Of a stretch of 64,000 bases of DNA, positions 1 through 64,000 are shown piece after piece. A program made the position numbers and the translations under genes. How positions within the stretch are numbered: the stretch's first letter is position 1; every line of letters starts with the position of its first letter. The DNA is from a virus. The notes beneath the pieces were generated by a model that was not told the DNA's origin, ran no database searches, and was given only the letters and a program-made list of their open reading frames with translations. The stretch spans positions 124,001-188,000 of the IMG/VR virus record IMGVR_UViG_3300027770_000027. The stretch is one strand, 5' to 3'.

Positions 1-2036
1 GTAGAAGATTTTACTGTCGTTTGATTTATATTTGTTATTTTTAAATTATAATTTAGGTTATAACATTGACCATTAATAGAATCTACTAAAGATAAGATAG
101 GTGCTGTATTTGCGGTATCATTTACTAACCCATAACCACTATTATAAAAATTACCAAATATTTGATATCCGTGAATATCTGCCCAGTCTTCTGTTTTTAA
201 CCAAAGAGAAGTGGTAAAGTGAGTAGTTTCTAGTAAAGAAGTTCTAGAGGGAAACACTGCATGAGTAGTACCATCTAAATCCCAAAAAGAAGTGTCTTGA
301 TCCTTTAGATTTTCTGAATATATTAAACCATTGTTGTGATAATCTGATTGGTCTCTCAGAGGATTAGTGTTCCACGCAGTTATTTCTAGAGTCTTAGAAC
401 CTGTACTAGCACCTCTCACATTGTTTAAAAATGGTAAATAAGATTTACTAGTTTCTAGTCCAGCATGATAATATCTGTAAAATGCGCCAGGTTCCAAAAA
501 CATAGTTGATGGTCTGTCTATAATAAAATTCTCCCCAGCATCAAGTCTTGAATTGTATACTTCTGTCTGGGCGGATAATGCTTGGTCTAGGGTATAATAA
601 GCAGAATTGTAAAATCTGTCCATCCATTGTTTTGTTCCTGTGTTGGAACCGGATAACCAAGCACATAACCAGGTAGTAGAAGTTTTTGAAATACTAGCCG
701 GCTGTAAAAACCCTGGTAACTTGTTGCTATAATCTGTTTGTTTTAAATATATGCGATCTGATATATAAGGATGATGAGAAGCAATGGCTCCATCTTCTAT
801 AAAACCAGCATTATTTAAAAGAGTTCTTTCTGCAGTTGGCGGAAAACTAAAAAATGTTTCCCGATCTCTTTCGAATTTTTTTTCTAGAGTATGGGCTTCA
901 TATCCGAGGTAGAGAGATTCAAGTCCGCCTCTTTGATTAGTACCTGCAAAAATGGCATCATAAGATCTATGAACCCCTTTTAATCCATCCACATAATCCG
1001 TATTAAAACTATAATTGTATTCTGGAGTTTGATAATTTTTTAATCCGTGAATATGTAAATCATATATGGCGGTATTTTCTTTAATAGTGGGAAATTCTAG
1101 AGGAAACATGCCCATATAATTTTGAGCATATAAAGCATTGCTGGTAGTCGCGTCTGGAAGCAATTCTTGTTGATAATCCAATTTATTAATTAAGTATCGA
1201 GTTAAATAACTGTCAGTTACATGGGAAGCATCTGGTAAATCTTTTTTAAATGAAACAAATTTTAAGTAAGAATCTGTTGGAAGGTTAGAACCAGCATTTA
1301 AAGCCAATTGTTGTAAATTAAATTCTGGAGAATCTAAAGATTTTTTTACTATCCAAGTATAGTTTGTATTTGGCTTAAATAAATAAATTCCTTCATCTCC
1401 TAAAATGTAAGCAAATTTTTGAGAATAGCTTTCTGGATAAATCCGAGCTTTAAAGGAAACAGATTTTGATAGGTTATTCCAGGTTAAAACAAATTTATGA
1501 GGAGCGTCTTTAGTACCAGCCGAAGAAGTTTGGGTTTCTACCATTACCAATTCATCTTCTGCATCTTCAAACACATGAGTATTATCTTTAGAAAATATAA
1601 AATTCAAACTGTCTTGAGATGAAAAATTTGAAGGATAACCGGTCTCGTTATATGCTGCTTTGGATGTTATGAATAATTTATTATTACCAACAACACCCTT
1701 TGCCGTATTTGCCCGGGAAGATATGCTTATTACCTTATCAAAAGGAAACCCGATAGTTGCAACCGGAGTCAAAATTTCTGATAATTCTTGTCTATCTTTT
1801 GGAGGTATAAGAGCTTCAAAAGCTGCTGAAGAATTAATCAGTGTTGTTAGAAACAATCCGGTTTTTTTGTTTATAGCAACATCTTTATAATTTTTAAGAC
1901 AATCATTGAGAATAAACTTAACCCCATACTGAAAAGTAATGGGTGTGTGTTTAAGTTGATACTGGTTGCCCGTTACATTGAAGGTAATTGGTAACCAGGG
2001 CATCCTAGTGATATCTGGAAAATTAAAGACAGCCAT
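1..2036 (-). CDS. Partial phage adhesin / tail-fibre protein with LamG-like domain
   Basis: An open frame on the minus strand runs from an ATG at 2036 to the left edge without a stop (678 codons seen, C-terminus missing). It begins MAVFNFPDITRMPWL and has no signal peptide or membrane segment. The middle is rich in Tyr, Asn and aromatic residues. The last ~120 visible residues (TTSLWLKTEDW, then HGYQIFGNFYNSGYGLV) resemble the start of a LamG/concanavalin A-like beta-sandwich, a fold used for glycan binding. It is the last minus-strand gene of the adhesin island and has its own late-type promoter box 7 bases upstream. A structural, host-binding role is inferred from context; the LamG call is by pattern only. 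Confidence 0.6.
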   Translation of the reverse strand, partial: MAVFNFPDITRMPWLPITFNVTGNQYQLKHTPITFQYGVKFILNDCLKNYKDVAINKKTGLFLTTLINSSAAFEALIPPKDRQELSEILTPVATIGFPFDKVISISSRANTAKGVVGNNKLFITSKAAYNETGYPSNFSSQDSLNFIFSKDNTHVFEDAEDELVMVETQTSSAGTKDAPHKFVLTWNNLSKSVSFKARIYPESYSQKFAYILGDEGIYLFKPNTNYTWIVKKSLDSPEFNLQQLALNAGSNLPTDSYLKFVSFKKDLPDASHVTDSYLTRYLINKLDYQQELLPDATTSNALYAQNYMGMFPLEFPTIKENTAIYDLHIHGLKNYQTPEYNYSFNTDYVDGLKGVHRSYDAIFAGTNQRGGLESLYLGYEAHTLEKKFERDRETFFSFPPTAERTLLNNAGFIEDGAIASHHPYISDRIYLKQTDYSNKLPGFLQPASISKTSTTWLCAWLSGSNTGTKQWMDRFYNSAYYTLDQALSAQTEVYNSRLDAGENFIIDRPSTMFLEPGAFYRYYHAGLETSKSYLPFLNNVRGASTGSKTLEITAWNTNPLRDQSDYHNNGLIYSENLKDQDTSFWDLDGTTHAVFPSRTSLLETTHFTTSLWLKTEDWADIHGYQIFGNFYNSGYGLVNDTANTAPILSLVDSINGQCYNLNYNLKITNINQTTVKSS

Positions 2037-2042
2037 TTGTAA

Positions 2043-2050
2043 TATTTATG
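2043..2050 (-). promoter_or_regulatory. T4-type late promoter box (CATAAATA)
   Basis: Seven of eight bases match the T4 late consensus TATAAATA. Its inner edge is 7 bases before the ATG at 2036, so the predicted +1 falls about one base before the start codon. The 76-base gap between the two flanking genes contains nothing else recognisable. Confidence 0.6.
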
Positions 2051-2112
2051 GCAAAAGTCTTTTATGTAAACCTAGATTTTGTCAAACAGAGGTTATCACT
2101 GTTCATAATAAA

Positions 2113-5100
2113 TTAAACAACCGTATCTCCGGTAACAACCCAAGTATCTGTGGCTATTTTAATCAATGTAGCAGTAGCCCATTGGCTATTTAATCTAAAT
2201 TTGGAAGAGTTACTGCATAAAATTGTGGTTGCTGGTGTTGCTGCTACAATAGATACTGCATTGGTTCCAGTTTGGATCACCTTAATCTGAGAACCTATAG
2301 TAAATGCTACATTAGAGTTTGTAGGTACAATAGCAGATAGAACTCCAGATGTAGTATTCATTTGAATAGCTCCACCAGCATCCGTTATTGTAAGAGTATA
2401 ATTGGCTGTTCTGGGTGCGTCCATTGCTAATGGATTAGATCCGTATAACGTTGTTGCTCCGAAGGAGGTATCTCCTATATTATTTGGTTTTACACCATTG
2501 GGTGAAGGCCATATATAACCTAAATTCTCTACTCCTGTAAAATATTTTTTGTCGGAAGTACCTGCAACACCGCTCCAGTTTTTAGATAATCCAGAATATT
2601 TCCAGTTGGCTCCGTAGTCTGTAGAAACCAACAGAGGAGATCCACTGATAGCAACAACCACGGTGGAGTTATCTCCAGAAATATAAATAGATCCAGACCA
2701 TCCTACACCACTGGGGGCTGTGGACATTGCTGTAAAACTTGCTCCGTAGTCTGTGGATCTATAAAGAGCACCTCCGAAGACAGTGGCGTAAGCATAACTA
2801 CCGTCTTCAGAAATAGTGGCACCAGTAAAGTTTGCGGGTGGTCCGGTCTGTGCAAAAGTTGCACCGTAATCACTGGAAATCTTCATCAAACTTTGAGACG
2901 AGACTAATTGATACTTTCCGTTGGAAGACATAGAGGCACCGATCCAAACGGAGTTGGTACTTCCAGTCGGAGTTACAACAGTGACTCCACCATCACTTGA
3001 AGTATATATTTGAGTGTTGTCTCCAGCAGCTAGTACATATTGACCATCCTGAGAAGCAGCAACCCTCTGATAATTTAGAGATGGATACGTTGTTGTTGTA
3101 AATGTAACTCCATAATCTGTGGATTTATAAACTGATCCAAATCTACGAACTGTGTATTGAATTTTACCGTCATCACATACAACTACATTACCGTAGTTCA
3201 TGATGGTATTACCATTGGTGATGCTCCAGGTTGTTCCATAGTCTGCAGATCTCCATAAATTACCACCATAGATTCCAAACAGTTGATATTTGCCATCATT
3301 AGACATATCTCCTGGATTCCATCCCAGAGAAGATACTTTTGGGGTTGTTAATAAAGTAACTGGCAGAGAGGAGGAAACTCCCTTCACAGCCGGAAGATTC
3401 ACAAGGGAACTCCCATCACCCAAATGAACACCACTTAAACTATTAAAGGTGGCTCTATTACCGGATAAGGTTGGGGTATAAACACTATTGCCAACAACAA
3501 TTTTATTAAGAGTTAAATTACCTGTAGAATCTAAATAAGCCTTCGGAATGGTAATTTTCTTTGCGTTTCCTGCCCCATTATTAGTTTGGGCCCAAAAAAG
3601 AGTATCTGTAGAACTCCAATTTATATACGGGTTGCCATAAGAAAAAGAACCTCCAACCACAGACGGAATGTCTCTGACATATTGTAACGTACCATTGATT
3701 CCTCCAGGAGATTGTGGTCCTGGAGTTTTGTATAATTTATTAACATTATCTAATAGATAGATATAACCACTGGAGGAAGAACCTACAGAGCGGTCTATGG
3801 TAAAGTCTATAATTGTATTAGGTACAAATAAAAGAGGATTGTTAGGAGTTCCTATAGCATATAAAGAATTATAGGAAGTGCTCATAAGAGCGTATAAAGT
3901 GCTTGTAGAATCTGTATCTATAGATCCTATAATTTTATAATTAGCAGTCCCAGATAAAGTTACTACATATGTAGGAGATACTTTATAAACTGCTCCATAA
4001 GAGATGAGCGTGGTATCGGATGTGTAAACACTAGAATCCAAAGCATTGGCCATCATTGTCGGAGTGCCTATACGAGTGCCACTTGCAGCATTTGTCATGG
4101 TGCTGTCAGAAGTACGAAGTTTTTGGACTGTAAATGTGGTATTATTTATATAAAAAAGATTACCAGCATTATCTGCGGTTAAAGTGTGAGGCCCTCCCAG
4201 GGCTTGACAGTTCGCTACATTTACACTTGCTATTTGAACAGCATCAAGAATTGTTGGGTCATATTTCCAAACTGTGTACCCATTTAACATATAACCCCCG
4301 ATATAGTTTCCAGAAAGATCTGTACACGATCCATAGACATTTCCATAAGGAACGTTAAAATAAGTATCAGTTCCTATGCTCGGAGACAATCCCAATACAT
4401 TGATAAGATTTTTACCATCACCATAGTGAGTCCCGCTTAAAGAAGGGGCAGAAACTGATAAAGCAAATGTAGCACTTGCTGATAAAGCAATTGTAGCACT
4501 AGCAATAATACCAGTCAGTTTACTTCCATCTCCAAAATATGTTCCATAATGAACTCCACTTAAAGATGGAGCAGAAACAGAGGTAGTAAAGGTAGCAACT
4601 GCTGGTAATCTGCTGTTATTTAAAGTGCCTTGGCTGATATTGGTGGCATTTAAACCTGTCAAATTAGTACCATCACCACTTAAAGATGGAGCAGAAACAG
4701 AGGTAGTAAAAGTTGCAACTGCTGGTAATCTGCTGTTACTTAAAGTGCCTTGAGCAATATCAGCAGCATCTAAATTTGTTAAATTGCTACCATCACCATA
4801 AAAACCAAGAGTTGAACTAATATCCCCCACCACTGTTAGGGTTTTATTGGGAGCAGAAGTTTTAATACCCACATTTGGATATATAGAATTGACTCCTCCA
4901 ATGTGTAACACTTCTACATTTTGATCTATATCATAAAAAGAAGCAATGTCTGAGGGACCCTTTTGCCCTACATATAAAGCAGGCACTCCAGACACTGGAG
5001 AAACATTCACCACACTTAAAGAACTGGTGGTACTGAAAACCGTATTAACAAAGGTGGCAGACCCTCCAACTGTTAAAGTACCCACGGTTAGGTTATTATT

Positions 5101-5880
5101 AATAACTAAATTACCAGCAATAGTTCCTCCAGAAGCTGGTAATTTAGTAGTATCCGTGCCCCATACTTTAGTTAAATTGCTTCCGTCTCCATAATGAACT
5201 CCACTGACAGAGGGAGAAGAAATAGATGTAGTAAAGGTAGCAACTGCTGGTAATCTGCTGTTATTTAAAGTGCCTTGGCTGATATTGGTGGCATTTAAAC
5301 CTGTCAAATTAGTACCATCACCACTTAAAGATGGAGCAGAAACAGAGGTAGTAAAAGTTGCAACTGCTGGTAATCTGCTGTTACTTAAAGTTCCTTGGCT
5401 AATGTTGGTAGCGTTTAAACCCGTCAAATTAGCACCATCTCCGTAGACGTTACCAGCACTTAAAAATATTGCAGTTAGAGATGTTGCTGTTAAAGATCGA
5501 ACCACTAAAGTACCGTTGATAGTGCCGCCAGATAATGGAAGAGCTGCTGTGGTATTAACTCCAAACAATTTACTACCATCTCCATAAAAAGTACCACTCA
5601 AGGATGGAGCAGAAACAGATGAAGTGAAAGTAGCATTGGCTGGTGGAGTATATTGCGTAGTAATTACTCCAGTTAGACTACTGCCGTCTCCATAAATCTT
5701 GCCTCCGTTACCCGTCGCACACAAATTATTAACATAAAGTGTATTCGTAGTGGCTGTGGTGATATTATTTCCAATAACAAAAGAACCGCTTTGATTGGAT
5801 GTGCTGCCAGAGCCAGCCAATACGCCACTTAAGGCGGTGTCTAACATGCTAGGGATAAGTTTGGTAAGACTTTGACTCAT
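2113..5880 (-). CDS. Long tail fibre with GDGS modules and Asp-box (BNR) beta-propeller
   Basis: 1,255 residues. The N-terminus (SGVLAG..., GSFVIGNNITT, NTLYVN) is shared with the next three upstream genes and is probably the virion-attachment domain. Residues ~60-490 are collagen-like or beta-helical modules of about 40 residues built on YGDGSxLTG, LNATNISQGTL, NNSRLPAVATF and SAPSLSG. Residues ~490-800 look like a propeller (TLTADNAGNLFYI, LYALMSTSYNSLYAIG). Residues ~850-1130 carry at least five Asp-box motifs of the form S-x-D-x-G-x-[ST]-[WF] (SADYGTTW, STDYGVTF, SSDYGATF, STDYGASF, STDYGANW), typical of sialidase/BNR or VPS10-like propellers. The last ~90 residues match a common phage-fibre C-terminal domain ending in TDTWVVTGD. 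The role is probably glycan or host binding; no hydrolase active site could be identified. Confidence 0.75.
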   Translation of the reverse strand: MSQSLTKLIPSMLDTALSGVLAGSGSTSNQSGSFVIGNNITTATTNTLYVNNLCATGNGGKIYGDGSSLTGVITTQYTPPANATFTSSVSAPSLSGTFYGDGSKLFGVNTTAALPLSGGTINGTLVVRSLTATSLTAIFLSAGNVYGDGANLTGLNATNISQGTLSNSRLPAVATFTTSVSAPSLSGDGTNLTGLNATNISQGTLNNSRLPAVATFTTSISSPSVSGVHYGDGSNLTKVWGTDTTKLPASGGTIAGNLVINNNLTVGTLTVGGSATFVNTVFSTTSSLSVVNVSPVSGVPALYVGQKGPSDIASFYDIDQNVEVLHIGGVNSIYPNVGIKTSAPNKTLTVVGDISSTLGFYGDGSNLTNLDAADIAQGTLSNSRLPAVATFTTSVSAPSLSGDGTNLTGLNATNISQGTLNNSRLPAVATFTTSVSAPSLSGVHYGTYFGDGSKLTGIIASATIALSASATFALSVSAPSLSGTHYGDGKNLINVLGLSPSIGTDTYFNVPYGNVYGSCTDLSGNYIGGYMLNGYTVWKYDPTILDAVQIASVNVANCQALGGPHTLTADNAGNLFYINNTTFTVQKLRTSDSTMTNAASGTRIGTPTMMANALDSSVYTSDTTLISYGAVYKVSPTYVVTLSGTANYKIIGSIDTDSTSTLYALMSTSYNSLYAIGTPNNPLLFVPNTIIDFTIDRSVGSSSSGYIYLLDNVNKLYKTPGPQSPGGINGTLQYVRDIPSVVGGSFSYGNPYINWSSTDTLFWAQTNNGAGNAKKITIPKAYLDSTGNLTLNKIVVGNSVYTPTLSGNRATFNSLSGVHLGDGSSLVNLPAVKGVSSSLPVTLLTTPKVSSLGWNPGDMSNDGKYQLFGIYGGNLWRSADYGTTWSITNGNTIMNYGNVVVCDDGKIQYTVRRFGSVYKSTDYGVTFTTTTYPSLNYQRVAASQDGQYVLAAGDNTQIYTSSDGGVTVVTPTGSTNSVWIGASMSSNGKYQLVSSQSLMKISSDYGATFAQTGPPANFTGATISEDGSYAYATVFGGALYRSTDYGASFTAMSTAPSGVGWSGSIYISGDNSTVVVAISGSPLLVSTDYGANWKYSGLSKNWSGVAGTSDKKYFTGVENLGYIWPSPNGVKPNNIGDTSFGATTLYGSNPLAMDAPRTANYTLTITDAGGAIQMNTTSGVLSAIVPTNSNVAFTIGSQIKVIQTGTNAVSIVAATPATTILCSNSSKFRLNSQWATATLIKIATDTWVVTGDTVV
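4583..4746. repeat. 164-bp exact direct repeat, copy A
   Basis: Within the fibre gene at 2113-5880. Every base matches 5228-5391 (offset 645), with the first mismatch just past the end. It encodes part of two consecutive 40-residue fibre modules, so unequal recombination between the copies would remove or add 645 bp (215 codons) in frame. Confidence 0.9.
5228..5391. repeat. 164-bp exact direct repeat, copy B
   Basis: Second copy of the direct repeat in the same fibre gene. Perfect identity including synonymous positions indicates recent duplication or gene conversion, unlike the diverged but protein-identical modules in the fibre at the right edge of the window. Confidence 0.9.
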
Positions 5881-5886
5881 ATATTA

Positions 5887-5894
5887 TATTTATA
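5887..5894 (-). promoter_or_regulatory. T4-type late promoter box (perfect TATAAATA)
   Basis: Exact T4 late consensus on the minus strand. Its edge is 7 bases from the ATG at 5880, which puts +1 next to the start codon. It lies in the 41-base gap after the neighbouring fibre gene. Confidence 0.8.
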
Positions 5895-5921
5895 GGTAAT
5901 GTGAACTATTTGAAATTATTT

Positions 5922-7337
5922 TTACCAAGTTATTCGTAAACTGGCAGTGCCGGCTCCTGCGGTGATTTGAATCGGTATTGTTGTAGACGATCCTACAAAG
6001 TAAGGCAGATCTAAAGATTGACCGTTTAGACCATTATATCCATCAGATCCCTTACCACCCTTACCAACCTCTCCAGGACTTCCTACTACATTTGCGGAAG
6101 CCGTGCCGGCATTTGCTATAACTATATTCTGACTAGGTTGCCCAGATCCTCCTCCACCGCCACCACCGTTTTGTTTGCTATTTTCATTTTGTCCTCCTCG
6201 GCCACCATTACCTCCAGAAGCTCCTAGAAGTGACTCAGATTGTCCCCCAGCCCCTCCAGCATTACTACCAATGAAATCTGGATTTGTTCCGTTAGCTCCG
6301 TCTGCACCATTACCACCAGACTGAAACCCCTCGCCACCAAGACCCGGATTTGGCCCCCTACCGTCATTACCAGATAACCCGTACGTAACAAAGACACTAG
6401 CTCCACCCCCACCACCACCACCGTATCCTTTTAGACCACCAGCTCCGCCACTATAAGTAGTGGAGCCAAAAATAACAGATTTTCCAGCAGCTCCTTCTGT
6501 ACCATCAATGCCATCTACACCATTTGCACCATTTGAAACACTTACTGGCACATAATACTGCTGTTCATCGGACGGATCTATAATGTAGTCATATGTTACA
6601 TTTATAGGAGCTCCATCAGCTCCATCAGAGCCAGGAGTTCCTGCGGCTCCGTGTCCCGTTACTGCTTGTAATCTAACATAACGTATTCCATAAGGCACTT
6701 GCCAGTTAAAGGAAGTAGTAGTATTTACAAAAGTTTCTCCTCCGGTGGAGGATAAGCCACCGGTCAATGTTTGTGGTTGCCATTCATTATCTGCAGAACT
6801 CCACACTAGGGCCTGTCCGTCTGTTGGAATATTAGTAGACACATTTCGTCCAAGAATTTTAACAGCATCTTCTCCAGCGGCACCGCCCACCAATAACCTT
6901 ACTAAAATTTTAGAGCCTCTTGGTGGAGCACTTGGAAATGTTATGGTTCCTCCAGCAGTTTCTGTTACTGTGTAATCTGTGGGAATTTGATTCAACCCAC
7001 CAATGCTTACTATATAGTTGTTAGAATCTGTTGAATTAAATCCATTTAATGGATAAAAACTAACAGAGGTGCCGTTTCCAACAAATTCATTAGAGGTGGT
7101 CCCTCGTATGGAAAAATTTTCTCTTCCAGTTAAAATAATATTCTGCAATCCAGCTGCAGATCCTAAAAGTTTACTATTAGCACTTAAAGAATTTACAAAC
7201 AAAGTATTAGCTGCAGATGTGGTGATGTTATTTCCAATAATAAAAGACCCTGGGTGTTGGACAACATTATTTTCTCCAGCCAAAACACCACTGGAAGGAA
7301 TTATTAATGTATTGCGGCTAACAGAAGTAAGAGGCAT
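5922..7337 (-). CDS. Tail fibre / receptor-binding protein with glycine-rich tip (paralogue 1)
   Basis: 471 residues. Residues 1-60 carry the shared attachment domain (SGVLAG, GSFIIGNNITT, NTLFVNSL). Residues ~80-150 hold a fibre domain (FVGNGTSVSFYPLNGFN, NYIVSIGGLNQIP, TITFPSAPPRGSKILVR) also present in the next two genes and at the end of the giant fibre. A linker (PTDGQALVWSSADNEWQP) follows, then ~220 residues of Gly-rich sequence with GxxGxxG and poly-Gly stretches, ending in ASLRITW. Gly-rich loops held by short conserved segments are the architecture of T-even gp38-type receptor-binding adhesins, where tip variation changes host range. Function is inferred from this architecture and from the gene cluster. 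Confidence 0.65.
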   Translation of the reverse strand: MPLTSVSRNTLIIPSSGVLAGENNVVQHPGSFIIGNNITTSAANTLFVNSLSANSKLLGSAAGLQNIILTGRENFSIRGTTSNEFVGNGTSVSFYPLNGFNSTDSNNYIVSIGGLNQIPTDYTVTETAGGTITFPSAPPRGSKILVRLLVGGAAGEDAVKILGRNVSTNIPTDGQALVWSSADNEWQPQTLTGGLSSTGGETFVNTTTSFNWQVPYGIRYVRLQAVTGHGAAGTPGSDGADGAPINVTYDYIIDPSDEQQYYVPVSVSNGANGVDGIDGTEGAAGKSVIFGSTTYSGGAGGLKGYGGGGGGGASVFVTYGLSGNDGRGPNPGLGGEGFQSGGNGADGANGTNPDFIGSNAGGAGGQSESLLGASGGNGGRGGQNENSKQNGGGGGGGSGQPSQNIVIANAGTASANVVGSPGEVGKGGKGSDGYNGLNGQSLDLPYFVGSSTTIPIQITAGAGTASLRITW

Positions 7338-7343
7338 ATGTTA

Positions 7344-7351
7344 TATTTACC
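7344..7351 (-). promoter_or_regulatory. Late-type promoter box (GGTAAATA) embedding upstream stop codon
   Basis: Six of eight bases match the consensus, 7 bases from the ATG at 7337. The TAA of TAAATA is the stop codon (7347-7349) of the upstream fibre gene, so promoter and gene end overlap. Confidence 0.5.
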
Positions 7352-8696
7352 AAGAAATAGTTAATGTTGCAGACCCGTTTCCAGTAGTAATTTGTACTGG
7401 AATTGAAGATAATCCTTCTACATTGATTCCAGTATCGTAATTTAAACGAGGGCCTCCAGCAGTTCCAGAGCCTCCAGATCCTCCCGCTCCGCCAAGACCC
7501 AACACGAGAATGCCAGCGTTGCCAGCACCACCTCCGCCGCCTCCACCACCACCTCCGGGTCCAGAGGCAGGATCGTTTACGTAAAAGGCACCGGCGCCGC
7601 CTGCTCCTCCAGTTGAAACGTCAGAATTAACCCGGGCGCATCCTAACCCTCCAGTACCACCAGTACCACCGAGTCCGTTGCCAGTATCTGGGGTTGCATT
7701 TGGAGTTACATAAGGATCTGTTTGGCCAGCTCCTCCAAGTCCTCCAAGACCCTCACCATTACCCGCTAAACCGGGTCTACCATTATAAATTCCGCCACCG
7801 CCGCCGCCACCACCACCGAATCCTCCAAGACCTCCAGTGCCTCCCGGAAAAGTGTATTGACCCACTATTACAGATTTACCAGGATCCCCGTTAGCACCAT
7901 TGGCTCCATTAGCACCATCAGACCCGTCTGTTGGAAGACTAGATTCTGGATCTGTGTAACCATCAAGGCCGTTTTCTCCGTTGTGTCCTGGTTCTCCGGC
8001 GGCACCAACGCCAGTGTCTCCGTTTAATCTAAGCCATCTTACCCCAGATGGTATTATAAAATTAAAAGAAGTCACAGAATTAACAGTTGTAGAACCTCCG
8101 GAATTGTATGGAACTGAAGTTGTTTGATTTCTTGGCACCCATTCAGAAGTGGCAGAATTCCATTTCAAAACTTGTCTGTTCTGAGCAGAGTTGTTTGATA
8201 TACTTCTAGATTGGAGGAAAGAAGCAGATCCTCCACCGGGAGCACCTGTTAAAGTTCTTACAGAAATTTTCGCTCGAGCTGGTGGCGCAGTAGGAAAGGT
8301 GATGGTTCCTCTATTTGCTTCAGAAATAGTATAATCAGAAGCAGATTGTGTAATGCCTCCAACTGTGACTATATAAGACTGACTATCAATACCGTTGTAT
8401 CCACTAAGAGGAAAAAAACTAACTCTCACCCCAGTACCGTAAAATTCATTGGCATCTACTCCTCTTAAATTGGAAAAGTCTCTTGGCACTAAAACTATAT
8501 TAGTCAAACTAGTACCGTCTCCAAATATAGCTGAAGTAGCACTTACGGTGGTTGTAAAAAGGGTATTGGGTAATGTTGATGTTAAATTACTACCAATAGC
8601 AAAAGAACTCAGATGGGTAACATTACTGTTAGAACCACCTAAGACCCCACTATAGAGCGGATCAACCATCCCTAGACTGACTTTAGTAAGACTCAT
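7347..8696 (-). CDS. Tail fibre / receptor-binding protein with glycine-rich tip (paralogue 2)
   Basis: 449 residues and the same layout as the downstream paralogue: attachment domain (YSGVLGGSN, NTLFTTTV, FGDGTSLTNI), fibre domain (YGTGVRVSFFPLSGYN, SYIVTVGGITQ, TITFPTAPPARAKISVR), linker (NRQVLKWNSATSEWVP), then a ~230-residue Gly-rich tip with several poly-Gly runs and a SATLTISW end. Similarity to paralogue 1 is clear at both ends, but the Gly-rich core differs in length and sequence, as expected for a receptor-contacting tip that diversifies while its anchor is conserved. The gene ends 9 bases before the next start. Host-binding is inferred. Confidence 0.65.
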   Translation of the reverse strand: MSLTKVSLGMVDPLYSGVLGGSNSNVTHLSSFAIGSNLTSTLPNTLFTTTVSATSAIFGDGTSLTNIVLVPRDFSNLRGVDANEFYGTGVRVSFFPLSGYNGIDSQSYIVTVGGITQSASDYTISEANRGTITFPTAPPARAKISVRTLTGAPGGGSASFLQSRSISNNSAQNRQVLKWNSATSEWVPRNQTTSVPYNSGGSTTVNSVTSFNFIIPSGVRWLRLNGDTGVGAAGEPGHNGENGLDGYTDPESSLPTDGSDGANGANGANGDPGKSVIVGQYTFPGGTGGLGGFGGGGGGGGGIYNGRPGLAGNGEGLGGLGGAGQTDPYVTPNATPDTGNGLGGTGGTGGLGCARVNSDVSTGGAGGAGAFYVNDPASGPGGGGGGGGGGAGNAGILVLGLGGAGGSGGSGTAGGPRLNYDTGINVEGLSSIPVQITTGNGSATLTISW

Positions 8697-8702
8697 AATA
8701 TA

Positions 8703-8710
8703 TATTTACA
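8703..8710 (-). promoter_or_regulatory. Late-type promoter box (TGTAAATA)
   Basis: Seven of eight consensus bases, 7 bases from the ATG at 8696. It lies in the 16-base gap between paralogues 2 and 3. Confidence 0.55.
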
Positions 8711-8712
8711 GA

Positions 8713-9531
8713 TTAATAATTGATTGTCACAAAAGCGGAACCAGCCCCATCTGTTATGTAAATGGGAAGCAAGTCTCCTGGATGTAAAAGTACTGGATAT
8801 GTGCCAGATTGGCCAGGAGTTCCTCTCCCTCCAAAACCACCACCATCTCCGGATTGTATAATTACTTCCGCGTATCTAGCGTTTCTAGGAACTCTCCAAT
8901 AATGAGTCCCCACAGAGTTAAAAGTTACAGTCCCGCCGAAATTTGTATTACCAATTTGATCTTGATAACACCACCTAGCACTCAAAGCACTCCAGGTTAA
9001 TACCTGGCCGTCTGTAGGTGAAGAGTCTACTATAACTCGACCCATCAAGCGATTTACATCTCCGGTTCCTATTGTACCATACACATAAGCCCTAACAGAA
9101 ATGCGGACATTTTTTGGAGGAGCACTTGGTAGTATTAGGGTGCCATCATTTAATGCTGAAATTGTATAATCAGATGCAAGTAAATCTAAACCTCCTACAG
9201 TTACTAGATAATTTATAGAATTAGTCCCGTTGTATCCGTTAATAGGATAAAAAGAAGTGTCTGAATCATTTCCTACAAATTCTGTTGACGTGGAAGAATT
9301 TATACCCGATGGAACATATTCTAAAGGAACGGCTCCAGTAATATTTCTACCGTCACCATAAAATGTTCGGGCACTAATAGAGTTTACATAAAGTAAATTG
9401 TCCTGAGAAGTGGTTATGCCGTTACCAATTACATAAGAACCTGTGTTGTTGGTAGAATTATTAACACCTCCCATAATCCCGGAGGACTTAGGGTATTGTG
9501 TCATGCTATACTCGATTTTAGATATGCTCAT
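8713..9531 (-). CDS. Short tail fibre (paralogue 3, without the glycine-rich tip)
   Basis: 272 residues. It shares the attachment domain (SSGIMGGVN, GSYVIGNGITT, LLYVNSIS, FYGDGRNITG), fibre domain (FVGNDSDTSFYPINGYN, NYLVTVGGLDL, TLILPSAPPKNVRISVR) and linker (TDGQVLTWSALSARW) of its two neighbours. After the linker only ~65 residues remain: a short Gly patch (GDGGGFGGRGTPG) and an end (AGSAFVTINY) equivalent to the ends of the paralogues. It therefore looks like the same protein with most of the Gly-rich tip deleted cleanly in frame. The reading frame is intact and the gene keeps its own promoter box, so it is probably functional. It may be an alternative tip or a donor for recombination. 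Confidence 0.6.
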   Translation of the reverse strand: MSISKIEYSMTQYPKSSGIMGGVNNSTNNTGSYVIGNGITTSQDNLLYVNSISARTFYGDGRNITGAVPLEYVPSGINSSTSTEFVGNDSDTSFYPINGYNGTNSINYLVTVGGLDLLASDYTISALNDGTLILPSAPPKNVRISVRAYVYGTIGTGDVNRLMGRVIVDSSPTDGQVLTWSALSARWCYQDQIGNTNFGGTVTFNSVGTHYWRVPRNARYAEVIIQSGDGGGFGGRGTPGQSGTYPVLLHPGDLLPIYITDGAGSAFVTINY

Positions 9532-9540
9532 GTACAGTTA

Positions 9541-9548
9541 TATTTATT
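9541..9548 (-). promoter_or_regulatory. Late-type promoter box (AATAAATA) embedding upstream stop codon
   Basis: Seven of eight consensus bases, 10 bases from the ATG at 9531. The stop codon of the giant fibre gene (9544-9546) is the TAA inside the box. Confidence 0.55.
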
Positions 9549-12500
9549 GATAATCCCACAGACGAATCAATCTTTCTACTCCGTGAATGGTTACTTTAAA
9601 GAAATCCCCGCTCGCGACTGTTGGAGTTGATATTGAATATGCGTCTTGGAAGTTGATAATGTCTGAAGAATATAAATCTACAATACCAGTTTTACCGTTT
9701 ATAGTAGATACAGTTGCTGGATATACTCCATAACTATATGTATAAACAATTATAGAAACGCCAGCATCTGGCACGGAAGTAAATTGAACAGATCCGCCGT
9801 TGTATAAACTTATAACATAATCTATATCCGGACGTTGAATAACATTTCCGACCAACACCAGATAATTTCTAGCATTTGTGCGAATTATTCCTCCAGGTGC
9901 TAAGGTGTAGAAGGAGTCTATCCCATTTGAGGTCCTGTTGGTTACTACTGGTGGTGGTATATTGAATCCGTGAAAATTTGTATACCACACGTTAACATTT
10001 GAAACCACTGGTCCAAAATCTGTAGAGGTGAATACTATGGATTTACCGCCGTCTCTAGTGATATTAAAGTCTATTCCGGGTTTTTGAACTACACCATTAA
10101 CAGTCACCAAATAATAGGAAGAATTTGTAGCATATTCTGGTGTAAGGCTAGTTGATAGATTGTACGAGGCGGACGCACTAGTTGCAGTAAAAGAGGTATA
10201 AGAGGTTCTTGGAGTATAACCATTTTCATACTGATTAGATCTTACTTGAACCACCGCACCAGTTGGTGGGGCTGAGTCAAATATTAAAAATCCTTGACCA
10301 TCCCCAGCAGATATAGAATAATTTGATGTCGGTGTTTGTACCACCCCATCAATAGCAATTAAATAATCGGAAGCAACGTCGCCTACAAAAGCGGTAACAG
10401 ATGGAGTATTAGTTAGTAAGAAGGAAGTGGTTGAACTGTCTCCATTAAATGTAGAAAAACTTGGACTTGCATAGTAAATATAAGCTGCTGGAGGTCCTAT
10501 AACAACTGGTACAGTGTTGGTAGGAATTTTAATGTTCTTAATCAACTCTATCACATCTATATTAGCACTCAATAGAGTGCCAGTTGTGTTGATGTTTTTG
10601 CCTTCTATGAAACTAGTTGCACAAAAGGATCTGGCAGTTAATGCTCCTTGACTGACAAAGTCATTAGTAACTGTTAAGTTGTTAGTAACTACAGAATTTG
10701 TTGCTCGGATGTCTGTGGCACTAATCAACGGACTGCTCACTCGTACAGAGCCGTATATTATATTACCTGTAATAGAATTTGCAGATAAAGTATTGCCCAC
10801 ACTTAAATCATCTCTTATTATTGCAGAAACTGTATTTATTGTGCTAGTAATATTGGCATAAGTCCCTTGAACTAAAGAACCAGCACATATATCTCGAGCA
10901 CAAACAAATGTAGTAGAATATATATTATAGCCACTTAAACTTTGTGTTGCTTTGATGTTTGTACCACCACAAATATCTCCAACAGAACATATTACATTAC
11001 CCGATTTAATTAAATTAGAGGCATATATAACATTGTCTGATACTAAACAATCCGTAACACAAGCACTTGGTGATTTTACTAAAGATCTACCACAGATAGT
11101 ATTGCCACAAATAGTATTGTATGTATATAGGTTGTTGCTTACGATTAAACAATCAGTAACACAAGCACTTGGAGCTTTTACTAAAGATCTACCACAAACG
11201 ATATCGCCACAAATAGTGTTTGTGGCGCATATACTTCCACCAGTATTAATGGTGTTGCTAGCGTATATAACATTGTCTGATACTAAACGATCAGTAACAC
11301 AAGCACTTGGGGATTTTACCAAAGTTCTGCCACAAACGATATCGCCACAGATAGTGTTTGTGGCACATATGCTCCCACCTGTATTAATGGTGTTGCTAGC
11401 ATATATGCAATTAGAAGATCCTAGATAATCTGTAACACAAGCACTTGGTGATTTTACTAAAGTTCTGCCACAGATAGTATTACCACAGATGGTGTTTGTT
11501 GTGTATATATTATTGTCTACGATTAAACAATCTGTAACACAAGCACTTGGTGATTTTACTAAAGTCCTGCCGCAGATAGTATTACCGCAAATAGTGTTTG
11601 TTGTATAAATGTTATTATCTACAATTAAACAATCTGTAACACAAGCACTTGGTGATTTTACTAAAGATCTACCACAGATAGTATTACCACAGATGGTGTT
11701 TGTGGCACATATGTTGTTGCTAGAACTTATACAATCTGTAGCTGATACGCTGATGGAAAACATTCCATTAACAGCACATATGTTATTTGCAGAACTTAAA
11801 TTGTTAACAAATGTGTGATTGTGGCACACTGCATTTAAGTTAGATCCTAAAATGAAAACATTATTAAAGATTTTAGAATCATTGTCAAATCCACCGGCAA
11901 TGAAAGAATTATCAGAAGAGGATTTATTACCACTACCCGCTCCTATAAATGTGTAGTTACCAGATGAAGTATTCTTTAAACCACTTCCTATAAAGGATTG
12001 AATACCAGAGGCAACTCCACTGATACCGTTGACAATTGTAGAGAAACAATTAGAAGCATTGTTATACTGTCCAGCCCCTACAATTGAATTAGCACTTAAT
12101 ACTGTGTTATTAGTACCACCAGCTATGATAGAATTACTTCCACATACAACATTAGATTCACCTGCTAAGATGGCATTTGAATTGTTATATGTTTTATTTA
12201 ATTGGCCGGCTCCAATTAAATTATAAGAACCCGCTGCAATATTTGAATTACCCGCAATTATGGAAGAGTAATCTGCAGAGGATTGATTGCTACTACCTGC
12301 AGCAACAAACGTATAATGGCCAGAAATTGTATTTTTAACTCCACCAGCAAGAACACTACAATTACCAGACACATTTCCACTCAAACCACCGACAATAGAA
12401 GAATGTGATCCAGAAACAATATTACGTTCTCCAGCCCCTATAAAAGTTTGAACTGCTGCGGATGAGTTGTTAAGACCCGAACTGATTACAGAATTGGCAC

Positions 12501-15500
12501 TTAATGCTGTGTTACTAGTACCCGCACCGATGATAGAACTGTTGCCACAGGCAATATTAAACTCCCCGGCAACAACAGCACTTGAATTGCAATAAACTTT
12601 ATTTGATTGACCAGCTCCAACAATATTACAAGCTCCGAACGTTTTGTTGTTATTACCAGAAACTATAGCTGAATAATCTGCATTTGCGGCATTTGCACTA
12701 CCCGCTACCACTGTGGTGTAATTGCCATTTACTATATTGTTTCTGCCACCCACCAAAGAACTACAACTACCAGCAACATTCCCACTCAAACCACCAACTA
12801 TAGAAGAATGATTTCCAGAGACAGTATTACCTTCTCCCGAGCCTACAAAGGCATTGTTGCCCGAGGAGGTGTTAGTACCACCACCAACAATGGCAGAAGA
12901 ATTTCCAGAATTAACATTACAGCACCCAGCTGCAATGTGAGAAAACCCTCCACTTACTGTATTACAAAGCCCTCCTCCGAGTGTGCTACAATTACCAGAC
13001 ACATTTCCACTCAAACCACCGACAATAGAAGAATGTGATCCAGAAACAATATTACGTTCTCCAGCCCCTATAAAAGTTTGAACTGCAGAAGAATTATTAC
13101 AGAGACCGGCTCCGATAATTGAATTAGCACTTAATGATATGTTACTAGTCCCGCCGCCTATAACAGAGTTGTTGCCACAAACTGTATTAGAATCTCCAGC
13201 CAAAATAGCACTTGAATTGCAATTGGTTTTATTTGACTGACCCGCTCCTATAATATTGCAATTACCATTAGAAATATTAGTACTACCAGAAATGATTGTT
13301 GAAGCATGACCACTTACAGTATTGGCTTTGCCTCCTATAACAACGCTGCAGTTACCGGTTACATTACTACTTAAACCACCCACTATGGAAGAGTGTTGGC
13401 CAGAAACTATATTATATTCTCCAGCACCGATAAAGGTTTGAGCCCCGGAGGTATTATTACCCGATCCCGCTGCTATGAAAGAATTAGTTGCTGTTACAGT
13501 GTTACTGTTGTTAACTCCACCGCCTATAATAGAATTGTTTCCGCAAGCTGTGTTACATTCACCAGCTAAGATAGCATTTGAATTGTTACAGACTTTGTTT
13601 AATTGTCCAGATCCTATAAAATTGTAGTTACCATTAGTTTGGTTAACCGCTCCAGCAACAATAGCTGAATAATTTGCGTTGGCTAAATTGGCGCTACCAG
13701 CACCCACTAATGTATAATTGCCTGTTACAGTATTTTTAGTACCACTGTCAATACTACTGCAGCTGCCAGACACCCGACCACTTAAACCACTTATTATAGA
13801 AGAGTGTTGACCAGAAACAGAATTAGCTTCCCCTGATCCTATAAAAGTTTGAACCGCAAAAGAATTATTACAAACTCCAGATCCTATAAAAGAACTAGCA
13901 CTTAAGGCGGTGTTTGTGGTGCCAGATCCGATGAGGGAATTGTTACCACACACGTTATTGCCGTACCCAGCAATAATGGCACTGGAATTTCCTGAAGTTT
14001 GATTAAATTGTCCAGCACCGATTAAATTATAACCAGCTGTGCCAGAAAGAGTAACAACGTTGTTTATACCTGCAAGTATTGCAGAGTGATCTGAACATAC
14101 GGTATTGTTGACCCCAGTCCCTATAAGAGAATTGGAACCATTGACTGTGTTTAATCTACCACCTACTAGGGAAGCACATGTCCCAGTAACCTTATTGCAA
14201 CAACCTCCAACAATAGATGCATGTGAGCCAGTAACAACATTACAATCACCTGCGCCTATGAAGGTTTGAATGTTATTAGCAGTGTTACAAGAACCAGCAC
14301 CGATGAAAGAATTTGCGCTTAAGGAAATGTTATTAGTTCCCGCTCCTATAACGGACTTGGTTCCACAAAGAGTGTTGGTTTCTCCTGCGATAATTGCATT
14401 GGAATCACAATAAGATTTGTTTTGTTTACCCGCTCCTATTAAGCTACAAGATCCGGATACACAATTGCTTCCTCCGGTTAAAATGGAAGAATAATCACCA
14501 GTCACTTTGTTGCTACTTCCCGCAGCAACAAAGGCATAATTACCAGCGATATTATTAAATTTACCACCACCAACAACACTACAGCTACCAATTACATTAC
14601 TACTAAAACCCCCCACAATAGACGAATGGTCACCATAGACTATGTTGGAACATCCTCCTCCTATGAGGGAAAGATTTCCAGATGCCGTATTAGAACATCC
14701 CGTAACAATACCAGAGGCATTTCCACTGACTACGTTTACGCCGCCGGCACCTATTACAGATAAATTTGAACTTACCGCGTTTGCATTTCCACCCACTATG
14801 GAACTTTGTATACCAGATACATTATTAGAATAACCTGCGGTTACACTAGAATCGGAATTAGTAACCTCATTGCTTCTACCAGCAGTAACAGAAGAGCTAC
14901 AGCCACGAACAATGTTTTGACTACCGGCTCCAACGAAAGAATTTGCACTTAAAGATTGATTTGAACAACCAGCAACGACTCCAGAATATATGTTACAAAC
15001 AGAATTGCTTCTACCAGCAGCAATGACACTACAATTTCCGTTTATAATTTGATTGTATTGTCCAGCTTCTACGACAGAACTATCAGAATTTCTAATTAAA
15101 TTTGAATCCCCGGCGCCTATATAGGAAGTAGTACCACAACTTGCATTATTAGTACCACCAATAATAGTGTTATGAGCGCCTTGGGTACAGTTATTATAAC
15201 CACCCACTATAGCAGAAAATTCATTTCTTGTCAGATTGCAACAACCAGCACCTATAAAAGAATTTGCACTTAAAATTGTATTACTTGTACCCCCTCCAAT
15301 AATACTGTTAATACCATCACTAGAATTTAATACACCAGCACCGACCATGGAGTACTCCCCATTACTGGTATTATTGCCACCAGCCACAACAGCCGACTGT
15401 AAGCCAATAGTTTTATTATAACAACCAGCACCTATGAAAGAATATGGTCCGAATGCATATGCACACAAACCACCAACAATAGTTGCGAAATCTCCAGGGG

Positions 15501-16095
15501 CAGAATTTCTACAACCACCAAGAACATTTGCAAACACCCCAGTAGAGTTAAATCTACCACCACCTATTACCCCGAAAGCATTAGAATTATAGTTATTAGC
15601 ACCGGATCCTATAAATGTATTAATACCATCTGAAACGTTAAATTCGCCACCGCCTATTACACCAGCACAAAAATTAACATAATTAAGTTTACCACCACCA
15701 ACAAATCCTAAATCACATTCTATGTGATTATAACAACCACCGGCAATAACAGCATCATCTCCTACAATTGTATTTCCTTCACCACCACCAATATTTGAAT
15801 ACCATCCAGCATTTATTACTTGATTTGGTCGAGTTCCGGGTACTCCAGAGAGTGGGTTAGAGGGAACTATACCAAAGTGTTGGAGGTTTATGGTAAGCCC
15901 ACGACCGTTAGAACTAGTGGTTTGTGCCCAAGTATACGGATTATATCCTAAAACATAATCTAATAGAACACAAGCGGAGGCTGTTTGAGTGGTAGGACTA
16001 AAATCTAAATTAGTAGCTGCCAAGAAAAGATCGCCGTGTGATATGCTATCAGCACGTGTTAGCTCTGTTAATCTGATGTCGTCTATTGTAGCCAT
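9544..16095 (-). CDS. Giant cysteine-rich beta-roll tail fibre with YadA-head-like repeats
   Basis: 2,183 residues. The N-terminus (IDDIRLTELTRADSI, GDLFLAATN) is a phage-fibre type start. Residues ~100-1420 are roughly 90 short repeats of about 14 residues that alternate patterns such as SSIVGGxSN, xxSGNxSxIG and AGxxNxxxG. They resemble the left-handed beta-roll of YadA or haemagglutinin heads. Residues ~1450-1690 contain six 34-46-residue repeats (NTICGNTICGRTLVKSP, SACVTDCLIVDNN). The last ~350 residues include three copies of the fibre domain also found in the three smaller fibres (YLIAIDGVVQTP, YYLVTVNGVVQKP, YLVLVGNVIQRP). Cysteine is unusually abundant and recurs at fixed repeat positions. 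No signal peptide or membrane anchor is present, so it is a virion fibre, not a bacterial autotransporter. Confidence 0.75.
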   Translation of the reverse strand: MATIDDIRLTELTRADSISHGDLFLAATNLDFSPTTQTASACVLLDYVLGYNPYTWAQTTSSNGRGLTINLQHFGIVPSNPLSGVPGTRPNQVINAGWYSNIGGGEGNTIVGDDAVIAGGCYNHIECDLGFVGGGKLNYVNFCAGVIGGGEFNVSDGINTFIGSGANNYNSNAFGVIGGGRFNSTGVFANVLGGCRNSAPGDFATIVGGLCAYAFGPYSFIGAGCYNKTIGLQSAVVAGGNNTSNGEYSMVGAGVLNSSDGINSIIGGGTSNTILSANSFIGAGCCNLTRNEFSAIVGGYNNCTQGAHNTIIGGTNNASCGTTSYIGAGDSNLIRNSDSSVVEAGQYNQIINGNCSVIAAGRSNSVCNIYSGVVAGCSNQSLSANSFVGAGSQNIVRGCSSSVTAGRSNEVTNSDSSVTAGYSNNVSGIQSSIVGGNANAVSSNLSVIGAGGVNVVSGNASGIVTGCSNTASGNLSLIGGGCSNIVYGDHSSIVGGFSSNVIGSCSVVGGGKFNNIAGNYAFVAAGSSNKVTGDYSSILTGGSNCVSGSCSLIGAGKQNKSYCDSNAIIAGETNTLCGTKSVIGAGTNNISLSANSFIGAGSCNTANNIQTFIGAGDCNVVTGSHASIVGGCCNKVTGTCASLVGGRLNTVNGSNSLIGTGVNNTVCSDHSAILAGINNVVTLSGTAGYNLIGAGQFNQTSGNSSAIIAGYGNNVCGNNSLIGSGTTNTALSASSFIGSGVCNNSFAVQTFIGSGEANSVSGQHSSIISGLSGRVSGSCSSIDSGTKNTVTGNYTLVGAGSANLANANYSAIVAGAVNQTNGNYNFIGSGQLNKVCNNSNAILAGECNTACGNNSIIGGGVNNSNTVTATNSFIAAGSGNNTSGAQTFIGAGEYNIVSGQHSSIVGGLSSNVTGNCSVVIGGKANTVSGHASTIISGSTNISNGNCNIIGAGQSNKTNCNSSAILAGDSNTVCGNNSVIGGGTSNISLSANSIIGAGLCNNSSAVQTFIGAGERNIVSGSHSSIVGGLSGNVSGNCSTLGGGLCNTVSGGFSHIAAGCCNVNSGNSSAIVGGGTNTSSGNNAFVGSGEGNTVSGNHSSIVGGLSGNVAGSCSSLVGGRNNIVNGNYTTVVAGSANAANADYSAIVSGNNNKTFGACNIVGAGQSNKVYCNSSAVVAGEFNIACGNSSIIGAGTSNTALSANSVISSGLNNSSAAVQTFIGAGERNIVSGSHSSIVGGLSGNVSGNCSVLAGGVKNTISGHYTFVAAGSSNQSSADYSSIIAGNSNIAAGSYNLIGAGQLNKTYNNSNAILAGESNVVCGSNSIIAGGTNNTVLSANSIVGAGQYNNASNCFSTIVNGISGVASGIQSFIGSGLKNTSSGNYTFIGAGSGNKSSSDNSFIAGGFDNDSKIFNNVFILGSNLNAVCHNHTFVNNLSSANNICAVNGMFSISVSATDCISSSNNICATNTICGNTICGRSLVKSPSACVTDCLIVDNNIYTTNTICGNTICGRTLVKSPSACVTDCLIVDNNIYTTNTICGNTICGRTLVKSPSACVTDYLGSSNCIYASNTINTGGSICATNTICGDIVCGRTLVKSPSACVTDRLVSDNVIYASNTINTGGSICATNTICGDIVCGRSLVKAPSACVTDCLIVSNNLYTYNTICGNTICGRSLVKSPSACVTDCLVSDNVIYASNLIKSGNVICSVGDICGGTNIKATQSLSGYNIYSTTFVCARDICAGSLVQGTYANITSTINTVSAIIRDDLSVGNTLSANSITGNIIYGSVRVSSPLISATDIRATNSVVTNNLTVTNDFVSQGALTARSFCATSFIEGKNINTTGTLLSANIDVIELIKNIKIPTNTVPVVIGPPAAYIYYASPSFSTFNGDSSTTSFLLTNTPSVTAFVGDVASDYLIAIDGVVQTPTSNYSISAGDGQGFLIFDSAPPTGAVVQVRSNQYENGYTPRTSYTSFTATSASASYNLSTSLTPEYATNSSYYLVTVNGVVQKPGIDFNITRDGGKSIVFTSTDFGPVVSNVNVWYTNFHGFNIPPPVVTNRTSNGIDSFYTLAPGGIIRTNARNYLVLVGNVIQRPDIDYVISLYNGGSVQFTSVPDAGVSIIVYTYSYGVYPATVSTINGKTGIVDLYSSDIINFQDAYSISTPTVASGDFFKVTIHGVERLIRLWDYQ
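11045..11735. repeat. Six intragenic tandem repeats (102- or 138-bp units)
   Basis: Units start near 11048, 11150, 11288, 11426, 11528 and 11630. Each contains the core gtaacacaagcacttggnga (plus-strand reading, one variable base) followed by ctaccacagatagtatt-like sequence. Spacings are 102 or 138 bases, both multiples of three, so the array encodes 34- or 46-residue protein repeats inside the giant fibre gene. Confidence 0.85.
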
Positions 16096-16101
16096 TGTTA
16101 A

Positions 16102-16109
16102 TATTTATT
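16102..16109 (-). promoter_or_regulatory. Late-type promoter box (AATAAATA) embedding upstream stop codon
   Basis: Seven of eight consensus bases, 7 bases before the ATG of the giant fibre. The stop codon at 16105-16107 of the upstream gene is the TAA of the box. Confidence 0.6.
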
Positions 16110-16998
16110 CCAAGACCAGGTATTTCTGATAGACATGTTTACTATCTCCAAATTTAGTAACATCTGCCTTAATATATCGTAGATTATAAGCAGGATCTGT
16201 CTTGTCTGTTGCAACTGTTAAGATGTGATAAGGTAGTGGCGTAAACGGATCATAAGGAAACACAGCACAATTTTCTTCATCTAAATCCATATACGGTAAA
16301 TGAAGAGACACTTCTGTGATGTGAAATTGATCCTGTTTACCTGCATTTCCAGGGGATATATTAAAACTCATTATACCAAATTCTAATATTTCATTTTTTA
16401 ATAAGAAAGAAATATTAAATAATCTAGTAGTTTCATTAAATGTAATGACAGGGTCTTCTAGAGTTACATTAAAATTGCTCCAATTTGAAGTTCCTTCGGG
16501 TCTCATTATTAAACGAACTCTATCAAATAATACAGTTTGAACAGTTGCCAGATTCGTATCAAAAACATTTAAATGGATGGTAAAACTGAAACGGCTAATA
16601 GAATTTTTGTTTTCATCCATTGGAGCTACATAAGCATAGTATATTTTGTTTTCATCTTCCTGTAGCCAATAACAACAACGAGTCGAGAATCCTGCATAGT
16701 TTTGGCGTTTTGGAATAATTGGAGTGTAAAAATTATATAAACTAAAAGGAGTTATGCCCCTGTCATCTAAATTAAGTTTTTCAAAGAAATATCCAGCAGG
16801 TGTTTCTACAAAAATGGTATCATAAAAGACGTCAAATCTAGTAACATTATTAGTAGACAAATGATTATAAAATGTTGGATATGCTGTTGCATATTTCATA
16901 TAAACTGCTGACAAGGCAATTGTTGCTGGAACCCTATTGCCTTCTGTGTCTCTAAACCAAAGCTCTCCCCCTTCAAGGGTTTTATTATATAAATTCAT
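16105..16998 (-). CDS. Beta-rich virion protein of unknown function
   Basis: 297 residues, not recognised. It is rich in Phe, Tyr and Asn, with alternating hydrophobic segments suggesting a beta-sandwich (SRFSFTIHLNVFDTN, FNVTLEDPVITFNE, LFNISFLLKNEIL). It contains a CCYWLQEDENKIYYAY segment and no transmembrane or signal segment. It starts 3 bases after the stop of the 220-residue protein upstream and ends 9 bases before the giant fibre, so it belongs to the same late structural run. A baseplate-to-fibre connector would fit the position but cannot be shown. Confidence 0.5.
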   Translation of the reverse strand: MNLYNKTLEGGELWFRDTEGNRVPATIALSAVYMKYATAYPTFYNHLSTNNVTRFDVFYDTIFVETPAGYFFEKLNLDDRGITPFSLYNFYTPIIPKRQNYAGFSTRCCYWLQEDENKIYYAYVAPMDENKNSISRFSFTIHLNVFDTNLATVQTVLFDRVRLIMRPEGTSNWSNFNVTLEDPVITFNETTRLFNISFLLKNEILEFGIMSFNISPGNAGKQDQFHITEVSLHLPYMDLDEENCAVFPYDPFTPLPYHILTVATDKTDPAYNLRYIKADVTKFGDSKHVYQKYLVLE

Positions 16999-17001
16999 AA
17001 A

Positions 17002-17664
17002 TTACAATTGGTGGATGTTGGGGTTTAAATTATTTTTAGAGTCGTAGGATTCTTGTATTTTATATTTTTTGAAAAATGGAGATGGTAATATTTTAGTTAA
17101 AGGTTCTACCGGAGTAGGTCCCCACTTGACCAATACTGGTAATAGATAGCTCGGATTAAAAGATTCAAAATTATATAAAAGAGTGTTGTCAGCTCCAAAC
17201 ATACGAGAGGATGCTAAATGAATGTTATCAAAATAATGAGCTTCTATATCATCTAGACTAGCATTTAGGTTAGGAGCTCTTACTTCTAGAACAAATTCTA
17301 TAAAGTTGTGATTAATTGCCACCCTTTCATCTGCAATCCAATACCAAGTTATTTTGATAATATATTGTTCTGTAATACCATTTGTTGCATGATATGTGTG
17401 ATCAATGGTAAAATTTCTAGGATCTCCGGGTTCTGATGAAAATGGAACTCCGGGAGTAACAACATTCGGTTTAGCAAACAGTTTTTGGGTAAATTTAGGA
17501 GAATTATCTCCAAATTCATACACTATTTTATAAACTTTGTGTGAAAGACTTCCACTGGCTCCGTTATCCAAAGCTCCTGGATTTAAACTAAGTTTACAAG
17601 GACCAACACCGTAAATAATTTGGCCAAACAGATCTTGATTTAAATCTACGGTTATATGTGACAT
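17002..17664 (-). CDS. PKD-like fold virion protein
   Basis: 220 residues. The segment from ~45 to ~130 has PKD-domain features: YKIVYEFGDNSPKF (compare W-x-FGDG), then IDHTYHATNGITEQYII (the HTY...G.Y element) and KITWYW. PKD domains are Ig-like beta-sandwiches used as spacers or for protein-protein and glycan contact on surface structures. The remainder is not recognised. It lies between the RCC1 fibre and the 297-residue protein with short spacing, so a virion role is likely. A GATAAATC sequence lies 4 bases upstream (17668-17675), a weak version of the late box. Confidence 0.5.
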   Translation of the reverse strand: MSHITVDLNQDLFGQIIYGVGPCKLSLNPGALDNGASGSLSHKVYKIVYEFGDNSPKFTQKLFAKPNVVTPGVPFSSEPGDPRNFTIDHTYHATNGITEQYIIKITWYWIADERVAINHNFIEFVLEVRAPNLNASLDDIEAHYFDNIHLASSRMFGADNTLLYNFESFNPSYLLPVLVKWGPTPVEPLTKILPSPFFKKYKIQESYDSKNNLNPNIHQL

Positions 17665-17698
17665 ACAGATTTATCATACTTACTAGGTTTGTCTAAAT

Positions 17699-20239
17699 TT
17701 AAACAAACCATTTTGTAATTTCTGTAGGAGTTCTGACAGGGACATTTAAAGGTCCAGAAATATTATTAACTGAATCTGAAGCAGTCAAAAACAGACGATT
17801 TTTTGTATCTTTTATAAGAGTGCCATAAGCATCTGAACCGTTGCCAAAGAATTCTACTTGAGATACATAATTGATAGCAACAGCACTAAGAAACGGACTA
17901 GCTTGAGCAAACGTGGTGTATTGGTTGGGAGCTCTGTAACCTGCTAAATGTAAAAAGTTATCCGTGGTAATTCCTCCCAGCAGTGAAGCTCCACTACCAT
18001 TATCACTAGATACTAATTTGGAAAATTTAACACCAGAGTCAAATGCATAGGAAATCGGAGTAGCAACTGAATAAGAAGTAGTTGTTGTTCCTAGTCCCAA
18101 TTGTCCGTTAACATTATATCCCCAAGAGTATATCTTACCAGTCTGTGTAAGAGCCATGCAACTGACGTACTCTCGTCCACCAGTTGACACAAAATCTATT
18201 GCATTGGTTACATTACTCACTTGTTTAAAGAATGACGCTGAGGTGAATGCATAATTACTCCCCAACGCTCCATTAATATTAGAACCACATGCCCATATAG
18301 TAGCATCATTTTTTAAAGCATATACCACTGAATTATCAAAAAAACTATTGCGTAAAATTTTTGAAACACCGGTAAATTGTGAGCCGGCAGCTATTAAAGC
18401 CGCACTAAAATAATAATTACTTGTAGTGGTTCCAAAAGTTCCCTGTCCCAATTGTCCGTAGTGATTAAATCCCGCCGAATAAAGAAGATTATTTTTTAAA
18501 GCCAATGTGTTAAAATCTTTGGCAAATATTTGAGACACATTTGAAGACATTGCTGGTACTAAAGTCGGAACGTATACTGGATTGGCATGTCCTAAACCAC
18601 ACTGGCCATAGGCATTGTTACCCCATGTGAATAATTTGCCTAAAGAGGTCATGACAGCAAAATTAGCAACTATAGGCTTAGACACCGGCAAGTTCATTCC
18701 ACCACTAAGTAATGATCCGGTCCAGTGCTTGGTAAGATCTGAAGAAGTGCCCATCTGGGGTATGGCGTAGTCAAAATCTGATACAAATGGCTGACTAGCT
18801 TCTGATGGAAATAAAACCTTTTTAAGTTGGTATTCTGTAGCATTTGCCGAACCACAACTCAATTGTCCCTGAGCATTATCACCAGCAAACCACAAAGTAC
18901 CATCACTTAGTAATGCTCCTAGGTGGTTTTTACTAATAATGACCTTGGTTATGTTAACAGAAGGATTTTTTAAATTGTAATTATTGGCAAATGGAAATAC
19001 AACAGGAGGCCACACACTGGCAGGTGCTCCTGGTGCGGTGTTTGTTCCATTTCCCCATACCAATATTCTATTGTCACTAGTCACCACAGCTGAATTAAAC
19101 ATCCCTCCACTGTGATGGGCTATGCTCTTGATATAAGTGGTTTGCAAAGCAGCTGAGGTGATAGCAGTTCCGTCTGCAAATGTCACTCCACTCAGAGCAC
19201 TAAAACTACCACTCATAGAAATGCCGCCGTTTAAAGTTTGTATACAAGTACTGGCAACTGAGGTTTTAAGAGTGTTGGTGGTTTTTACCAAGTTGGTATC
19301 TGGGTCTACTATTATCGTAGATCCGTCAACATTGAGACAAACGGTTGAAGTTCCTATAGTGCGAGTAAGGCCTCCTCCGAAACCATACCCCAAACATAGT
19401 TTATTACTACCATTAATTTTAATTGAGTCTGCATCGACGCATACTCCTATTTTATTAGCAGAGTATCCAATGGCGCCAGCAGTCTCTACAGAAAGAGAGG
19501 TTTGTAACTTGCCGGCAACAATTTTAATGGTACTATTATCAGGAGCAACAGAAAGAGTTTGACTAGTGGTATCATAAGCTAATCCGTCTCCAAAGTTATA
19601 TTTTCGAGCAGGATCTAATTGGATAGCACCGTTGATGATCTTGATGGTATCATTATCCAAGATTGGGACTACATCCCAAGTAGGGATTACAGCCGTGGAA
19701 TCATAAACAGAATTAAGACCACTACCAAATCTATATGTAGTAAAAAGATTCCCAGATAAAACTATAATTTTACTACCATCTGCCGATAGAGCCGAAAATA
19801 TAGAATATAAGTTAGAGTAATTGTTAACCAATTCTCCAGCTTGATTTAAACAGATAGTGTTGTTGTCTACACAGGCCGTTACCAGACTACCCAACTGTTT
19901 TAAACCAGCGCCGTAAGATAATGTTGCTCCCTGGGTACCTGTAAAGTTTTCTGCAGCAACCGTTCCATGGACACAGATACTGCCATTGAAAATAGAAGTG
20001 CCTCCACGAGCATCAATAGGAGTGGTTCCGTATGCACAAATTCCGGTATTCTGGCTATAGAAATAACCAGCAACTGCGCTCAAGGGAGCCACCGCACTTA
20101 ATGCTCCATTAAGAACAAAATCCCCTTGGAAGGGGCTGTCCGGACTAGCAATTGGATCATGTCCTGCATCTGGATTTGCAGAATTTGTATAAGTGTGGTG
20201 ATTGCGTCTGTGGTATTTGGAATGAAAACGGTCACTCAT
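17699..20239 (-). CDS. Tail fibre carrying an RCC1-type seven-bladed propeller
   Basis: 846 residues. The first ~380 are fibre-like, with repeats of the type NSTIKIVAGKLQTSL, DNDTIKIINGAIQLD and GFGGGLTRTIG. Residues ~383-825 contain at least six RCC1 (regulator of chromosome condensation) repeats: ILVWGNGTN, TLWFAGDNAQGQL, LFTWGNNAYGQCGLG, LLYSAGFNHYGQLGQG, TIWACGSNINGALG and KIYSWGYNVNGQLGLG. The W/A-G-x-N-x-x-G-Q-L-G core is diagnostic of this propeller. RCC1-like propellers bind proteins or ligands; on a phage fibre a receptor-binding role is inferred. The start codon is followed by a His/Arg/Ser-rich stretch (HSKYHRRNHHTYTNS). Confidence 0.8.
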   Translation of the reverse strand: MSDRFHSKYHRRNHHTYTNSANPDAGHDPIASPDSPFQGDFVLNGALSAVAPLSAVAGYFYSQNTGICAYGTTPIDARGGTSIFNGSICVHGTVAAENFTGTQGATLSYGAGLKQLGSLVTACVDNNTICLNQAGELVNNYSNLYSIFSALSADGSKIIVLSGNLFTTYRFGSGLNSVYDSTAVIPTWDVVPILDNDTIKIINGAIQLDPARKYNFGDGLAYDTTSQTLSVAPDNSTIKIVAGKLQTSLSVETAGAIGYSANKIGVCVDADSIKINGSNKLCLGYGFGGGLTRTIGTSTVCLNVDGSTIIVDPDTNLVKTTNTLKTSVASTCIQTLNGGISMSGSFSALSGVTFADGTAITSAALQTTYIKSIAHHSGGMFNSAVVTSDNRILVWGNGTNTAPGAPASVWPPVVFPFANNYNLKNPSVNITKVIISKNHLGALLSDGTLWFAGDNAQGQLSCGSANATEYQLKKVLFPSEASQPFVSDFDYAIPQMGTSSDLTKHWTGSLLSGGMNLPVSKPIVANFAVMTSLGKLFTWGNNAYGQCGLGHANPVYVPTLVPAMSSNVSQIFAKDFNTLALKNNLLYSAGFNHYGQLGQGTFGTTTSNYYFSAALIAAGSQFTGVSKILRNSFFDNSVVYALKNDATIWACGSNINGALGSNYAFTSASFFKQVSNVTNAIDFVSTGGREYVSCMALTQTGKIYSWGYNVNGQLGLGTTTTSYSVATPISYAFDSGVKFSKLVSSDNGSGASLLGGITTDNFLHLAGYRAPNQYTTFAQASPFLSAVAINYVSQVEFFGNGSDAYGTLIKDTKNRLFLTASDSVNNISGPLNVPVRTPTEITKWFV

Positions 20240-20259
20240 GGTAAGGGTTTAGCTGATAA

Positions 20260-20267
20260 TATTTATC
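20260..20267 (-). promoter_or_regulatory. Late-type promoter box (GATAAATA)
   Basis: Seven of eight consensus bases, 21 bases before the ATG at 20239, the longest spacing among the minus-strand boxes in the fibre island. It overlaps the end of the upstream gene (stop at 20266). Confidence 0.5.
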
Positions 20268-23200
20268 ACAAAGGGCTGGAGATATTGCTACAACAATCTG
20301 AAGTGGCTCCGTCCCATGTTTTGGTCCAATCTCCAGATTCATATTGAATGGGAAAACTGCTTCTCAATTCTGCGTAAGTTATTGGATTGACATTACATAT
20401 TCTTACAGTCGGTAAACTTAAGTTGTAAGATGCCATAGCACTCCAGCTCCAACAAAATCCATTAGGACATAATACAGATATTCCGGAATTTTCTATTTTA
20501 AAGTCTGGCAGAGATATAGCGGATATGTCTAAGAATTCTTTTAGACTAACAATAGATTCGTGCAATTTTCGTAATTCTCTGTTAAGAACCTGGGGAATAT
20601 GGTATTCATTAACAGCAACTCCTAATGTTTCATTTTCAACTGCATCATCAAAAAGTGGTCTCTCTTGTACTGAAACTGGTACCAATGCATAATATGTAAC
20701 TACTCCATTGAATGTTTTTTCCGTTACTTTAGAAAATTTAGCATTTAGCATGTTTCTAAACATTTTAATGTTTTGGGCTATTCTGACCAAACTTCTATTA
20801 TAATTTGTATCTGTTGCAAATTCATTTTTGTTTATTATAAGCTGGTCTTTTGTCCAATAATCATAAGGCAGACCGTTTCCGATCTTAAAAAGGTTTACAA
20901 CGTCTTGCAATTTAATAATTGCATGAGCAGAACATATTAATAAATGTCTGCTATGGGACTTTCTAATGGAAGTTGCTGTGAATCCAACTGGAGTTGCCCA
21001 GCTACCTATAAACATACCAGCTGCAGAAAATTTAAACAGGCGAGATCCTCCACCTGGTACTGATACTAAAACGTATAGAAATTCTCCAGCTTCATCAAAT
21101 GTTATTTTCTTAACGGTGCTACGACGAGGCACTACAGACCTAATAACACTTGCTATAGAAAAATTGAATATGGGTTCTGATTTAGAACTATCAAAAACAT
21201 ATATGGTATAATCTTTGCATAACACATACGCCATTCCATCAAAATTACTAGCGATGTATAGTGGCTGGTTGGTGTTAAAATTGCTGGTGTAATATGTATG
21301 TACCCAGTTTAAATCTTGAGTAAATTCTTTGACACATTTGTTGTTGTAATCTAAAACAAATAAATGATTTTCAGAACAACACAGGTCTGATGGTGCATTA
21401 AATTTATTAGGGTCTTCTTTACTTCCAAATCCACCGACATTAATAGAAACATTTAAAGCCGGTAAATCTAAGTCCACTTCAAGGCAAACAATTTTATTAC
21501 GAGGAGGGTCAAGCACATAGACATAACCCCCATCTGGACTCGTATCCATTTGGGTTGGGGATATAAACTCTAAATTTAAATCTTCTGAATTAATGAATGG
21601 ATACTCAGAAGGTTTAAAATGATTATTATTAAACATTCTGACTCGATTTTTGTCTAAAACATAAATAGCATCTGGTGTTTCTATAACATCTTTTAGGCTA
21701 TTAAAATAACTAACACCAGAACCCACCGCTTGATTAGGAAGCTGGTAATATTTGTCTCCAAAATTGCGAGTATACCAACGAATACCGTCAGCCTTTTTGC
21801 TAGTGCTGGTTCCAAGCCATCCGTAATATAATGTAGGAAAATCCGTGTTTATAGACTGTATATTTTCTGATAAATATGTGATATTGTCATTTAATCTAGT
21901 TATAGCCGTATTAAAAATATCTGAATCTCCCCACTCATTTGGTTGAATTTCTATTTCATTTAAACTATATGGTAATTGAAGTATGTCTTCACTTAAGGTT
22001 CTTATATTTTCTTGATTATATGCAGCCCACTCTGATTTAACAATGATTGGATATTGTAAGGTTCCACTTTCCATAGACCCATCAGAATATATAGCATCAT
22101 ATGTTATATAATAGGAACCCGGGGCACTATAGGTATATTTGACTGGTTCATTTTTATAAGAAATGACATAATCTTGTTCATTTTCTCCAAAGTTAGTTCT
22201 GTAAAAAGATATTAAATTATCTTCTTGTTCGTTGGGTGCGGTGTATTCTATAAAAATCTCTTCACCCACTAATGTAATAAGATCTGAAACAAATGCCTCT
22301 GGTTGCTTTCCGGTATTAAAGGCAACCAGAGTTTGAGTCTTTTGAGAAGTTAACGATGTGGTTACTGTATGAGCACTCCATAAATCTCTACTTGTTGGCC
22401 AGTTTAATACAGAGACGTCATCAAAAGTTGTTGATTGGATAGATACCGGAATGTCTGCTTTTAACACCTTTACAGATATTGTAGTATTTGCGGCATTGGT
22501 TATATACCCCTCTTCAAAAGGATCTCCTATTTTAAAATCTAGAGCTTTAAAAGTTCCTTCCAAAGCAGATATTTCAACTACTCGGGTCCAGTATGGTGTG
22601 GTTATTAAATATGTTATATAACCAAGATCAAGTAAAGGTTGAACTGGATTTGTTTTTGGAGAAGAACAAATAGTTTGTGTTAGTGATAAGGTTCTAACCC
22701 ACCCCAAATCCATTTTATTATTTTTATTAGCAATCTTAAAACTAAAAGTAATGTCTGTGTCAGCTGGGACAATTTTAGGATTCCATTTAAAATTATTTGA
22801 TAAACCACTAGTTCCAAAATTATAAGAACACGCAGTTAAAGCATATGTTTGAGTGATTAAAGATCCACCAACACTAGCGGGTTTGACGAAATACAGTGGA
22901 TATGAAGATGGATACATTTCACTAAACGCAGAAAGTCTAATGGGTAGTCCGGTGTTGCTGAAAAATTCTGTAGTATATGGAAATTCAACCAGAGCCACGC
23001 GACTATTGATGGTTGAAAGAAATGTGCTATTTGTTCCTATAAGATAATCATATTCACTAAAAGATTTATTAGCACTAAGATAAAAATTTTGAGTTTTAGT
23101 TTTTTTAGAAGTATATGCCGTGGGTGATTGTGCTAGTGTGTAATTGGAAGTATTGAGTAATGTAAGGTTTCTACCACTTAGCCAAGCATATTCTGGATAT

Positions 23201-26064
23201 GTTACAAATTCTAAAGGTCTGTAAAAGTCTGAAACTGTTGGGGTAAAAATCTTAACACTAGTGGATACACTATGATATGGTATGCCTATAAGGTCCATGT
23301 CTGGGTTTGTTAGAATGTTGGGAATGTCCCAACCTACAGCTACAGCACTTAGAGCACTTAGAGTTATTATAGTAGTTTTAACTAACGGATCTGTTATCTT
23401 GTATTGAATGTAGTGATCTTTGTATTGGACTCTAACAGATGAAGTAAATCCAGTGTTATTAGAAATAGACCAAACATATGTTGAACTTAATGCTACGTCT
23501 GACGTATTTGCACTGGATAATGTAAATATGTTGGTGCCGTCATTTGGCCTGGTCAGTGTGTATACATCATTTGCGGTATTTAACACCGTAGCAGATGTTT
23601 CAGAGTATCCAGTATATGTAATGTTAAAATCAGAATTTAATAAATCTCTAGAAGGAAATTCATCCACAAAGAATTCATAATCAGTCCAAAAACGTGGACT
23701 TCTTACGTCTGATACTAAAGAAAGTTTTACAGAGTGTATTGCTGGAATAGAATTACTATATTCCGGAACTACTTGCACATATATAGAACTCAAAGAACTT
23801 TGATCTAAAGTGGTTCCATATTCATAAGGAGTTAATTTTCCAGCAGAAAGATAAGAAACTGATATAGGAGTTACTAGAGGATCGGTAATATGGTCGTATT
23901 TCCATAACCAATACAAGGGGGTTCCTTCTGGTATTGGATATGTCTGGCCACCAAACGGTATTTTTGCAGCTACTTGTAAATATCGGGTTCTTTCAAAATT
24001 ATTGATAGGCGCCACAGCATATATGTTAAAGGTCCTCTCATCAAAAGCGTCGTATAAACCAGTATTACTTGATACATTGGTAGTTTGTCTATATTTCTGA
24101 GAAGATAGAGTAATAGTTACAGAATTTAACCCGTAACCAGACAACTGAACCGTGCTAGATTTCTCAGAAAATGGAACTACTTGATTGTTTCTAAAGGAAG
24201 AAAGTACATTCCCTAAAGAATCTATAGAATAAAATGAAAGATTTAAATCTGTAGGAGTATAACTCCATTTAATATTAGAACCTCTTAAATCTTTGGAAGG
24301 CCATCCGGGACTTGCAGTCAACATATTACAAGTAACTGTAAAATTGCCAATGGTTTGTCCTACAATATCTAAGAAAATTGGAGACCCTCCAGAATCTTGA
24401 GTAATTCCCTCTGCTAATTTTATTAAAGTTGCGTTTTTACCAGAAATAAAACCAGCTGCAGAACTCAAGGTGGGGCGCAAACTAAGGTCTATTTCTCCAT
24501 AAGTTGCATGTGGATATGTAAGAAATAATTTTGTAGCAGATGCAGCCGGTATCCAAGGAGATGATATTAAATCATACACTTGATCTAAATTAGATCCATA
24601 ATATGCAAAAACAGAATTGAGACTTAAAAATTGTCTGTCGCCCACTACTTCAAATTTAACAACTTCGTTGATGGAATTGTTTACTAAATCATATGAGAGA
24701 AGATTAAAATCAGACGCTATATAGGTTGAAAGAGTTACTGATGTGGTAGTGCTATTTAAGGTTGCGGTGTGAATATCAAAATTTAAATTACAGGTATCAG
24801 ACAATTTATTAAATCCGAGATTGGGTGCTAATAAAGAAGTTTTATAAGAGTAATAATGTGGAGGATACTTGGTGCACCATTTAATTATCTGATTATAACA
24901 ATTGTTAGATGCTATGGCAGATCCCAAGGCAACAGAGGTTCCGTTTATTTGAAAAGTGCTCAAAGTGCTGTTAACAGTTTCAGAAGAGAACAAATAACCA
25001 CTATCAGAACAGAACCGAGCTCCTATATTGGTGCCCGGTACCCCTGTTACAAAATTTGTAAGAGTCTTGCCATAGTAATCATTTTTATTATAATATGATA
25101 AACTAGCAGCTGACAAATTCCAAACAGCACTTAACACGCAAAATTTTGAATCATTCAAAACTCCTTCTCCTCCAGCGGGCTTAAACTGGAGCAGTTGATA
25201 AGTTTGAATATTATTTCCTATTTTACTCTGATCTAATATAAAAGAACTCTTGAATCCGTGAGTTCCTCCTATTACAATATCTGGAGGATTTTGTCCCAAT
25301 CTGGCAATTTTACCCTGGGCATCCATATAATTAACTTCATAAGAAATAAAGGTAGAATCTGGTCTTATAACAGATGGATAATTTTTTTCTAATGTATCGG
25401 CTTTGGTTCTTGGATTATAGGAAGTATCAAATGTAATGAACGGAATGTCTATGCGAGTTCTGGTGGCACTCAGGTCAAACACCAAAGAAATACTAGAATC
25501 TGAGGGCAATTGATAAAAAGAGGGCCCTGTGTTTAAAAATTGTTTGTGTTTTTCAAAGGATAATGATTCCGCATTTGTAGAATTAAAGAAAAATGATGTT
25601 GGGTTGGATACTACTGCTGATGTTGATAATATCCAAGAAGATGCTCCCTTGGTTAAAGATAACGGTTTTAAAAACAGCCTAGACGGATATAATAAATACG
25701 AATATATGTTTCTATACTTGGCTGGATTTCCTGGATTATTATTAACGTAAAAATAGTTAAATTGGGGCCCTAAATTATAAGACATTCTAGAGGAAGATAG
25801 GTCCCATGTAAAAGAAGCGCCTTTGTCTATATTAATAATGTACTGTCCTATGTCATCCGAAAAAGTATATCGAAAATTTTGATATAAAACTGGGTTTATA
25901 GAGTTTGTTTCATTCAACGGATTGTTTACATATCTAAATATGTTTTCCGCCGGCTGGTCCGCTACACGTGGATCTATAAGTTGAGAGCTAGTTGATATTT
26001 TGTATGTCTCAACTGGCCAACTTCTCTGTGTTTCAATTAAAAATGCAGAATCTGTCTCACCCAT
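20266..26064 (-). CDS. Very large tail/baseplate-associated protein with PKD-like and NHL-like parts
   Basis: 1,932 residues, probably one of the largest virion proteins. Residues 1-1250 are beta-rich and not recognised (many Ser/Thr/Tyr strands). Around 1270-1345 is a PKD-like segment (YTYSAPGSYYITYDAIYSDG). Residues ~1475-1710 look like an NHL-type propeller (TSPDGGYVYVLDPPRNKI, CCSENHLFVLDYNNKCVKEF, EAGEFLYVLVSVPGG). The C-terminal ~220 residues contain helices (NRSLVRIAQNIKMFRNML, HIPQVLNRELRKLHESIVSLKEFL) and a Cys-containing end (CPNGFCWSW, SDCCSN). It follows the gp7-position protein by 25 bases, so it is likely attached to the baseplate periphery. T4 has no obvious equivalent of this size and make-up. 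Confidence 0.55.
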   Translation of the reverse strand: MGETDSAFLIETQRSWPVETYKISTSSQLIDPRVADQPAENIFRYVNNPLNETNSINPVLYQNFRYTFSDDIGQYIINIDKGASFTWDLSSSRMSYNLGPQFNYFYVNNNPGNPAKYRNIYSYLLYPSRLFLKPLSLTKGASSWILSTSAVVSNPTSFFFNSTNAESLSFEKHKQFLNTGPSFYQLPSDSSISLVFDLSATRTRIDIPFITFDTSYNPRTKADTLEKNYPSVIRPDSTFISYEVNYMDAQGKIARLGQNPPDIVIGGTHGFKSSFILDQSKIGNNIQTYQLLQFKPAGGEGVLNDSKFCVLSAVWNLSAASLSYYNKNDYYGKTLTNFVTGVPGTNIGARFCSDSGYLFSSETVNSTLSTFQINGTSVALGSAIASNNCYNQIIKWCTKYPPHYYSYKTSLLAPNLGFNKLSDTCNLNFDIHTATLNSTTTSVTLSTYIASDFNLLSYDLVNNSINEVVKFEVVGDRQFLSLNSVFAYYGSNLDQVYDLISSPWIPAASATKLFLTYPHATYGEIDLSLRPTLSSAAGFISGKNATLIKLAEGITQDSGGSPIFLDIVGQTIGNFTVTCNMLTASPGWPSKDLRGSNIKWSYTPTDLNLSFYSIDSLGNVLSSFRNNQVVPFSEKSSTVQLSGYGLNSVTITLSSQKYRQTTNVSSNTGLYDAFDERTFNIYAVAPINNFERTRYLQVAAKIPFGGQTYPIPEGTPLYWLWKYDHITDPLVTPISVSYLSAGKLTPYEYGTTLDQSSLSSIYVQVVPEYSNSIPAIHSVKLSLVSDVRSPRFWTDYEFFVDEFPSRDLLNSDFNITYTGYSETSATVLNTANDVYTLTRPNDGTNIFTLSSANTSDVALSSTYVWSISNNTGFTSSVRVQYKDHYIQYKITDPLVKTTIITLSALSAVAVGWDIPNILTNPDMDLIGIPYHSVSTSVKIFTPTVSDFYRPLEFVTYPEYAWLSGRNLTLLNTSNYTLAQSPTAYTSKKTKTQNFYLSANKSFSEYDYLIGTNSTFLSTINSRVALVEFPYTTEFFSNTGLPIRLSAFSEMYPSSYPLYFVKPASVGGSLITQTYALTACSYNFGTSGLSNNFKWNPKIVPADTDITFSFKIANKNNKMDLGWVRTLSLTQTICSSPKTNPVQPLLDLGYITYLITTPYWTRVVEISALEGTFKALDFKIGDPFEEGYITNAANTTISVKVLKADIPVSIQSTTFDDVSVLNWPTSRDLWSAHTVTTSLTSQKTQTLVAFNTGKQPEAFVSDLITLVGEEIFIEYTAPNEQEDNLISFYRTNFGENEQDYVISYKNEPVKYTYSAPGSYYITYDAIYSDGSMESGTLQYPIIVKSEWAAYNQENIRTLSEDILQLPYSLNEIEIQPNEWGDSDIFNTAITRLNDNITYLSENIQSINTDFPTLYYGWLGTSTSKKADGIRWYTRNFGDKYYQLPNQAVGSGVSYFNSLKDVIETPDAIYVLDKNRVRMFNNNHFKPSEYPFINSEDLNLEFISPTQMDTSPDGGYVYVLDPPRNKIVCLEVDLDLPALNVSINVGGFGSKEDPNKFNAPSDLCCSENHLFVLDYNNKCVKEFTQDLNWVHTYYTSNFNTNQPLYIASNFDGMAYVLCKDYTIYVFDSSKSEPIFNFSIASVIRSVVPRRSTVKKITFDEAGEFLYVLVSVPGGGSRLFKFSAAGMFIGSWATPVGFTATSIRKSHSRHLLICSAHAIIKLQDVVNLFKIGNGLPYDYWTKDQLIINKNEFATDTNYNRSLVRIAQNIKMFRNMLNAKFSKVTEKTFNGVVTYYALVPVSVQERPLFDDAVENETLGVAVNEYHIPQVLNRELRKLHESIVSLKEFLDISAISLPDFKIENSGISVLCPNGFCWSWSAMASYNLSLPTVRICNVNPITYAELRSSFPIQYESGDWTKTWDGATSDCCSNISSPL

Positions 26065-26089
26065 GACTCCAAATACTTAGAATAGAAGT

Positions 26090-29000
26090 CTATTTGTTCA
26101 ACAAATTAAGTCCGTTATATAATTCATAACTAAACATAACATCTATAGGACCCCCATTATCATACCAGCGCTGGACAGATGAGAGATCATAAGATAGAGT
26201 AGTTACCTCATTATCCCAGTCTATTACACCTTCTAGCTGTTTGCCTTCTGGTCCTGGAATATACTCATAAAATTCATAATACAAATTCCAAGGTTGTTTT
26301 AATCTTAAAAAATTTGCTAATATGTTTATAGAAAATTTAGGCAATAAAATTGGTCCTGGATATATTAATCTATAACTATTTGTATTTTTAGTTTTTAAAA
26401 CAACCGGAACATCTGGATATACTATATATCTGTCTGGATTTATAAGGGCTCCTCTGTTATAAAAACCACCTATGCCATAATCTCTTTCATGAAATTCTAA
26501 CATACAAGCATCCTTAACACCTCTTAAACGAGATAAATTAATACTTGTTAAATCAATTAACCTTTTAATAGCTGGTGGATATTTCATGCGAAAATCATCT
26601 GTATCTAGATCTACCATTTCAGACAAACTATAGAGTTGGTCTAAGTTACAGGTATCCACATCCACATGATTCATGGAGAAATTTGCAATTTTTTCATATA
26701 TAGCAACTCCCAAATCTTGATGAGAAGAAGAGCCGTCTCCGAAAATAGACGCAAAGAATTTATCATATAATACAGAACTATCTTGGAGACGAGGGACATA
26801 TGATAAACTCTTCAAATAATCTGCCATGTTAAAGGTTTCATTTAACTTGGCTACATTAAATGCTGGTGTGTTGTCTGTGTAAAAATTTAAAGAATTTGAA
26901 ATACCAGAAACACTTAATACAAATGGCTGGGTGGTTCCCGTAGAGAGAGTGTTTCCGTATTTATTAGTCCATCTAAACCCAGTCCAATCTCCCTGAGCTT
27001 GTAGAGATTTGTTATATACAGAATATGCGGTTTCTTGATGGTTGTTTTTGTCTATATAACTGACAAATCCTTGAGGATTTATGAAAAAACTAGATTCAAT
27101 GGCCAGAGTGTCTTTGTCTATAACATAAACTTGATTTTCTATAGAATTTATTACATATATTTTCCCATATAAACTATAAGATATGCCTTCTAACGCAGTA
27201 AAATCATCATTAGGCTCCAAAGAGGAGTCATTTACCACTTCTATGGTGTCTAATTGGTAGTTGTCATGTCCTAAAAGGTCTGTGGTTACTGTTATTTTGC
27301 CTACTGACCTGTAATCATAGGTAAACCATAAATCTTGATCAGCATCTATAGTAAGATTGTTTAGCCCTTTGAAGGGACCAAATCTAGCATCCTCTAACGG
27401 ACTCATATTATGGTTTCTTTTTTCTATATACCCCAAATAATCTCCATCATCACCGGCTAGAGATACCCAAAAGTCTCCAAAATTGTCACATACGATCTCC
27501 TGTGGGGTAGACCCCACATCAAATGTATTATTTGCGTCTAAAACAGTTCCATCAGAATCATATTTTACCACAAAACTGCTTATCGGATGGGAATATGTAA
27601 TATATACATTATTATCCATGTCCGTATCTATACCAGTTGGTTCTATTAAATTGACATCATCAAATAAATTAATAGTTCTATCAAAATAAGAAATTTGATC
27701 ATACCAAGAAAGTGTTTGATTTTGTATACTAATGTTTGCATTATAAGGCAAACCAATTGCAACGGAAGATGGTGGCACAACTGCTGTTAAAAAATTTCCA
27801 AATGAATCTAATTTTATAGTAGATGGAGAATCATACAAAGTAATCCATATATTTTGAAATTTGTCCAAAACCATAGTCGCAGGAGTCACTACCCCCGGAA
27901 TACGAGGTGACAATCCATTAGCAACTACCAAGGCATTTAAATCAATGGCACATAATATTTGGCCCTTTGTGGTGGTTCTATACAAATATTGTAATTCTGA
28001 ATCAAGCATCCAAGCATGGAAGTGTGGTGCCGGAGTAGCTGCTATGCTATAAATGCCATGAAACCCACTTAGTCCTGTGGATTTTACAGGCATGTCAAAG
28101 TTATACACATGAGCAACCGTCTTTTGAGGAATCACGCTTGTTAATTGTTCTTTGAGCGTGTTATACTGAGCTACCGCCACCAAGCCAGCTTCGGGATTAG
28201 ATAACCATAAAAGAGGGTTTATTAAATTAGAACTTAGAGAAGGAATTGGTATATTTGCAATTGATCTTATGTATACATCTGTTTTATTAACATCTGCTAT
28301 ATCAAACATTCCCTTATAATATCCAGGCCTTTTGTGTAGAGAATAATCAGACCATTCAAACCGAGGAGGAGAGTCAAATGTACAATCTATTGGAACAAAT
28401 TTTTGATAAAGAGCAGACAATTCAATAGTTTCGGTAATTGTTGTAGATAGTACTTCTGTTTCAGTGGTAGATATTGATATTGTTTCAGTGGTTGAAAGAG
28501 TATAATACACACTTTCGACAAATTGTCCTGTTTCTACGGCTATGTCAAAATTTAAAGTGTTTAATAATGGAAAGTTGTGTAAGAAAAATGAATCAATGTT
28601 TGGCACTGCCACTCCATTGCCATCTATCCAGTTATCTACATATCTAGAAGATATTGAAGCAGACACCACTATTGGATTTTTCCCAGTTGACCATCGAGGA
28701 TTTGCATATGCTCGTAGACCATTCTCAGAAATTTTTAAATAATCTGGAGATCTCCAAACTGTAAGATAGGGAATGGCTATTGACGCTCTACTATTGGAAA
28801 AATTTGATAAGAAAGTGCTGGATTCTGTTTGTAAATTAAAATCTTTTGCGTTTGCGGTCTCTAAAGTTGCCACTATGCATGTATGAGCTTCTCTAGAAAC
28901 TGCTAAATCTGTATTATACAAATCTTCTATAAAATAAAATTCTGCATATCCACTAGTGCCTACAACATGTGTGCCAGTTGGGGTCAAAATTCCTTCATCA

Positions 29001-29518
29001 TTACATTTTATAATAGAATCTGTTGTAACAATTGAGTCTATTATTTGCCCCTTGAGGTTTAAAAATTTCCATTGAGGTTTTAAAAATGCCCATTTATTGT
29101 TGTCAAATTTACTTTCTTCGGATCTTGAAAAAACTGCTGCAAGATGTACGGTGTGTTCTTGTGTATTACTAGAAGTAATTTGAATTTTAAATGGATGTCT
29201 ATTATAGTGTCCACTAAATGTTGGTGGTGGTACATATTCAAATTTAATAGATTCATTTATTAACAAATCTACAAATATTGTAGTTTCTAATTCTATAATA
29301 GAACCATCTTTGCCGAAACATTTTAAAGATATATTGAATGTACCAGGACTAAAGTATGTATGAGTTGGATTAATTTTTGTGCTAGTAGCACCGTCTCCAA
29401 ATTGCCACAATACACTTTTCAATTCTTTAAGTGGATTTATTATTGGTGTAAATTTAAAAACAGTTATGCCTACAAATCCTTCCTGTTTATCTACATTTAG
29501 TTTGGCGGAAATGCTCAT
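26090..29518 (-). CDS. Baseplate wedge protein at the gp7 position, with N-terminal PKD and internal propeller
   Basis: 1,142 residues, starting 2 bases after gp6. Residues ~10-85 form a classic PKD domain (VLWQFGDGATSTKINP, then HTYFSPGTFNISLKCFG). Residues ~480-775 resemble an NHL or virginiamycin-lyase-like propeller (DKFQNIWITLYDSPSTIKLD, DTDMDNNVYITY, IDADQDLWFTYD). Residues ~890-1142 look like a tail-protein-I/baseplate domain: YEKIANFSMNHVDVDTC, LYSLSEMVDLD, PAIKRLIDLTSINLSRL and LRLKQPWNLYYEFYEYIPG. T4 gp7 (1,032 residues) also follows gp6 and is of similar size, but I see no direct sequence match, so the assignment rests on position and C-terminal pattern. Confidence 0.55.
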   Translation of the reverse strand: MSISAKLNVDKQEGFVGITVFKFTPIINPLKELKSVLWQFGDGATSTKINPTHTYFSPGTFNISLKCFGKDGSIIELETTIFVDLLINESIKFEYVPPPTFSGHYNRHPFKIQITSSNTQEHTVHLAAVFSRSEESKFDNNKWAFLKPQWKFLNLKGQIIDSIVTTDSIIKCNDEGILTPTGTHVVGTSGYAEFYFIEDLYNTDLAVSREAHTCIVATLETANAKDFNLQTESSTFLSNFSNSRASIAIPYLTVWRSPDYLKISENGLRAYANPRWSTGKNPIVVSASISSRYVDNWIDGNGVAVPNIDSFFLHNFPLLNTLNFDIAVETGQFVESVYYTLSTTETISISTTETEVLSTTITETIELSALYQKFVPIDCTFDSPPRFEWSDYSLHKRPGYYKGMFDIADVNKTDVYIRSIANIPIPSLSSNLINPLLWLSNPEAGLVAVAQYNTLKEQLTSVIPQKTVAHVYNFDMPVKSTGLSGFHGIYSIAATPAPHFHAWMLDSELQYLYRTTTKGQILCAIDLNALVVANGLSPRIPGVVTPATMVLDKFQNIWITLYDSPSTIKLDSFGNFLTAVVPPSSVAIGLPYNANISIQNQTLSWYDQISYFDRTINLFDDVNLIEPTGIDTDMDNNVYITYSHPISSFVVKYDSDGTVLDANNTFDVGSTPQEIVCDNFGDFWVSLAGDDGDYLGYIEKRNHNMSPLEDARFGPFKGLNNLTIDADQDLWFTYDYRSVGKITVTTDLLGHDNYQLDTIEVVNDSSLEPNDDFTALEGISYSLYGKIYVINSIENQVYVIDKDTLAIESSFFINPQGFVSYIDKNNHQETAYSVYNKSLQAQGDWTGFRWTNKYGNTLSTGTTQPFVLSVSGISNSLNFYTDNTPAFNVAKLNETFNMADYLKSLSYVPRLQDSSVLYDKFFASIFGDGSSSHQDLGVAIYEKIANFSMNHVDVDTCNLDQLYSLSEMVDLDTDDFRMKYPPAIKRLIDLTSINLSRLRGVKDACMLEFHERDYGIGGFYNRGALINPDRYIVYPDVPVVLKTKNTNSYRLIYPGPILLPKFSINILANFLRLKQPWNLYYEFYEYIPGPEGKQLEGVIDWDNEVTTLSYDLSSVQRWYDNGGPIDVMFSYELYNGLNLLNK

Positions 29519-29520
29519 AA

Positions 29521-31296
29521 TTAAAATTCTGCAACTTTGATGGAGTTACTTTGATCAACAATTTCTATACGATCCCCTAAATTAATAGCATTATAAAGTA
29601 GTGGATACATGAAAAATTCTAAATTTACAGTCTGTGTATAAGTTTTAATGTCATCCCTAGGATGTTTAGAGTTCCAAACTAGAAAAGATATTTCCTTGAC
29701 AGCTACATCATATTTTGTTCTGTATGTGTCAAGAGATTTGACTCCATCAATTGATAGAATATCCGTGGTCATTTGATGAGTGTCTACATCTTGTCCCAAC
29801 ACAATGTTTGCAGGATTGAAATAATTTAATATTAAATTAACAATGTCTAGTTTTATGGCAGAATTAGACCTTCTGGTATTTACATCTTTGTAAATTCTTA
29901 ATTTATTTTGAGATATGTCTAATATGTTTGGTGCAACATCTGGCACATTTACAAAAAAATCAAAATACATATATTCTGGATCCATTGGAACCACTTGACT
30001 GGTCATGGTTTTATACTGCCTTACCTGGTTAAGTATGTATTCTTTTTGAGGACCAGAGAGATATCTCAAATCTCTTTTAGGAACTGTGTACATGTATATG
30101 TTGTTAAAATTGCAACTATTTGCAAATTTTACCTGATTATACAAGACAGAAGATTCTAGTTGGGGAGAATTTAAACCAATCTCATACAAATACTTCAAAT
30201 GGCCTTTCAGGTATTCGTCATTTGTTACTATTTTAGAATCTGCCAATAAATTACTAAAATTGCTTTTTACAAAAGATTCATAATCTGTAGCAGTTACTAA
30301 ACGATGTTGAGATCTAAAAACCTTTGGAGCATTTTTGCGTATAGAATCTACAGACTCCTCTTCAGAATAATTTGATGAAGGAAAGGTATTCAATAAACTT
30401 ATATTGTCATATTGAGATGGTGTCAAGTAAATGCCGTAAGGTGATTTAACGTTGTCTAATATGGTTAGAAATTGTGGAGAAATGAATGGTATTAGATAAA
30501 AATTATCCAATGCTCCAGAACCTAAAGTGGCGGCATTTGGATTGCTACTTAAAAAATAAATTGCAACTGAGTCATCTGCATTTAATTGTTTTCCATTAAC
30601 ATCGTCTCCAAAAATTAATTCATATCTTTTATTTGCATTAAAACGCACCTCAAATACCCTATCATTAGAAGCATATAAAGATCTATCTTCTACTCTACGC
30701 CACGTTTCCCAGTTTTGTTCTCCTTGTTTAACATATGCAAAAATGCTAAAGTGATCTATTATTACATTACTGTTTAGCCCTAGATATACTACCTCATTGG
30801 CTACTCCGATGGCTTTATACATTGGATATTCTTGTATAGTTCCTTCGTGTAACAGATAATTGTTTGCTACGTCTTCAACTATTTCCACTCCGTTAGTTAA
30901 TTTTGAAAATGTTAAATCTTCTGTTAGAGTGTATGAAGTTCCTCCTATATTAACGTAACTATAGCGAGGTATTACATAGGAATTCATAGACAATCCTTGT
31001 CTTGCCTTTAAAGAAAACGGAATATTTTGAGCAACTCTACCTACTGGATTGTAGTTTAGAATTTTAACAATTTTATTCATGTTTTCATATAGCTGAGCTT
31101 CTGAAAACATGGCTTCTGAAGATGTTTTGCTGTTATAAAATAATAAAGTACCAAATGCCATGCTGATTACATCAATCAAAGCAGATATGTTTGATCCTTG
31201 ATAGTTTTGATCGGTAAAGACCTTGCCATCATTGAGTTTTTCTACGATTTTGTCTCGTAGTTGCACAGCATCAAATGCTAGAAATTGATTTGTCAT
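29521..31296 (-). CDS. 6: Baseplate wedge subunit gp6 (baseplate J-like)
   Basis: 591 residues; T4 gp6 has 660. The N-terminus (LRDKIVEKLNDG, NISALIDVISMAFGTLLFYNS, EAMFSEAQLYENMNKIVKIL, YNPVGRVAQNIPFSL) is the gp6/baseplate-J pattern in which the first helices arrange the wedge core. The middle has LIFGDDVNGKQLN followed by DSVAIYFLSS, and later RKNAPKVFRSQHRLVTATDYESF, the typical J-family segment before the C-terminal domain. Gp6 forms the ring that joins the six wedges in the baseplate. Its start is 3 bases after gp25 and its stop 2 bases before the gp7-position gene, giving the conserved order 25-6-7. Confidence 0.9.
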   Translation of the reverse strand: MTNQFLAFDAVQLRDKIVEKLNDGKVFTDQNYQGSNISALIDVISMAFGTLLFYNSKTSSEAMFSEAQLYENMNKIVKILNYNPVGRVAQNIPFSLKARQGLSMNSYVIPRYSYVNIGGTSYTLTEDLTFSKLTNGVEIVEDVANNYLLHEGTIQEYPMYKAIGVANEVVYLGLNSNVIIDHFSIFAYVKQGEQNWETWRRVEDRSLYASNDRVFEVRFNANKRYELIFGDDVNGKQLNADDSVAIYFLSSNPNAATLGSGALDNFYLIPFISPQFLTILDNVKSPYGIYLTPSQYDNISLLNTFPSSNYSEEESVDSIRKNAPKVFRSQHRLVTATDYESFVKSNFSNLLADSKIVTNDEYLKGHLKYLYEIGLNSPQLESSVLYNQVKFANSCNFNNIYMYTVPKRDLRYLSGPQKEYILNQVRQYKTMTSQVVPMDPEYMYFDFFVNVPDVAPNILDISQNKLRIYKDVNTRRSNSAIKLDIVNLILNYFNPANIVLGQDVDTHQMTTDILSIDGVKSLDTYRTKYDVAVKEISFLVWNSKHPRDDIKTYTQTVNLEFFMYPLLYNAINLGDRIEIVDQSNSIKVAEF

Positions 31297-31299
31297 AAA

Positions 31300-31821
31300 T
31301 TATAGTACAAGAATATCATTTAACGTTAAAGCTTGTGTATTAAATTTTAATTGCAATTTATTTAACATACTAGATGCTTTTATTGTGTAATTAATTTCTA
31401 TATAATACTGCAATTCGTCATAAAGAGGTGTTATATTGACTCCGGTAAAATTGACTCTTGTTTCAAATTTTTCTAGATTTCTCAATATATCACTTGCTAT
31501 TACGTGGGCATTAAATTCTGAAAGGGGTTCAAATAAATATTTGTCTAATCTACATCCAAATTCCGGAGACAGCACTTTCCATCCTGGTCGGGTCGTTATT
31601 ATATTTACAAGAGAGTTTGAAATAGCCTTTGCATCATAGTCAGCTTGTATATCTTTGGTGTTAGCAGTGTCCCAACCGGTGCCAACTGTTTGGGAAAATA
31701 TTAAATCTAGGTGTAAATCGGTATAAGTATATTGAGATGGTGTTGGTTCTTTGCCCAATACCGTCCCAGTTGCCTTAGTTTGACGCGGTTTGACTAAGTT
31801 ATCTAGATAAATAGCAGCCAT
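31300..31821 (-). CDS. 25: Baseplate wedge protein gp25 (GpW/gp25 lysozyme-like fold family)
   Basis: 173 residues; T4 gp25 has 132. The family core is RPGWKVLSPEFGCRLDKYLF, followed by EPLSEFNAHVIASDILRNL and the C-terminal strand INYTIKASSML. The EPL/EFGC-type segment is the signature of the gp25/GpW-like family that sits at the sheath-baseplate interface and starts sheath polymerisation. The N-terminal ~45 residues (NLVKPRQTKATGTV) are an extension. It is the first gene of the minus-strand baseplate run and has a perfect late promoter box. The divergent plus-strand gene begins 37 bases away. Confidence 0.88.
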   Translation of the reverse strand: MAAIYLDNLVKPRQTKATGTVLGKEPTPSQYTYTDLHLDLIFSQTVGTGWDTANTKDIQADYDAKAISNSLVNIITTRPGWKVLSPEFGCRLDKYLFEPLSEFNAHVIASDILRNLEKFETRVNFTGVNITPLYDELQYYIEINYTIKASSMLNKLQLKFNTQALTLNDILVL

Positions 31822-31830
31822 GTTGGTAAA

Positions 31831-31838
31831 TATTTATA
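31831..31838 (-). promoter_or_regulatory. T4-type late promoter box (perfect TATAAATA)
   Basis: Exact consensus 10 bases before the gp25 ATG, predicting a leader of about four bases. It probably drives the 25-6-7 baseplate run. Confidence 0.8.
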
Positions 31839-31857
31839 GCAAAACCCTCTATAATGT

Positions 31858-32454
31858 ATGATCAGTAAATTTAATAAATTTGAAACTCTTTTTGAGAATG
31901 CCTTTTCTGCCTTTTCTAACGGAGGATTTAGAGAAGGGACTCCGGTAATATTATTACCCAGTTTCCTTAGGAGTTCTTATTTCAGGAAGCATTACAGTGG
32001 CCATCCAAAATTTGTCAAATTTTTAAAACAATTAATAACTGACAAAGTTATGTTTTTCATTAAACACGTAGCAGGGTCAAAGGCTGGAGAAAATGTCAAA
32101 GATGCAAATGACAATGAGGGTGCTGGCAATGTTTATGTGATTTTAAAAACAGATGCCAGAACCGTTCAATGGCCTACAGAATTTAATGATTTTACAGTTC
32201 CAGGAGATTTTGATTTAATGCAAATTGTTGATAATGGAATTAATTTGCCTCCGGTTCAAGGTGTTCCTAATAGATACGAAAGGGCGGGATACACAACTGC
32301 AAAAGTTTATAAAATGGAATCAGATATTGATAATCATCCTCAAGATGATCAGACTGCTACCAAAAATACAGTTTTACCTCATACCTCACCGGAGAGAGAT
32401 AAGAAGTTAAAAACTGTAAGCCCTAAACCCTATAAGAGGAGTTCTAATTCTTAA
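31858..32454 (+). CDS. Hypothetical protein, possible inner-virion protein
   Basis: 198 residues on the plus strand, not recognised. The N-terminus (FNKFETLFENAFSAF) resembles the amphipathic starts of two other proteins in the window (34355-34822 and 53554-54633), a pattern that could be a capsid-targeting segment. The middle has GGFREGTPVILLPSF, YVILKTDARTVQWP and NRYERAGYTTAKVYKME. The C-terminal 45 residues are charged and apparently disordered, ending KPYKRSSNS. It overlaps the 3' end of the convergent clamp-loader gene by 11 bases. No function is claimed. Confidence 0.6.
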   Translation: MISKFNKFETLFENAFSAFSNGGFREGTPVILLPSFLRSSYFRKHYSGHPKFVKFLKQLITDKVMFFIKHVAGSKAGENVKDANDNEGAGNVYVILKTDARTVQWPTEFNDFTVPGDFDLMQIVDNGINLPPVQGVPNRYERAGYTTAKVYKMESDIDNHPQDDQTATKNTVLPHTSPERDKKLKTVSPKPYKRSSNS

Positions 32455-33379
32455 AAGAATTTTCTAAAGCAAGAACACAGCAGAAGAAATTAATTTCTTT
32501 GTCTAGTACCTGACAATCTCTGTACATATATTCACCGAGTTCTAACATGGCGGCTTTTTTTACTGGTGCTAGTATATCTAGGTTATATACCAATTCAAAG
32601 ATTTCTTTCATCAATTGCTGATAATCCGCATTAAAGGTCTTTTCTGCTTCTATAATTTTTTTGCGAATTTCTAATGTTGAAATTTTATTAATCAAAGAAG
32701 TAATTACATGATTTGCCAGGTCTGTAATTTGATTTTCTTCAGAAATAATCAGGCTTCCTGAAATAGAAAACTTTTGCAGATCATTAATGGTTCTACGCAG
32801 ATCTGTTCCGTTCTTTTCAATCAATTTAAGAAGTCTATATTTTTGTTTTTCTTCTATTGAAATTTTTTCAGACTTAAGAATATCAACACAACGTTGTACA
32901 ATACTCTTAAGATCTGGTATCAACTTAAATAACAAACATCTAGAAGTAATTGGTTCTACAATACGATTTAAGTAATTTGCAGTAAGAATAAACCTGGTAG
33001 TGTCTGCGTATTCTTCCATCACATTACGAAGAATGCGCAGACTTTCTCCTGTTAGACCATCTGCTTCTTCCAAGATCACTACCTTCTTGTTTCCGTCAAT
33101 GGAACGTGTCTGTGCAAAACTGATAACTTTATTTCTGATAGTATCAATACCATTTTCATCACTTGCATTGATATACAAATATTGACATTTAAGAAGAGAT
33201 TTTACTATCACTTTTGCCATGGTACTTTTACCAGTACCGGGGGGTCCATAAAACAAAATATGAGGAGTGTCTTCATTAAGACTTTTAAAGTGTTCTTTAA
33301 TTTCATCCGAAAGAATAACTTCATCTAAATTTTGTGGACGATATTTTTCGACCCAAAGTGTTGTGTAATGACTAGACAT
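32444..33379 (-). CDS. 44: Sliding-clamp loader large subunit gp44 (RFC-like AAA+ ATPase)
   Basis: 311 residues; T4 gp44 has 319. The N-terminal WVEKYRPQNLDEVILSD is the RFC box. Walker A is GPPGTGKST (45-53), Walker B is VVILEEADGLTGES, the sensor-1 region is RFILTANYLNRI, and the arginine-finger motif is EPITSRC. The C-terminal helical domain forms the pentameric collar. It opens and loads the gp45 clamp onto primer-template for replication and, in T4, for late transcription. It starts 2 bases after the dUTPase stop, as a nucleotide/replication pair. Confidence 0.93.
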   Translation of the reverse strand: MSSHYTTLWVEKYRPQNLDEVILSDEIKEHFKSLNEDTPHILFYGPPGTGKSTMAKVIVKSLLKCQYLYINASDENGIDTIRNKVISFAQTRSIDGNKKVVILEEADGLTGESLRILRNVMEEYADTTRFILTANYLNRIVEPITSRCLLFKLIPDLKSIVQRCVDILKSEKISIEEKQKYRLLKLIEKNGTDLRRTINDLQKFSISGSLIISEENQITDLANHVITSLINKISTLEIRKKIIEAEKTFNADYQQLMKEIFELVYNLDILAPVKKAAMLELGEYMYRDCQVLDKEINFFCCVLALENSFKN

Positions 33380-33381
33380 AA

Positions 33382-33834
33382 TTATTTTCCGGAGTCTCCA
33401 AAACCAGATGCTCCTCTATCAGTTTCTTCTTTATTAGATTCCCAGTAAGGTTCTAGACTGACAAGTGGAAAATATGCAATTTGAGCAACTCTGTCTCCTT
33501 TACCCACTGGATAATCTTTGTCTGAGAAATTGTAAAGTTTTACTCCAAGATCTCCTCGGTAACCGTTATCAATGACTCCAAGATGAGGTTGGATACCATG
33601 TTGAAATCCAAGACCTGATCGAGGAAGAATTAAATACCAGACACCAATAGGAGTTTTAGCTACGGTTAAACCTGTAGGAACAATAGCATCTCCCTTGGCT
33701 GGAATGATTACGTCTTCAATAGCAAATAAATCATAACCAGTATCTCCGGGACGCTTTTTGAAAGGTAATTTGGCATCTGGATGGGATTTTGTAAATCCAA
33801 TTTTAATAGGTTCTAGGTAATTTATATCTGACAT
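33382..33834 (-). CDS. dut: dUTPase (deoxyuridine 5'-triphosphate nucleotidohydrolase)
   Basis: 150 residues, the normal size for the homotrimeric enzyme. All five motifs are visible: I (RPGDTGYDLFA), II (PRSGLGFQHGI), III (GVIDNGYRGDLGVKLYN), IV (GDRVAQIAYFPL) and V (DRGASGFGDSG, slightly different from the usual RGxxGFGSTG). It hydrolyses dUTP to dUMP and PPi, keeping uracil out of phage DNA and supplying dUMP. A plain SD is not visible before the ATG. Confidence 0.95.
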   Translation of the reverse strand: MSDINYLEPIKIGFTKSHPDAKLPFKKRPGDTGYDLFAIEDVIIPAKGDAIVPTGLTVAKTPIGVWYLILPRSGLGFQHGIQPHLGVIDNGYRGDLGVKLYNFSDKDYPVGKGDRVAQIAYFPLVSLEPYWESNKEETDRGASGFGDSGK

Positions 33835-33852
33835 GGCAATTATAGGTGTTGT

Positions 33853-33860
33853 TGTAAATA
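33853..33860 (+). promoter_or_regulatory. Late-type promoter box on plus strand (TGTAAATA)
   Basis: Seven of eight consensus bases. +1 is predicted at about 33866, giving a 22-base leader for the small-terminase-like gene at 33888, longer than on the minus strand. Confidence 0.45.
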
Positions 33861-33887
33861 TTATAATTCAACGTTTTCTTTTATCAC

Positions 33888-34358
33888 ATGGAATCTTCAC
33901 CAGAAATACAAAATATCATAGACGAACTTCGCTCAGATTCCGTTCAAGGCGCTGTAGCTATTAATATAGAACCTCAAAAACCAGAAATTATACGTGATGA
34001 TACCGTAAATGCCTATGTATATGAAAAAACTGCTGAGGTTATTCAAGCGGGTTTAGAGGCTATTAACGGTCTTAAAAATAATATCATGATGGGAGCAGAT
34101 CCTAAGGAAGTTTCTGCTCTGGCTCAATTAATAGGAGCAACTACAAAAGCTATAGATTCTCTCAACACTTTAAATTTGCAACAAAAACAGGCTGCAACTG
34201 CGGTAGAACTTAAAAAGATGGATATTGCCGGTAAAAAAGAAATTGTTTCAAAACTACCAGCCGCTAATAACATTCTTATTGCAACCCGAGATGAGGTTAT
34301 ATCTAGAATGATGGATAAACCAAAGAGGTCTTCTTTAGATCTAATTGAAAACGACTAA
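33888..34358 (+). CDS. 16: Small terminase subunit, gp16-like
   Basis: 156 residues; T4 gp16 has 164. The layout parallels gp16: an acidic N-terminal third reaching a DD turn (IIRDDTVNAYVYEKT), a central helical pair (GADPKEVSALAQLIGATTKA then IDSLNTLNLQQKQ) like the T4 oligomerisation helices, and a short C-terminal element (NNILIATRDEVISRMMD) comparable to the T4 segment around VFMGSPTELMDEI. Gp16 rings regulate the gp17 packaging motor and DNA cutting. It lies alone on the plus strand between minus-strand genes; the large subunit is not in the window. The match was made by eye from remembered T4 sequence. Confidence 0.6.
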   Translation: MESSPEIQNIIDELRSDSVQGAVAINIEPQKPEIIRDDTVNAYVYEKTAEVIQAGLEAINGLKNNIMMGADPKEVSALAQLIGATTKAIDSLNTLNLQQKQAATAVELKKMDIAGKKEIVSKLPAANNILIATRDEVISRMMDKPKRSSLDLIEND

Positions 34359-34822
34359 GCCTGCGGATCAGGAGGCAGCTGTATTCCACGTTCTTTAGCA
34401 ACTTCTACCATTTTAGCCAAATATTGGCTCATAGAAGCTGGTCTTTTTCCTCCGTGTTGAAAATCATTCTTTCTATGAGTCAAATCTTTATATACGGCTA
34501 TGAATTTTGCAGGAGCCAAATCATTTAGGTCTGTGTCTTTGTCTTCAGCTGTAAATTTAGATCTGTTTATTTCTAAATAATCTAAAAAATCTTCAAATTT
34601 TTGAGCACTTTCTGGAGAGGAGTTTTTATAACCCAGTTTGGTCATTCTGGTCCAGTTGGCTACCCGACCAAAATTGGCAGAAGAAGGATTTGTCAATAAA
34701 AAAGTCTTAACGTGAGATATTTTACTATCTACATCTTTAATTTTTTTAGCCTCTTCTCTAGTGACTTGCCATTCTGTATTAAATTTGTTAACAGATTCCT
34801 TATAAAAAGACTCAAAATTCAT
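34355..34822 (-). CDS. Hypothetical small protein with possible capsid-targeting N-terminus
   Basis: 155 residues, not recognised. It starts MNFESFYKES, which resembles the capsid-targeting peptides of T4 internal proteins (a short amphipathic start, then Glu followed by a small residue where gp21 cuts). The rest is helical and basic (TREEAKKIKDVDSKISHVKTF, broken into shorter elements) with a C-terminal SQYLAKMVEVAKERGI. It overlaps the convergent small-terminase-like gene by 4 bases. The box AGTAAATA at 34827-34834 sits 5 bases before the ATG. Confidence 0.55.
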   Translation of the reverse strand: MNFESFYKESVNKFNTEWQVTREEAKKIKDVDSKISHVKTFLLTNPSSANFGRVANWTRMTKLGYKNSSPESAQKFEDFLDYLEINRSKFTAEDKDTDLNDLAPAKFIAVYKDLTHRKNDFQHGGKRPASMSQYLAKMVEVAKERGIQLPPDPQA

Positions 34823-34825
34823 ATA

Positions 34826-35359
34826 TTATTTACTTATAAAAAAATACGGAGTTTCCCGCTTGGTCCAAGAAGCTTTTACAATTTTGGAACCAAATTTAAA
34901 TTCTCTCTTGCCTTCGTTGTAGTAATTTTGATATCCCTTTACAGGATCTCCGGGAACAATGCACTGTGGATATGATACCGCAAAACATTGTGGGTGCTCT
35001 GAAAGAAACCCCACTGGAAGATTGGGTGGGTTGTTTCTAACCCAATTTAAAAAATCTTTGCTAAAATGAGGTTTTTCAAATCGATGTAGCCTTTCTTGAT
35101 ACAAACCATCTAGATGTTCTAGAGTCCATGCAAAATTAGACATATTTGTCCTCACCCATTTAGTCATTGGATGGTTGTAGTGCCCATGTTTTCGCGGAGT
35201 TCCTTTTTGAGTACGCGGACAATCACTTTGTGCTAGTCTATCCAGCGGATATGCAGCTGCTAGTAACTGTGTTCCTTCTATAATAATCTTATTAATATGA
35301 AGGTCCTGGTAGTATTTAGCTGCTTTTTTAGGATCTAAATCAAGAATAAACAGATTCAT
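34826..35359 (-). CDS. Conserved viral protein of unknown function (MNxFxLDxDPxxAA family)
   Basis: 177 residues from the chosen ATG at 35359, one base after the upstream stop; the longer frame has no better start. The N-terminus (MNLFILDLDPKKAAKYY, then HINKIIIEGTQLLAAAYP) and the HYNHPMTKWVRTNMSNFAW, GDPVKGYQNYYNEGKREF and ASWTKRETPYFF segments match a family that I recognise from many tailed phages and large viruses, with conserved His, Trp and Tyr residues. It is sometimes labelled a pyrimidine-dimer glycosylase, but I see no resemblance to T4 DenV and claim no function. Its position next to a P-loop kinase and replication genes would fit nucleotide or DNA metabolism. Confidence 0.7.
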   Translation of the reverse strand: MNLFILDLDPKKAAKYYQDLHINKIIIEGTQLLAAAYPLDRLAQSDCPRTQKGTPRKHGHYNHPMTKWVRTNMSNFAWTLEHLDGLYQERLHRFEKPHFSKDFLNWVRNNPPNLPVGFLSEHPQCFAVSYPQCIVPGDPVKGYQNYYNEGKREFKFGSKIVKASWTKRETPYFFISK

Positions 35360-35360
35360 A

Positions 35361-35894
35361 CTACAGATTATCGAAGTATTTGACAATACTGGCAACCCTT
35401 TCTTCTACATTTCCTCTAACTGTGGTCACTTTATTGGAATTTGACAATATTTCTTTCATGTTACCATCCACCCTGTAGCGGTATTCCTCATCTATCTTGC
35501 GATATCCGTCTTCTGGCATATCAAATTCAATAGGAATATAGAAAATTTGATCATATAAATGTTTAAAATGCCAACATTGAGATCTTACTGCCTCCCAACA
35601 ATGATGATTTACCTTTGATTCCATCATATATGCACAGCCATCTACTATACAACGATCAGCAAACCAGCTATAACGCTTTGCAAAATTACTTACATGGCTT
35701 GCTGCAACTACATATTGTACAAATTCTGTACCAGCATCATTAATAGCGTGTCCCATTTCTTTTAATTGTTTAGCATTACTGCTATTATCAATTAATTTTA
35801 GTCCCCATTGATCAAAATATGGATTAATAGCTTGTAGGATGGTAGACTTACCCACTCCATGAGTTCCACAAAATGCGTATCTTTTCAAATTCAT
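35361..35894 (-). CDS. P-loop NTPase / nucleoside-kinase-like protein (AAA_28 type)
   Basis: 177 residues from the ATG at 35894. A longer frame would run into the terminator hairpin and is rejected. Walker A is GTHGVGKST (10-18) directly after the first strand, with WFADRCIVDGCAYM as a Walker-B/lid-like element and IPIEFDMPEDGYR later. The layout resembles NadR-type and phage AAA_28 kinases that phosphorylate small nucleotides; the substrate cannot be read. A second protein of the same type is encoded at 54643-55281. It is separated from gp23 by the terminator, so it needs its own promoter. Confidence 0.7.
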   Translation of the reverse strand: MNLKRYAFCGTHGVGKSTILQAINPYFDQWGLKLIDNSSNAKQLKEMGHAINDAGTEFVQYVVAASHVSNFAKRYSWFADRCIVDGCAYMMESKVNHHCWEAVRSQCWHFKHLYDQIFYIPIEFDMPEDGYRKIDEEYRYRVDGNMKEILSNSNKVTTVRGNVEERVASIVKYFDNL

Positions 35895-35934
35895 ACCATA
35901 TATTATCACGTAAAACCGGGAAATCAAAGCAAAA

Positions 35935-35965
35935 AAAACACCCACTCTTTTGGAGTGGGTGTTTT
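35935..35965 (-). terminator. Strong intrinsic terminator after gp23
   Basis: Thirteen-base-pair perfect stem (9 bp cacccactc/gagtgggtg plus 4 A-T pairs), 5-base loop. On the minus strand the stem runs straight into a tract of eight T. It lies 19 bases after the major capsid stop and separates it from the downstream genes. This is the only hairpin of this quality between genes in the window. Confidence 0.92.
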
Positions 35966-35983
35966 AACGATTTTACCGTGCGG

Positions 35984-37456
35984 TTACATGTAGATACGTG
36001 CATTACCTGCTACGTTGTCTGTACTTAGACCACTGACGATGATAACATGGTAGTACAGAGATGCGCCGAAGATATAATCTACGACACCATAACGAGTCAT
36101 CAACCCAACACGTGGGCTGAAGTCGGTAGGACCAACTGTACGCTGAATCATCACAGGGATGTAAGGGCAGTAAACAATACCGGTATCATAATACTCAGTA
36201 CCTTTGTAGCCTAATAGTGCATATTCTAAACCTTTACCTACTGTGTTACGGCCACCCAAGTTTTGTGCTTCTGTGCGAGTATCGCGATAGATGCTGAAAC
36301 GGCCACCAACAGTACCAACCTTGGCGATGCCAGTGGGTTGAGTGTTGACGTTACCGTTAACGGGCATCCATTGGAACTCAGGAAGCATTTCTAGGATTGC
36401 ACAAACACGAGGTGTTGCAACGATGAAATTCGCGGAACCACGGCGGTTACGGATAGCAATACGGTTAGCTTCGACAATGACCTTGGCGTAGAAGTCGCGG
36501 TTGCGTTCTCCTAACCAACGAGCATCAGCGGAAGCGGCATACCAGAAGCTATATCCTGTACCCTTACCAGCGTTCAGAGACAATTGAATCATTCTGACAA
36601 TCATTTCACGGTCAATTTCGGCCTGAATTTCATAGCTCATCGCATTTGTTAATTCAGAGTCAATATCTAGACCATTCATGTTCTTCAAGTCTTGTTCAAG
36701 TTCAACAGACCAGCGAGCTGCGAGACGGCGTGTACCGGCTTCAACTGCAATCTTGGAGAACTCGACAGTTACCTGAGGAATATTACCAGTTAATTCGAAC
36801 TGACTTAGGATAGCAGCGACACCCTTGTCTTCTTCATTCCAGGACCAATCACTGTTACCAGTGAGGGCAGCGGACGAAGTACCGGTGAAGCGAGTATCAA
36901 GGGTTTGGTAACCCAATTCACCGGGTCCTGCGACACGTTGAATTGTAGGGCCACCGACAGTCGCTGCAGTTCCCCAAGGGGTTCCTGCGCCGCCGTTTGC
37001 AACTCCATCAATACCATTTGTACCTAAAGCAGCATTTTCATATCTATAACGCATAGCGAAGGCCATGCCCACTGGACCATTCATAGGCTGAACTCCAACG
37101 ATTTCATTGGTGATCAACTCAGGAAAAGTACGGCGAACCATGGGAATCAAGACTTTAGGCATACGGGCGTCTCCGCCTGCATACCAATCAGATCCTGCTG
37201 GGTTCATTGACCCTCCATAACTACCTGCATTGACGGATCCAAAGACACCACCTGTGCCACCAGCTGTATTGGATGTCTCATTAAGACACCATTTTTCTTG
37301 GTTTTCCATCAAAATGGCTGTAGCCAAACGGCTATGATCATTTTCAATGGGTCTAACTTTATCACTAGAGAAATCAAGCATTGGAGCCCATTTTTCTAGC
37401 AATTGAGTTGCACGGTTGCGGTCGATGTATCCGGGAGCGGAACTTACATTACTCAT
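35984..37456 (-). CDS. 23: Major capsid protein gp23
   Basis: 490 residues; T4 gp23 has 521. Recognisable T4 landmarks are LLEKWAPMLDF, ATAILMENQEK, VRRTFPELITNEIVGVQPMN, the segment AARWSVELEQDLKNMNGLD followed by ELTNAMSYEIQAEIDRE, GSANFIVATPRVCAILEM, and LLGYKGTEYYDTGIVYCPYI. It forms the hexamers of the shell. A probable gp21 cleavage site is LNE|T after Glu60, equivalent in position to Glu65 of T4. The gene is visibly more GC-rich than its neighbours (about half G+C in sampled lines), consistent with codon adaptation for very high expression. A weak TTAAAATA lies 6 bases before the ATG, and a strong terminator follows the stop. Confidence 0.95.
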   Translation of the reverse strand: MSNVSSAPGYIDRNRATQLLEKWAPMLDFSSDKVRPIENDHSRLATAILMENQEKWCLNETSNTAGGTGGVFGSVNAGSYGGSMNPAGSDWYAGGDARMPKVLIPMVRRTFPELITNEIVGVQPMNGPVGMAFAMRYRYENAALGTNGIDGVANGGAGTPWGTAATVGGPTIQRVAGPGELGYQTLDTRFTGTSSAALTGNSDWSWNEEDKGVAAILSQFELTGNIPQVTVEFSKIAVEAGTRRLAARWSVELEQDLKNMNGLDIDSELTNAMSYEIQAEIDREMIVRMIQLSLNAGKGTGYSFWYAASADARWLGERNRDFYAKVIVEANRIAIRNRRGSANFIVATPRVCAILEMLPEFQWMPVNGNVNTQPTGIAKVGTVGGRFSIYRDTRTEAQNLGGRNTVGKGLEYALLGYKGTEYYDTGIVYCPYIPVMIQRTVGPTDFSPRVGLMTRYGVVDYIFGASLYYHVIIVSGLSTDNVAGNARIYM

Positions 37457-37524
37457 ATGTTTATTTTAACTTTCTATTTCTGTGGATATACTTTCGAGAA
37501 ACACGTCATGCATTTCTCCAACTG

Positions 37525-38418
37525 TTACTTTTTACTGAAAGACTTGAGTCCTTCTACGTAAAGATTTACTGGGTCAGCAGATTGGGCTGATTCCCTGATG
37601 ATTTCCTGAGCTTTGGGAACTTTAGCATCTTTAGATACTGCTGTCTTTACGGCTTCGGACATCAAATTGTTTGAGGTCGAACGATCTTCTCGTTCAAACA
37701 TACTGACAACATACTGAAAATTTTCTTTAATGTATTCAGGTGTTTTGTCACTTAAAATTTTAGTAATGAATTCTTTCTTGGAAGAAGGCATCCCTTTTGT
37801 TTTTTGTTCAATCAATAAAGAAGCTTTGGTGTTCTTTAGATTTTCATTAAGTCCAATGTTTTCTTTGTAAGATTCATTGAGCTTGGCTTGTAAATTATCA
37901 ATCTTGGATTTACCTTGAATCACAATCTTCTTGAAATCTTCATTCAATGATGCGGGGTCAAAAGAAATAATCTTTTTAATCTGTTCTAATTGTTGTCGAG
38001 CAGACACATTTGCGACTGCTTCTGCTAATTGTTCTTTGGGTACAATTTTATCCAGATACAAATCTAAATAATTGCTCATCTCGGAAACAATTTTAGTACT
38101 GAAGGCTTCAGCCTTTTCATTTACGGCTGTACGATAGTAATTAACTACGTTTTGAAGTTTTTCAGCGTGGTTTTGACTAACAGCTTCAACCACATGTTTT
38201 AGTTTGCCGAGGTGGTCCGCGTCAATGGCTTCCAATAAAGTTTTTAATTTGGTAGCATGGTTTTCGTCTTGTTCACTCAAAGCCTTTTCGACTTCTAGTC
38301 CAACACGAGAGGAAACCTTTTCATTGACAGCCTGATTAAAGGCTTCTGCAATGGCTGTGGCAGTGTCCTCGCTCAGTACGGAATTGTCGATTGATTTAAG
38401 AATAGCAGATATATTCAT
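37525..38418 (-). CDS. 22: Prohead core scaffolding protein gp22
   Basis: 297 residues; T4 gp22 has 269. It is almost entirely helical and charged, with coiled-coil character (NEKVSSRVGLEVEKALSEQ; four near-repeats around DENHATKLKTLLEAI, ADHLGKLKHVVEAV and QNHAEKLQNVVNYY) and the typical later segments SNYLDLYLDKIVPKEQ and NENLKNTKASLL. It forms the internal core on which gp23 assembles and is degraded by gp21 during maturation. Its position between gp21/gp67 and gp23 is the T4 order. It ends in a Lys-Lys dipeptide after SFS. Confidence 0.9.
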   Translation of the reverse strand: MNISAILKSIDNSVLSEDTATAIAEAFNQAVNEKVSSRVGLEVEKALSEQDENHATKLKTLLEAIDADHLGKLKHVVEAVSQNHAEKLQNVVNYYRTAVNEKAEAFSTKIVSEMSNYLDLYLDKIVPKEQLAEAVANVSARQQLEQIKKIISFDPASLNEDFKKIVIQGKSKIDNLQAKLNESYKENIGLNENLKNTKASLLIEQKTKGMPSSKKEFITKILSDKTPEYIKENFQYVVSMFEREDRSTSNNLMSEAVKTAVSKDAKVPKAQEIIRESAQSADPVNLYVEGLKSFSKK

Positions 38419-38436
38419 ACAATGAGTGTAATAAAG

Positions 38437-38664
38437 TTACTTAGTCTTGCCCATACCCTTTTTAACGGGTTTTTTACTCTTGGATTTAACTGAAGATTTT
38501 TTTAAATCTTTTTTAGGAGCTTTTTTATCTTGTTTCTTTGCTTCCTTTTTAATCTTTGCTGCAAGTTTGGCTTCAACAACTTGTGCTAATGTGGTGTGCG
38601 CAAATGCAAATTGTTTTTCAACCAACTGAGAAATGAACTTAGAAATTAATTGTTTGCTATTCAT
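38437..38664 (-). CDS. Small prohead core protein, gp67-like but with a basic tail
   Basis: 75 residues. The N-terminal half (LISKFISQLVEKQFAFAH, then TLAQVVEAKLAAKIKKEAKK) resembles the helical start of T4-type gp67 core proteins, which read LIxxIxxxxxxxA...F...M/V.xKxxxxL. T4 gp67 ends in a long acidic tail; this protein instead ends in a Lys-rich tail (KKAPKKDLKKSSVKSKSKK) with pI clearly above 10. It sits between gp21 and gp22, whereas T4 has 67 before 68 and 21. Core or DNA-binding internal protein functions are both possible. Confidence 0.5.
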   Translation of the reverse strand: MNSKQLISKFISQLVEKQFAFAHTTLAQVVEAKLAAKIKKEAKKQDKKAPKKDLKKSSVKSKSKKPVKKGMGKTK

Positions 38665-38676
38665 TGTATCTAGAAA

Positions 38677-38684
38677 TATTTATC
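38677..38684 (-). promoter_or_regulatory. Late-type promoter box (GATAAATA) embedding gp21 stop codon
   Basis: Seven of eight consensus bases, 13 bases before the ATG at 38664. The stop codon of gp21 (38680-38682) is the TAA of the box. Confidence 0.6.
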
Positions 38685-39381
38685 GTGCTGAAGGTCCCTC
38701 TAATGTTTTAAGAGCATTGATAAAAGCGATTACCTGTTCTTTTAAATAATTTTTTGTTTCTTTGGTTGGAAGAGATGCTATTTTTCGTTCAAACCCTTCG
38801 TAGGCAGGAACAAATTCTCCAGAAGACTCTAATACCCATTGTTTGGCTTCTAAAATGCCGTTTACAAATGCTGTAGGAACAGAAGGATCTGCTACAATAT
38901 CTACAGCCATAATTTTAAAATCTGCAACAGTACTAACTCCATTTTTTTCTGCTACTAATTTACCCAAAGACCTACTAGAAACTCCCAACTTAGCACCATG
39001 TAAAATAAACCCACGAACTAAATTACCTAGTGGCATACCTTCACCGTATAAAATTTTACTCTTTCCTTCAAAAATGTTACCGTTTTGTTTTAAATCGGTT
39101 ACAAGATGACAAGCTCTTTCTAAATTAATTTCCGGAGACTGTGGATGATTTAATTCTCCATAAGCTCTATGATTAGAAATCATTTCAGATTTATATCGGT
39201 CTACTTCTTTGACCATTTCATCTAAGGGATAAATTCTTTTATTTTTATTGGCTTCGTTTGCCATAAGAAAAGGCCCTTGAATAAACATGCTGGAAGGAGA
39301 ATTGCGGTTTTTTTCTTCCACCAAATATTTGACTTCATATGTTGGTTCTTCCACTAGTAAACGGTAAACGTTGTCGCTCAT
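38680..39381 (-). CDS. 21: Prohead maturation protease gp21 (peptidase U9)
   Basis: 233 residues; T4 gp21 has 212. Family blocks are MFIQGPFLMANEANKNKRIY, the His motif AYGELNHPQSPEINLERACH (His79 the likely catalytic residue), GEGMPLGNLVRGFILHGAKL, and the Ser motif GVSSRSLG (Ser135/136). The next conserved piece is FKIMAVDIVADPSVPTAFVN. It cuts core and shell proteins after Glu at (L/I)xE sites during head maturation. A perfect late promoter box precedes it, and it starts the 21-67-22-23 run ending at the terminator. Confidence 0.95.
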   Translation of the reverse strand: MSDNVYRLLVEEPTYEVKYLVEEKNRNSPSSMFIQGPFLMANEANKNKRIYPLDEMVKEVDRYKSEMISNHRAYGELNHPQSPEINLERACHLVTDLKQNGNIFEGKSKILYGEGMPLGNLVRGFILHGAKLGVSSRSLGKLVAEKNGVSTVADFKIMAVDIVADPSVPTAFVNGILEAKQWVLESSGEFVPAYEGFERKIASLPTKETKNYLKEQVIAFINALKTLEGPSAR

Positions 39382-39397
39382 ATTTGATATTGTTAAA

Positions 39398-39405
39398 TAT
39401 TTATA
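39398..39405 (-). promoter_or_regulatory. T4-type late promoter box (perfect TATAAATA)
   Basis: Exact consensus, 17 bases before the gp21 ATG; predicted leader about ten bases. It lies in the 88-base gap between divergent gp21 and the small plus-strand gene. Confidence 0.8.
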
Positions 39406-39469
39406 CTTAAAGGGTGTCCTATCAACAATTTGCTTGCGCGTCCCTGAAAATACATCTATAATTATTTTG

Positions 39470-39697
39470 ATGACAAGTCCAATAAATTCAACAGTTGCTA
39501 GTTACCTTTCAATTAAACCAGTTATGCAAAGTATGAAAACTTTGAATGACCAACTTCCAAAAAATTCACTTCCAGTAGACTCTATGGGCACTATTCAAAG
39601 CAGAGCAGAACAAATTGCTCATCCACAACTTTCAATTTATAATGCTCATGGTATTGTAACTCCAAACTCTCCAAATACTTTGTTGGTTCATGCTTAG
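39470..39697 (+). CDS. Small hypothetical protein
   Basis: 75 residues on the plus strand from the ATG at 39470. The longer frame upstream is AT-rich promoter sequence with no protein-like composition and includes the gp21 promoter. The protein is Pro/Ser/Thr/Asn-rich (MTSPINSTVASYLSIKPVMQ, HPQLSIYNAHGIVTP, SPNTLLVHA) and predicted soluble. It fills the only minus-strand gap in the head module and overlaps the convergent gp4 gene by 4 bases. I do not recognise it; it could be a small virion or decoration-type protein, but nothing in the sequence proves this. Confidence 0.5.
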   Translation: MTSPINSTVASYLSIKPVMQSMKTLNDQLPKNSLPVDSMGTIQSRAEQIAHPQLSIYNAHGIVTPNSPNTLLVHA

Positions 39698-40161
39698 AGT
39701 TTTTTATTAATATCTTTTTCAGTCATTACAAAAAATAAATAACCGTTCTTTTCACTCCACTTTCTAGCAGCCTCCCATTTGGCGTTGTTGACTATGTATT
39801 GTGTTTGTTCGAAAAGAACGGTTTTTTTACTTTTACGAGGAGTTATTTTGGGAGTTTGTAAGAATTTTTCTGGTTTAATTTCAATTAAAAGTTTTTTTAA
39901 AGATCCGTCTGCTTCTTTGAGACAAACTACTAGATCTACAAAATAACGATGCATTTTATTATCTAGTGGTGAAATGTAGGGAATGATTACAGACTCAGAT
40001 CCCCAAGTTACTACTTTATCATTAGAATCCATCCATCGATATGCTTTTAATTCTAAGCTAGATCTAAAAAATATAGGTACAGATCCTTTATACTTTTGTG
40101 GATTTTGAGGAGAGAATATGCCTTGGTTATATTCTTTGTTTTTATTGAGGTGTTTTCTCAT
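39694..40161 (-). CDS. 4: Head completion protein gp4 (nuclease-like fold)
   Basis: 155 residues; T4 gp4 has about 150. The T4 pattern is clear: YNQGIFSPQNPQKYKGS, FFRSSLELKAYRWMDSN, VVTWGSESVIIPYISPLDNK, MHRYFVDLVVCLK and LIEIKPEKFLQTP. The spacing of the E (SSLELK), D (RYFVDL) and ExK (IEIKP) resembles the TnsA/PD-(D/E)xK active site. In T4 it is needed to finish the packaged head before tails join. It starts 3 bases after the gp13-like gene. Confidence 0.88.
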   Translation of the reverse strand: MRKHLNKNKEYNQGIFSPQNPQKYKGSVPIFFRSSLELKAYRWMDSNDKVVTWGSESVIIPYISPLDNKMHRYFVDLVVCLKEADGSLKKLLIEIKPEKFLQTPKITPRKSKKTVLFEQTQYIVNNAKWEAARKWSEKNGYLFFVMTEKDINKKL

Positions 40162-40164
40162 TTA

Positions 40165-41364
40165 TTAACCAATAAGAAATGGTATCGGGTCTCTGTCGAT
40201 TAGATCAGAAGTGATTTCTGCTTCTAACTTATCTCTTTCAGATAATCCCTGACTCATTAAATCTGTATAATTGACAGACTGACCTCCAAAAAGAATAGAA
40301 CCAGAAAATTTACCTCTGGTGTGGGCTACTGTGAGTTTGGTTAAAGCTAATGTATACCTATAAACCCATAACTGACTCACAATATCTTTGATGGGTTTCT
40401 GGACAATACATTTGACTAGGCCAAAATACACAGAATTTTGTGTAGGTTCTGGAATAATTTTAAGCATTTGAGTTTCAGGATAAAACCGAAGATATGGTGT
40501 AAGTGCTAATGTTTTTTCTCTGGTTTCTATCCATCCTTTCAAAGCTTGCCAAGTAACTAAATCATAACCCACATTACCCAGCAAATGACCGAAGTATGCT
40601 TGCTGTGCTATCGCGTGTTCTATAGTGAACAAAGTGTTGATTCCCGTGTTACTTCCTTCTTGGAAGGAAGAAACGTCAACAACGCGGCGGTAGTTGTTCA
40701 TATCAAAGTCCCACCCAGTATATCCAAGGCGCATTTCATTGGGAACATTTGCTCCAGAAAGTGTTTGAGTTTGACCGGAGCCATTGACTATTACCACCTT
40801 ATAAGCTCCTGGTGCTGGCGGCAGAGCAAATGTAATTCTTACAGTGTTTGCATCTGGGGTACTAACACTGGGATATACTAAACTATTGGTAGTAGTATCA
40901 TATACATTTACAACGACCGTGGAGTCGTTCATATTATGAACAACATCAAAAGTGCTACGAGATCCGTCACCTATGACCTCATCATGTTCTGATAAGGATA
41001 CAGTAAACATAGGGGGTCCATTATAATCACCAGTTGTAGTATTAGGATCTACTGCAAATAAATCTGGACTTATGTTTAACAATTTACCTATAGCAAGTCC
41101 CTGTTTTGGAGTATATAGATCAGATCTAAAAATTAAAAATTCTTCTGTATTGCCGGCAAATTTGGTAAAATATTCACAAGCAGTGTCTATTATGGTATAA
41201 AGCTGTTCGTCAGAAATTTCTATTTGAACCAACGGATATCCCAACATGCGCTTTACTCTTTCACCAAGTAATTCATAACTGGTTATCCTATTAGTAAAGG
41301 TGGTACTTCCGAATATACCACTTAAAGCTCTGCCGGAAGTTGCAAATGTTGGGATTACTGCCAT
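40165..41364 (-). CDS. Neck protein, gp13-like, with inserted fibre-type domain
   Basis: 399 residues; T4 gp13 has 309. The N-terminus (YELLGERVKRMLGYPLVQ, then EISDEQLYTIIDTACEYFTK) matches the neck-protein pattern (helix, LG-P-V-V-x-I-E-x-x-x-x-Q, helix with Phe). The C-terminal half (RIVQKPIKDIVSQLW-like helices; TKLTVAHTRGKFSGSILFGG) fits a connector protein. Residues ~125-205 are an insert, VIGDGSRSTFDVVHNMNDST then VRITFALPPAPGAYKVVIVN, of the same sort as the repeated domain of the fibres in this window. It lies between portal gp20 and gp4. The name gp13 is by pattern and position, not a confirmed match. Confidence 0.55.
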   Translation of the reverse strand: MAVIPTFATSGRALSGIFGSTTFTNRITSYELLGERVKRMLGYPLVQIEISDEQLYTIIDTACEYFTKFAGNTEEFLIFRSDLYTPKQGLAIGKLLNISPDLFAVDPNTTTGDYNGPPMFTVSLSEHDEVIGDGSRSTFDVVHNMNDSTVVVNVYDTTTNSLVYPSVSTPDANTVRITFALPPAPGAYKVVIVNGSGQTQTLSGANVPNEMRLGYTGWDFDMNNYRRVVDVSSFQEGSNTGINTLFTIEHAIAQQAYFGHLLGNVGYDLVTWQALKGWIETREKTLALTPYLRFYPETQMLKIIPEPTQNSVYFGLVKCIVQKPIKDIVSQLWVYRYTLALTKLTVAHTRGKFSGSILFGGQSVNYTDLMSQGLSERDKLEAEITSDLIDRDPIPFLIG

Positions 41365-41374
41365 AATGTACTAC

Positions 41375-43249
41375 TTATCCAGTAGGAGCGGCTTCTGGGG
41401 CTGGTGGCGGGGCTTCTCCGCCTTCTGGAGCAACGGCGCCGCCTTCTGGAGCAACGGCGCCGCCTTCTGGAGATACTTCTGCTCCACCTCCACCAAATTC
41501 TGGTATAGCACTACCTCCACCCCCACCCCCACCTTCAGCACCGGCACCACCTTCAGCTCCACCAGCTGCAGATGCTGCTGCTTGAGCTGCTTCAATTTGT
41601 TCTCTCCAGTTAGGACCTGCGTTGGTAATTTGCTGCAATTCCCATTTAAATGCAGCTTCCTTACGTTGCCATTCCATGTTTTCACTAATTTTAGTATCAC
41701 TAAATCCTAGATAGTGTCGTTGAGCAAATATATTAGATATTCCTTCATTTTGAGACATATCTGCAAAATTCTTTTGTTTTAATTCTTGCATCTGTTGTTG
41801 ACGAATCGCAAAGTAATTTGATGGTGGATTAAATGAAAGGTTTATAAATGACTCGTGAAGTTTGTATTCATTCCACCAGCCCTTAATTTTTAAATGGGTT
41901 ATAAAGGCAGCTTTAAGACCAAATGCAAATTGATTTTGCAAACGCATTATAAATTTAGCAAATCTTAATTCTTCTCGAAGAATTTCTGAACCGTCTTTAA
42001 ATGCTTCATTGGGGTTGAGTCTAGTTAGAGGCACTTTCAAGCTCTTGTAAAGTTTGTTTACAAAATACATCAAATCATCTAACTTTCCTAGGTTGTCGCC
42101 TCCTTGGAGCACAGACACATCTGATCCAGTCTCACCGGTACGTTTTGCAAACCAATAACTATCTAACATTGATTGTGGGTTATAAGAATTTACAACAGAT
42201 CCACCGTTATTTGACCCATCATATACCTGTTTAGACCAATATTGCTGCTTCAATTGCTGCATATATGCTTGGGCCTTAGCGGGAGGCATATTACCCACGT
42301 CAATTACAAATTTTAAACGTTCTGGTGCTCTAACTAAACGATAAATGATGATTGCATCCTCTAGTAAAGATAAAAGTTTATAAGCACGACGACAATTTTC
42401 AATAAAAGGAATTCTAACAGTTAAATCCTCATTCCAGAGACCAGAATTTATATAGGTAATTTGATTACCCTGCAAAGTCATTAATTGTTGCTGAAGATTG
42501 TTTCCGGGACTAACATTGTTAGTTTGTTGAGATAATGGTCCAGATGGATTATTGTTTAAATTAATAGGTTTAGAAAAAACAAAATTTTCTATAACATTAT
42601 TTTGTATATTATCATATACAGGACTTATAGTCTCTGCTGGTATGTTAAGACATCCAATAATTCCATAATCGGTTTTGTCTTTATAAGTGATATTTTCGAA
42701 GAAAACCTCACCTTCTACCAATAAATGTCTGCAATATCCCCATCCTTTGTGTTCTAAATCATAGATATTAATGAACTTTTCAAATTCTTTCTGCAATTCT
42801 GCCTTGGCTTCAGATTCTATGTCACAAAATGCAGAAAATGCTAAATGAATAATTTTACCATTTTCATCTTTAACAATAAATTCATCACAAATTTCATCCA
42901 AACAATCTGATACTTCAGAAAAAGCGGCCATTCTGCGATATTCTGCTAATCTTCTGATCTTATCTGTATCTACTTGTGCATAGATATAATTGTGATAAGG
43001 GCTGTGTGATCCAAAAGCAGCACTGCCTGTGGGTCCATACTCCATACCCATAGCGGGTCCGGTGATTACCGACTGCTTTAATAAGCGAAAATCTGTGCGT
43101 TTGGCTAACCTATCAAAAAGTTCATACTTGGGGTTGCCCGCAGAAACATCTAATCCAGCGGCTACATACGGCAAACGTTGTAAAACACTTGAAATAAAAT
43201 TGCGTCCTACATTTTGTCCGCGGCTTGAAGTTGGTAAAAGATCTGCCAT
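41375..43249 (-). CDS. 20: Portal protein gp20
   Basis: 624 residues; T4 gp20 has 524. Family blocks: RRLAEYRRMAAFSEVSDCLD, EICDEFIVKD, HKGWGYCRHLLVEGEVFFEN, GIIGCLNIPAETISPVYD, LTVRIPFIENCRRAYKLLSL, EDAIIIYRLVRAPERLKFVI, DVGNMPPAKAQAYMQQLK and the late LRFAKFIMRLQNQFAFGLKAA. A dodecameric ring forms the unique vertex through which DNA is packaged. The C-terminal ~70 residues are an unusual low-complexity tail of Gly, Ala, Pro and Glu (EGGAVAPEGG repeats) encoded by 21-bp tandem units; T4 lacks it. It starts the gp20-13-4 part of the head module. Confidence 0.95.
   Translation of the reverse strand: MADLLPTSSRGQNVGRNFISSVLQRLPYVAAGLDVSAGNPKYELFDRLAKRTDFRLLKQSVITGPAMGMEYGPTGSAAFGSHSPYHNYIYAQVDTDKIRRLAEYRRMAAFSEVSDCLDEICDEFIVKDENGKIIHLAFSAFCDIESEAKAELQKEFEKFINIYDLEHKGWGYCRHLLVEGEVFFENITYKDKTDYGIIGCLNIPAETISPVYDNIQNNVIENFVFSKPINLNNNPSGPLSQQTNNVSPGNNLQQQLMTLQGNQITYINSGLWNEDLTVRIPFIENCRRAYKLLSLLEDAIIIYRLVRAPERLKFVIDVGNMPPAKAQAYMQQLKQQYWSKQVYDGSNNGGSVVNSYNPQSMLDSYWFAKRTGETGSDVSVLQGGDNLGKLDDLMYFVNKLYKSLKVPLTRLNPNEAFKDGSEILREELRFAKFIMRLQNQFAFGLKAAFITHLKIKGWWNEYKLHESFINLSFNPPSNYFAIRQQQMQELKQKNFADMSQNEGISNIFAQRHYLGFSDTKISENMEWQRKEAAFKWELQQITNAGPNWREQIEAAQAAASAAGGAEGGAGAEGGGGGGGSAIPEFGGGGAEVSPEGGAVAPEGGAVAPEGGEAPPPAPEAAPTG
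41421..41472. repeat. 21-bp tandem repeat, 2.5 copies
   Basis: Units 41421-41441 and 41442-41462 are identical and a third is half present. They encode the VAPEGGA-type repeats at the C-terminus of the portal. Unit length is a multiple of three, so copy-number change keeps the frame. Confidence 0.9.
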
Positions 43250-43305
43250 ATATTATATAATTACTATAAATTGTAACTTAACACCATATTATCCTATTAT
43301 TGAAC

Positions 43306-44598
43306 TTAATCAAAATAACTATGTGGCAAATTCCAGTGCCCATCTGTGAATATTAGAGTAACAACCATTGGATGCTGGGGTGTTGTTGCACCTCTGAATG
43401 GCAACCACCAGTCTTTGTCTGCAGTTTCTTCAATATTAGTACCAGACGAATACCTTGCGTGTGCAAATTTTACAGTGGTGTACTCATCCTCGTTTGTATA
43501 CTTTCCACTTGGCACCAAATACATTATTTGTCCCTCTATTCCATCTGCTAGGGTATACATATCACTACTAGGAGTAGTACCATTGCCGTAAGGAACTAGT
43601 TTATTGATTTGTTTGGTTAAATCTATCGCAATACTGCCAGCATTGGAGCCTGCATCGACGGTAGATGTGGAAGCAACAAAAGAACCTGGAAACGTAGCAA
43701 CACCAGCTGGGCTGAAATACCAGCTTTTAGATACTAGATTATCAGGATCTGCGTTATCAATAGCCTCTATACTAACACCTTCTCCACTTGCAATATGAAA
43801 TCCCATACCAACTCTAATAGAAGTGTTGTTTCTATCAAAAACTATACCCCCGTTTTGAGCCAATAACAGATCTCCTTGTTTAGTAAACGCCCAGCGATTA
43901 ACATTATCATTTAAATTTGTTTCTATGTTGAAGGCTCCGGATAATTCTGTAGTAGGGGAAAAACTATTGTCAACAACTCCCACCCAAACATCCTTATCAT
44001 ATGATGTCAAAGAGGCCCATGCTCCGGGAGTCCCTACTAAATCTACTCCCCCACCATTCCACGCATCACCTAACATACCCCCTTTAGCCAAATATAAATT
44101 GCCGTCTGAACTTAAAGTTGTAGTATATAAATTACTTGATAAAATATTGGTAATAGTGGAAGTTGCACTTCCCCAATGACTGGATAAACTGCTTGTAGTA
44201 GCGTAAACAGAATTCCAATTTACTGAAGATGCTGTCAAATTATATACAGTTGAAGACAAGTCTGTCGGTCTACTGTTCCATTGACTGGATAAACTGCTTG
44301 TGATGGCGTAGACTGAATTCCATTTTAAAGACTCCGCAGTTAAATTTGATATATCAGTTCTAAAAACAATATCTGAAGATAATAAATTGTTAATAGACCT
44401 CAAATCTAAAGCACTTAAATCTAAGAGGGCAGCACTAAGAGAGTTTAAAGATACTAAAACTGGATTATTAGCATTTGCAAAAGAAACAACACTGAATAGT
44501 GTAGTATTAAGTGTGCGTCCATTATGATACACTAGAAGCAGATCTGCACTTGTGAGATCAGATATTGTTGTAAAATCTTTTATAGTCTTTTGTTGCAT
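43306..44598 (-). CDS. Fibre-like virion protein in the neck/head module
   Basis: 430 residues. The N-terminus (KTIKDFTTISDLTSADLLLV, then YHNGRTLNTTLFSVVSFAN) is the phage-fibre start also seen in the giant fibre (LTELTRADSISHGDLFLA). Residues ~85-150 hold two near-identical repeats (LTAESLKWNSVYAITSSLSS and LTASSVNWNSVYATTSSLSS). Residues ~160-310 look like a fibre body (SSDGNLYLAKGGMLGDAW, KSWYFSPAGVATFPG). The end (MVVTLIFTDGHWNLPHSYFD) is distinct. Located between gp15 and gp20, it may be a head or neck fibre (whisker-like) or a tail appendage; a structural role is likely but the site on the virion is unknown. Confidence 0.6.
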   Translation of the reverse strand: MQQKTIKDFTTISDLTSADLLLVYHNGRTLNTTLFSVVSFANANNPVLVSLNSLSAALLDLSALDLRSINNLLSSDIVFRTDISNLTAESLKWNSVYAITSSLSSQWNSRPTDLSSTVYNLTASSVNWNSVYATTSSLSSHWGSATSTITNILSSNLYTTTLSSDGNLYLAKGGMLGDAWNGGGVDLVGTPGAWASLTSYDKDVWVGVVDNSFSPTTELSGAFNIETNLNDNVNRWAFTKQGDLLLAQNGGIVFDRNNTSIRVGMGFHIASGEGVSIEAIDNADPDNLVSKSWYFSPAGVATFPGSFVASTSTVDAGSNAGSIAIDLTKQINKLVPYGNGTTPSSDMYTLADGIEGQIMYLVPSGKYTNEDEYTTVKFAHARYSSGTNIEETADKDWWLPFRGATTPQHPMVVTLIFTDGHWNLPHSYFD

Positions 44599-44607
44599 AC
44601 TCTAGAA

Positions 44608-44615
44608 TATTTAGT
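44608..44615 (-). promoter_or_regulatory. Late-type promoter box (ACTAAATA) embedding gp15 stop codon
   Basis: Six of eight bases match, 10 bases before the ATG at 44598. The TAA at 44611-44613 is the stop codon of gp15. Confidence 0.5.
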
Positions 44616-45858
44616 TCCAAACTAGAGTATTTCCGAATTCATCGACTATGTTTGCGTTGTCTTCTGTTAAAATAGATATTCCCAAATAATTTATAGGAAT
44701 CCCATTTACCACCGGAGAGGGTTCATATACCCAACCACTCCAAGAACTAATAGCGGGTCTCAGGCTACAAGTAGATAATTTGCCGTATCCGGCTTCATTT
44801 TCAACAATAATATCTATATATCCAAAATTAAGTGGTATTTGAGGTAGACTAAACTGTAGATGTTCATCCGTAATGGGGTTAAAACTAGAAAGCCTAACTG
44901 CATTAAATGGAGGATTGAATGAAGAAAGCTTGGGATATGCTGAAAATAAATCCCATGTCTGAATATTATCAAACATGGATGGATCACTTGCACTTAAATA
45001 TACATTACGTGGCTGAAATAAATATTTTCCATAAACGTCTAAGAAAACAGCAGACACTGGAAGAGTTGGAATAAGTGCATCATTATAATAAAGACAAGAT
45101 GGATATACAACTTTTGGATGAGGAATTGCTGATATAGATCGGGTATCAGTTTCTAAGGTTTTTAATAAACGGTCTCCTTCTCTGATATCCCCCAAAGCGG
45201 TAAAATCTGTGTTTATATAGTAGATTTTTTTATAAGGTTCATCAAATTTCTTAAAAATCCATCCCTTTATAGTAAAAGAGGTGTCTGCAGACAATTTAAA
45301 AGGAGCTCCAGCTGCTAATTCTTGTGGGTATGTGGGTGTTATGGTGCCGGACCAAGTAACTTCTGAGCGAATTTCAAACGGAGTGTCAGATTCTTTAAGA
45401 CCTGGAAATTTCCAAGAAATTACTACATATGGATCATTATATGGAATGATGTTAGATATAATCTGGTCCATATCTTCCTGATATTTTGCTATAATAGTCA
45501 TATTAACAGCAATGTTAACTGGAAGAGGTTGTGGTATTTTCTTTAAAAATATTTCCGGCACTTCTGGAGTGTTGAAAGGTATCATAAACCCTTCATTTTT
45601 ATTAAAAACCCTAGATTTGTCCCTAGTGATACTAGCAATGGATACAGCAATTGCTGGAACAGTGGGAGCACCTGGTCCTGGGGTGTTTAAAGTTTCAAAC
45701 ACACGCTGTTTAGGAGCATATACAAATGAAACTTTGGTGTCTGATGAAAGAATTTCATTATGATCTTTATCATACCTCTTGATAACAATGTCATTAAAAG
45801 CAGCTATGAACTGCTCTAGCATGGTCATTACTTCAAAATTGTATGTATAGTTCCTCAT
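44611..45858 (-). CDS. 15: Tail completion / sheath stabiliser gp15 with a C-terminal extension
   Basis: 415 residues; T4 gp15 has 272. The first ~215 residues match the T4 layout: FNDIVIKRYDKDHNEILSSD, KVSFVYAPKQRVFETLN, INIAVNMTIIAKYQEDMDQI-like spacing (VNIAVNMTIIAKYQEDMDQI), SNIIPYNDPYVVISWKFPG and FTIKGWIFKKFDEPYKKIYY. Gp15 caps the tail tube and sheath and joins the tail to the neck. Residues ~215-415 are an extra region absent from T4 (SAVFLDVYGKYLFQPRNVYL; NFGYIDIIVENEAGYGKLST) with Ig/IPT-like strand patterns. It lies next to neck and portal genes, supporting the call. Confidence 0.82.
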   Translation of the reverse strand: MRNYTYNFEVMTMLEQFIAAFNDIVIKRYDKDHNEILSSDTKVSFVYAPKQRVFETLNTPGPGAPTVPAIAVSIASITRDKSRVFNKNEGFMIPFNTPEVPEIFLKKIPQPLPVNIAVNMTIIAKYQEDMDQIISNIIPYNDPYVVISWKFPGLKESDTPFEIRSEVTWSGTITPTYPQELAAGAPFKLSADTSFTIKGWIFKKFDEPYKKIYYINTDFTALGDIREGDRLLKTLETDTRSISAIPHPKVVYPSCLYYNDALIPTLPVSAVFLDVYGKYLFQPRNVYLSASDPSMFDNIQTWDLFSAYPKLSSFNPPFNAVRLSSFNPITDEHLQFSLPQIPLNFGYIDIIVENEAGYGKLSTCSLRPAISSWSGWVYEPSPVVNGIPINYLGISILTEDNANIVDEFGNTLVWN

Positions 45859-45866
45859 CAGACAAG

Positions 45867-45874
45867 TATTTATG
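45867..45874 (-). promoter_or_regulatory. Late-type promoter box (CATAAATA)
   Basis: Seven of eight consensus bases, 9 bases before the gp15 ATG. It marks the switch from the helicase/replication run to the late neck run; both are on the minus strand. Confidence 0.6.
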
Positions 45875-45878
45875 GTAT

Positions 45879-47549
45879 TTACATAAATCGTTCTAGAAAA
45901 TACTTAGGAAGATATTTTTTATTAGTAGTTATCGCTTTTACAGCAGCTCCATCTAAAATATAAGTCACTGCATGATCTTCTTTTGATCGAGTACACCTTC
46001 CACTCATTTGAATAAGACTGTCTAACATCTTCATACCATAATAATGAGGATTTTTGTCAAATTGTTTTTTAATTCTTTTAGAACCTAGCGGTAGATAAGG
46101 AGCTTTGATAATAATTTGAAACCTTCCCAAGTCATCATCTAAACTAACTCCAGTGTCTAACGAAGGGCTTACCAGAATAGTATCTTCTTCTATTCTTTTT
46201 TTATGAATTGCAATAATATCTTCATTACTTGAACCCACTTCTCTAAATAAAAATCTTAAATTTTGTCTCGTCTTTTGTTTTAACTTTTCTGTGATACTGT
46301 TGGTATGGGTATGAATTAGTCCCTTTTCTCCTTTATGCATTTCACATATCTTCAAAGCCATGTCAATTACCTTAGGAAGAGTTGATTCTATGGTTTTAAA
46401 TGACAGACTATACTTGCTTGAAACGTATATAGGAGACTTAGAAGAAGGAAAGGTTGAATCTATATCTATAAATGAATATTCATTATTTGAGATACCCAAA
46501 CTCTTTGCATATTCTTCTACATTACTAATAGTAGCCGACATCATGAGAATATGGTTAGCATTTCCGAAAATAGTCTGTGCTAATGGTTTAATGTCGTAAG
46601 GCACAAAAGTTACTTCTTTGTTATCCTTATACTCCACAAGATATTGACACTCTTGCCAGTTTAGAACGGCGTCCATGATTGAATTATACAAACTAGTGAG
46701 TTTACCCAAGCGCTGTTGCTGTTTAAAAAGTAAACTGTCAAACCCACTTCCTTTGTTTGATATCAAAGTTAACTTGTGTCTCAATTCTTGCATCTGTTCT
46801 TTGACTTGCAGAAATATATCTTGCAACCACATTCCGGCTTCCTCCGCATCGTCTGAAATAATTTTCTTGAATACAATTTCTTCTGCTGTTAATTGAGCAT
46901 AGTTTAATGTAATTGAATACTGCCCTACAATTTCACTTTCAATCTTGTCTGCTTCATCAAAGATTAAATATTGGCGTTTCATCAAAAATGTCGGCATATT
47001 AAAATACGCTCGATAATTTAAGACTGGATCTGAAGACATCAATGCATTTTTGCGGATCTTATAATAAGGACATCTATCTTCTGCAAAACATTCTTGTTTT
47101 AATTTAGGACTAAACAAACAAGGAGCAAAATCAACAGTAACGTTAGGATCCACTGCACAAGTGTAATTATTTTTACCCTTGGGTGCAATTTGATCTGTAA
47201 ACAATTCTGTATACTGATTTTGTAATGATTTTGTGACTGTTAAAATTGCGGACCCGTATGATGATTCTGATAGGAAAGTTTCTTTGTGTAAGTAATTTCC
47301 TTGATTATCTTTTTTAAAAGCTTCATACGATTCTAACAATCGCTGTCTATTAGAATCAATACCTCTTGATGATCTTGCCAATGTAGTTGCTATGTGTGAT
47401 TTGCCAGATCCTGTAGGAAGTCTGGCTATTACATATTTTTTACCGCTTTGAAACTCTTTTTGAATAAATTTAAGAGCTTCTATTTGTTGTGGTCGTGGAC
47501 TATCTTGTCCAGGGAAATAATCAATTACGTTTTGTGTATTTGTCTTCAA
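45879..47549 (-). CDS. DinG/XPD-like superfamily 2 DNA helicase with putative Fe-S cluster
   Basis: 556 residues, with no ATG near the N-terminus; the likely start is TTG at 47549, which overlaps the upstream gene by 29 bases. Motif I is PTGSGKS (45-51), motif II is DEAD (198-201, within YLIFDEADKIE), and motif VI is MSGRCTRSKED. Four cysteines (131, 144, 154, 160) lie between motifs I and II, in the position of the 4Fe-4S cluster of XPD and DinG enzymes. Such helicases unwind 5'-3' and resolve forks, R-loops or damaged DNA. T4's own helicases (gp41, Dda, UvsW) lack this Fe-S domain, so this is an addition to the T4 set. Confidence 0.82.
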   Translation of the reverse strand: MKTNTQNVIDYFPGQDSPRPQQIEALKFIQKEFQSGKKYVIARLPTGSGKSHIATTLARSSRGIDSNRQRLLESYEAFKKDNQGNYLHKETFLSESSYGSAILTVTKSLQNQYTELFTDQIAPKGKNNYTCAVDPNVTVDFAPCLFSPKLKQECFAEDRCPYYKIRKNALMSSDPVLNYRAYFNMPTFLMKRQYLIFDEADKIESEIVGQYSITLNYAQLTAEEIVFKKIISDDAEEAGMWLQDIFLQVKEQMQELRHKLTLISNKGSGFDSLLFKQQQRLGKLTSLYNSIMDAVLNWQECQYLVEYKDNKEVTFVPYDIKPLAQTIFGNANHILMMSATISNVEEYAKSLGISNNEYSFIDIDSTFPSSKSPIYVSSKYSLSFKTIESTLPKVIDMALKICEMHKGEKGLIHTHTNSITEKLKQKTRQNLRFLFREVGSSNEDIIAIHKKRIEEDTILVSPSLDTGVSLDDDLGRFQIIIKAPYLPLGSKRIKKQFDKNPHYYGMKMLDSLIQMSGRCTRSKEDHAVTYILDGAAVKAITTNKKYLPKYFLERFM

Positions 47550-47778
47550 GCTTCTTTAGTATATCGAAATTTAAAACTTTTTGCACGCAGGAACATGGGA
47601 TGTGTGTAAAATTTTGATGATCCCTGCCAACAAATTTACGACCGTAACATTTATTACAGCTATTCTTTGGAAGTTTGGTGACCGGTAGATATCCAGGACC
47701 GAGAATAAATAAATCCGCAATTAAAACTTGCTGGATAGTTCCCGCAAAAACATTAAAAACATTGGTGGTTTCATTCAT
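47521..47778 (-). CDS. Small zinc-ribbon-like protein
   Basis: 85 residues. The C-terminal half has CNKCYGRKFVGRDHQNF and PCSCVQKVLNF; the CxxCxGR...CxC pattern resembles DnaJ-type or phage zinc ribbons, though only one knuckle pair is present. The N-terminal half is hydrophobic and slightly beta (IQQVLIADLFILGPGYLPVT). It overlaps the helicase start by 29 bases and the upstream gene by 8 bases, implying translational coupling. A nucleic-acid-binding or transcription-regulating role is plausible, not shown. Confidence 0.55.
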   Translation of the reverse strand: MNETTNVFNVFAGTIQQVLIADLFILGPGYLPVTKLPKNSCNKCYGRKFVGRDHQNFTHIPCSCVQKVLNFDILKKLEDKYTKRN

Positions 47779-48127
47779 GGGTATTAATAGTTAAAATGGT
47801 GTCCCAATATTTATTTTTGACTCCAATTACTGGGTATACTTTTAGGTAATTTTCTATTTCTGGCGCTAATTTTGCGAGTGTCTTAATCCTGTAGTCAAAA
47901 TATACTAGATTGTCTTCATTATGAGACTCTGTAGCATATGGAATGGGTATTTCTACCTTGTCTCCTTCTTTCTTAAGAGTGTTTAAAATGAAAGTAAGAT
48001 AAAAATTCTTTTGATAAAAAAGAATGAGTTTACCTTGCTTAAAAATTTTATTATTAATCTCTAAGGAAATGGTTTTTTGCAAAAGATATTTACATATTTC
48101 TTCTAAATTTGAGCCGTTAATGTTCAT
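47771..48127 (-). CDS. Hypothetical protein
   Basis: 118 residues, unrecognised. Alternating helical and beta segments (NLEEICKYLLQKTISLEIN, KLILFYQKNFYLTFILNTL, VYFDYRIKTLAKLAPEI). It is coupled to its neighbours: its ATG shares a base with the stop codon of the DUF2693-like gene (TAATG), and its end overlaps the next start by 8 bases. It may be a component of the same replication/translation cassette. Confidence 0.55.
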   Translation of the reverse strand: MNINGSNLEEICKYLLQKTISLEINNKIFKQGKLILFYQKNFYLTFILNTLKKEGDKVEIPIPYATESHNEDNLVYFDYRIKTLAKLAPEIENYLKVYPVIGVKNKYWDTILTINTHE

Positions 48128-48510
48128 TAGGTGTTCATGAAAGCAGCTTTTTGTTCACTGCTCATCTTTGATAAGACATCATTGTAGTACTCCCAGAAAT
48201 CCTCAATTGGAGTTGACGGAATTAATTTGATTACTTCTGTAGAATCTGCCGGAATGGCTCTCCAATTCTGCATAAACATATCAAAAACTACAACTAAATT
48301 ATAATTGTTTGGATTGTATGGTGGTTTTCCAGCAGGTGCATTAAAATTAAAAATTTTACGACCCAATTCTGAATCCAAAATTGCTGGATTGAGAGATGCT
48401 AACATACGCCTGGTAGCAGGTTTTCCGGCTACTGGATTTTTTCTAGTAAATTTTAATTCTACAACATTATTTTCTAACAATTGTTGTAAACCAGCAGATG
48501 AAAGTCCCAT
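48127..48510 (-). CDS. SH3-barrel protein, DUF2693-like
   Basis: 127 residues from the ATG at 48510, two bases from the stop of the co-chaperonin. An upstream in-frame ATG (48558) lies inside that gene and is considered less likely. Pattern: LQQLLENNVVELKFTRKNP, then TRRMLASLNP, then a second half VVVFDMFMQNWRAIPADST. This resembles phage DUF2693/SH3-barrel proteins (L..V..V.F.K..G..R.M.....; V.D...W.R.). Its function is unknown. The C-terminal helix (DFWEYYNDVLSKMSSEQKA) is extra. Confidence 0.5.
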   Translation of the reverse strand: MGLSSAGLQQLLENNVVELKFTRKNPVAGKPATRRMLASLNPAILDSELGRKIFNFNAPAGKPPYNPNNYNLVVVFDMFMQNWRAIPADSTEVIKLIPSTPIEDFWEYYNDVLSKMSSEQKAAFMNT

Positions 48511-48511
48511 G

Positions 48512-48901
48512 TTATTCGATTGGTTTATAGTCACAAACTCCAAAAATTCGATCTTCATTTAAGAAGGCAACATTACTTAAACCATTGATAGAATTTACCT
48601 TCAATCCTCGATCATTCGGAAACACTACATGATCTCCTTCTTTGACAATTTTACAATCAGGTCCGGCAAGGATGACCTTACCAACTCGCCAAGTGTGTTC
48701 TACTGCATTAATAGGAATCCACAAGCTTCCGCGTCGGATTTCTGTTCCAGACTCATTAATATCCGCATACTGAATCATTAAAATATTGTCTAATACTTTT
48801 GTGATATTCCAGTCATCCAATTCATAGCTCTTTCCCTGATAGTGTTCAATTTGAATTTTACCACCAATGCGGTCTTGTAGGTTTGTGGGTCTGTCTATCA
48901 T
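48512..48901 (-). CDS. GroES-like co-chaperonin (gp31-type)
   Basis: 129 residues. The family core is present: ILMIQYADINESGTEIRRGS, LWIPINAVEHTWRVGKVILAG, IVKEGDHVVFPNDRGLKV, then the end LNEDRIFGVCDYKPIE. The GroES beta-barrel signature (V..GKV...G.......GD.V.F....G) is clear. T4 encodes gp31, which replaces GroES so that GroEL can fold the large gp23 subunit; by analogy this protein would serve the capsid protein encoded at 35984-37456. The extra N-terminal ~35 residues are unrecognised. A TTAAATAA sequence lies about 8 bases upstream of the ATG. Confidence 0.78.
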   Translation of the reverse strand: MIDRPTNLQDRIGGKIQIEHYQGKSYELDDWNITKVLDNILMIQYADINESGTEIRRGSLWIPINAVEHTWRVGKVILAGPDCKIVKEGDHVVFPNDRGLKVNSINGLSNVAFLNEDRIFGVCDYKPIE

Positions 48902-48905
48902 ATTT

Positions 48906-49301
48906 TTATTTAAGTGATTTGTTTAATTGTTCAAGTGTTGAATTATAGAGATTAATTTCTCTTTGAGATAATTCCATGTTATTAGCAATAATATTTGCAT
49001 CCGAATCTTCTTCTTTTGATTTAGAAGAAGCTTTTTTAATGTAAGATAATTTACAACTTATTTTAGGCAAAAGAGTTTTGTAAAATTTACCAGCCAAAAA
49101 ATTTTCTTTAGACAATGGAGTTTTATACACCCATCTATTAAAAGTAACATTTACTATTTGAGCTAAAGAATTATCTGCCATAGATAACCATCTATTGGTA
49201 ATAAAAATAGATGGTATACTATGTTCTTCTGGGATCTTAGAAGACTTCTTAAGAATCCAATTTAAATAAGGAAACAGATCATCTTTATATTGAGGTTTCA
49301 T
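48906..49301 (-). CDS. Possible clamp-loader small subunit (gp62-like)
   Basis: 131 residues from the ATG at 49301, which shares a base with the upstream stop (TAATG); a longer frame would need a TTG. The pattern DLFPYLNWILKKSSKIP, SIFITNRWLSMADNSLAQIV and KFYKTLLPKISCKLSYIKKA is similar in spacing to gp62 proteins of marine T4-like phages (FxFLNxIxxKK, NRxLS, FxYxxIxxxxRFxxWxK). The C-terminal NNMELSQREINLYNSTLEQL is a helix. The gp44 partner is 15 kb away in this genome, whereas T4 has 44-62 adjacent. Evidence is weak. Confidence 0.35.
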   Translation of the reverse strand: MKPQYKDDLFPYLNWILKKSSKIPEEHSIPSIFITNRWLSMADNSLAQIVNVTFNRWVYKTPLSKENFLAGKFYKTLLPKISCKLSYIKKASSKSKEEDSDANIIANNMELSQREINLYNSTLEQLNKSLK

Positions 49302-49894
49302 TAAATGACTTTGGTGGTGGCTGTGAAACAATCTTGGATAATTTCATAAAAGATATCATCAATCTTATAAGCCAATTTTTCGACCAAGTCATCTGTAAGA
49401 TAAAGAGAGAATGCAAAACTAGGAGCTCTGCTTCCTGCACTGATATTAATTCCAAAATGTCCCAGAGCAACTGTATCTGTAACCTTAGTAATGCTTACAC
49501 TGGCTTTGCCCCAGTCTTCTTTACCATCTTCACCCATGCCCTTTTTACGAAGCATCAGATCATCTCCGTTTACTTCAACATCATAAAGTCCAAAAATATC
49601 TGTTCTAAAAAGATTAGCAATTTCTTGAACAAATAATCTTTGAAAGAAGACCGCTCCAATCGGATTCATATTAGGAATCTCCCAACATACACTTAGAGCA
49701 TCGTCTGAGTATATAAAATCATTTGATAGCTTATCTTCAAGATCAATTAAATTATCTTTAACATCCATATTGCCTCGTGTAATATAGGCAACTCCAAGTG
49801 GATTATATTCCTTGCGAAAAATTTGATATCCAAAACGATTGTGGATTAAAGATCCGTCATAGTCTTCATCATTATAAATTCTTGATCTGCTCAT
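49301..49894 (-). CDS. DUF366-like protein
   Basis: 197 residues from the ATG at 49894; a GTG further upstream (49954) lies within the glycosyltransferase gene and is rejected. The pattern is YDGSLIHNRFGYQIF, then YITRGNMDVKDNLIDLEDKL, YSDDALSVCWEIPN, and FFQRLFVQEIANLF. It matches my recollection of the DUF366 family of archaea and a few phages (YDGS..., G.MDV...LIDLED......SDDALH, ...QR), whose function is unknown. It lies with gat and queC two genes away, and an involvement in 7-deazaguanine modification is inferred only from that clustering. Confidence 0.5.
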   Translation of the reverse strand: MSRSRIYNDEDYDGSLIHNRFGYQIFRKEYNPLGVAYITRGNMDVKDNLIDLEDKLSNDFIYSDDALSVCWEIPNMNPIGAVFFQRLFVQEIANLFRTDIFGLYDVEVNGDDLMLRKKGMGEDGKEDWGKASVSITKVTDTVALGHFGINISAGSRAPSFAFSLYLTDDLVEKLAYKIDDIFYEIIQDCFTATTKVI

Positions 49895-49919
49895 AAATAT
49901 ATGATAGCTGTTAACTAGC

Positions 49920-50603
49920 TTAAGTCCCGAATTTTTTTGAGAAGAGTTTTGCACTGTCCATCCAGTCTGGGGTGTTCATACTGTCTCCCAGCCCATGATG
50001 AACTACTCGAATAGGCAATACCCCCATTTTGACCTTTTTGGCGTTGCAGTCTAAACAAAAAGCCAAATCATAGTGGTGAAAATTAAAATCTTTATCAAAT
50101 TTAGCACCTTTAGTAGTCACTGCTTCTACATCAATTGCTAAGAACAAACCATCTAATACCAGAGCTCTAGAATTTGTGGGCCCGAATACAGTTGTCCACA
50201 CTCTACTATCCGCCGCATGGGCAACTTCTCCTACATGAGTAGGTCTTTCAGACATCAAATGCCACGCAGGAGCTTTGGAGAGATTGATAGATTTGGCACC
50301 AGCCAAACCAGTGACTTCATAAGGAGAATTTTGTAATTTGTCTACTAAAAGCAAATCTTCCAATTCAACATCATCATGTACAAAAAGTAAAATACTTTTC
50401 TTGTGTTTTGGATCTTCTAAAAAAGTATTGTAAAGTTTGGACAAACCTTCTTTATTATCCTTTACAATAACAAAATCAAAAACTCCTTTACGAAACAAAT
50501 CGTTGGAGTCATATTGACGCTGTAAGGATTTAAAAATTGGCCTGTTTTCAAATTCTTTGATGTCTTTTGCTTGAGTTGCAATTACTGCAGTTACTTTTTT
50601 CAT
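49920..50603 (-). CDS. GT-A-like glycosyltransferase (family 2-like)
   Basis: 227 residues. The N-terminus is a Rossmann-like start (MKKVTAVIATQAKDIKEF), with a HDDVEL acidic motif (the DxD equivalent) at ~105-110, ILLFVHDDVELEDLLLVDKL around it, and a later GTs2-like end (HYDLAFCLDCNAKKVKMG, PIRVVHHGLGDS). This matches small stand-alone glycosyltransferases such as Glyco_tranf_2_5. The start overlaps the stop of the amidotransferase (ATGA), so the two are co-translated. The acceptor is unknown: it could be DNA (modified base), the virion, or the host surface. Confidence 0.65.
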   Translation of the reverse strand: MKKVTAVIATQAKDIKEFENRPIFKSLQRQYDSNDLFRKGVFDFVIVKDNKEGLSKLYNTFLEDPKHKKSILLFVHDDVELEDLLLVDKLQNSPYEVTGLAGAKSINLSKAPAWHLMSERPTHVGEVAHAADSRVWTTVFGPTNSRALVLDGLFLAIDVEAVTTKGAKFDKDFNFHHYDLAFCLDCNAKKVKMGVLPIRVVHHGLGDSMNTPDWMDSAKLFSKKFGT

Positions 50604-51238
50604 ATAAAATAAGGACTTTCGTAAGAAAATGTTCCTTCTTTTGAGAAAGAACCTTCTTTTAATTTAAACCAAATTCCATCTTCTTCAACGCATGTAGAAT
50701 CTTGAAACTGAGAAGACGAAAAAGAATCTTTATCCATCCACAATGAACTACCCGCCTTGACCACATACACCTCTCCGTCCCACACAATCCAACTGGTAAG
50801 TAATCCTTGATAGTTGGAATATGTTTTTGATATACTGTAATTTTTAATTAAATCATGGGGTATCATTTGGGAGTCCACCTCAAATGGAGGATTACTATTA
50901 ATTTCTTCAAAATTTGTTATAATACCATTGTGAGCTACAAAACAACCATCCTGGTCAAATGGGTGAGTTGTTTTGTCACTCCATTTAGTTTCTGTACTAT
51001 TAGTGGGTGCTCTGGAATGAAAAAGAAAATAATCGTAAGGTTGATTACTCAATGCTAACTTATATTGATAATTTTCAAAATCTGTATCTGTCAGGTGTCC
51101 TGGCAGTTTGTGTATAAAATATGATTTTGAGTTTCTACAAACCGCCATGAACCCCGTAGAATAACTACCTCGATGTAAATTTAATTTGTAAAGATTAAAT
51201 GCTTTTTCAAAATTTGAACTGCCTGCAATTCCACACAT
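50600..51238 (-). CDS. Class II glutamine amidotransferase (Gat, QueC partner)
   Basis: 212 residues starting at the ATG of MCGIAGSSNF, which gives the obligatory Cys2 nucleophile after Met removal; a longer frame would hide it inside queC. Class II (Ntn) landmarks: HRGSYSTGFMAV, FLFHSRAPTNS, and CFVAHNGIITNFEEINSN. The domain supplies ammonia from glutamine. In archaea and in some phages it is fused to QueC as Gat-QueC, which turns preQ0 into the amidine base of archaeosine-type DNA modification. Here gat lies 4 bases downstream of queC as a separate protein. The C-terminus (SWIVWDGEVYVVKAGSSLW) is otherwise unremarkable. Confidence 0.85.
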   Translation of the reverse strand: MCGIAGSSNFEKAFNLYKLNLHRGSYSTGFMAVCRNSKSYFIHKLPGHLTDTDFENYQYKLALSNQPYDYFLFHSRAPTNSTETKWSDKTTHPFDQDGCFVAHNGIITNFEEINSNPPFEVDSQMIPHDLIKNYSISKTYSNYQGLLTSWIVWDGEVYVVKAGSSLWMDKDSFSSSQFQDSTCVEEDGIWFKLKEGSFSKEGTFSYESPYFI

Positions 51239-51242
51239 GATA

Positions 51243-51983
51243 TTATAATACTGTGCAATTATATTTTTGCCAATCAATGATTCGCGAATATTGTAGAGGA
51301 TCTACCTTTTTAAGTTGGATCCAGCCTGCCAATCTTGCTGAACAACTTGGACATTCTCCACATGACTTTTCGTGTTCGGTATAGCAAGTACGAGTTTGTG
51401 TAAAATCTACACCCAATTCAATTCCATATTCTATAATTTCTTTTTTTGTTTTATCAATTAAAGGTGCTTTAATTTCTATTTGTTTGCGCCTGTTCAAAGA
51501 AAGAATAGTATTTAACCGGTTCCTAAATCCTGGTGTACAATCCCAGAACCCAGAAGTATCATCTGCTTTGGCAGCTCCGTATAGAACATGTTCTGCTCCT
51601 ACACTTTCTGCCATACCAATTGCCAAAGACAAAAATATCATATTTCTATTGGGAACGTATGCAGTATTTTGTGGATCTCCGATAACCTCTTTCATTTTAG
51701 GAACATCTACGTCATCTCTTGTCAAGGCTGAATCAAATTTTAAAAATTTTAAAGCTAATGGAAATCTACTATACTTTATTTTTTCAGCATGTTTTGATTT
51801 AAAAATAATATTTGTAATATAATCCTCTGCTCTGGTTAATTCACTGATATTTCTTTGTCCGTAATCTATACCTAAAGCATATACTTGTTCATAATTTGTC
51901 AATGCATGATGCAAAACAACTGTGCTATCCATGCCACCACTGTATAAAACAACACAAGACTTCGGAGAAAACGATGTATCCAT
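51243..51983 (-). CDS. queC: QueC-like 7-cyano-7-deazaguanine (preQ0) synthetase
   Basis: 246 residues from the ATG at 51983. The PP-loop is SGGMDS (15-20) after CVVLY. Later landmarks are AYVPNRNMIFLSLAIGMAES, and the zinc site CYTEHEKSCGECPSCSARL. QueC converts 7-carboxy-7-deazaguanine (CDG) and ammonia to preQ0 with ATP; as a Gat-QueC pair the same fold can act on preQ0 to form the amidine-bearing G+ base. The start is separated from the divergent plus-strand gene by only 18 bases. QueD, QueE, FolE and a DpdA-type transglycosylase, also needed, are not in this window. Confidence 0.88.
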   Translation of the reverse strand: MDTSFSPKSCVVLYSGGMDSTVVLHHALTNYEQVYALGIDYGQRNISELTRAEDYITNIIFKSKHAEKIKYSRFPLALKFLKFDSALTRDDVDVPKMKEVIGDPQNTAYVPNRNMIFLSLAIGMAESVGAEHVLYGAAKADDTSGFWDCTPGFRNRLNTILSLNRRKQIEIKAPLIDKTKKEIIEYGIELGVDFTQTRTCYTEHEKSCGECPSCSARLAGWIQLKKVDPLQYSRIIDWQKYNCTVL

Positions 51984-51985
51984 AT

Positions 51986-51993
51986 GGTAAATA
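51986..51993 (+). promoter_or_regulatory. Late-type promoter box on plus strand (GGTAAATA)
   Basis: Six of eight consensus bases, 8 bases before the ATG at 52002; +1 predicted about 3 bases before it. It overlaps the upstream region of queC, so the two genes must use distinct start sites in an 18-base gap. Confidence 0.4.
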
Positions 51994-52001
51994 TAGTATA
52001 A

Positions 52002-52571
52002 ATGAAAACTTCGAAGAAATCTAGCAAAAAGAATCAAAAAGTGTATAGCAAAGCACAGAAAAGTGAAGTTGCACGAATTTTAAAGTCAAATCAGCAAGAA
52101 TGTGGGTGTGATGAATCTTATGTTCCATTTCTTAAAAGTTTTATCAAACATTTAGTAAGAGAAGCAGATGAAGCTCCAGCTGTAGAACCCCAGGACCCAC
52201 AAAGTTTTACACAAGATCAAAATCAAAAAGATTTTAAGGGATCTTTAGAGCCATCTACACAGCCAGACCAATTTGATACAGAAGGAACTGATCCAAATCT
52301 GGCTGCTGATGCTATTGCTTCTATTACAGAATGGTCGGGTAGATTGGAGGAGTTTGCAAAATTCTTAAATAGTCCGGATAGCCAGTCTTTACATGCTACA
52401 TTAGCAGCTCAGGATCGTCCGGGTTCTTTGTTAAGAGGAGTTACTCGTAAAGCATCTGATAGTATTACACGTATTGCAGGAGAAGTAGAAAAACTTAAAG
52501 AGGTTCTTAATCAATTTATTATTATGGCTCCTAAAAAACAAAGAGATACAGATCAACTTAAAATGGCTTAA
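52002..52571 (+). CDS. Hypothetical protein, possibly DNA-binding or inner-virion
   Basis: 189 residues on the plus strand, unrecognised. The N-terminal 30 residues are Lys/Ser/Gln-rich (KTSKKSSKKNQKVYSKAQK), followed by QQECGCDESYVPFLKSFIKH, an acidic, Pro/Gln-rich linker (PAVEPQDPQSFTQDQNQ), and a helical C-terminus (ASDSITRIAGEVEKLKEVLN). It starts 18 bases from divergent queC, and its last 4 bases overlap the convergent primase gene. Two-domain charge layout is seen in packaged internal proteins, but no function is claimed. Confidence 0.6.
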   Translation: MKTSKKSSKKNQKVYSKAQKSEVARILKSNQQECGCDESYVPFLKSFIKHLVREADEAPAVEPQDPQSFTQDQNQKDFKGSLEPSTQPDQFDTEGTDPNLAADAIASITEWSGRLEEFAKFLNSPDSQSLHATLAAQDRPGSLLRGVTRKASDSITRIAGEVEKLKEVLNQFIIMAPKKQRDTDQLKMA

Positions 52572-53533
52572 ACTTCATACAGAGAATCTAAAATTAAACT
52601 GTAAGGTATTTCGTCTATTCCTTCTTTTACTGCCCATTCATTGAAATCTTTGAATGGACTATTAGAAGGCCAGCGGAATACCTTTTGTTTTGCTGTTAAT
52701 AGCTCAAAAATCTTCTGCTTGGCAGCATCATCTTTGCGTGGATTGTCTAATATCCATATTTTTTCATGTAAAGGAAACTCTGATAACTGTTTTTGCTGTA
52801 ATGGTGTTAGATTTAGACCTGCCAAACTTACTCCATTTTGAACAAACATAGAATCTAGAGGACCTTCAAACAAGAAAATAGAATCCAATTCAATTTTTAC
52901 ACGCTCAATAGCATATACTGACTTATCATATCCCACTTTATTGAGATATCGAGGCTCAGAACCATCTAGAGAACGGGTTTGATACCAAACTATACGGTTA
53001 TTTCTATCTGTGTAAGGAATACATAGACGATTTTTGTGAAAAGAATCTGTTAAGCTAATATAATATGAAGAACTTTTATTTATAGCCGTATTTAATCTAC
53101 GATGCTCTATATAATCCAGTGCTTTCTGAAAATACTGATTAGTTCCATAATATATTTGTTGCTGTTTGTCATTAACATTGATGGAATCATATGGTAATAT
53201 GGGTTTTTCCTTAGAAGTTTGTTTACTTCCTTTATAATTCTCAGATACATCTATAGATATATCTCCGCTAAATGCTTCTGCTTCAATTTCTTCCCGAGAA
53301 AGACCTGACGACAATTCTATATAAGTCTGTGAATTCCATCCACGACCACAATTAAAACAATAAAAAGAGTTGGTTGAAGGATAATAGAATAATCTCTTTT
53401 TCTTCAACCAACTCTTTCCTTCTCTACAAATATTACAAGAAGCGTTGTAATTTCCGTCAAACTTTCGAAATACGGGTTCTCCCGAATGAGTATAAAACTT
53501 ACTCAACACATAATGTCCCGGGAGCTGCTTCAT
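52568..53533 (-). CDS. 61: DNA primase, gp61-like
   Basis: 321 residues; T4 gp61 has 342. The N-terminal zinc-binding domain has Cys33, Cys36, Cys59 and Cys62 (CNIC...CFNC) with a long basic loop (KKKRLFYYPSTNSFY). The TOPRIM part has IFLFEGPLDSMFVQNG and EKIWILDNPRKDDAAKQK, the E...DxD pattern for Mg-dependent RNA primer synthesis, plus FKDFNEWAVKEG. Paired with a helicase gp41 (not in the window), it forms the T4 primosome. A 16-bp perfect inverted repeat lies in the zinc-loop coding region (separate entry). Confidence 0.85.
   Translation of the reverse strand: MKQLPGHYVLSKFYTHSGEPVFRKFDGNYNASCNICREGKSWLKKKRLFYYPSTNSFYCFNCGRGWNSQTYIELSSGLSREEIEAEAFSGDISIDVSENYKGSKQTSKEKPILPYDSINVNDKQQQIYYGTNQYFQKALDYIEHRRLNTAINKSSSYYISLTDSFHKNRLCIPYTDRNNRIVWYQTRSLDGSEPRYLNKVGYDKSVYAIERVKIELDSIFLFEGPLDSMFVQNGVSLAGLNLTPLQQKQLSEFPLHEKIWILDNPRKDDAAKQKIFELLTAKQKVFRWPSNSPFKDFNEWAVKEGIDEIPYSLILDSLYEV
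53364..53417. repeat. 16-bp perfect inverted repeat inside the primase gene
   Basis: Left arm 53364-53379 and right arm 53402-53417 are exact reverse complements (aaagagttggttgaag) with a 22-base loop. It falls in the codons of the zinc-domain loop, so the mRNA would fold into a strong stem. It may act as a regulatory or recombination structure, or be chance within two similar codon strings. Confidence 0.8.
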
Positions 53534-53553
53534 ATAAGCAGTATATAGGAATT

Positions 53554-54633
53554 TTAACCTTTAATCACGCTCATAGATTTGAAAATATTACTGTATAAAT
53601 GTTTGAAATCTACACTATCTTCTAATCCCATCTTTGGGGTCATGCCTCCAAGTGATTGTCGATGCAAATTTGCCAATTCTGCCTGCTTAGCTCTGTCTAA
53701 ATCTGCCGCCTGGTCTTCCTCAGATCCCATATCTGCTAGTGTTCCTCCGTTATCTTGCTTGGGAATGGCTGTCCATCCATCATCTGTTCTTTTAATTAAA
53801 TCTTTTCTGCCCAATTCTCCGGCTATTCCTCTTAGATATGATTTAATAGTAGCATCAGAGTCAGCATACTGTCTGGGAATTAAATTTCTATCAATCTTAG
53901 AAACCAATTCATTGTTCTCTAGAGGACCTTCTGCTTCAATCAGATCTAATAGAGCTTGTTGAATGTCTGATAAATCTAATTCTGCTCCTTCTTTTCCAGT
54001 AAATCCCGCTTTATCCGGTGTTGCTGCTGGTTCCTCATTTTTTTGAGAAGGAGTTTCTTCTGGTTCTGGTTCGACTGGAACCTCTTCAGTTTCTCCAGGT
54101 GTTTCTTCGGGAGAAACCTCTGTTTCAGCTGGTGTGTTTTCAGCTTCTTCGGATCCAGATCCTTCTTCATCTTTAATATCTTCTGAAGAAGCTTGTGGTA
54201 GGGCGGCTCCTGCTGGGTTGTTTCCAGATTCATCTGGAGTTTGAGTAATTAAATTCAAGCCGTAAAGATAATTTCCAATAGTTTTCATCCATTTTTCAGC
54301 TGGGGAAGCAGACCAACCTGCTGTATGTTTGAGAAAATCAAAAATAGCAGCCTGCATCTTTGCATTATCAGGATATGTTTTACCAGAACCATGTCCACTC
54401 TTAAGAAAAAGCTCTAAGGCCTTCCAAGCGTCCTGGCCATTATACTTTCCATCTCGAGCATTAGGCTTGCGTCGTTCACCAGAACGAGGATCTACATCAG
54501 TTTCAGTAAACTTATTTATCCAATCTGGTTTAGGCGCTCTGCTAACTGCGTCTAGAGCAGGAATTGTGATAGCGCCACGAGGAGCAGCCATTTCTTCTAA
54601 ATAATTTTCACAAAGATTTTCAAATAAACTCAT
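53554..54633 (-). CDS. Hypothetical acidic protein, possible internal virion protein
   Basis: 359 residues. The start MSLFENLCENYLEEM resembles the amphipathic N-termini of the gene products at 31858 and 34355. Residues ~140-215 are a low-complexity Glu/Pro/Thr linker (ETEEVPVEPEPEETPSQK). Residues ~215-285 resemble a winged-helix-like domain (DIQQALLDLIEAEGPLENNE, LKSY-like TIKSYLRGIAGELGRKDLIK, TDDGWTAIPK). The C-terminal 80 residues are helical (QAADLDRAKQAELANLHRQS). Function unknown; a virion-internal or DNA-binding protein would fit. Confidence 0.5.
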   Translation of the reverse strand: MSLFENLCENYLEEMAAPRGAITIPALDAVSRAPKPDWINKFTETDVDPRSGERRKPNARDGKYNGQDAWKALELFLKSGHGSGKTYPDNAKMQAAIFDFLKHTAGWSASPAEKWMKTIGNYLYGLNLITQTPDESGNNPAGAALPQASSEDIKDEEGSGSEEAENTPAETEVSPEETPGETEEVPVEPEPEETPSQKNEEPAATPDKAGFTGKEGAELDLSDIQQALLDLIEAEGPLENNELVSKIDRNLIPRQYADSDATIKSYLRGIAGELGRKDLIKRTDDGWTAIPKQDNGGTLADMGSEEDQAADLDRAKQAELANLHRQSLGGMTPKMGLEDSVDFKHLYSNIFKSMSVIKG

Positions 54634-54639
54634 ATATCT

Positions 54640-54647
54640 TATTTATG
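54640..54647 (-). promoter_or_regulatory. Late-type promoter box (CATAAATA) embedding upstream stop codon
   Basis: Seven of eight consensus bases, 7 bases before the ATG at 54633. The TAA at 54643-54645 is the stop codon of the kinase-like gene. Confidence 0.6.
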
Positions 54648-55281
54648 GTGTCCAAATGTCAGATATCAAACTTTGTTCTTCACCAAATTGTTTACCATTC
54701 TCCTGTACGTACATGGTTGTTAATGCAATTCGCTGTTCTCTGGTACCAAAAATTTCAATAAAAGCAGCTGAATCTCCTTTTGGAAAAATTCTTCCATCCC
54801 CTTGCAAATAAGACTGATTAAAAACTTTAAAAATGTTATCAATTTCTTCTCGGTACACAGGATCTGTATCTCTAATACCATCTGCAACAATTTCAACTGG
54901 AGAAGCTTTGGTTAGTGGTAGAAAAAAAAGTATATCATATAGTCTCAATGTTTCTCTCACGAGGATTCTAGAAGTATCTAAGAACTTTTCAGACACCAAG
55001 CCATTCAAATGAAGCCAAGAAGAGTATGCTAGATTGTCTAGTACACACCGATCAAAAATTACAAAATCATTTTTACTATACTGAGTGGCTTGTTCTGCTA
55101 AAAAATCTAAAATTTGTCTTTGTGATTCTTCAGAGCCTTCTTTGTTGAGAGGGATATTGTTTTCCTTAACAAGATCTCTGTAAGTCTTCTCTGGAGTTTT
55201 ATACATCGGCCATTTTGCTAGAAAATCTTGAATGTATGTAGATTTACCAACACATTGGGTTCCTATTACAGCTATTTTCAT
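54643..55281 (-). CDS. P-loop kinase-like protein (AAA_28 type)
   Basis: 212 residues. Walker A is GTQCVGKST (7-15), Walker B-like VIFDRCVLDNLAYSSWLH, and a thymidylate/NadR-kinase-like layout (LRLYDILFFLPLTKASPVE, then YREEIDNIFKVFNQSYL). Such proteins phosphorylate small nucleosides or nucleotides; the substrate is not readable. Its paralogue at 35361 shares the P-loop layout but little else. It starts 3 bases after the next gene upstream. Confidence 0.68.
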   Translation of the reverse strand: MKIAVIGTQCVGKSTYIQDFLAKWPMYKTPEKTYRDLVKENNIPLNKEGSEESQRQILDFLAEQATQYSKNDFVIFDRCVLDNLAYSSWLHLNGLVSEKFLDTSRILVRETLRLYDILFFLPLTKASPVEIVADGIRDTDPVYREEIDNIFKVFNQSYLQGDGRIFPKGDSAAFIEIFGTREQRIALTTMYVQENGKQFGEEQSLISDIWTP

Positions 55282-55284
55282 AAA

Positions 55285-55533
55285 TTAGTGTTTTAATAGT
55301 TCTGGAAAAAACTTTGTAAGTGTATTTTCATTCATAATTTCTTGTTTGTCAAGAAAAACATTGCATAAAGGTACATTGGGATGGGAACATCTTAGAGAAA
55401 CTGCCAAATTAATCATTTTTTCAATATCTTCACTATAAAGAGTATGATTTACACTAGGAATAGCACAAAAAAGTAGTGCTTCCAAAATTAATTGGACGTT
55501 TTCTTTAACTAATAACGGGTTGGTATTGGACAT
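55285..55533 (-). CDS. Small hypothetical protein
   Basis: 82 residues, unrecognised, all-helical in appearance (LLVKENVQLILEALLFCAIP, DIEKMINLAVSLRCSHPN). It is one of the few genes with a recognisable Shine-Dalgarno-like AAAGGA, just upstream of the ATG, suggesting ordinary leadered translation and perhaps an early-class gene. Confidence 0.55.
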   Translation of the reverse strand: MSNTNPLLVKENVQLILEALLFCAIPSVNHTLYSEDIEKMINLAVSLRCSHPNVPLCNVFLDKQEIMNENTLTKFFPELLKH

Positions 55534-55559
55534 ATGTCCTTTATACCCTTATTTTTAAA

Positions 55560-56294
55560 TTAGTCACCTGAAGTTACCATCATAGAGCCGGTACTATTAG
55601 TTGCTAGTATCTTTTTAATATTGTTATAGGTATCATCTGCGGCTTTTAATGCAGCTTCTAATTGAGAAGGATCTTGAGATAACTGTTCCATAGTATCTAA
55701 ATTGTCTGGAAGGGTCTCTAAAGTAGAATCTATAAAAGGATCTGCCGTTTGAACTTTATCCATTGGGGTGCTTAATGATTGAATACATACACCAATCATT
55801 AAAATTCTAGTTGCGGCATTCATTTTATGAATGACATCATCAATATTTACTTTTAGATTTGCATACTGTCCACCGTCTTTAATTCTTACAGCTGTTAAAA
55901 GAAGTTGTATGGCTTTTGCCGCCGTTTCAGGATTTCCTAATTGTTCATCTATTTTATCCAATTCTGTTAAACAGCGATTAATAACATCTTCTTTTGATTT
56001 TTCTCTTCTTATGCTATCTACATCTGTCAAGAAACACGCAGCTGCTAATTGTACTAATTGAATTCTGGCCAAAGCATCTTTTCCTGGTAGCACTGAAGTA
56101 TCCCCTTCTGGTGTTCCCGCTACAGGTGGTGTAGTGGCTGCGTCTGCTTGTGTTTCGGGTTCAGCTGGATTTAGTGCATCTTCCTCGTTTAATATTTTTT
56201 TAAGAAAATTGTCAAATTTTGAATATCTGTTTGAATTTTTACTCAAAGATATTTCTTCTTGTATTAAAGAAGTTAGAAATTTATTAGAAGCCAT
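55560..56294 (-). CDS. Hypothetical helical protein, possible virion component
   Basis: 244 residues, unrecognised. Begins with an amphipathic N-terminus (NKFLTSLIQEEISLSKNS, then SKFDNFLKKILNEEDA) followed by a Pro/Ala/Thr-rich linker (AATTPPVAGTPEGDTSVLPG) and a helical body (VQLAAACFLTDVDSIRREKS, AAKAIQLLLTAVRIK, DDVIHKMNAATRILMIG). The layout of an amphipathic head, flexible linker and helical body is shared with the gene at 53554. It has its own late box with predicted +1 at the A of the ATG. Confidence 0.5.
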   Translation of the reverse strand: MASNKFLTSLIQEEISLSKNSNRYSKFDNFLKKILNEEDALNPAEPETQADAATTPPVAGTPEGDTSVLPGKDALARIQLVQLAAACFLTDVDSIRREKSKEDVINRCLTELDKIDEQLGNPETAAKAIQLLLTAVRIKDGGQYANLKVNIDDVIHKMNAATRILMIGVCIQSLSTPMDKVQTADPFIDSTLETLPDNLDTMEQLSQDPSQLEAALKAADDTYNNIKKILATNSTGSMMVTSGD

Positions 56295-56299
56295 AATTC

Positions 56300-56307
56300 T
56301 ATTTATT
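56300..56307 (-). promoter_or_regulatory. Late-type promoter box (AATAAATA)
   Basis: Seven of eight consensus bases, 6 bases before the ATG at 56294; +1 is predicted exactly at the start codon. It overlaps the stop codon of the DUF1501 gene by two bases. Confidence 0.6.
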
Positions 56308-57670
56308 AAGCAATAACCTCTTTGACCACATTTCCGTATACATCTGTGAGCCTAAATGGTCTACCATTGTATTCATAAACAAGTTTGGTGTGATCAAATC
56401 CCATCAAAGCAAGCATGGTTGCATGGAGATCGTGAATATGAACAATATCTTTGACTGATTTACCTCCAGTTTCATCAGTCTCTCCGTAACGCTGCCCACC
56501 TTTAACTCCACCTCCGGCCATCCAAACACTAAAGGCTTTGCCGTTGTGATCTCTTCCTGGAGCGCCTACTCCACCACCTGCCTGGACTGTACGACCAAAT
56601 TCTCCACCCCAAACCACAAGAGTAGAATCCAGCATCCCTCTTTGCTTCAAGTCTGTAAGAAGAGCACCAAATGGCTGATCGTATCTTCCTGCAGTTCTTG
56701 TCATGGCGTTCTTAATATCCATGTGATGATCATAGCCACCTACATTCACCTGCACAAAACGAACTCCACGTTCAACCAAACGTCTTGCAAGCAACATCTT
56801 AGCCCCTTCCTCAGTTTCACCGTACAAAGCCTTTGCTTCTGCAGATTCTTTAGAGATATCAAAAGCATCAGTAGCTTCAGTTTGCATTTTAAATGCTGTT
56901 TCAAAAGCCTCGATGCGTGACTCAAGCTGGGCATCTCTTTGAAGTTTTGCGAGATGGTTTGAGTTCAGTGTATTTGCAAAATTAATCTGCCTTCTTTGTC
57001 TTTCAAGAGTAGAAAATTCGCTGCGAATGTTGGCTAAAATCTGTTCTGCTTTTATTCCTCTACGATATGATACGTTACAACCCTGATACATTCCTGGCAA
57101 GAAAGCACATTGTCTCCATTCTGAAGCTCCGTTTAAGGAAATAAATCCAGGCATGCTTTGATTCTCTGTACCCAGCCCATACACCATCCAAGATCCCATG
57201 CTAGGCTTGGAAAGCTGAGCAGATCCAGTTGCCATCATTTTTTGAGCAATATTATGATCTGGAATTTCTGTCTGCATGCTGTTAATGATAGCAATATCAT
57301 CAGCATGGCTTCCCAATTGAGACCAAACTTCTGAATAATGAATACCAGATTTTCCAAACTGTTTGAACTCAAAAGGAGAAGCTAGCAAATTGCCAAACTC
57401 ATGTTTTACTCCATCTCTCTTTTGAAGTTCTGGTTTGTAATCAAACGTGTCAACATGAGATGGTGCTCCAGTTGCAAACAAGTGAATGATAGATTTTGCT
57501 TTCACTGGCCAGTGAGGCTTTTTTGGAGCAGTTGGAGAAACTGCTTCAGCTGTCATTGGATTTAAACCATAAAGAGAAGCCAATGAAAGTCCTCCAAGTC
57601 CCCAACCAAAGTCGGTAAGGAATTCTCTACGTGTTTGTGGGTCGCTATTGTGATGTCCGCAGTCGCTCAT
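56306..57670 (-). CDS. DUF1501 protein with twin-arginine signal (copy 1)
   Basis: 454 residues. A Tat-type N-terminus is present: RR at 14-15 (QTRREFLTDFG) followed by a hydrophobic GWGLGGLSLASLYG stretch. DUF1501 (alkaline-phosphatase-like superfamily) landmarks are SIIHLFATGAPSHVDTFDYK, the metal-site-like GGYDHHMDIKNAMTR, LVVWGGEFGRTVQAG and APGRDHNGKAFSVWMAGGGV. The family is typical of Planctomycetes and Verrucomicrobia, where it is often exported and of unknown activity; I know of no role in phage. It follows the second copy by 6 bases and, by gene order and codon phase, sits fully within the phage genome. Sampled lines are around half GC, higher than neighbouring genes. Confidence 0.88.
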   Translation of the reverse strand: MSDCGHHNSDPQTRREFLTDFGWGLGGLSLASLYGLNPMTAEAVSPTAPKKPHWPVKAKSIIHLFATGAPSHVDTFDYKPELQKRDGVKHEFGNLLASPFEFKQFGKSGIHYSEVWSQLGSHADDIAIINSMQTEIPDHNIAQKMMATGSAQLSKPSMGSWMVYGLGTENQSMPGFISLNGASEWRQCAFLPGMYQGCNVSYRRGIKAEQILANIRSEFSTLERQRRQINFANTLNSNHLAKLQRDAQLESRIEAFETAFKMQTEATDAFDISKESAEAKALYGETEEGAKMLLARRLVERGVRFVQVNVGGYDHHMDIKNAMTRTAGRYDQPFGALLTDLKQRGMLDSTLVVWGGEFGRTVQAGGGVGAPGRDHNGKAFSVWMAGGGVKGGQRYGETDETGGKSVKDIVHIHDLHATMLALMGFDHTKLVYEYNGRPFRLTDVYGNVVKEVIA

Positions 57671-57676
57671 AAAATA

Positions 57677-58936
57677 TTAGGCTAAAAGTTCTTTTACTAC
57701 AGTCCCATTATACACTATTGCTACAGGACGTCCATCTGGAGTTTCTAGTTTAGAATCGGGATTAATTCCAATTTGATTATACATCGTAGCTGCAAGATTT
57801 TCTGGTGATAGAGCTGACTCTTCGACATCTCCGCCAGTAGCATCAGATGCTCCGTGAATATAACCTCTCTTAATACCTCCACCAGCTAGAGCTACTGAGA
57901 ATACTCTCGGCCAGTGATCTCTTCCGCCGTCTTTATTAATTTTAGGAGTACGACCAAATTCAGAACTTACCATAACAAGAGTAGAATCTAACATGCCACG
58001 TTGATCTAGATCTGTAATAAGAGCAGCATATGCTTGATCAAATGCAGGTAAGGTTTTGTTCATGTTTGCACCAATATTAGTATGCATGTCCCAACCACCA
58101 TAAGTGACAGATACAAAGCGTACTCCAGACTCTACCAACCGACGAGACATTAATAGTCTTTGACCTGCTTGATTAAGGCCATAAGCTTCTCTTAGGGCAT
58201 CTGATTCTTTAGTTAAATCAAAAGCTCCCTTCGCCTTTGGAGAAGAAATTAAATCATATGCTTGCTGATAGAAAGTATCCATTGCAGCAAGGTTGTCACT
58301 CTTTTCGAGATATCTAAAATGTTTATCTACGGTATCAAGAATACTACGTCTTTTATCAAATCGTTCTTCACTAACAGTTGATTGCAAATCTCTTACCTTA
58401 AATCCTGGAGCAGCTGGATCAGAGCCAAGACTAAAAGGACCGTAAGCGTTAGATAAATAACCAGTACCAGCGACTTCCCCATGAGCGTTAGGAACAGAAA
58501 CATAAGCTGGCAAACTATTACGACCACCTAATTGTTGAGCTGTTACTGAACCAAAAGAAGGATATGTCACAGCAGGAGATGGACGATAACCAGTAAACAT
58601 AGTGGATGTACCTCTTTCATGAGCTGCATCTCCGTGAGTCATGGAACGGACTACTGAAATTTTATCTGCAATTTTTGCTGTCTTTGCTAAATTTTCTGAA
58701 AAGTGGACTCCGGGAATTACTGTCTGCACAGATTTGAGAGGCCCTCTATACTCTGCAGGGGCTAAAGGTTTTGGATCCCACATTTCTTGCGCTGCAGCTC
58801 CACCGGGCAAATAAATGTGAATGACTGATTGAGCTTTTGGGGTGAGGGGCGACTCTGCTTGAAGTTTTAAGGCGTCTCCTAACGAAAGACCTAAACCTCC
58901 AAATAGACCAGTGTAAAGAAAATCACGTCTGTTCAT
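57677..58936 (-). CDS. DUF1501 protein with twin-arginine signal (copy 2)
   Basis: 419 residues. The start is MNRRDFLYTG with RR at 3-4 and a hydrophobic GLFGGLGLSLGDALKL stretch. Landmarks: SVIHIYLPGGAAAQEMWDPK, AYVSVPNAHGEVAGTGYL, VSVTYGGWDMHTNIGANM, LVMVSSEFGRTPKIN and GRDHWPRVFSVALAGGG. It is clearly homologous to, but well diverged from, copy 1 in the next gene. The two form an operon preceded by its own late-type box. GxxHxE-type metal residues (His of GRDHW, Glu of SSEFGR) are kept, so an active enzyme is plausible; the substrate is unknown. Confidence 0.88.
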   Translation of the reverse strand: MNRRDFLYTGLFGGLGLSLGDALKLQAESPLTPKAQSVIHIYLPGGAAAQEMWDPKPLAPAEYRGPLKSVQTVIPGVHFSENLAKTAKIADKISVVRSMTHGDAAHERGTSTMFTGYRPSPAVTYPSFGSVTAQQLGGRNSLPAYVSVPNAHGEVAGTGYLSNAYGPFSLGSDPAAPGFKVRDLQSTVSEERFDKRRSILDTVDKHFRYLEKSDNLAAMDTFYQQAYDLISSPKAKGAFDLTKESDALREAYGLNQAGQRLLMSRRLVESGVRFVSVTYGGWDMHTNIGANMNKTLPAFDQAYAALITDLDQRGMLDSTLVMVSSEFGRTPKINKDGGRDHWPRVFSVALAGGGIKRGYIHGASDATGGDVEESALSPENLAATMYNQIGINPDSKLETPDGRPVAIVYNGTVVKELLA

Positions 58937-58941
58937 ATATC

Positions 58942-58949
58942 TATTTAAT
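58942..58949 (-). promoter_or_regulatory. Late-type promoter box (ATTAAATA) embedding upstream stop codon
   Basis: Six of eight bases match, 6 bases before the DUF1501 ATG at 58936. The TAA at 58945-58947 is the stop codon of the small gene upstream. It indicates late expression of the DUF1501 pair. Confidence 0.5.
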
Positions 58950-59220
58950 CTAGATCTGGGTCCGTTGCCTTAATAAGATAGGAATGACCGTCTTTTCTCA
59001 TCATCGCAAAAATGTTTAAAATGGATTTAGAAAACCACAATTGTTTATCATCATCTATACAAGCTAGATATCTATCATAGATTAAATACAATATAGAAGC
59101 AACCCACATTGGATCCATGTCATGTGTCTGTATATCTTTAATGGCTGGTAACCACATTTGATTTTTTTCAGAATAAATTCTTACAATTTTTATAATTTCT
59201 TCTATTTCTTTATCTTCCAT
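58945..59220 (-). CDS. Small hypothetical protein
   Basis: 91 residues, unrecognised, all-helical (EIEEIIKIVRIYSEKNQ, WVASILYLIYDRYLACIDDD, FSKSILNIFAMMRKDG). An AAAGGA Shine-Dalgarno-like sequence lies about nine bases before the ATG, one of the few in the window. It starts one base after the glycosyltransferase stop, so the two are translationally linked. Confidence 0.55.
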   Translation of the reverse strand: MEDKEIEEIIKIVRIYSEKNQMWLPAIKDIQTHDMDPMWVASILYLIYDRYLACIDDDKQLWFSKSILNIFAMMRKDGHSYLIKATDPDLD

Positions 59221-59221
59221 G

Positions 59222-60109
59222 TTATTTTTCCTTTAGGTAATCTAAAAATAATTGTTTATCAAACAAATTGTCGAGATCATCAAAAGGACATTCATATAAA
59301 CGGCGTCCAATCCAATCATAATCTTCTAAATAAGAATCTACAAGATGTCTATAATTAGGTGCTAATTGGGGACCCACATTAACATTACTAGAATATCCAA
59401 AAACTGTAGGAGAATTGCTTATCCAAGCAACTGCTGCCTTTTTATCTAAGGCGGTTGCTACGTGTTGAATTACAGAATCTATTAATATAAACTTATCTGA
59501 TAGATAGGTATAACAAAACAAATTACGTAAATTATCAGTTACTTGAATAGTGTTCTCTAATTTTGGTTGATTCTCTCTGCGTATGTGTAAAATTTTATTA
59601 AAATCCTTATGAACAGTATTAACTAAGTCTTGGGCAATTGCAAGTGGAATATCTCTGGCCCAAGAATAATCTACATCTTGTCCATCTGCTCCTCCGTTAG
59701 TTTGTAACAATAAAACTGGTCCTTGTTTGTTTACCAATTTAGCAGCATTAATGAGTTCTCTTTGAGTTAATGTTAATTGAGGTTTAATTTGTACACATTT
59801 AATACCAAATAGGTCACACCATACTTGCACTAAATGACTTTTTTTGTTTATAAAGTCACTACAATGATAAGGTTCGGTTCTTAAAATAATTGAATTTTTA
59901 TCCTTAACAAAGTCATCATAAAAATATGCAAATTGTCCAGTTTTATAAACTCTATAAATTAATGGATTATGAAGGAACACTTCCGGCCAGGCAGTTACCA
60001 CTATTAGTTTATGATCTGGATAAGCAGCTTTGATAGAAACACAAACAGCTGTTGCCATTACACTTTTTCCAGCGCCTCCGTCAATGTGAAAAATTACATA
60101 CTTGTCCAT
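59222..60109 (-). CDS. GT-B-like glycosyltransferase (heptosyltransferase/GT9-like)
   Basis: 295 residues. The start DKYVIFHIDGGAGKSVMATA has a Gly-rich loop before a hydrophobic strand, as in GT9 proteins; the second half has LSDKFILIDSVIQHVATALD, KAAVAWISNSPTVFGYSS and GRRLYECPFDDL, the D-S-x-x-x-H-x-x-A-A-L motif of heptosyltransferase-like enzymes that binds the nucleotide-sugar. It overlaps the start of the next gene by 16 bases. Candidate substrates are host-surface glycans or virion proteins. Confidence 0.65.
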   Translation of the reverse strand: MDKYVIFHIDGGAGKSVMATAVCVSIKAAYPDHKLIVVTAWPEVFLHNPLIYRVYKTGQFAYFYDDFVKDKNSIILRTEPYHCSDFINKKSHLVQVWCDLFGIKCVQIKPQLTLTQRELINAAKLVNKQGPVLLLQTNGGADGQDVDYSWARDIPLAIAQDLVNTVHKDFNKILHIRRENQPKLENTIQVTDNLRNLFCYTYLSDKFILIDSVIQHVATALDKKAAVAWISNSPTVFGYSSNVNVGPQLAPNYRHLVDSYLEDYDWIGRRLYECPFDDLDNLFDKQLFLDYLKEK

Positions 60110-60579
60110 TTTTTTGTTATTTTAATGATAAATTCTGTTTCTTCACCGGTGAGATCTACACATTTTAATCCTTTATAAAATCTTCCAGAAGTATTAAAAT
60201 TAAAAATATCTGGAATATTGTCGTAAAAATAAGTATTACAATTTTTTTTAAAAATTTTGTATATAGATTTTATTACAAATTCTTTATTGTCTATATAATT
60301 GTCAAAAATATCTGGTATAGTGTAGTTTTTACTAACTGTCAAAATCTTAATATTATAATTCTGATAAACAATTCTAATATCAAATATAATATCAGAAATT
60401 TCTTTTTCAACAAAAAATTTAAAATATTTTTCTCTACCGGTAATTTTTTTATTTTTAAGTAAATCCCATTCAGTGTACTTGTTAACAATACGGGTTAAAA
60501 AGCTATCCAAGTAATTATGGAAAGGGAAAATTATGATTCTCTGGGGTAAGTGTACAACCAGATGATCTTTAATGTTCAT
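60094..60579 (-). CDS. Hypothetical protein
   Basis: 161 residues from the ATG at 60579. A longer frame would start with TTG and run through the upstream gene. It is very AT-rich, with beta/alpha alternation (IKDHLVVHLPQRIIIFPFH, KEISDIIFDIRIVYQNYNIK, FYDNIPDIFNFNTSGRFY). The DNIPDIF and SKNYTIPDIFDNYID phrases resemble HAD-like cap segments, but no DxD catalytic motif is found. It lies between the glycosyltransferase and the Cys-rich protein, overlapping both. Confidence 0.5.
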   Translation of the reverse strand: MNIKDHLVVHLPQRIIIFPFHNYLDSFLTRIVNKYTEWDLLKNKKITGREKYFKFFVEKEISDIIFDIRIVYQNYNIKILTVSKNYTIPDIFDNYIDNKEFVIKSIYKIFKKNCNTYFYDNIPDIFNFNTSGRFYKGLKCVDLTGEETEFIIKITKKWTSM

Positions 60580-61105
60580 TATCCAACATAATAGCCTCAG
60601 CCAAAGATTCTTCAACTATTTCTGGTGGAAGATTTTTATAAGCTTCTTCAACTATTTTGTTGAATTCTTTAAATTGTAAGGCAAACTTCATCTTATAATC
60701 ATGAGCATTTATAAGATCTTGTTTGGAAAGTTTAGAATATATAGAGGTTTCTTGTAAGCTTAAAGCTTCTAACAAAGGTTCTGCTATTGAATATAATATA
60801 GAAGCCACTCTATTATATAGTCTATCCAATGGAGATTTATAAGTTTCCATTAATGGTTTCTTTTTAAGTTTGTTGAAAAAATAATTTAAAACCACCGCTT
60901 TTTCTGTTTGAACATTACCTCTATTTAAAAATTCTCCACCACTGATGTGGTTTTTATTATAAGGATTATATACACAACCACTGCCAACTGCATCTGTTCC
61001 GCAATACATACACCCCTTGCCACCGATGTGAGCATGTGTGTTGGTAGGGGAAAACAAACAAGGCTGGCCAAAAGATTGTGATTGGCAGTAAATGCATCTA
61101 CTCAT
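60569..61105 (-). CDS. Cysteine-rich protein with duplicated CxYC...P..N..HIxGG motif
   Basis: 178 residues. The N-terminal ~56 residues are a tandem duplication: CIYCQSQSFGQPCLFSP then NTHAHIGG, and CMYCGTDAVGSGCVYNP then NKNHISGG, each with CxxC...C...H, so a small zinc-binding unit that could bind nucleic acid is likely. The remaining ~120 residues are helical (YKSPLDRLYNRVASILYSIA, AHDYKMKFALQFKEFNKIVE). This motif is familiar from other T4-like phages but its function is unknown. It is the first minus-strand gene next to the divergent plus-strand fibre. Confidence 0.6.
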   Translation of the reverse strand: MSRCIYCQSQSFGQPCLFSPTNTHAHIGGKGCMYCGTDAVGSGCVYNPYNKNHISGGEFLNRGNVQTEKAVVLNYFFNKLKKKPLMETYKSPLDRLYNRVASILYSIAEPLLEALSLQETSIYSKLSKQDLINAHDYKMKFALQFKEFNKIVEEAYKNLPPEIVEESLAEAIMLDNEH

Positions 61106-61110
61106 ATTGT

Positions 61111-61118
61111 TATTTAGG
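61111..61118 (-). promoter_or_regulatory. Late-type promoter box (CCTAAATA)
   Basis: Six of eight bases match, 6 bases before the ATG at 61105; +1 is predicted at the start codon. It lies in the 79-base divergent gap. Confidence 0.5.
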
Positions 61119-61155
61119 GGATTTTAAAAACAATGCCATAAAAATGTTTCAAGAG

Positions 61156-61163
61156 TGTAAATA
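61156..61163 (+). promoter_or_regulatory. Late-type promoter box on plus strand (TGTAAATA)
   Basis: Seven of eight consensus bases, 21 bases before the plus-strand fibre ATG at 61185; the leader would be about 16 bases. Confidence 0.5.
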
Positions 61164-61184
61164 TAGAAGAACATTTTATCTTCT

Positions 61185-64000
61185 ATGGGACTCCAAATAT
61201 ACAATCAACCCCAGGTCATTAACACCCTTATAGCCACCAATATATCTTCCCCTTCTTTGAGTGGTGTTCATTATGGAGACGGTGCGCCTCTGACAGACTT
61301 AAACGCTACCAACATTAGTCAAGGCACTTTAAATAACAGTAGACTGCCGGCAGTTGCAACCTTTACTACGTCTATTTCTTCTCCCTCTGTTAGTGGAGAT
61401 GGTGCTAATTTGACGGGTTTAAACGCTACCAACATTAGTCAAGGCACTTTAAATAACAGTAGACTGCCAGCAGCTGCAACTTTTGCTACCAGTGTTTCTT
61501 CCATAACTGTCAGTGGAGATGGTGCTAATTTGACGGGTTTAAACGCTACCAACATTAGTCAAGGCACTTTAAATAACAGTAGACTGCCAGCAGTTGCAAC
61601 TTTTGCTACCAGTGTTTCTTCCATAACTGTCAGTGGTATTTTTTATGGTGATGGTAGTAATTTATCAAATTTAGACGCTGGAGATATCATCCAGGGCACC
61701 TTAAACAACAGCAGATTACCAGCCGTTGCAACTTTTACCACCAGTGTTTCATCACCGGCCTTAAGTGGTAATCATTATGGAGATGGTTCTGCGTTGACTA
61801 ATTTAAACGCAACCAACATTGCCAGTGGTACTTTAAACAATAGTAGGTTACCTGCTATAGCCACCTTTACCACCTCAGTGTCTTCCCCAGCTTTAAGTGG
61901 TAATCATTATGGAGATGGTAGTAAATTGACCGGGGTGGTTCTTTCTACCGGTGGAACCATAACCGGTGACTTGAATATCACCGGTAATTTAAGTGCTCTA
62001 GGCACCACTACTCAAATAGACACCATGGTATTTGTTACTAGTGCAGTTTCTGTAACTAATACTGGTACTGGACCTGCTTTGTATGTAAAACAAACAGGTA
62101 GTAATGATGTGGCATCATTTTATGACGACACAACTTCAGCATTAATTATTAAAGACGGTGGTAATGTTGGTATTGGAGACAGCTCTCCCGGTTCTAAGTT
62201 ATCTGTTTATTCTTCTTCTGATACGCAACCAGCAGTAACTATTACTCAACTTGGAACTGCAAATGCTCTTATTATTGAAGATTCTACGAGCCCTGATAAT
62301 ACCCCATTTGTTATTGATGCAGATGGAAACGTCTTAATAGGATTATCAGCTACGTATGCAAGTCCGTTTAACTACCCCTTCCAAATATCCAGAGCAGGAA
62401 CTAGTGGAGCCACTTTTGCAAGATTCACGAACAGCACTTCTAGCGCAGGATTGAGATTTGCAAAATCTCGTGGATCCACCAACGGAACTTTTAGTGGTGG
62501 ACTTAGCTCAGGAGACAACATTGGAGTAATAGATTACTACGGAGACAATGGGGCCCTTAGTGCAACAAGAACTGCGTGGATTGCAAACGAAGCAGACGGT
62601 CTATTTACAGCTTCCAGTGCTCCAAGTAGATTCACAATTGCTACAACAGCTTCAGGATCAACAACTCCTGTTGAACGTTTGCGGATTGATAATGTCGGCA
62701 ATGTTGGTATTGGAGATACTTCTCCAAACTCCAAACTATCAGTTTACTCCACTTCTAATACAGAAGCCGCAGTAACTATTAACCAAACCGGAACAGGAAA
62801 CGCATTTGTTGTAGAAGATTCCACGAGTCCTGATAGCACACCGTTTGTAATTGATGCAGACGGAAACGTAATTGTTGGGGGACTTTCTGCATATAATGAT
62901 TCTACTACTACTGCTTCCAATAGTCGGATGCAATTACAAGTAGTAAGACAAGGTAACATTTCTTCTAGAATGGGTATGTGGACTTTCTCCACTCAAGTTG
63001 GAGATCGTGGAATATTTTCATTTAACAAATCAGCTGCAACTACTACAGGAATTGCTTCTGCTGTTTCAATTAATGAAGACATTGGTTCTATAGATTTTAA
63101 CGGTTACGATAAAGCTGTTGTTCCTGTTTTGCAAAGAGCAGCAATGATTTTAGGGGAAGTTGACGGAGTACCACTTTCAGGATCCGTTCCCGGAAGAATA
63201 AGCTTCCTTACTACTTCATCAGGGTCTGATGATGTTACAGAAAAAATGCGGATTACCAATGACGGCAAGGTTGGTATTGGGACCGAAGCCCCGGGTGAAA
63301 AATTGACGGTAGCTGGAAACATCAGTGCCCAAGGAAACATCAGCTCTACTTTTTACGGTTCTAATGGATTCGTAAAAGACGCGCTAAATCCAGGAATTTC
63401 ATCCTTCAAATCCTCTAATTCTAGATTTGATCTTCCATCTCAAGCTGCTTTTGACAGTTCTGGCAATTTATACATTTCCAGCAATCGTGCCATTCGCAAG
63501 ATAACTCCAGCCGGTGTAGTTTCAACTTTTGCGGGTTCACCGGGACAATCCGGTACATCAAATGGTACAGGAACCGCCGCCAGATTCAACACTCCAACTG
63601 GAATGGCGTTTGATTCCAGCGGCAATCTATTCGTAGCAGACTTCGGCAATAACAACATTCGTAAAATAAGTCCAGCTGGGGTGGTGTCCTCTTTTGCTGG
63701 TTCAACTGCAGGGCTCTCCGGATCAACAAACAATTCAACGGGATCTTCTGCTAGATTTTACGGACCAATTGGTGTTGCCATAGATTCTTCTAATAATTTA
63801 TTTGTAGCAGACTCTGTCAACAACACTATCCGCAAGATAACTGCTGCTGGTGCGGTAACCACTTTTGCTGGTATAGTGGGCTCAACAGGCTCGACAGATG
63901 GGGCCGGAACCGTAGCCACATTCTGGGAACCACATGGGATCACCATAGATTCTAGTAACACGTTATACGTTGCAGATAGAAACAATGCAAAAATTCGTAA
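61185..64000 (+). CDS. Long tail fibre with tandem GDG modules and NHL propeller (partial)
   Basis: An open plus-strand frame from an ATG at 61185 to the right edge without a stop (938 codons seen). Residues ~25-240 are five or six 40-residue modules (LNATNISQGTL, NNSRLPAVATF, SVSSPALSG) with near-identical protein sequence to modules of the minus-strand fibre at 2113-5880. Residues ~250-700 hold an intramolecular duplication (NVGIGDSSPGSKLSVYS / NVGIGDTSPNSKLSVYS, with IDADGNVLIG). Residues ~770 to the end are NHL repeats (NLFVADFGNNNIRKISPAG, NLFVADSVNNTIRKITAAG). It lacks the SGVLAG attachment domain of the left-side fibres. It is the only large plus-strand gene in the window. Confidence 0.8.
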   Translation, partial: MGLQIYNQPQVINTLIATNISSPSLSGVHYGDGAPLTDLNATNISQGTLNNSRLPAVATFTTSISSPSVSGDGANLTGLNATNISQGTLNNSRLPAAATFATSVSSITVSGDGANLTGLNATNISQGTLNNSRLPAVATFATSVSSITVSGIFYGDGSNLSNLDAGDIIQGTLNNSRLPAVATFTTSVSSPALSGNHYGDGSALTNLNATNIASGTLNNSRLPAIATFTTSVSSPALSGNHYGDGSKLTGVVLSTGGTITGDLNITGNLSALGTTTQIDTMVFVTSAVSVTNTGTGPALYVKQTGSNDVASFYDDTTSALIIKDGGNVGIGDSSPGSKLSVYSSSDTQPAVTITQLGTANALIIEDSTSPDNTPFVIDADGNVLIGLSATYASPFNYPFQISRAGTSGATFARFTNSTSSAGLRFAKSRGSTNGTFSGGLSSGDNIGVIDYYGDNGALSATRTAWIANEADGLFTASSAPSRFTIATTASGSTTPVERLRIDNVGNVGIGDTSPNSKLSVYSTSNTEAAVTINQTGTGNAFVVEDSTSPDSTPFVIDADGNVIVGGLSAYNDSTTTASNSRMQLQVVRQGNISSRMGMWTFSTQVGDRGIFSFNKSAATTTGIASAVSINEDIGSIDFNGYDKAVVPVLQRAAMILGEVDGVPLSGSVPGRISFLTTSSGSDDVTEKMRITNDGKVGIGTEAPGEKLTVAGNISAQGNISSTFYGSNGFVKDALNPGISSFKSSNSRFDLPSQAAFDSSGNLYISSNRAIRKITPAGVVSTFAGSPGQSGTSNGTGTAARFNTPTGMAFDSSGNLFVADFGNNNIRKISPAGVVSSFAGSTAGLSGSTNNSTGSSARFYGPIGVAIDSSNNLFVADSVNNTIRKITAAGAVTTFAGIVGSTGSTDGAGTVATFWEPHGITIDSSNTLYVADRNNAKIR
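61281..61640. repeat. Three tandem 120-bp repeats in the plus-strand fibre
   Basis: Three copies with a 120-base period, each containing aaacgctaccaacattagtc followed by aaggcactttaaataacagt. Copies 2 and 3 are almost identical (the last ~70 bases differ at one position), indicating recent tandem duplication of a 40-residue fibre module. Confidence 0.9.

Follow-up and report, generated by a model that had tools for sequence, protein, structure and literature searches.

What would a bacterial virus do with an RCC1 propeller at the end of a tail fibre? The best-known bearer of this propeller fold is eukaryotic RCC1, a Ran exchange factor that binds nucleosomes, and an interaction with Ran, histones or DNA would be unexpected in a bacterial virus. 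The question is raised by a gene in the window, by which we mean the whole 64,000-nt stretch analysed here, positions 124,001 to 188,000 of the 227-kb IMG/VR record IMGVR_UViG_3300027770_000027. The original prediction held that this gene encodes a T4-like phage tail fibre ending in RCC1 repeats. Its product can be divided into three parts:

17699–20239, minus strand: RCC1-tipped fibre gene, 846 aa, ATG start (ORF; Pfam, PHROG and PDB RCC1 matches)
20030–20239, minus strand: anchor, residues 1–70 (MSDRFHSKYHRRNHHTY...NPDAGHDPIAS...), a conserved N-terminal module (kin identity)
19145–20029, minus strand: repetitive stalk, residues 71–365 (∼295 aa), with recurring 'D(N/D)xTIxI...' units (sequence)
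17699–19120, minus strand: predicted RCC1 propeller tip, residues 374–846 (AF2, Foldseek, alignment)

The RCC1 assignment proved sound. Both repeat peptides quoted in the original prediction were found in the ORF, and the proposed profile search gave significant matches to Pfam RCC1 (PF00415; E = 4.1e-25, 88.5 bits against a cut-off of 21.7) and RCC1_2 (E = 1.6e-18, 66.3 bits against a cut-off of 22). By its ∼50-aa repeats, which score over the curated threshold in both families, the protein belongs to the RCC1 repeat superfamily. PF25390 (WD40_RLD, RCC1-like domain) is a stricter whole-domain model, distinct from the RCC1 repeat family itself; here it gives E = 4.3e-38 and 132 bits, under its cut-off of 150 bits, with 142–146 bits for the orthologs and 178.5 for a more distant RCC1 case (L109). 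PHROG families named 'regulator of chromosome condensation' also match (best E 3.5e-31), and the closest solved structures by sequence are UVR8 (9e-20), HERC1/2, RPGR and RCC1. A repeat profile finds five clear repeats plus two weak ones in the fibre protein, eight in the protein of another locus (L054) and mostly 6–8 per phage RCC1 protein. Elsewhere in the 227-kb record PF00415 has no match, nor has it any in 14 control genomes.

Structure prediction, the other check proposed, points the same way. An AF2 model of the last 473 residues, built on a 60-sequence alignment, has a pLDDT of 77.1, a pTM of 0.81 and eight blade-like hairpins, and its best Foldseek matches in the PDB are UVR8, HERC2, RPGR and RCC1 (E 1e-20 to 1e-15), with BLIP-II ranked lower. 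The tip is thus predicted to have a propeller-like, all-beta fold resembling that of UVR8 and RCC1. For UVR8, the match probability is 1.00, while the TM score normalized to the target is only 0.64–0.69. Given this, and because the alignment reveals seven repeat hairpins in UVR8, one fewer than the eight of the model, the phage propeller may possess an eighth blade.

Two details of the predicted anatomy needed revision. The propeller is indeed C-terminal, with a range of about 374–846 instead of 383–826; its C-terminal end, R.P..IT.W.V, is conserved in the ortholog alignment. What had been described as a ∼380-residue stalk contains a real stalk, which aligns with gaps among orthologs, preceded by the ∼70-residue anchor. 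A full-length AF2 run with four sequences (pLDDT 37) was set aside, leaving anchor and stalk without a confident model, and residues 1–365 match no PHROG family. Anchors vary from one phage group to another, so a fibre need not resemble a known family at its N-terminus.

The genes around the fibre gene are those of a tail module:

31300–31821, minus strand: baseplate wedge subunit, gp25-like (phrog_261, E = 7e-29)
29521–31296, minus strand: baseplate wedge subunit, gp6-like (phrog_219, E = 5e-40)
26090–29518, minus strand: 1142-aa protein with PKD, occupying the gp7/gp8 position (Pfam PKD, conserved synteny)
20266–26064, minus strand: large protein of the baseplate region (1932 aa) that contains a weak NHL stretch and serves as synteny marker (kin identity and synteny)
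17002–17664, minus strand: 220-aa protein encoded immediately after the fibre gene, kept in kin whatever the tip
16105–16998, minus strand: 297-aa protein, kept in kin whatever the tip

Upstream of the fibre gene lie gp6-, gp25-, gp23-, gp22-, gp21- and gp20-like genes together with a tail-sheath stabilizer. These matches bear out the predicted T4-like affiliation: the record is that of an uncultured T4-like myovirus, whose portal shares ∼30% identity with those known from cyanophages and enterophages. The fibre gene stands directly behind the baseplate genes and is followed by the two small conserved genes, a position in the baseplate/tail module marked by the gp25- and gp6-like genes upstream and by synteny in kin. 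No reverse transcriptase was found in the phage's own record, and there is therefore no sign of a diversity-generating element; the record also lacks a photosystem gene. The window contains no tRNA, and so offers no host clue of that kind, and its promoter-like sites are no more frequent than in shuffled sequence.

This setting bears on a function already proposed for phage RCC1 proteins, namely that they bind or condense DNA as RCC1 does in eukaryotes, and organize the genome inside the head. DNA condensation was suggested for phAPEC6 (PMC7247149) and repeated for W70 (PMC11370258), and the category given to PHROGs 4219, 7220 and 16766 is DNA, RNA and nucleotide metabolism. However, both papers infer the DNA role from the family name, and here a tail anchor and a stalk precede the propeller in one protein, encoded beside baseplate genes. 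Together with the further evidence below, this makes a DNA-condensing role very unlikely for the window's protein.

Comparison with kin indicates that the part behind the anchor is exchanged. Three loci (L015–L017) have full-length syntenic RCC1 orthologs at the same gene position; in L015 and L016, the anchor is 74–76% identical to that of the window, compared to only 36–37% for the full proteins. Two other loci (L018 and L019) have the same neighbours and an anchor 67% identical, while the remainder is a different repetitive protein without RCC1. The 1932-aa upstream protein is 48–49% identical in L015–L017 and 38% in L018. Residues 1–380 alone, used as a query, found no relatives; a search with the 70-aa anchor alignment found them in 56 viral loci. 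Most anchor loci with enough flank carry the same upstream baseplate protein, and the two downstream genes too where present. Among 25 anchor representatives, five have RCC1 and two have Peptidase_S74, a known end of phage fibres and tailspikes; the S74-bearing kin match many tail-fibre PHROGs. That kin replace the propeller with S74-ended fibres is a second argument against DNA condensation. Another RCC1 case is L109/L127, in which the anchor shows 85% identity over 52 aa, and other kin have further unrelated ends, neither RCC1 nor S74. When the last 250 residues were clustered, 29 non-RCC1 tips fell into one group, probably through loose linkage. In L054, the RCC1 tip sits behind a different, beta-roll-like stalk; recombination thus also occurs between stalk and tip.

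The upstream protein was used to build a maximum-likelihood tree, on which the RCC1 state requires at least three changes, with gain and loss indistinguishable in direction; three are forced by well-supported branches. A single RCC1 clade on this tree was rejected (p-AU 0.0024). The fibre thus combines a conserved N-terminal anchor with an exchangeable C-terminal tip, and since lineages exchange the part after the anchor, the propeller appears to be one of several alternative host-recognition tips. The anchor has no relative among 50,697 records of isolate phages (tblastn, E ≤ 1), so its role in attachment is deduced from position and conservation.

In six loci, the anchor is a separate short protein (133–142 aa in L062, L063, L064, L068 and L069; 86 aa in L051). 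The anchor gene of L062 is immediately followed by a long repetitive ORF, which suggests that two separate genes can encode anchor and fibre.

One observation runs counter to a host-binding tip. Between close relatives, the tip has a dN/dS of 0.07–0.16, similar to that of the baseplate gene, indicating purifying selection with no sign of diversifying selection, whereas receptor-binding tips often change rapidly. This would fit a structural spacer or baseplate cap, the receptor being bound by another fibre, and the phage does have several other fibre-like proteins:

2113–5880, minus strand: 1255-aa fibre-like protein with Chlorovirus glycoprotein repeats, BNR/Sortilin-Vps10 and a minor-tail-protein C-terminus
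9544–16095, minus strand: 2183-aa protein with 13 grass-antifreeze beta-roll stretches (PF21300, E 4e-27)
61185–64000, plus strand, continuing outside the window (L173:1186-5859): 1557-aa fibre-like protein with NHL repeats

The 1255-aa protein has a propeller-like BNR/Sortilin-Vps10 region from residue ∼874, with weak WD40 matches in the PDB. In the middle of the 1557-aa protein, three or more NHL repeats score above the curated cut-off; its gene runs in the opposite direction to the tail genes examined here. Beyond the RCC1 fibre, the phage thus seems to have two fibre-like proteins bearing BNR/Vps10 and NHL repeats, respectively. Kin homologs of the beta-roll protein range from 1349 to 1802 aa, which suggests a variable number of repeats. 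Any of these three could be the receptor-binding fibre of the spacer or cap alternative. Nevertheless, the RCC1 part is C-terminal and is lost or gained independently of the anchor and neighbours, as expected of a host-range module and not of a required structural part. We regard a spacer or cap as unlikely.

Are RCC1 tips confined to this group? The original prediction had called an RCC1 propeller on a phage fibre unusual. That was too strong: a tip scan of IMG/VR found 89 viral stretches that encode relatives (80 were kept), several types of fibre N-terminus precede the repeats, and RCC1 proteins have been found in the virions of isolates (PMC11370258, PMC5259590). All 47 representative viral proteins from the tip scan and earlier scans have an RCC1 match. 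Of these, one carries PF12571, the tail-collar fibre N-terminus (L125, E 7e-40), and one Mtd_N (L107, E 1e-7). CBM_5_12 is matched in 21 of the 47; the CBM_5_12-like module, which accompanies RCC1 in many proteins of environmental phages, apparently lies near the N-terminus. With the RCC1 part removed, many N-terminal pieces from 40 proteins match tail-fibre PHROGs, among them phrog_9851 (18 pieces) and phrog_5073 (15); four pieces match a family of gp9-like tail-fibre connectors. The PHROG rows overlap, so that these counts are not additive. One piece still matches an RCC1 family (phrog_4219, E 1e-211), probably via a long N-terminus in that family. A scan of genome contigs yielded only distant bacterial RCC1 proteins.

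Named phages give a similar picture. In Pseudomonas phage SeaP4, the RCC1 protein (gene 12) is encoded right behind a lytic transglycosylase gene and shows a weak T7 tail-fibre N-terminal match (E 6e-5, just below the cut-off). In cyanophage S-SRM01, the RCC1 gene directly follows an S74-containing distal long-tail-fibre gene. Viral structure matches of the tip include an annotated tail fibre of Pseudomonas phage Littlefix (A0A2K9VHT9) and a T7-fibre-like protein of PollyC (A0A2K9VI36); papers on these two phages mention neither RCC1 nor propellers. The search for other RCC1-bearing phage fibres was thus successful, and the presence of the propeller behind T7-fibre (weakly matched), tail-collar and Mtd-type N-termini is a third point against DNA condensation.

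Some RCC1-rich ORFs look different: those of the viral contigs L007, L009, L012 and L142 (∼1,300–3,100 aa) consist almost wholly of RCC1 repeats, without an obvious fibre anchor. RCC1 repeats also abound in a 1593-aa ORF of Clostridioides phage ES-S-0173-01 that lacks an annotation (L079:6015-10796).

The propeller could also be an enzyme acting on surface polysaccharide, in the manner of a depolymerase. Phages K1F and phi92 do have propeller endosialidases (PMC4901313), but the relatives found here are of the RCC1 family only, the well-studied ones binding or regulatory, and Pfam gave no enzyme family match to the fibre protein. This is the least probable of the alternatives, and barely tenable.

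Collectively, these data favour a modular fibre whose C-terminal RCC1 propeller is a putative, swappable host-binding tip, a reading to which we assign a probability of roughly 0.8. Tip swaps in kin, together with the same fold on the fibres of other phages, make an interchangeable host-recognition module most likely, over a DNA-packing protein. The first ∼70 residues would attach the fibre to the baseplate region, the ∼295-residue repetitive stalk would project the propeller outward, and the propeller (residues ∼374–846) would be the distal domain contacting the host cell surface, its ligand perhaps a glycan there or an outer-membrane protein; lineages of this uncultured T4-like group would swap the part after the anchor. 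For this fibre, we infer virion presence, a trimer, an attachment partner, distal exposure and receptor binding. The adhesin role originally proposed therefore stands as the best inference from tip swapping on a conserved anchor, though a putative one.

A wider reading, to which we give about even odds, makes the RCC1 propeller an adhesin module of general use in phages, mobile and perhaps eight-bladed, that has repeatedly been grafted onto T4-like, T7-like, tail-collar and Mtd-type anchors. The DNA-condensation annotation would then be wrong for most phage RCC1 proteins, and this phage would display several propeller families (RCC1, NHL and BNR/Vps10) on different fibres. If phage RCC1 proteins are fibre tips, many host-range determinants have been overlooked in environmental viromes, and phage host-recognition domains gain another class, a propeller noted for binding proteins tightly, as in BLIP-II. 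Exchange between anchor and tip offers a direct route to testing this role.

Propeller receptor-binding domains (PMC4901313), RCC1 proteins in virions and the wide distribution of RCC1 in phages are already known. New here are an RCC1 tip on this T4-like anchor with documented exchange, and evidence that fibre-borne RCC1 members are probably mislabelled as DNA-condensation proteins. Our literature search, with thin coverage of subscription journals, turned up no proposal that RCC1 serves phages as a receptor-binding tip.

How does the window's fibre compare with known systems? Phi11 Gp45, PRD1 P2 and phiKZ gp131C have propellers as (putative) host-binding domains on a virion spike or fibre (PMC4901313); these are five- or seven-bladed, without RCC1 assignment in that paper, and we saw no RCC1 sequence link to them. 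UVR8, the HERC2 RLD, RPGR and RCC1 share fold and repeat sequence with the phage tip, but are eukaryotic regulators. Relatives of the tip were found in Bifidobacterium, and bee-gut bifidobacteria have cell-wall-anchored RCC1-repeat surface proteins (PMC4449606); unlike the phage fibre, these are LPxTG proteins with 2–4 RCC1 domains each. Septuagintavirus W70 and GAP32 also have RCC1 proteins (W70_237-239 and GAP_001), which mass spectrometry identified in their virions (PMC11370258, PMC5259590); phAPEC6 and 121Q have multi-copy RCC1 homologs. At ∼40–43 kDa, however, the W70 proteins are too short for the window's anchor and stalk, and were read there as condensing DNA. Parallels among fibres are SeaP4 gene 12, PollyC A0A2K9VI36 and Littlefix A0A2K9VHT9, in which, as in the window, a C-terminal RCC1-type propeller sits on a tail fibre. 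These Pseudomonas phage fibres have a T7-fibre-type N-terminus or are podovirus fibres, whereas the window's propeller is carried by an unrelated anchor on a T4-like baseplate.
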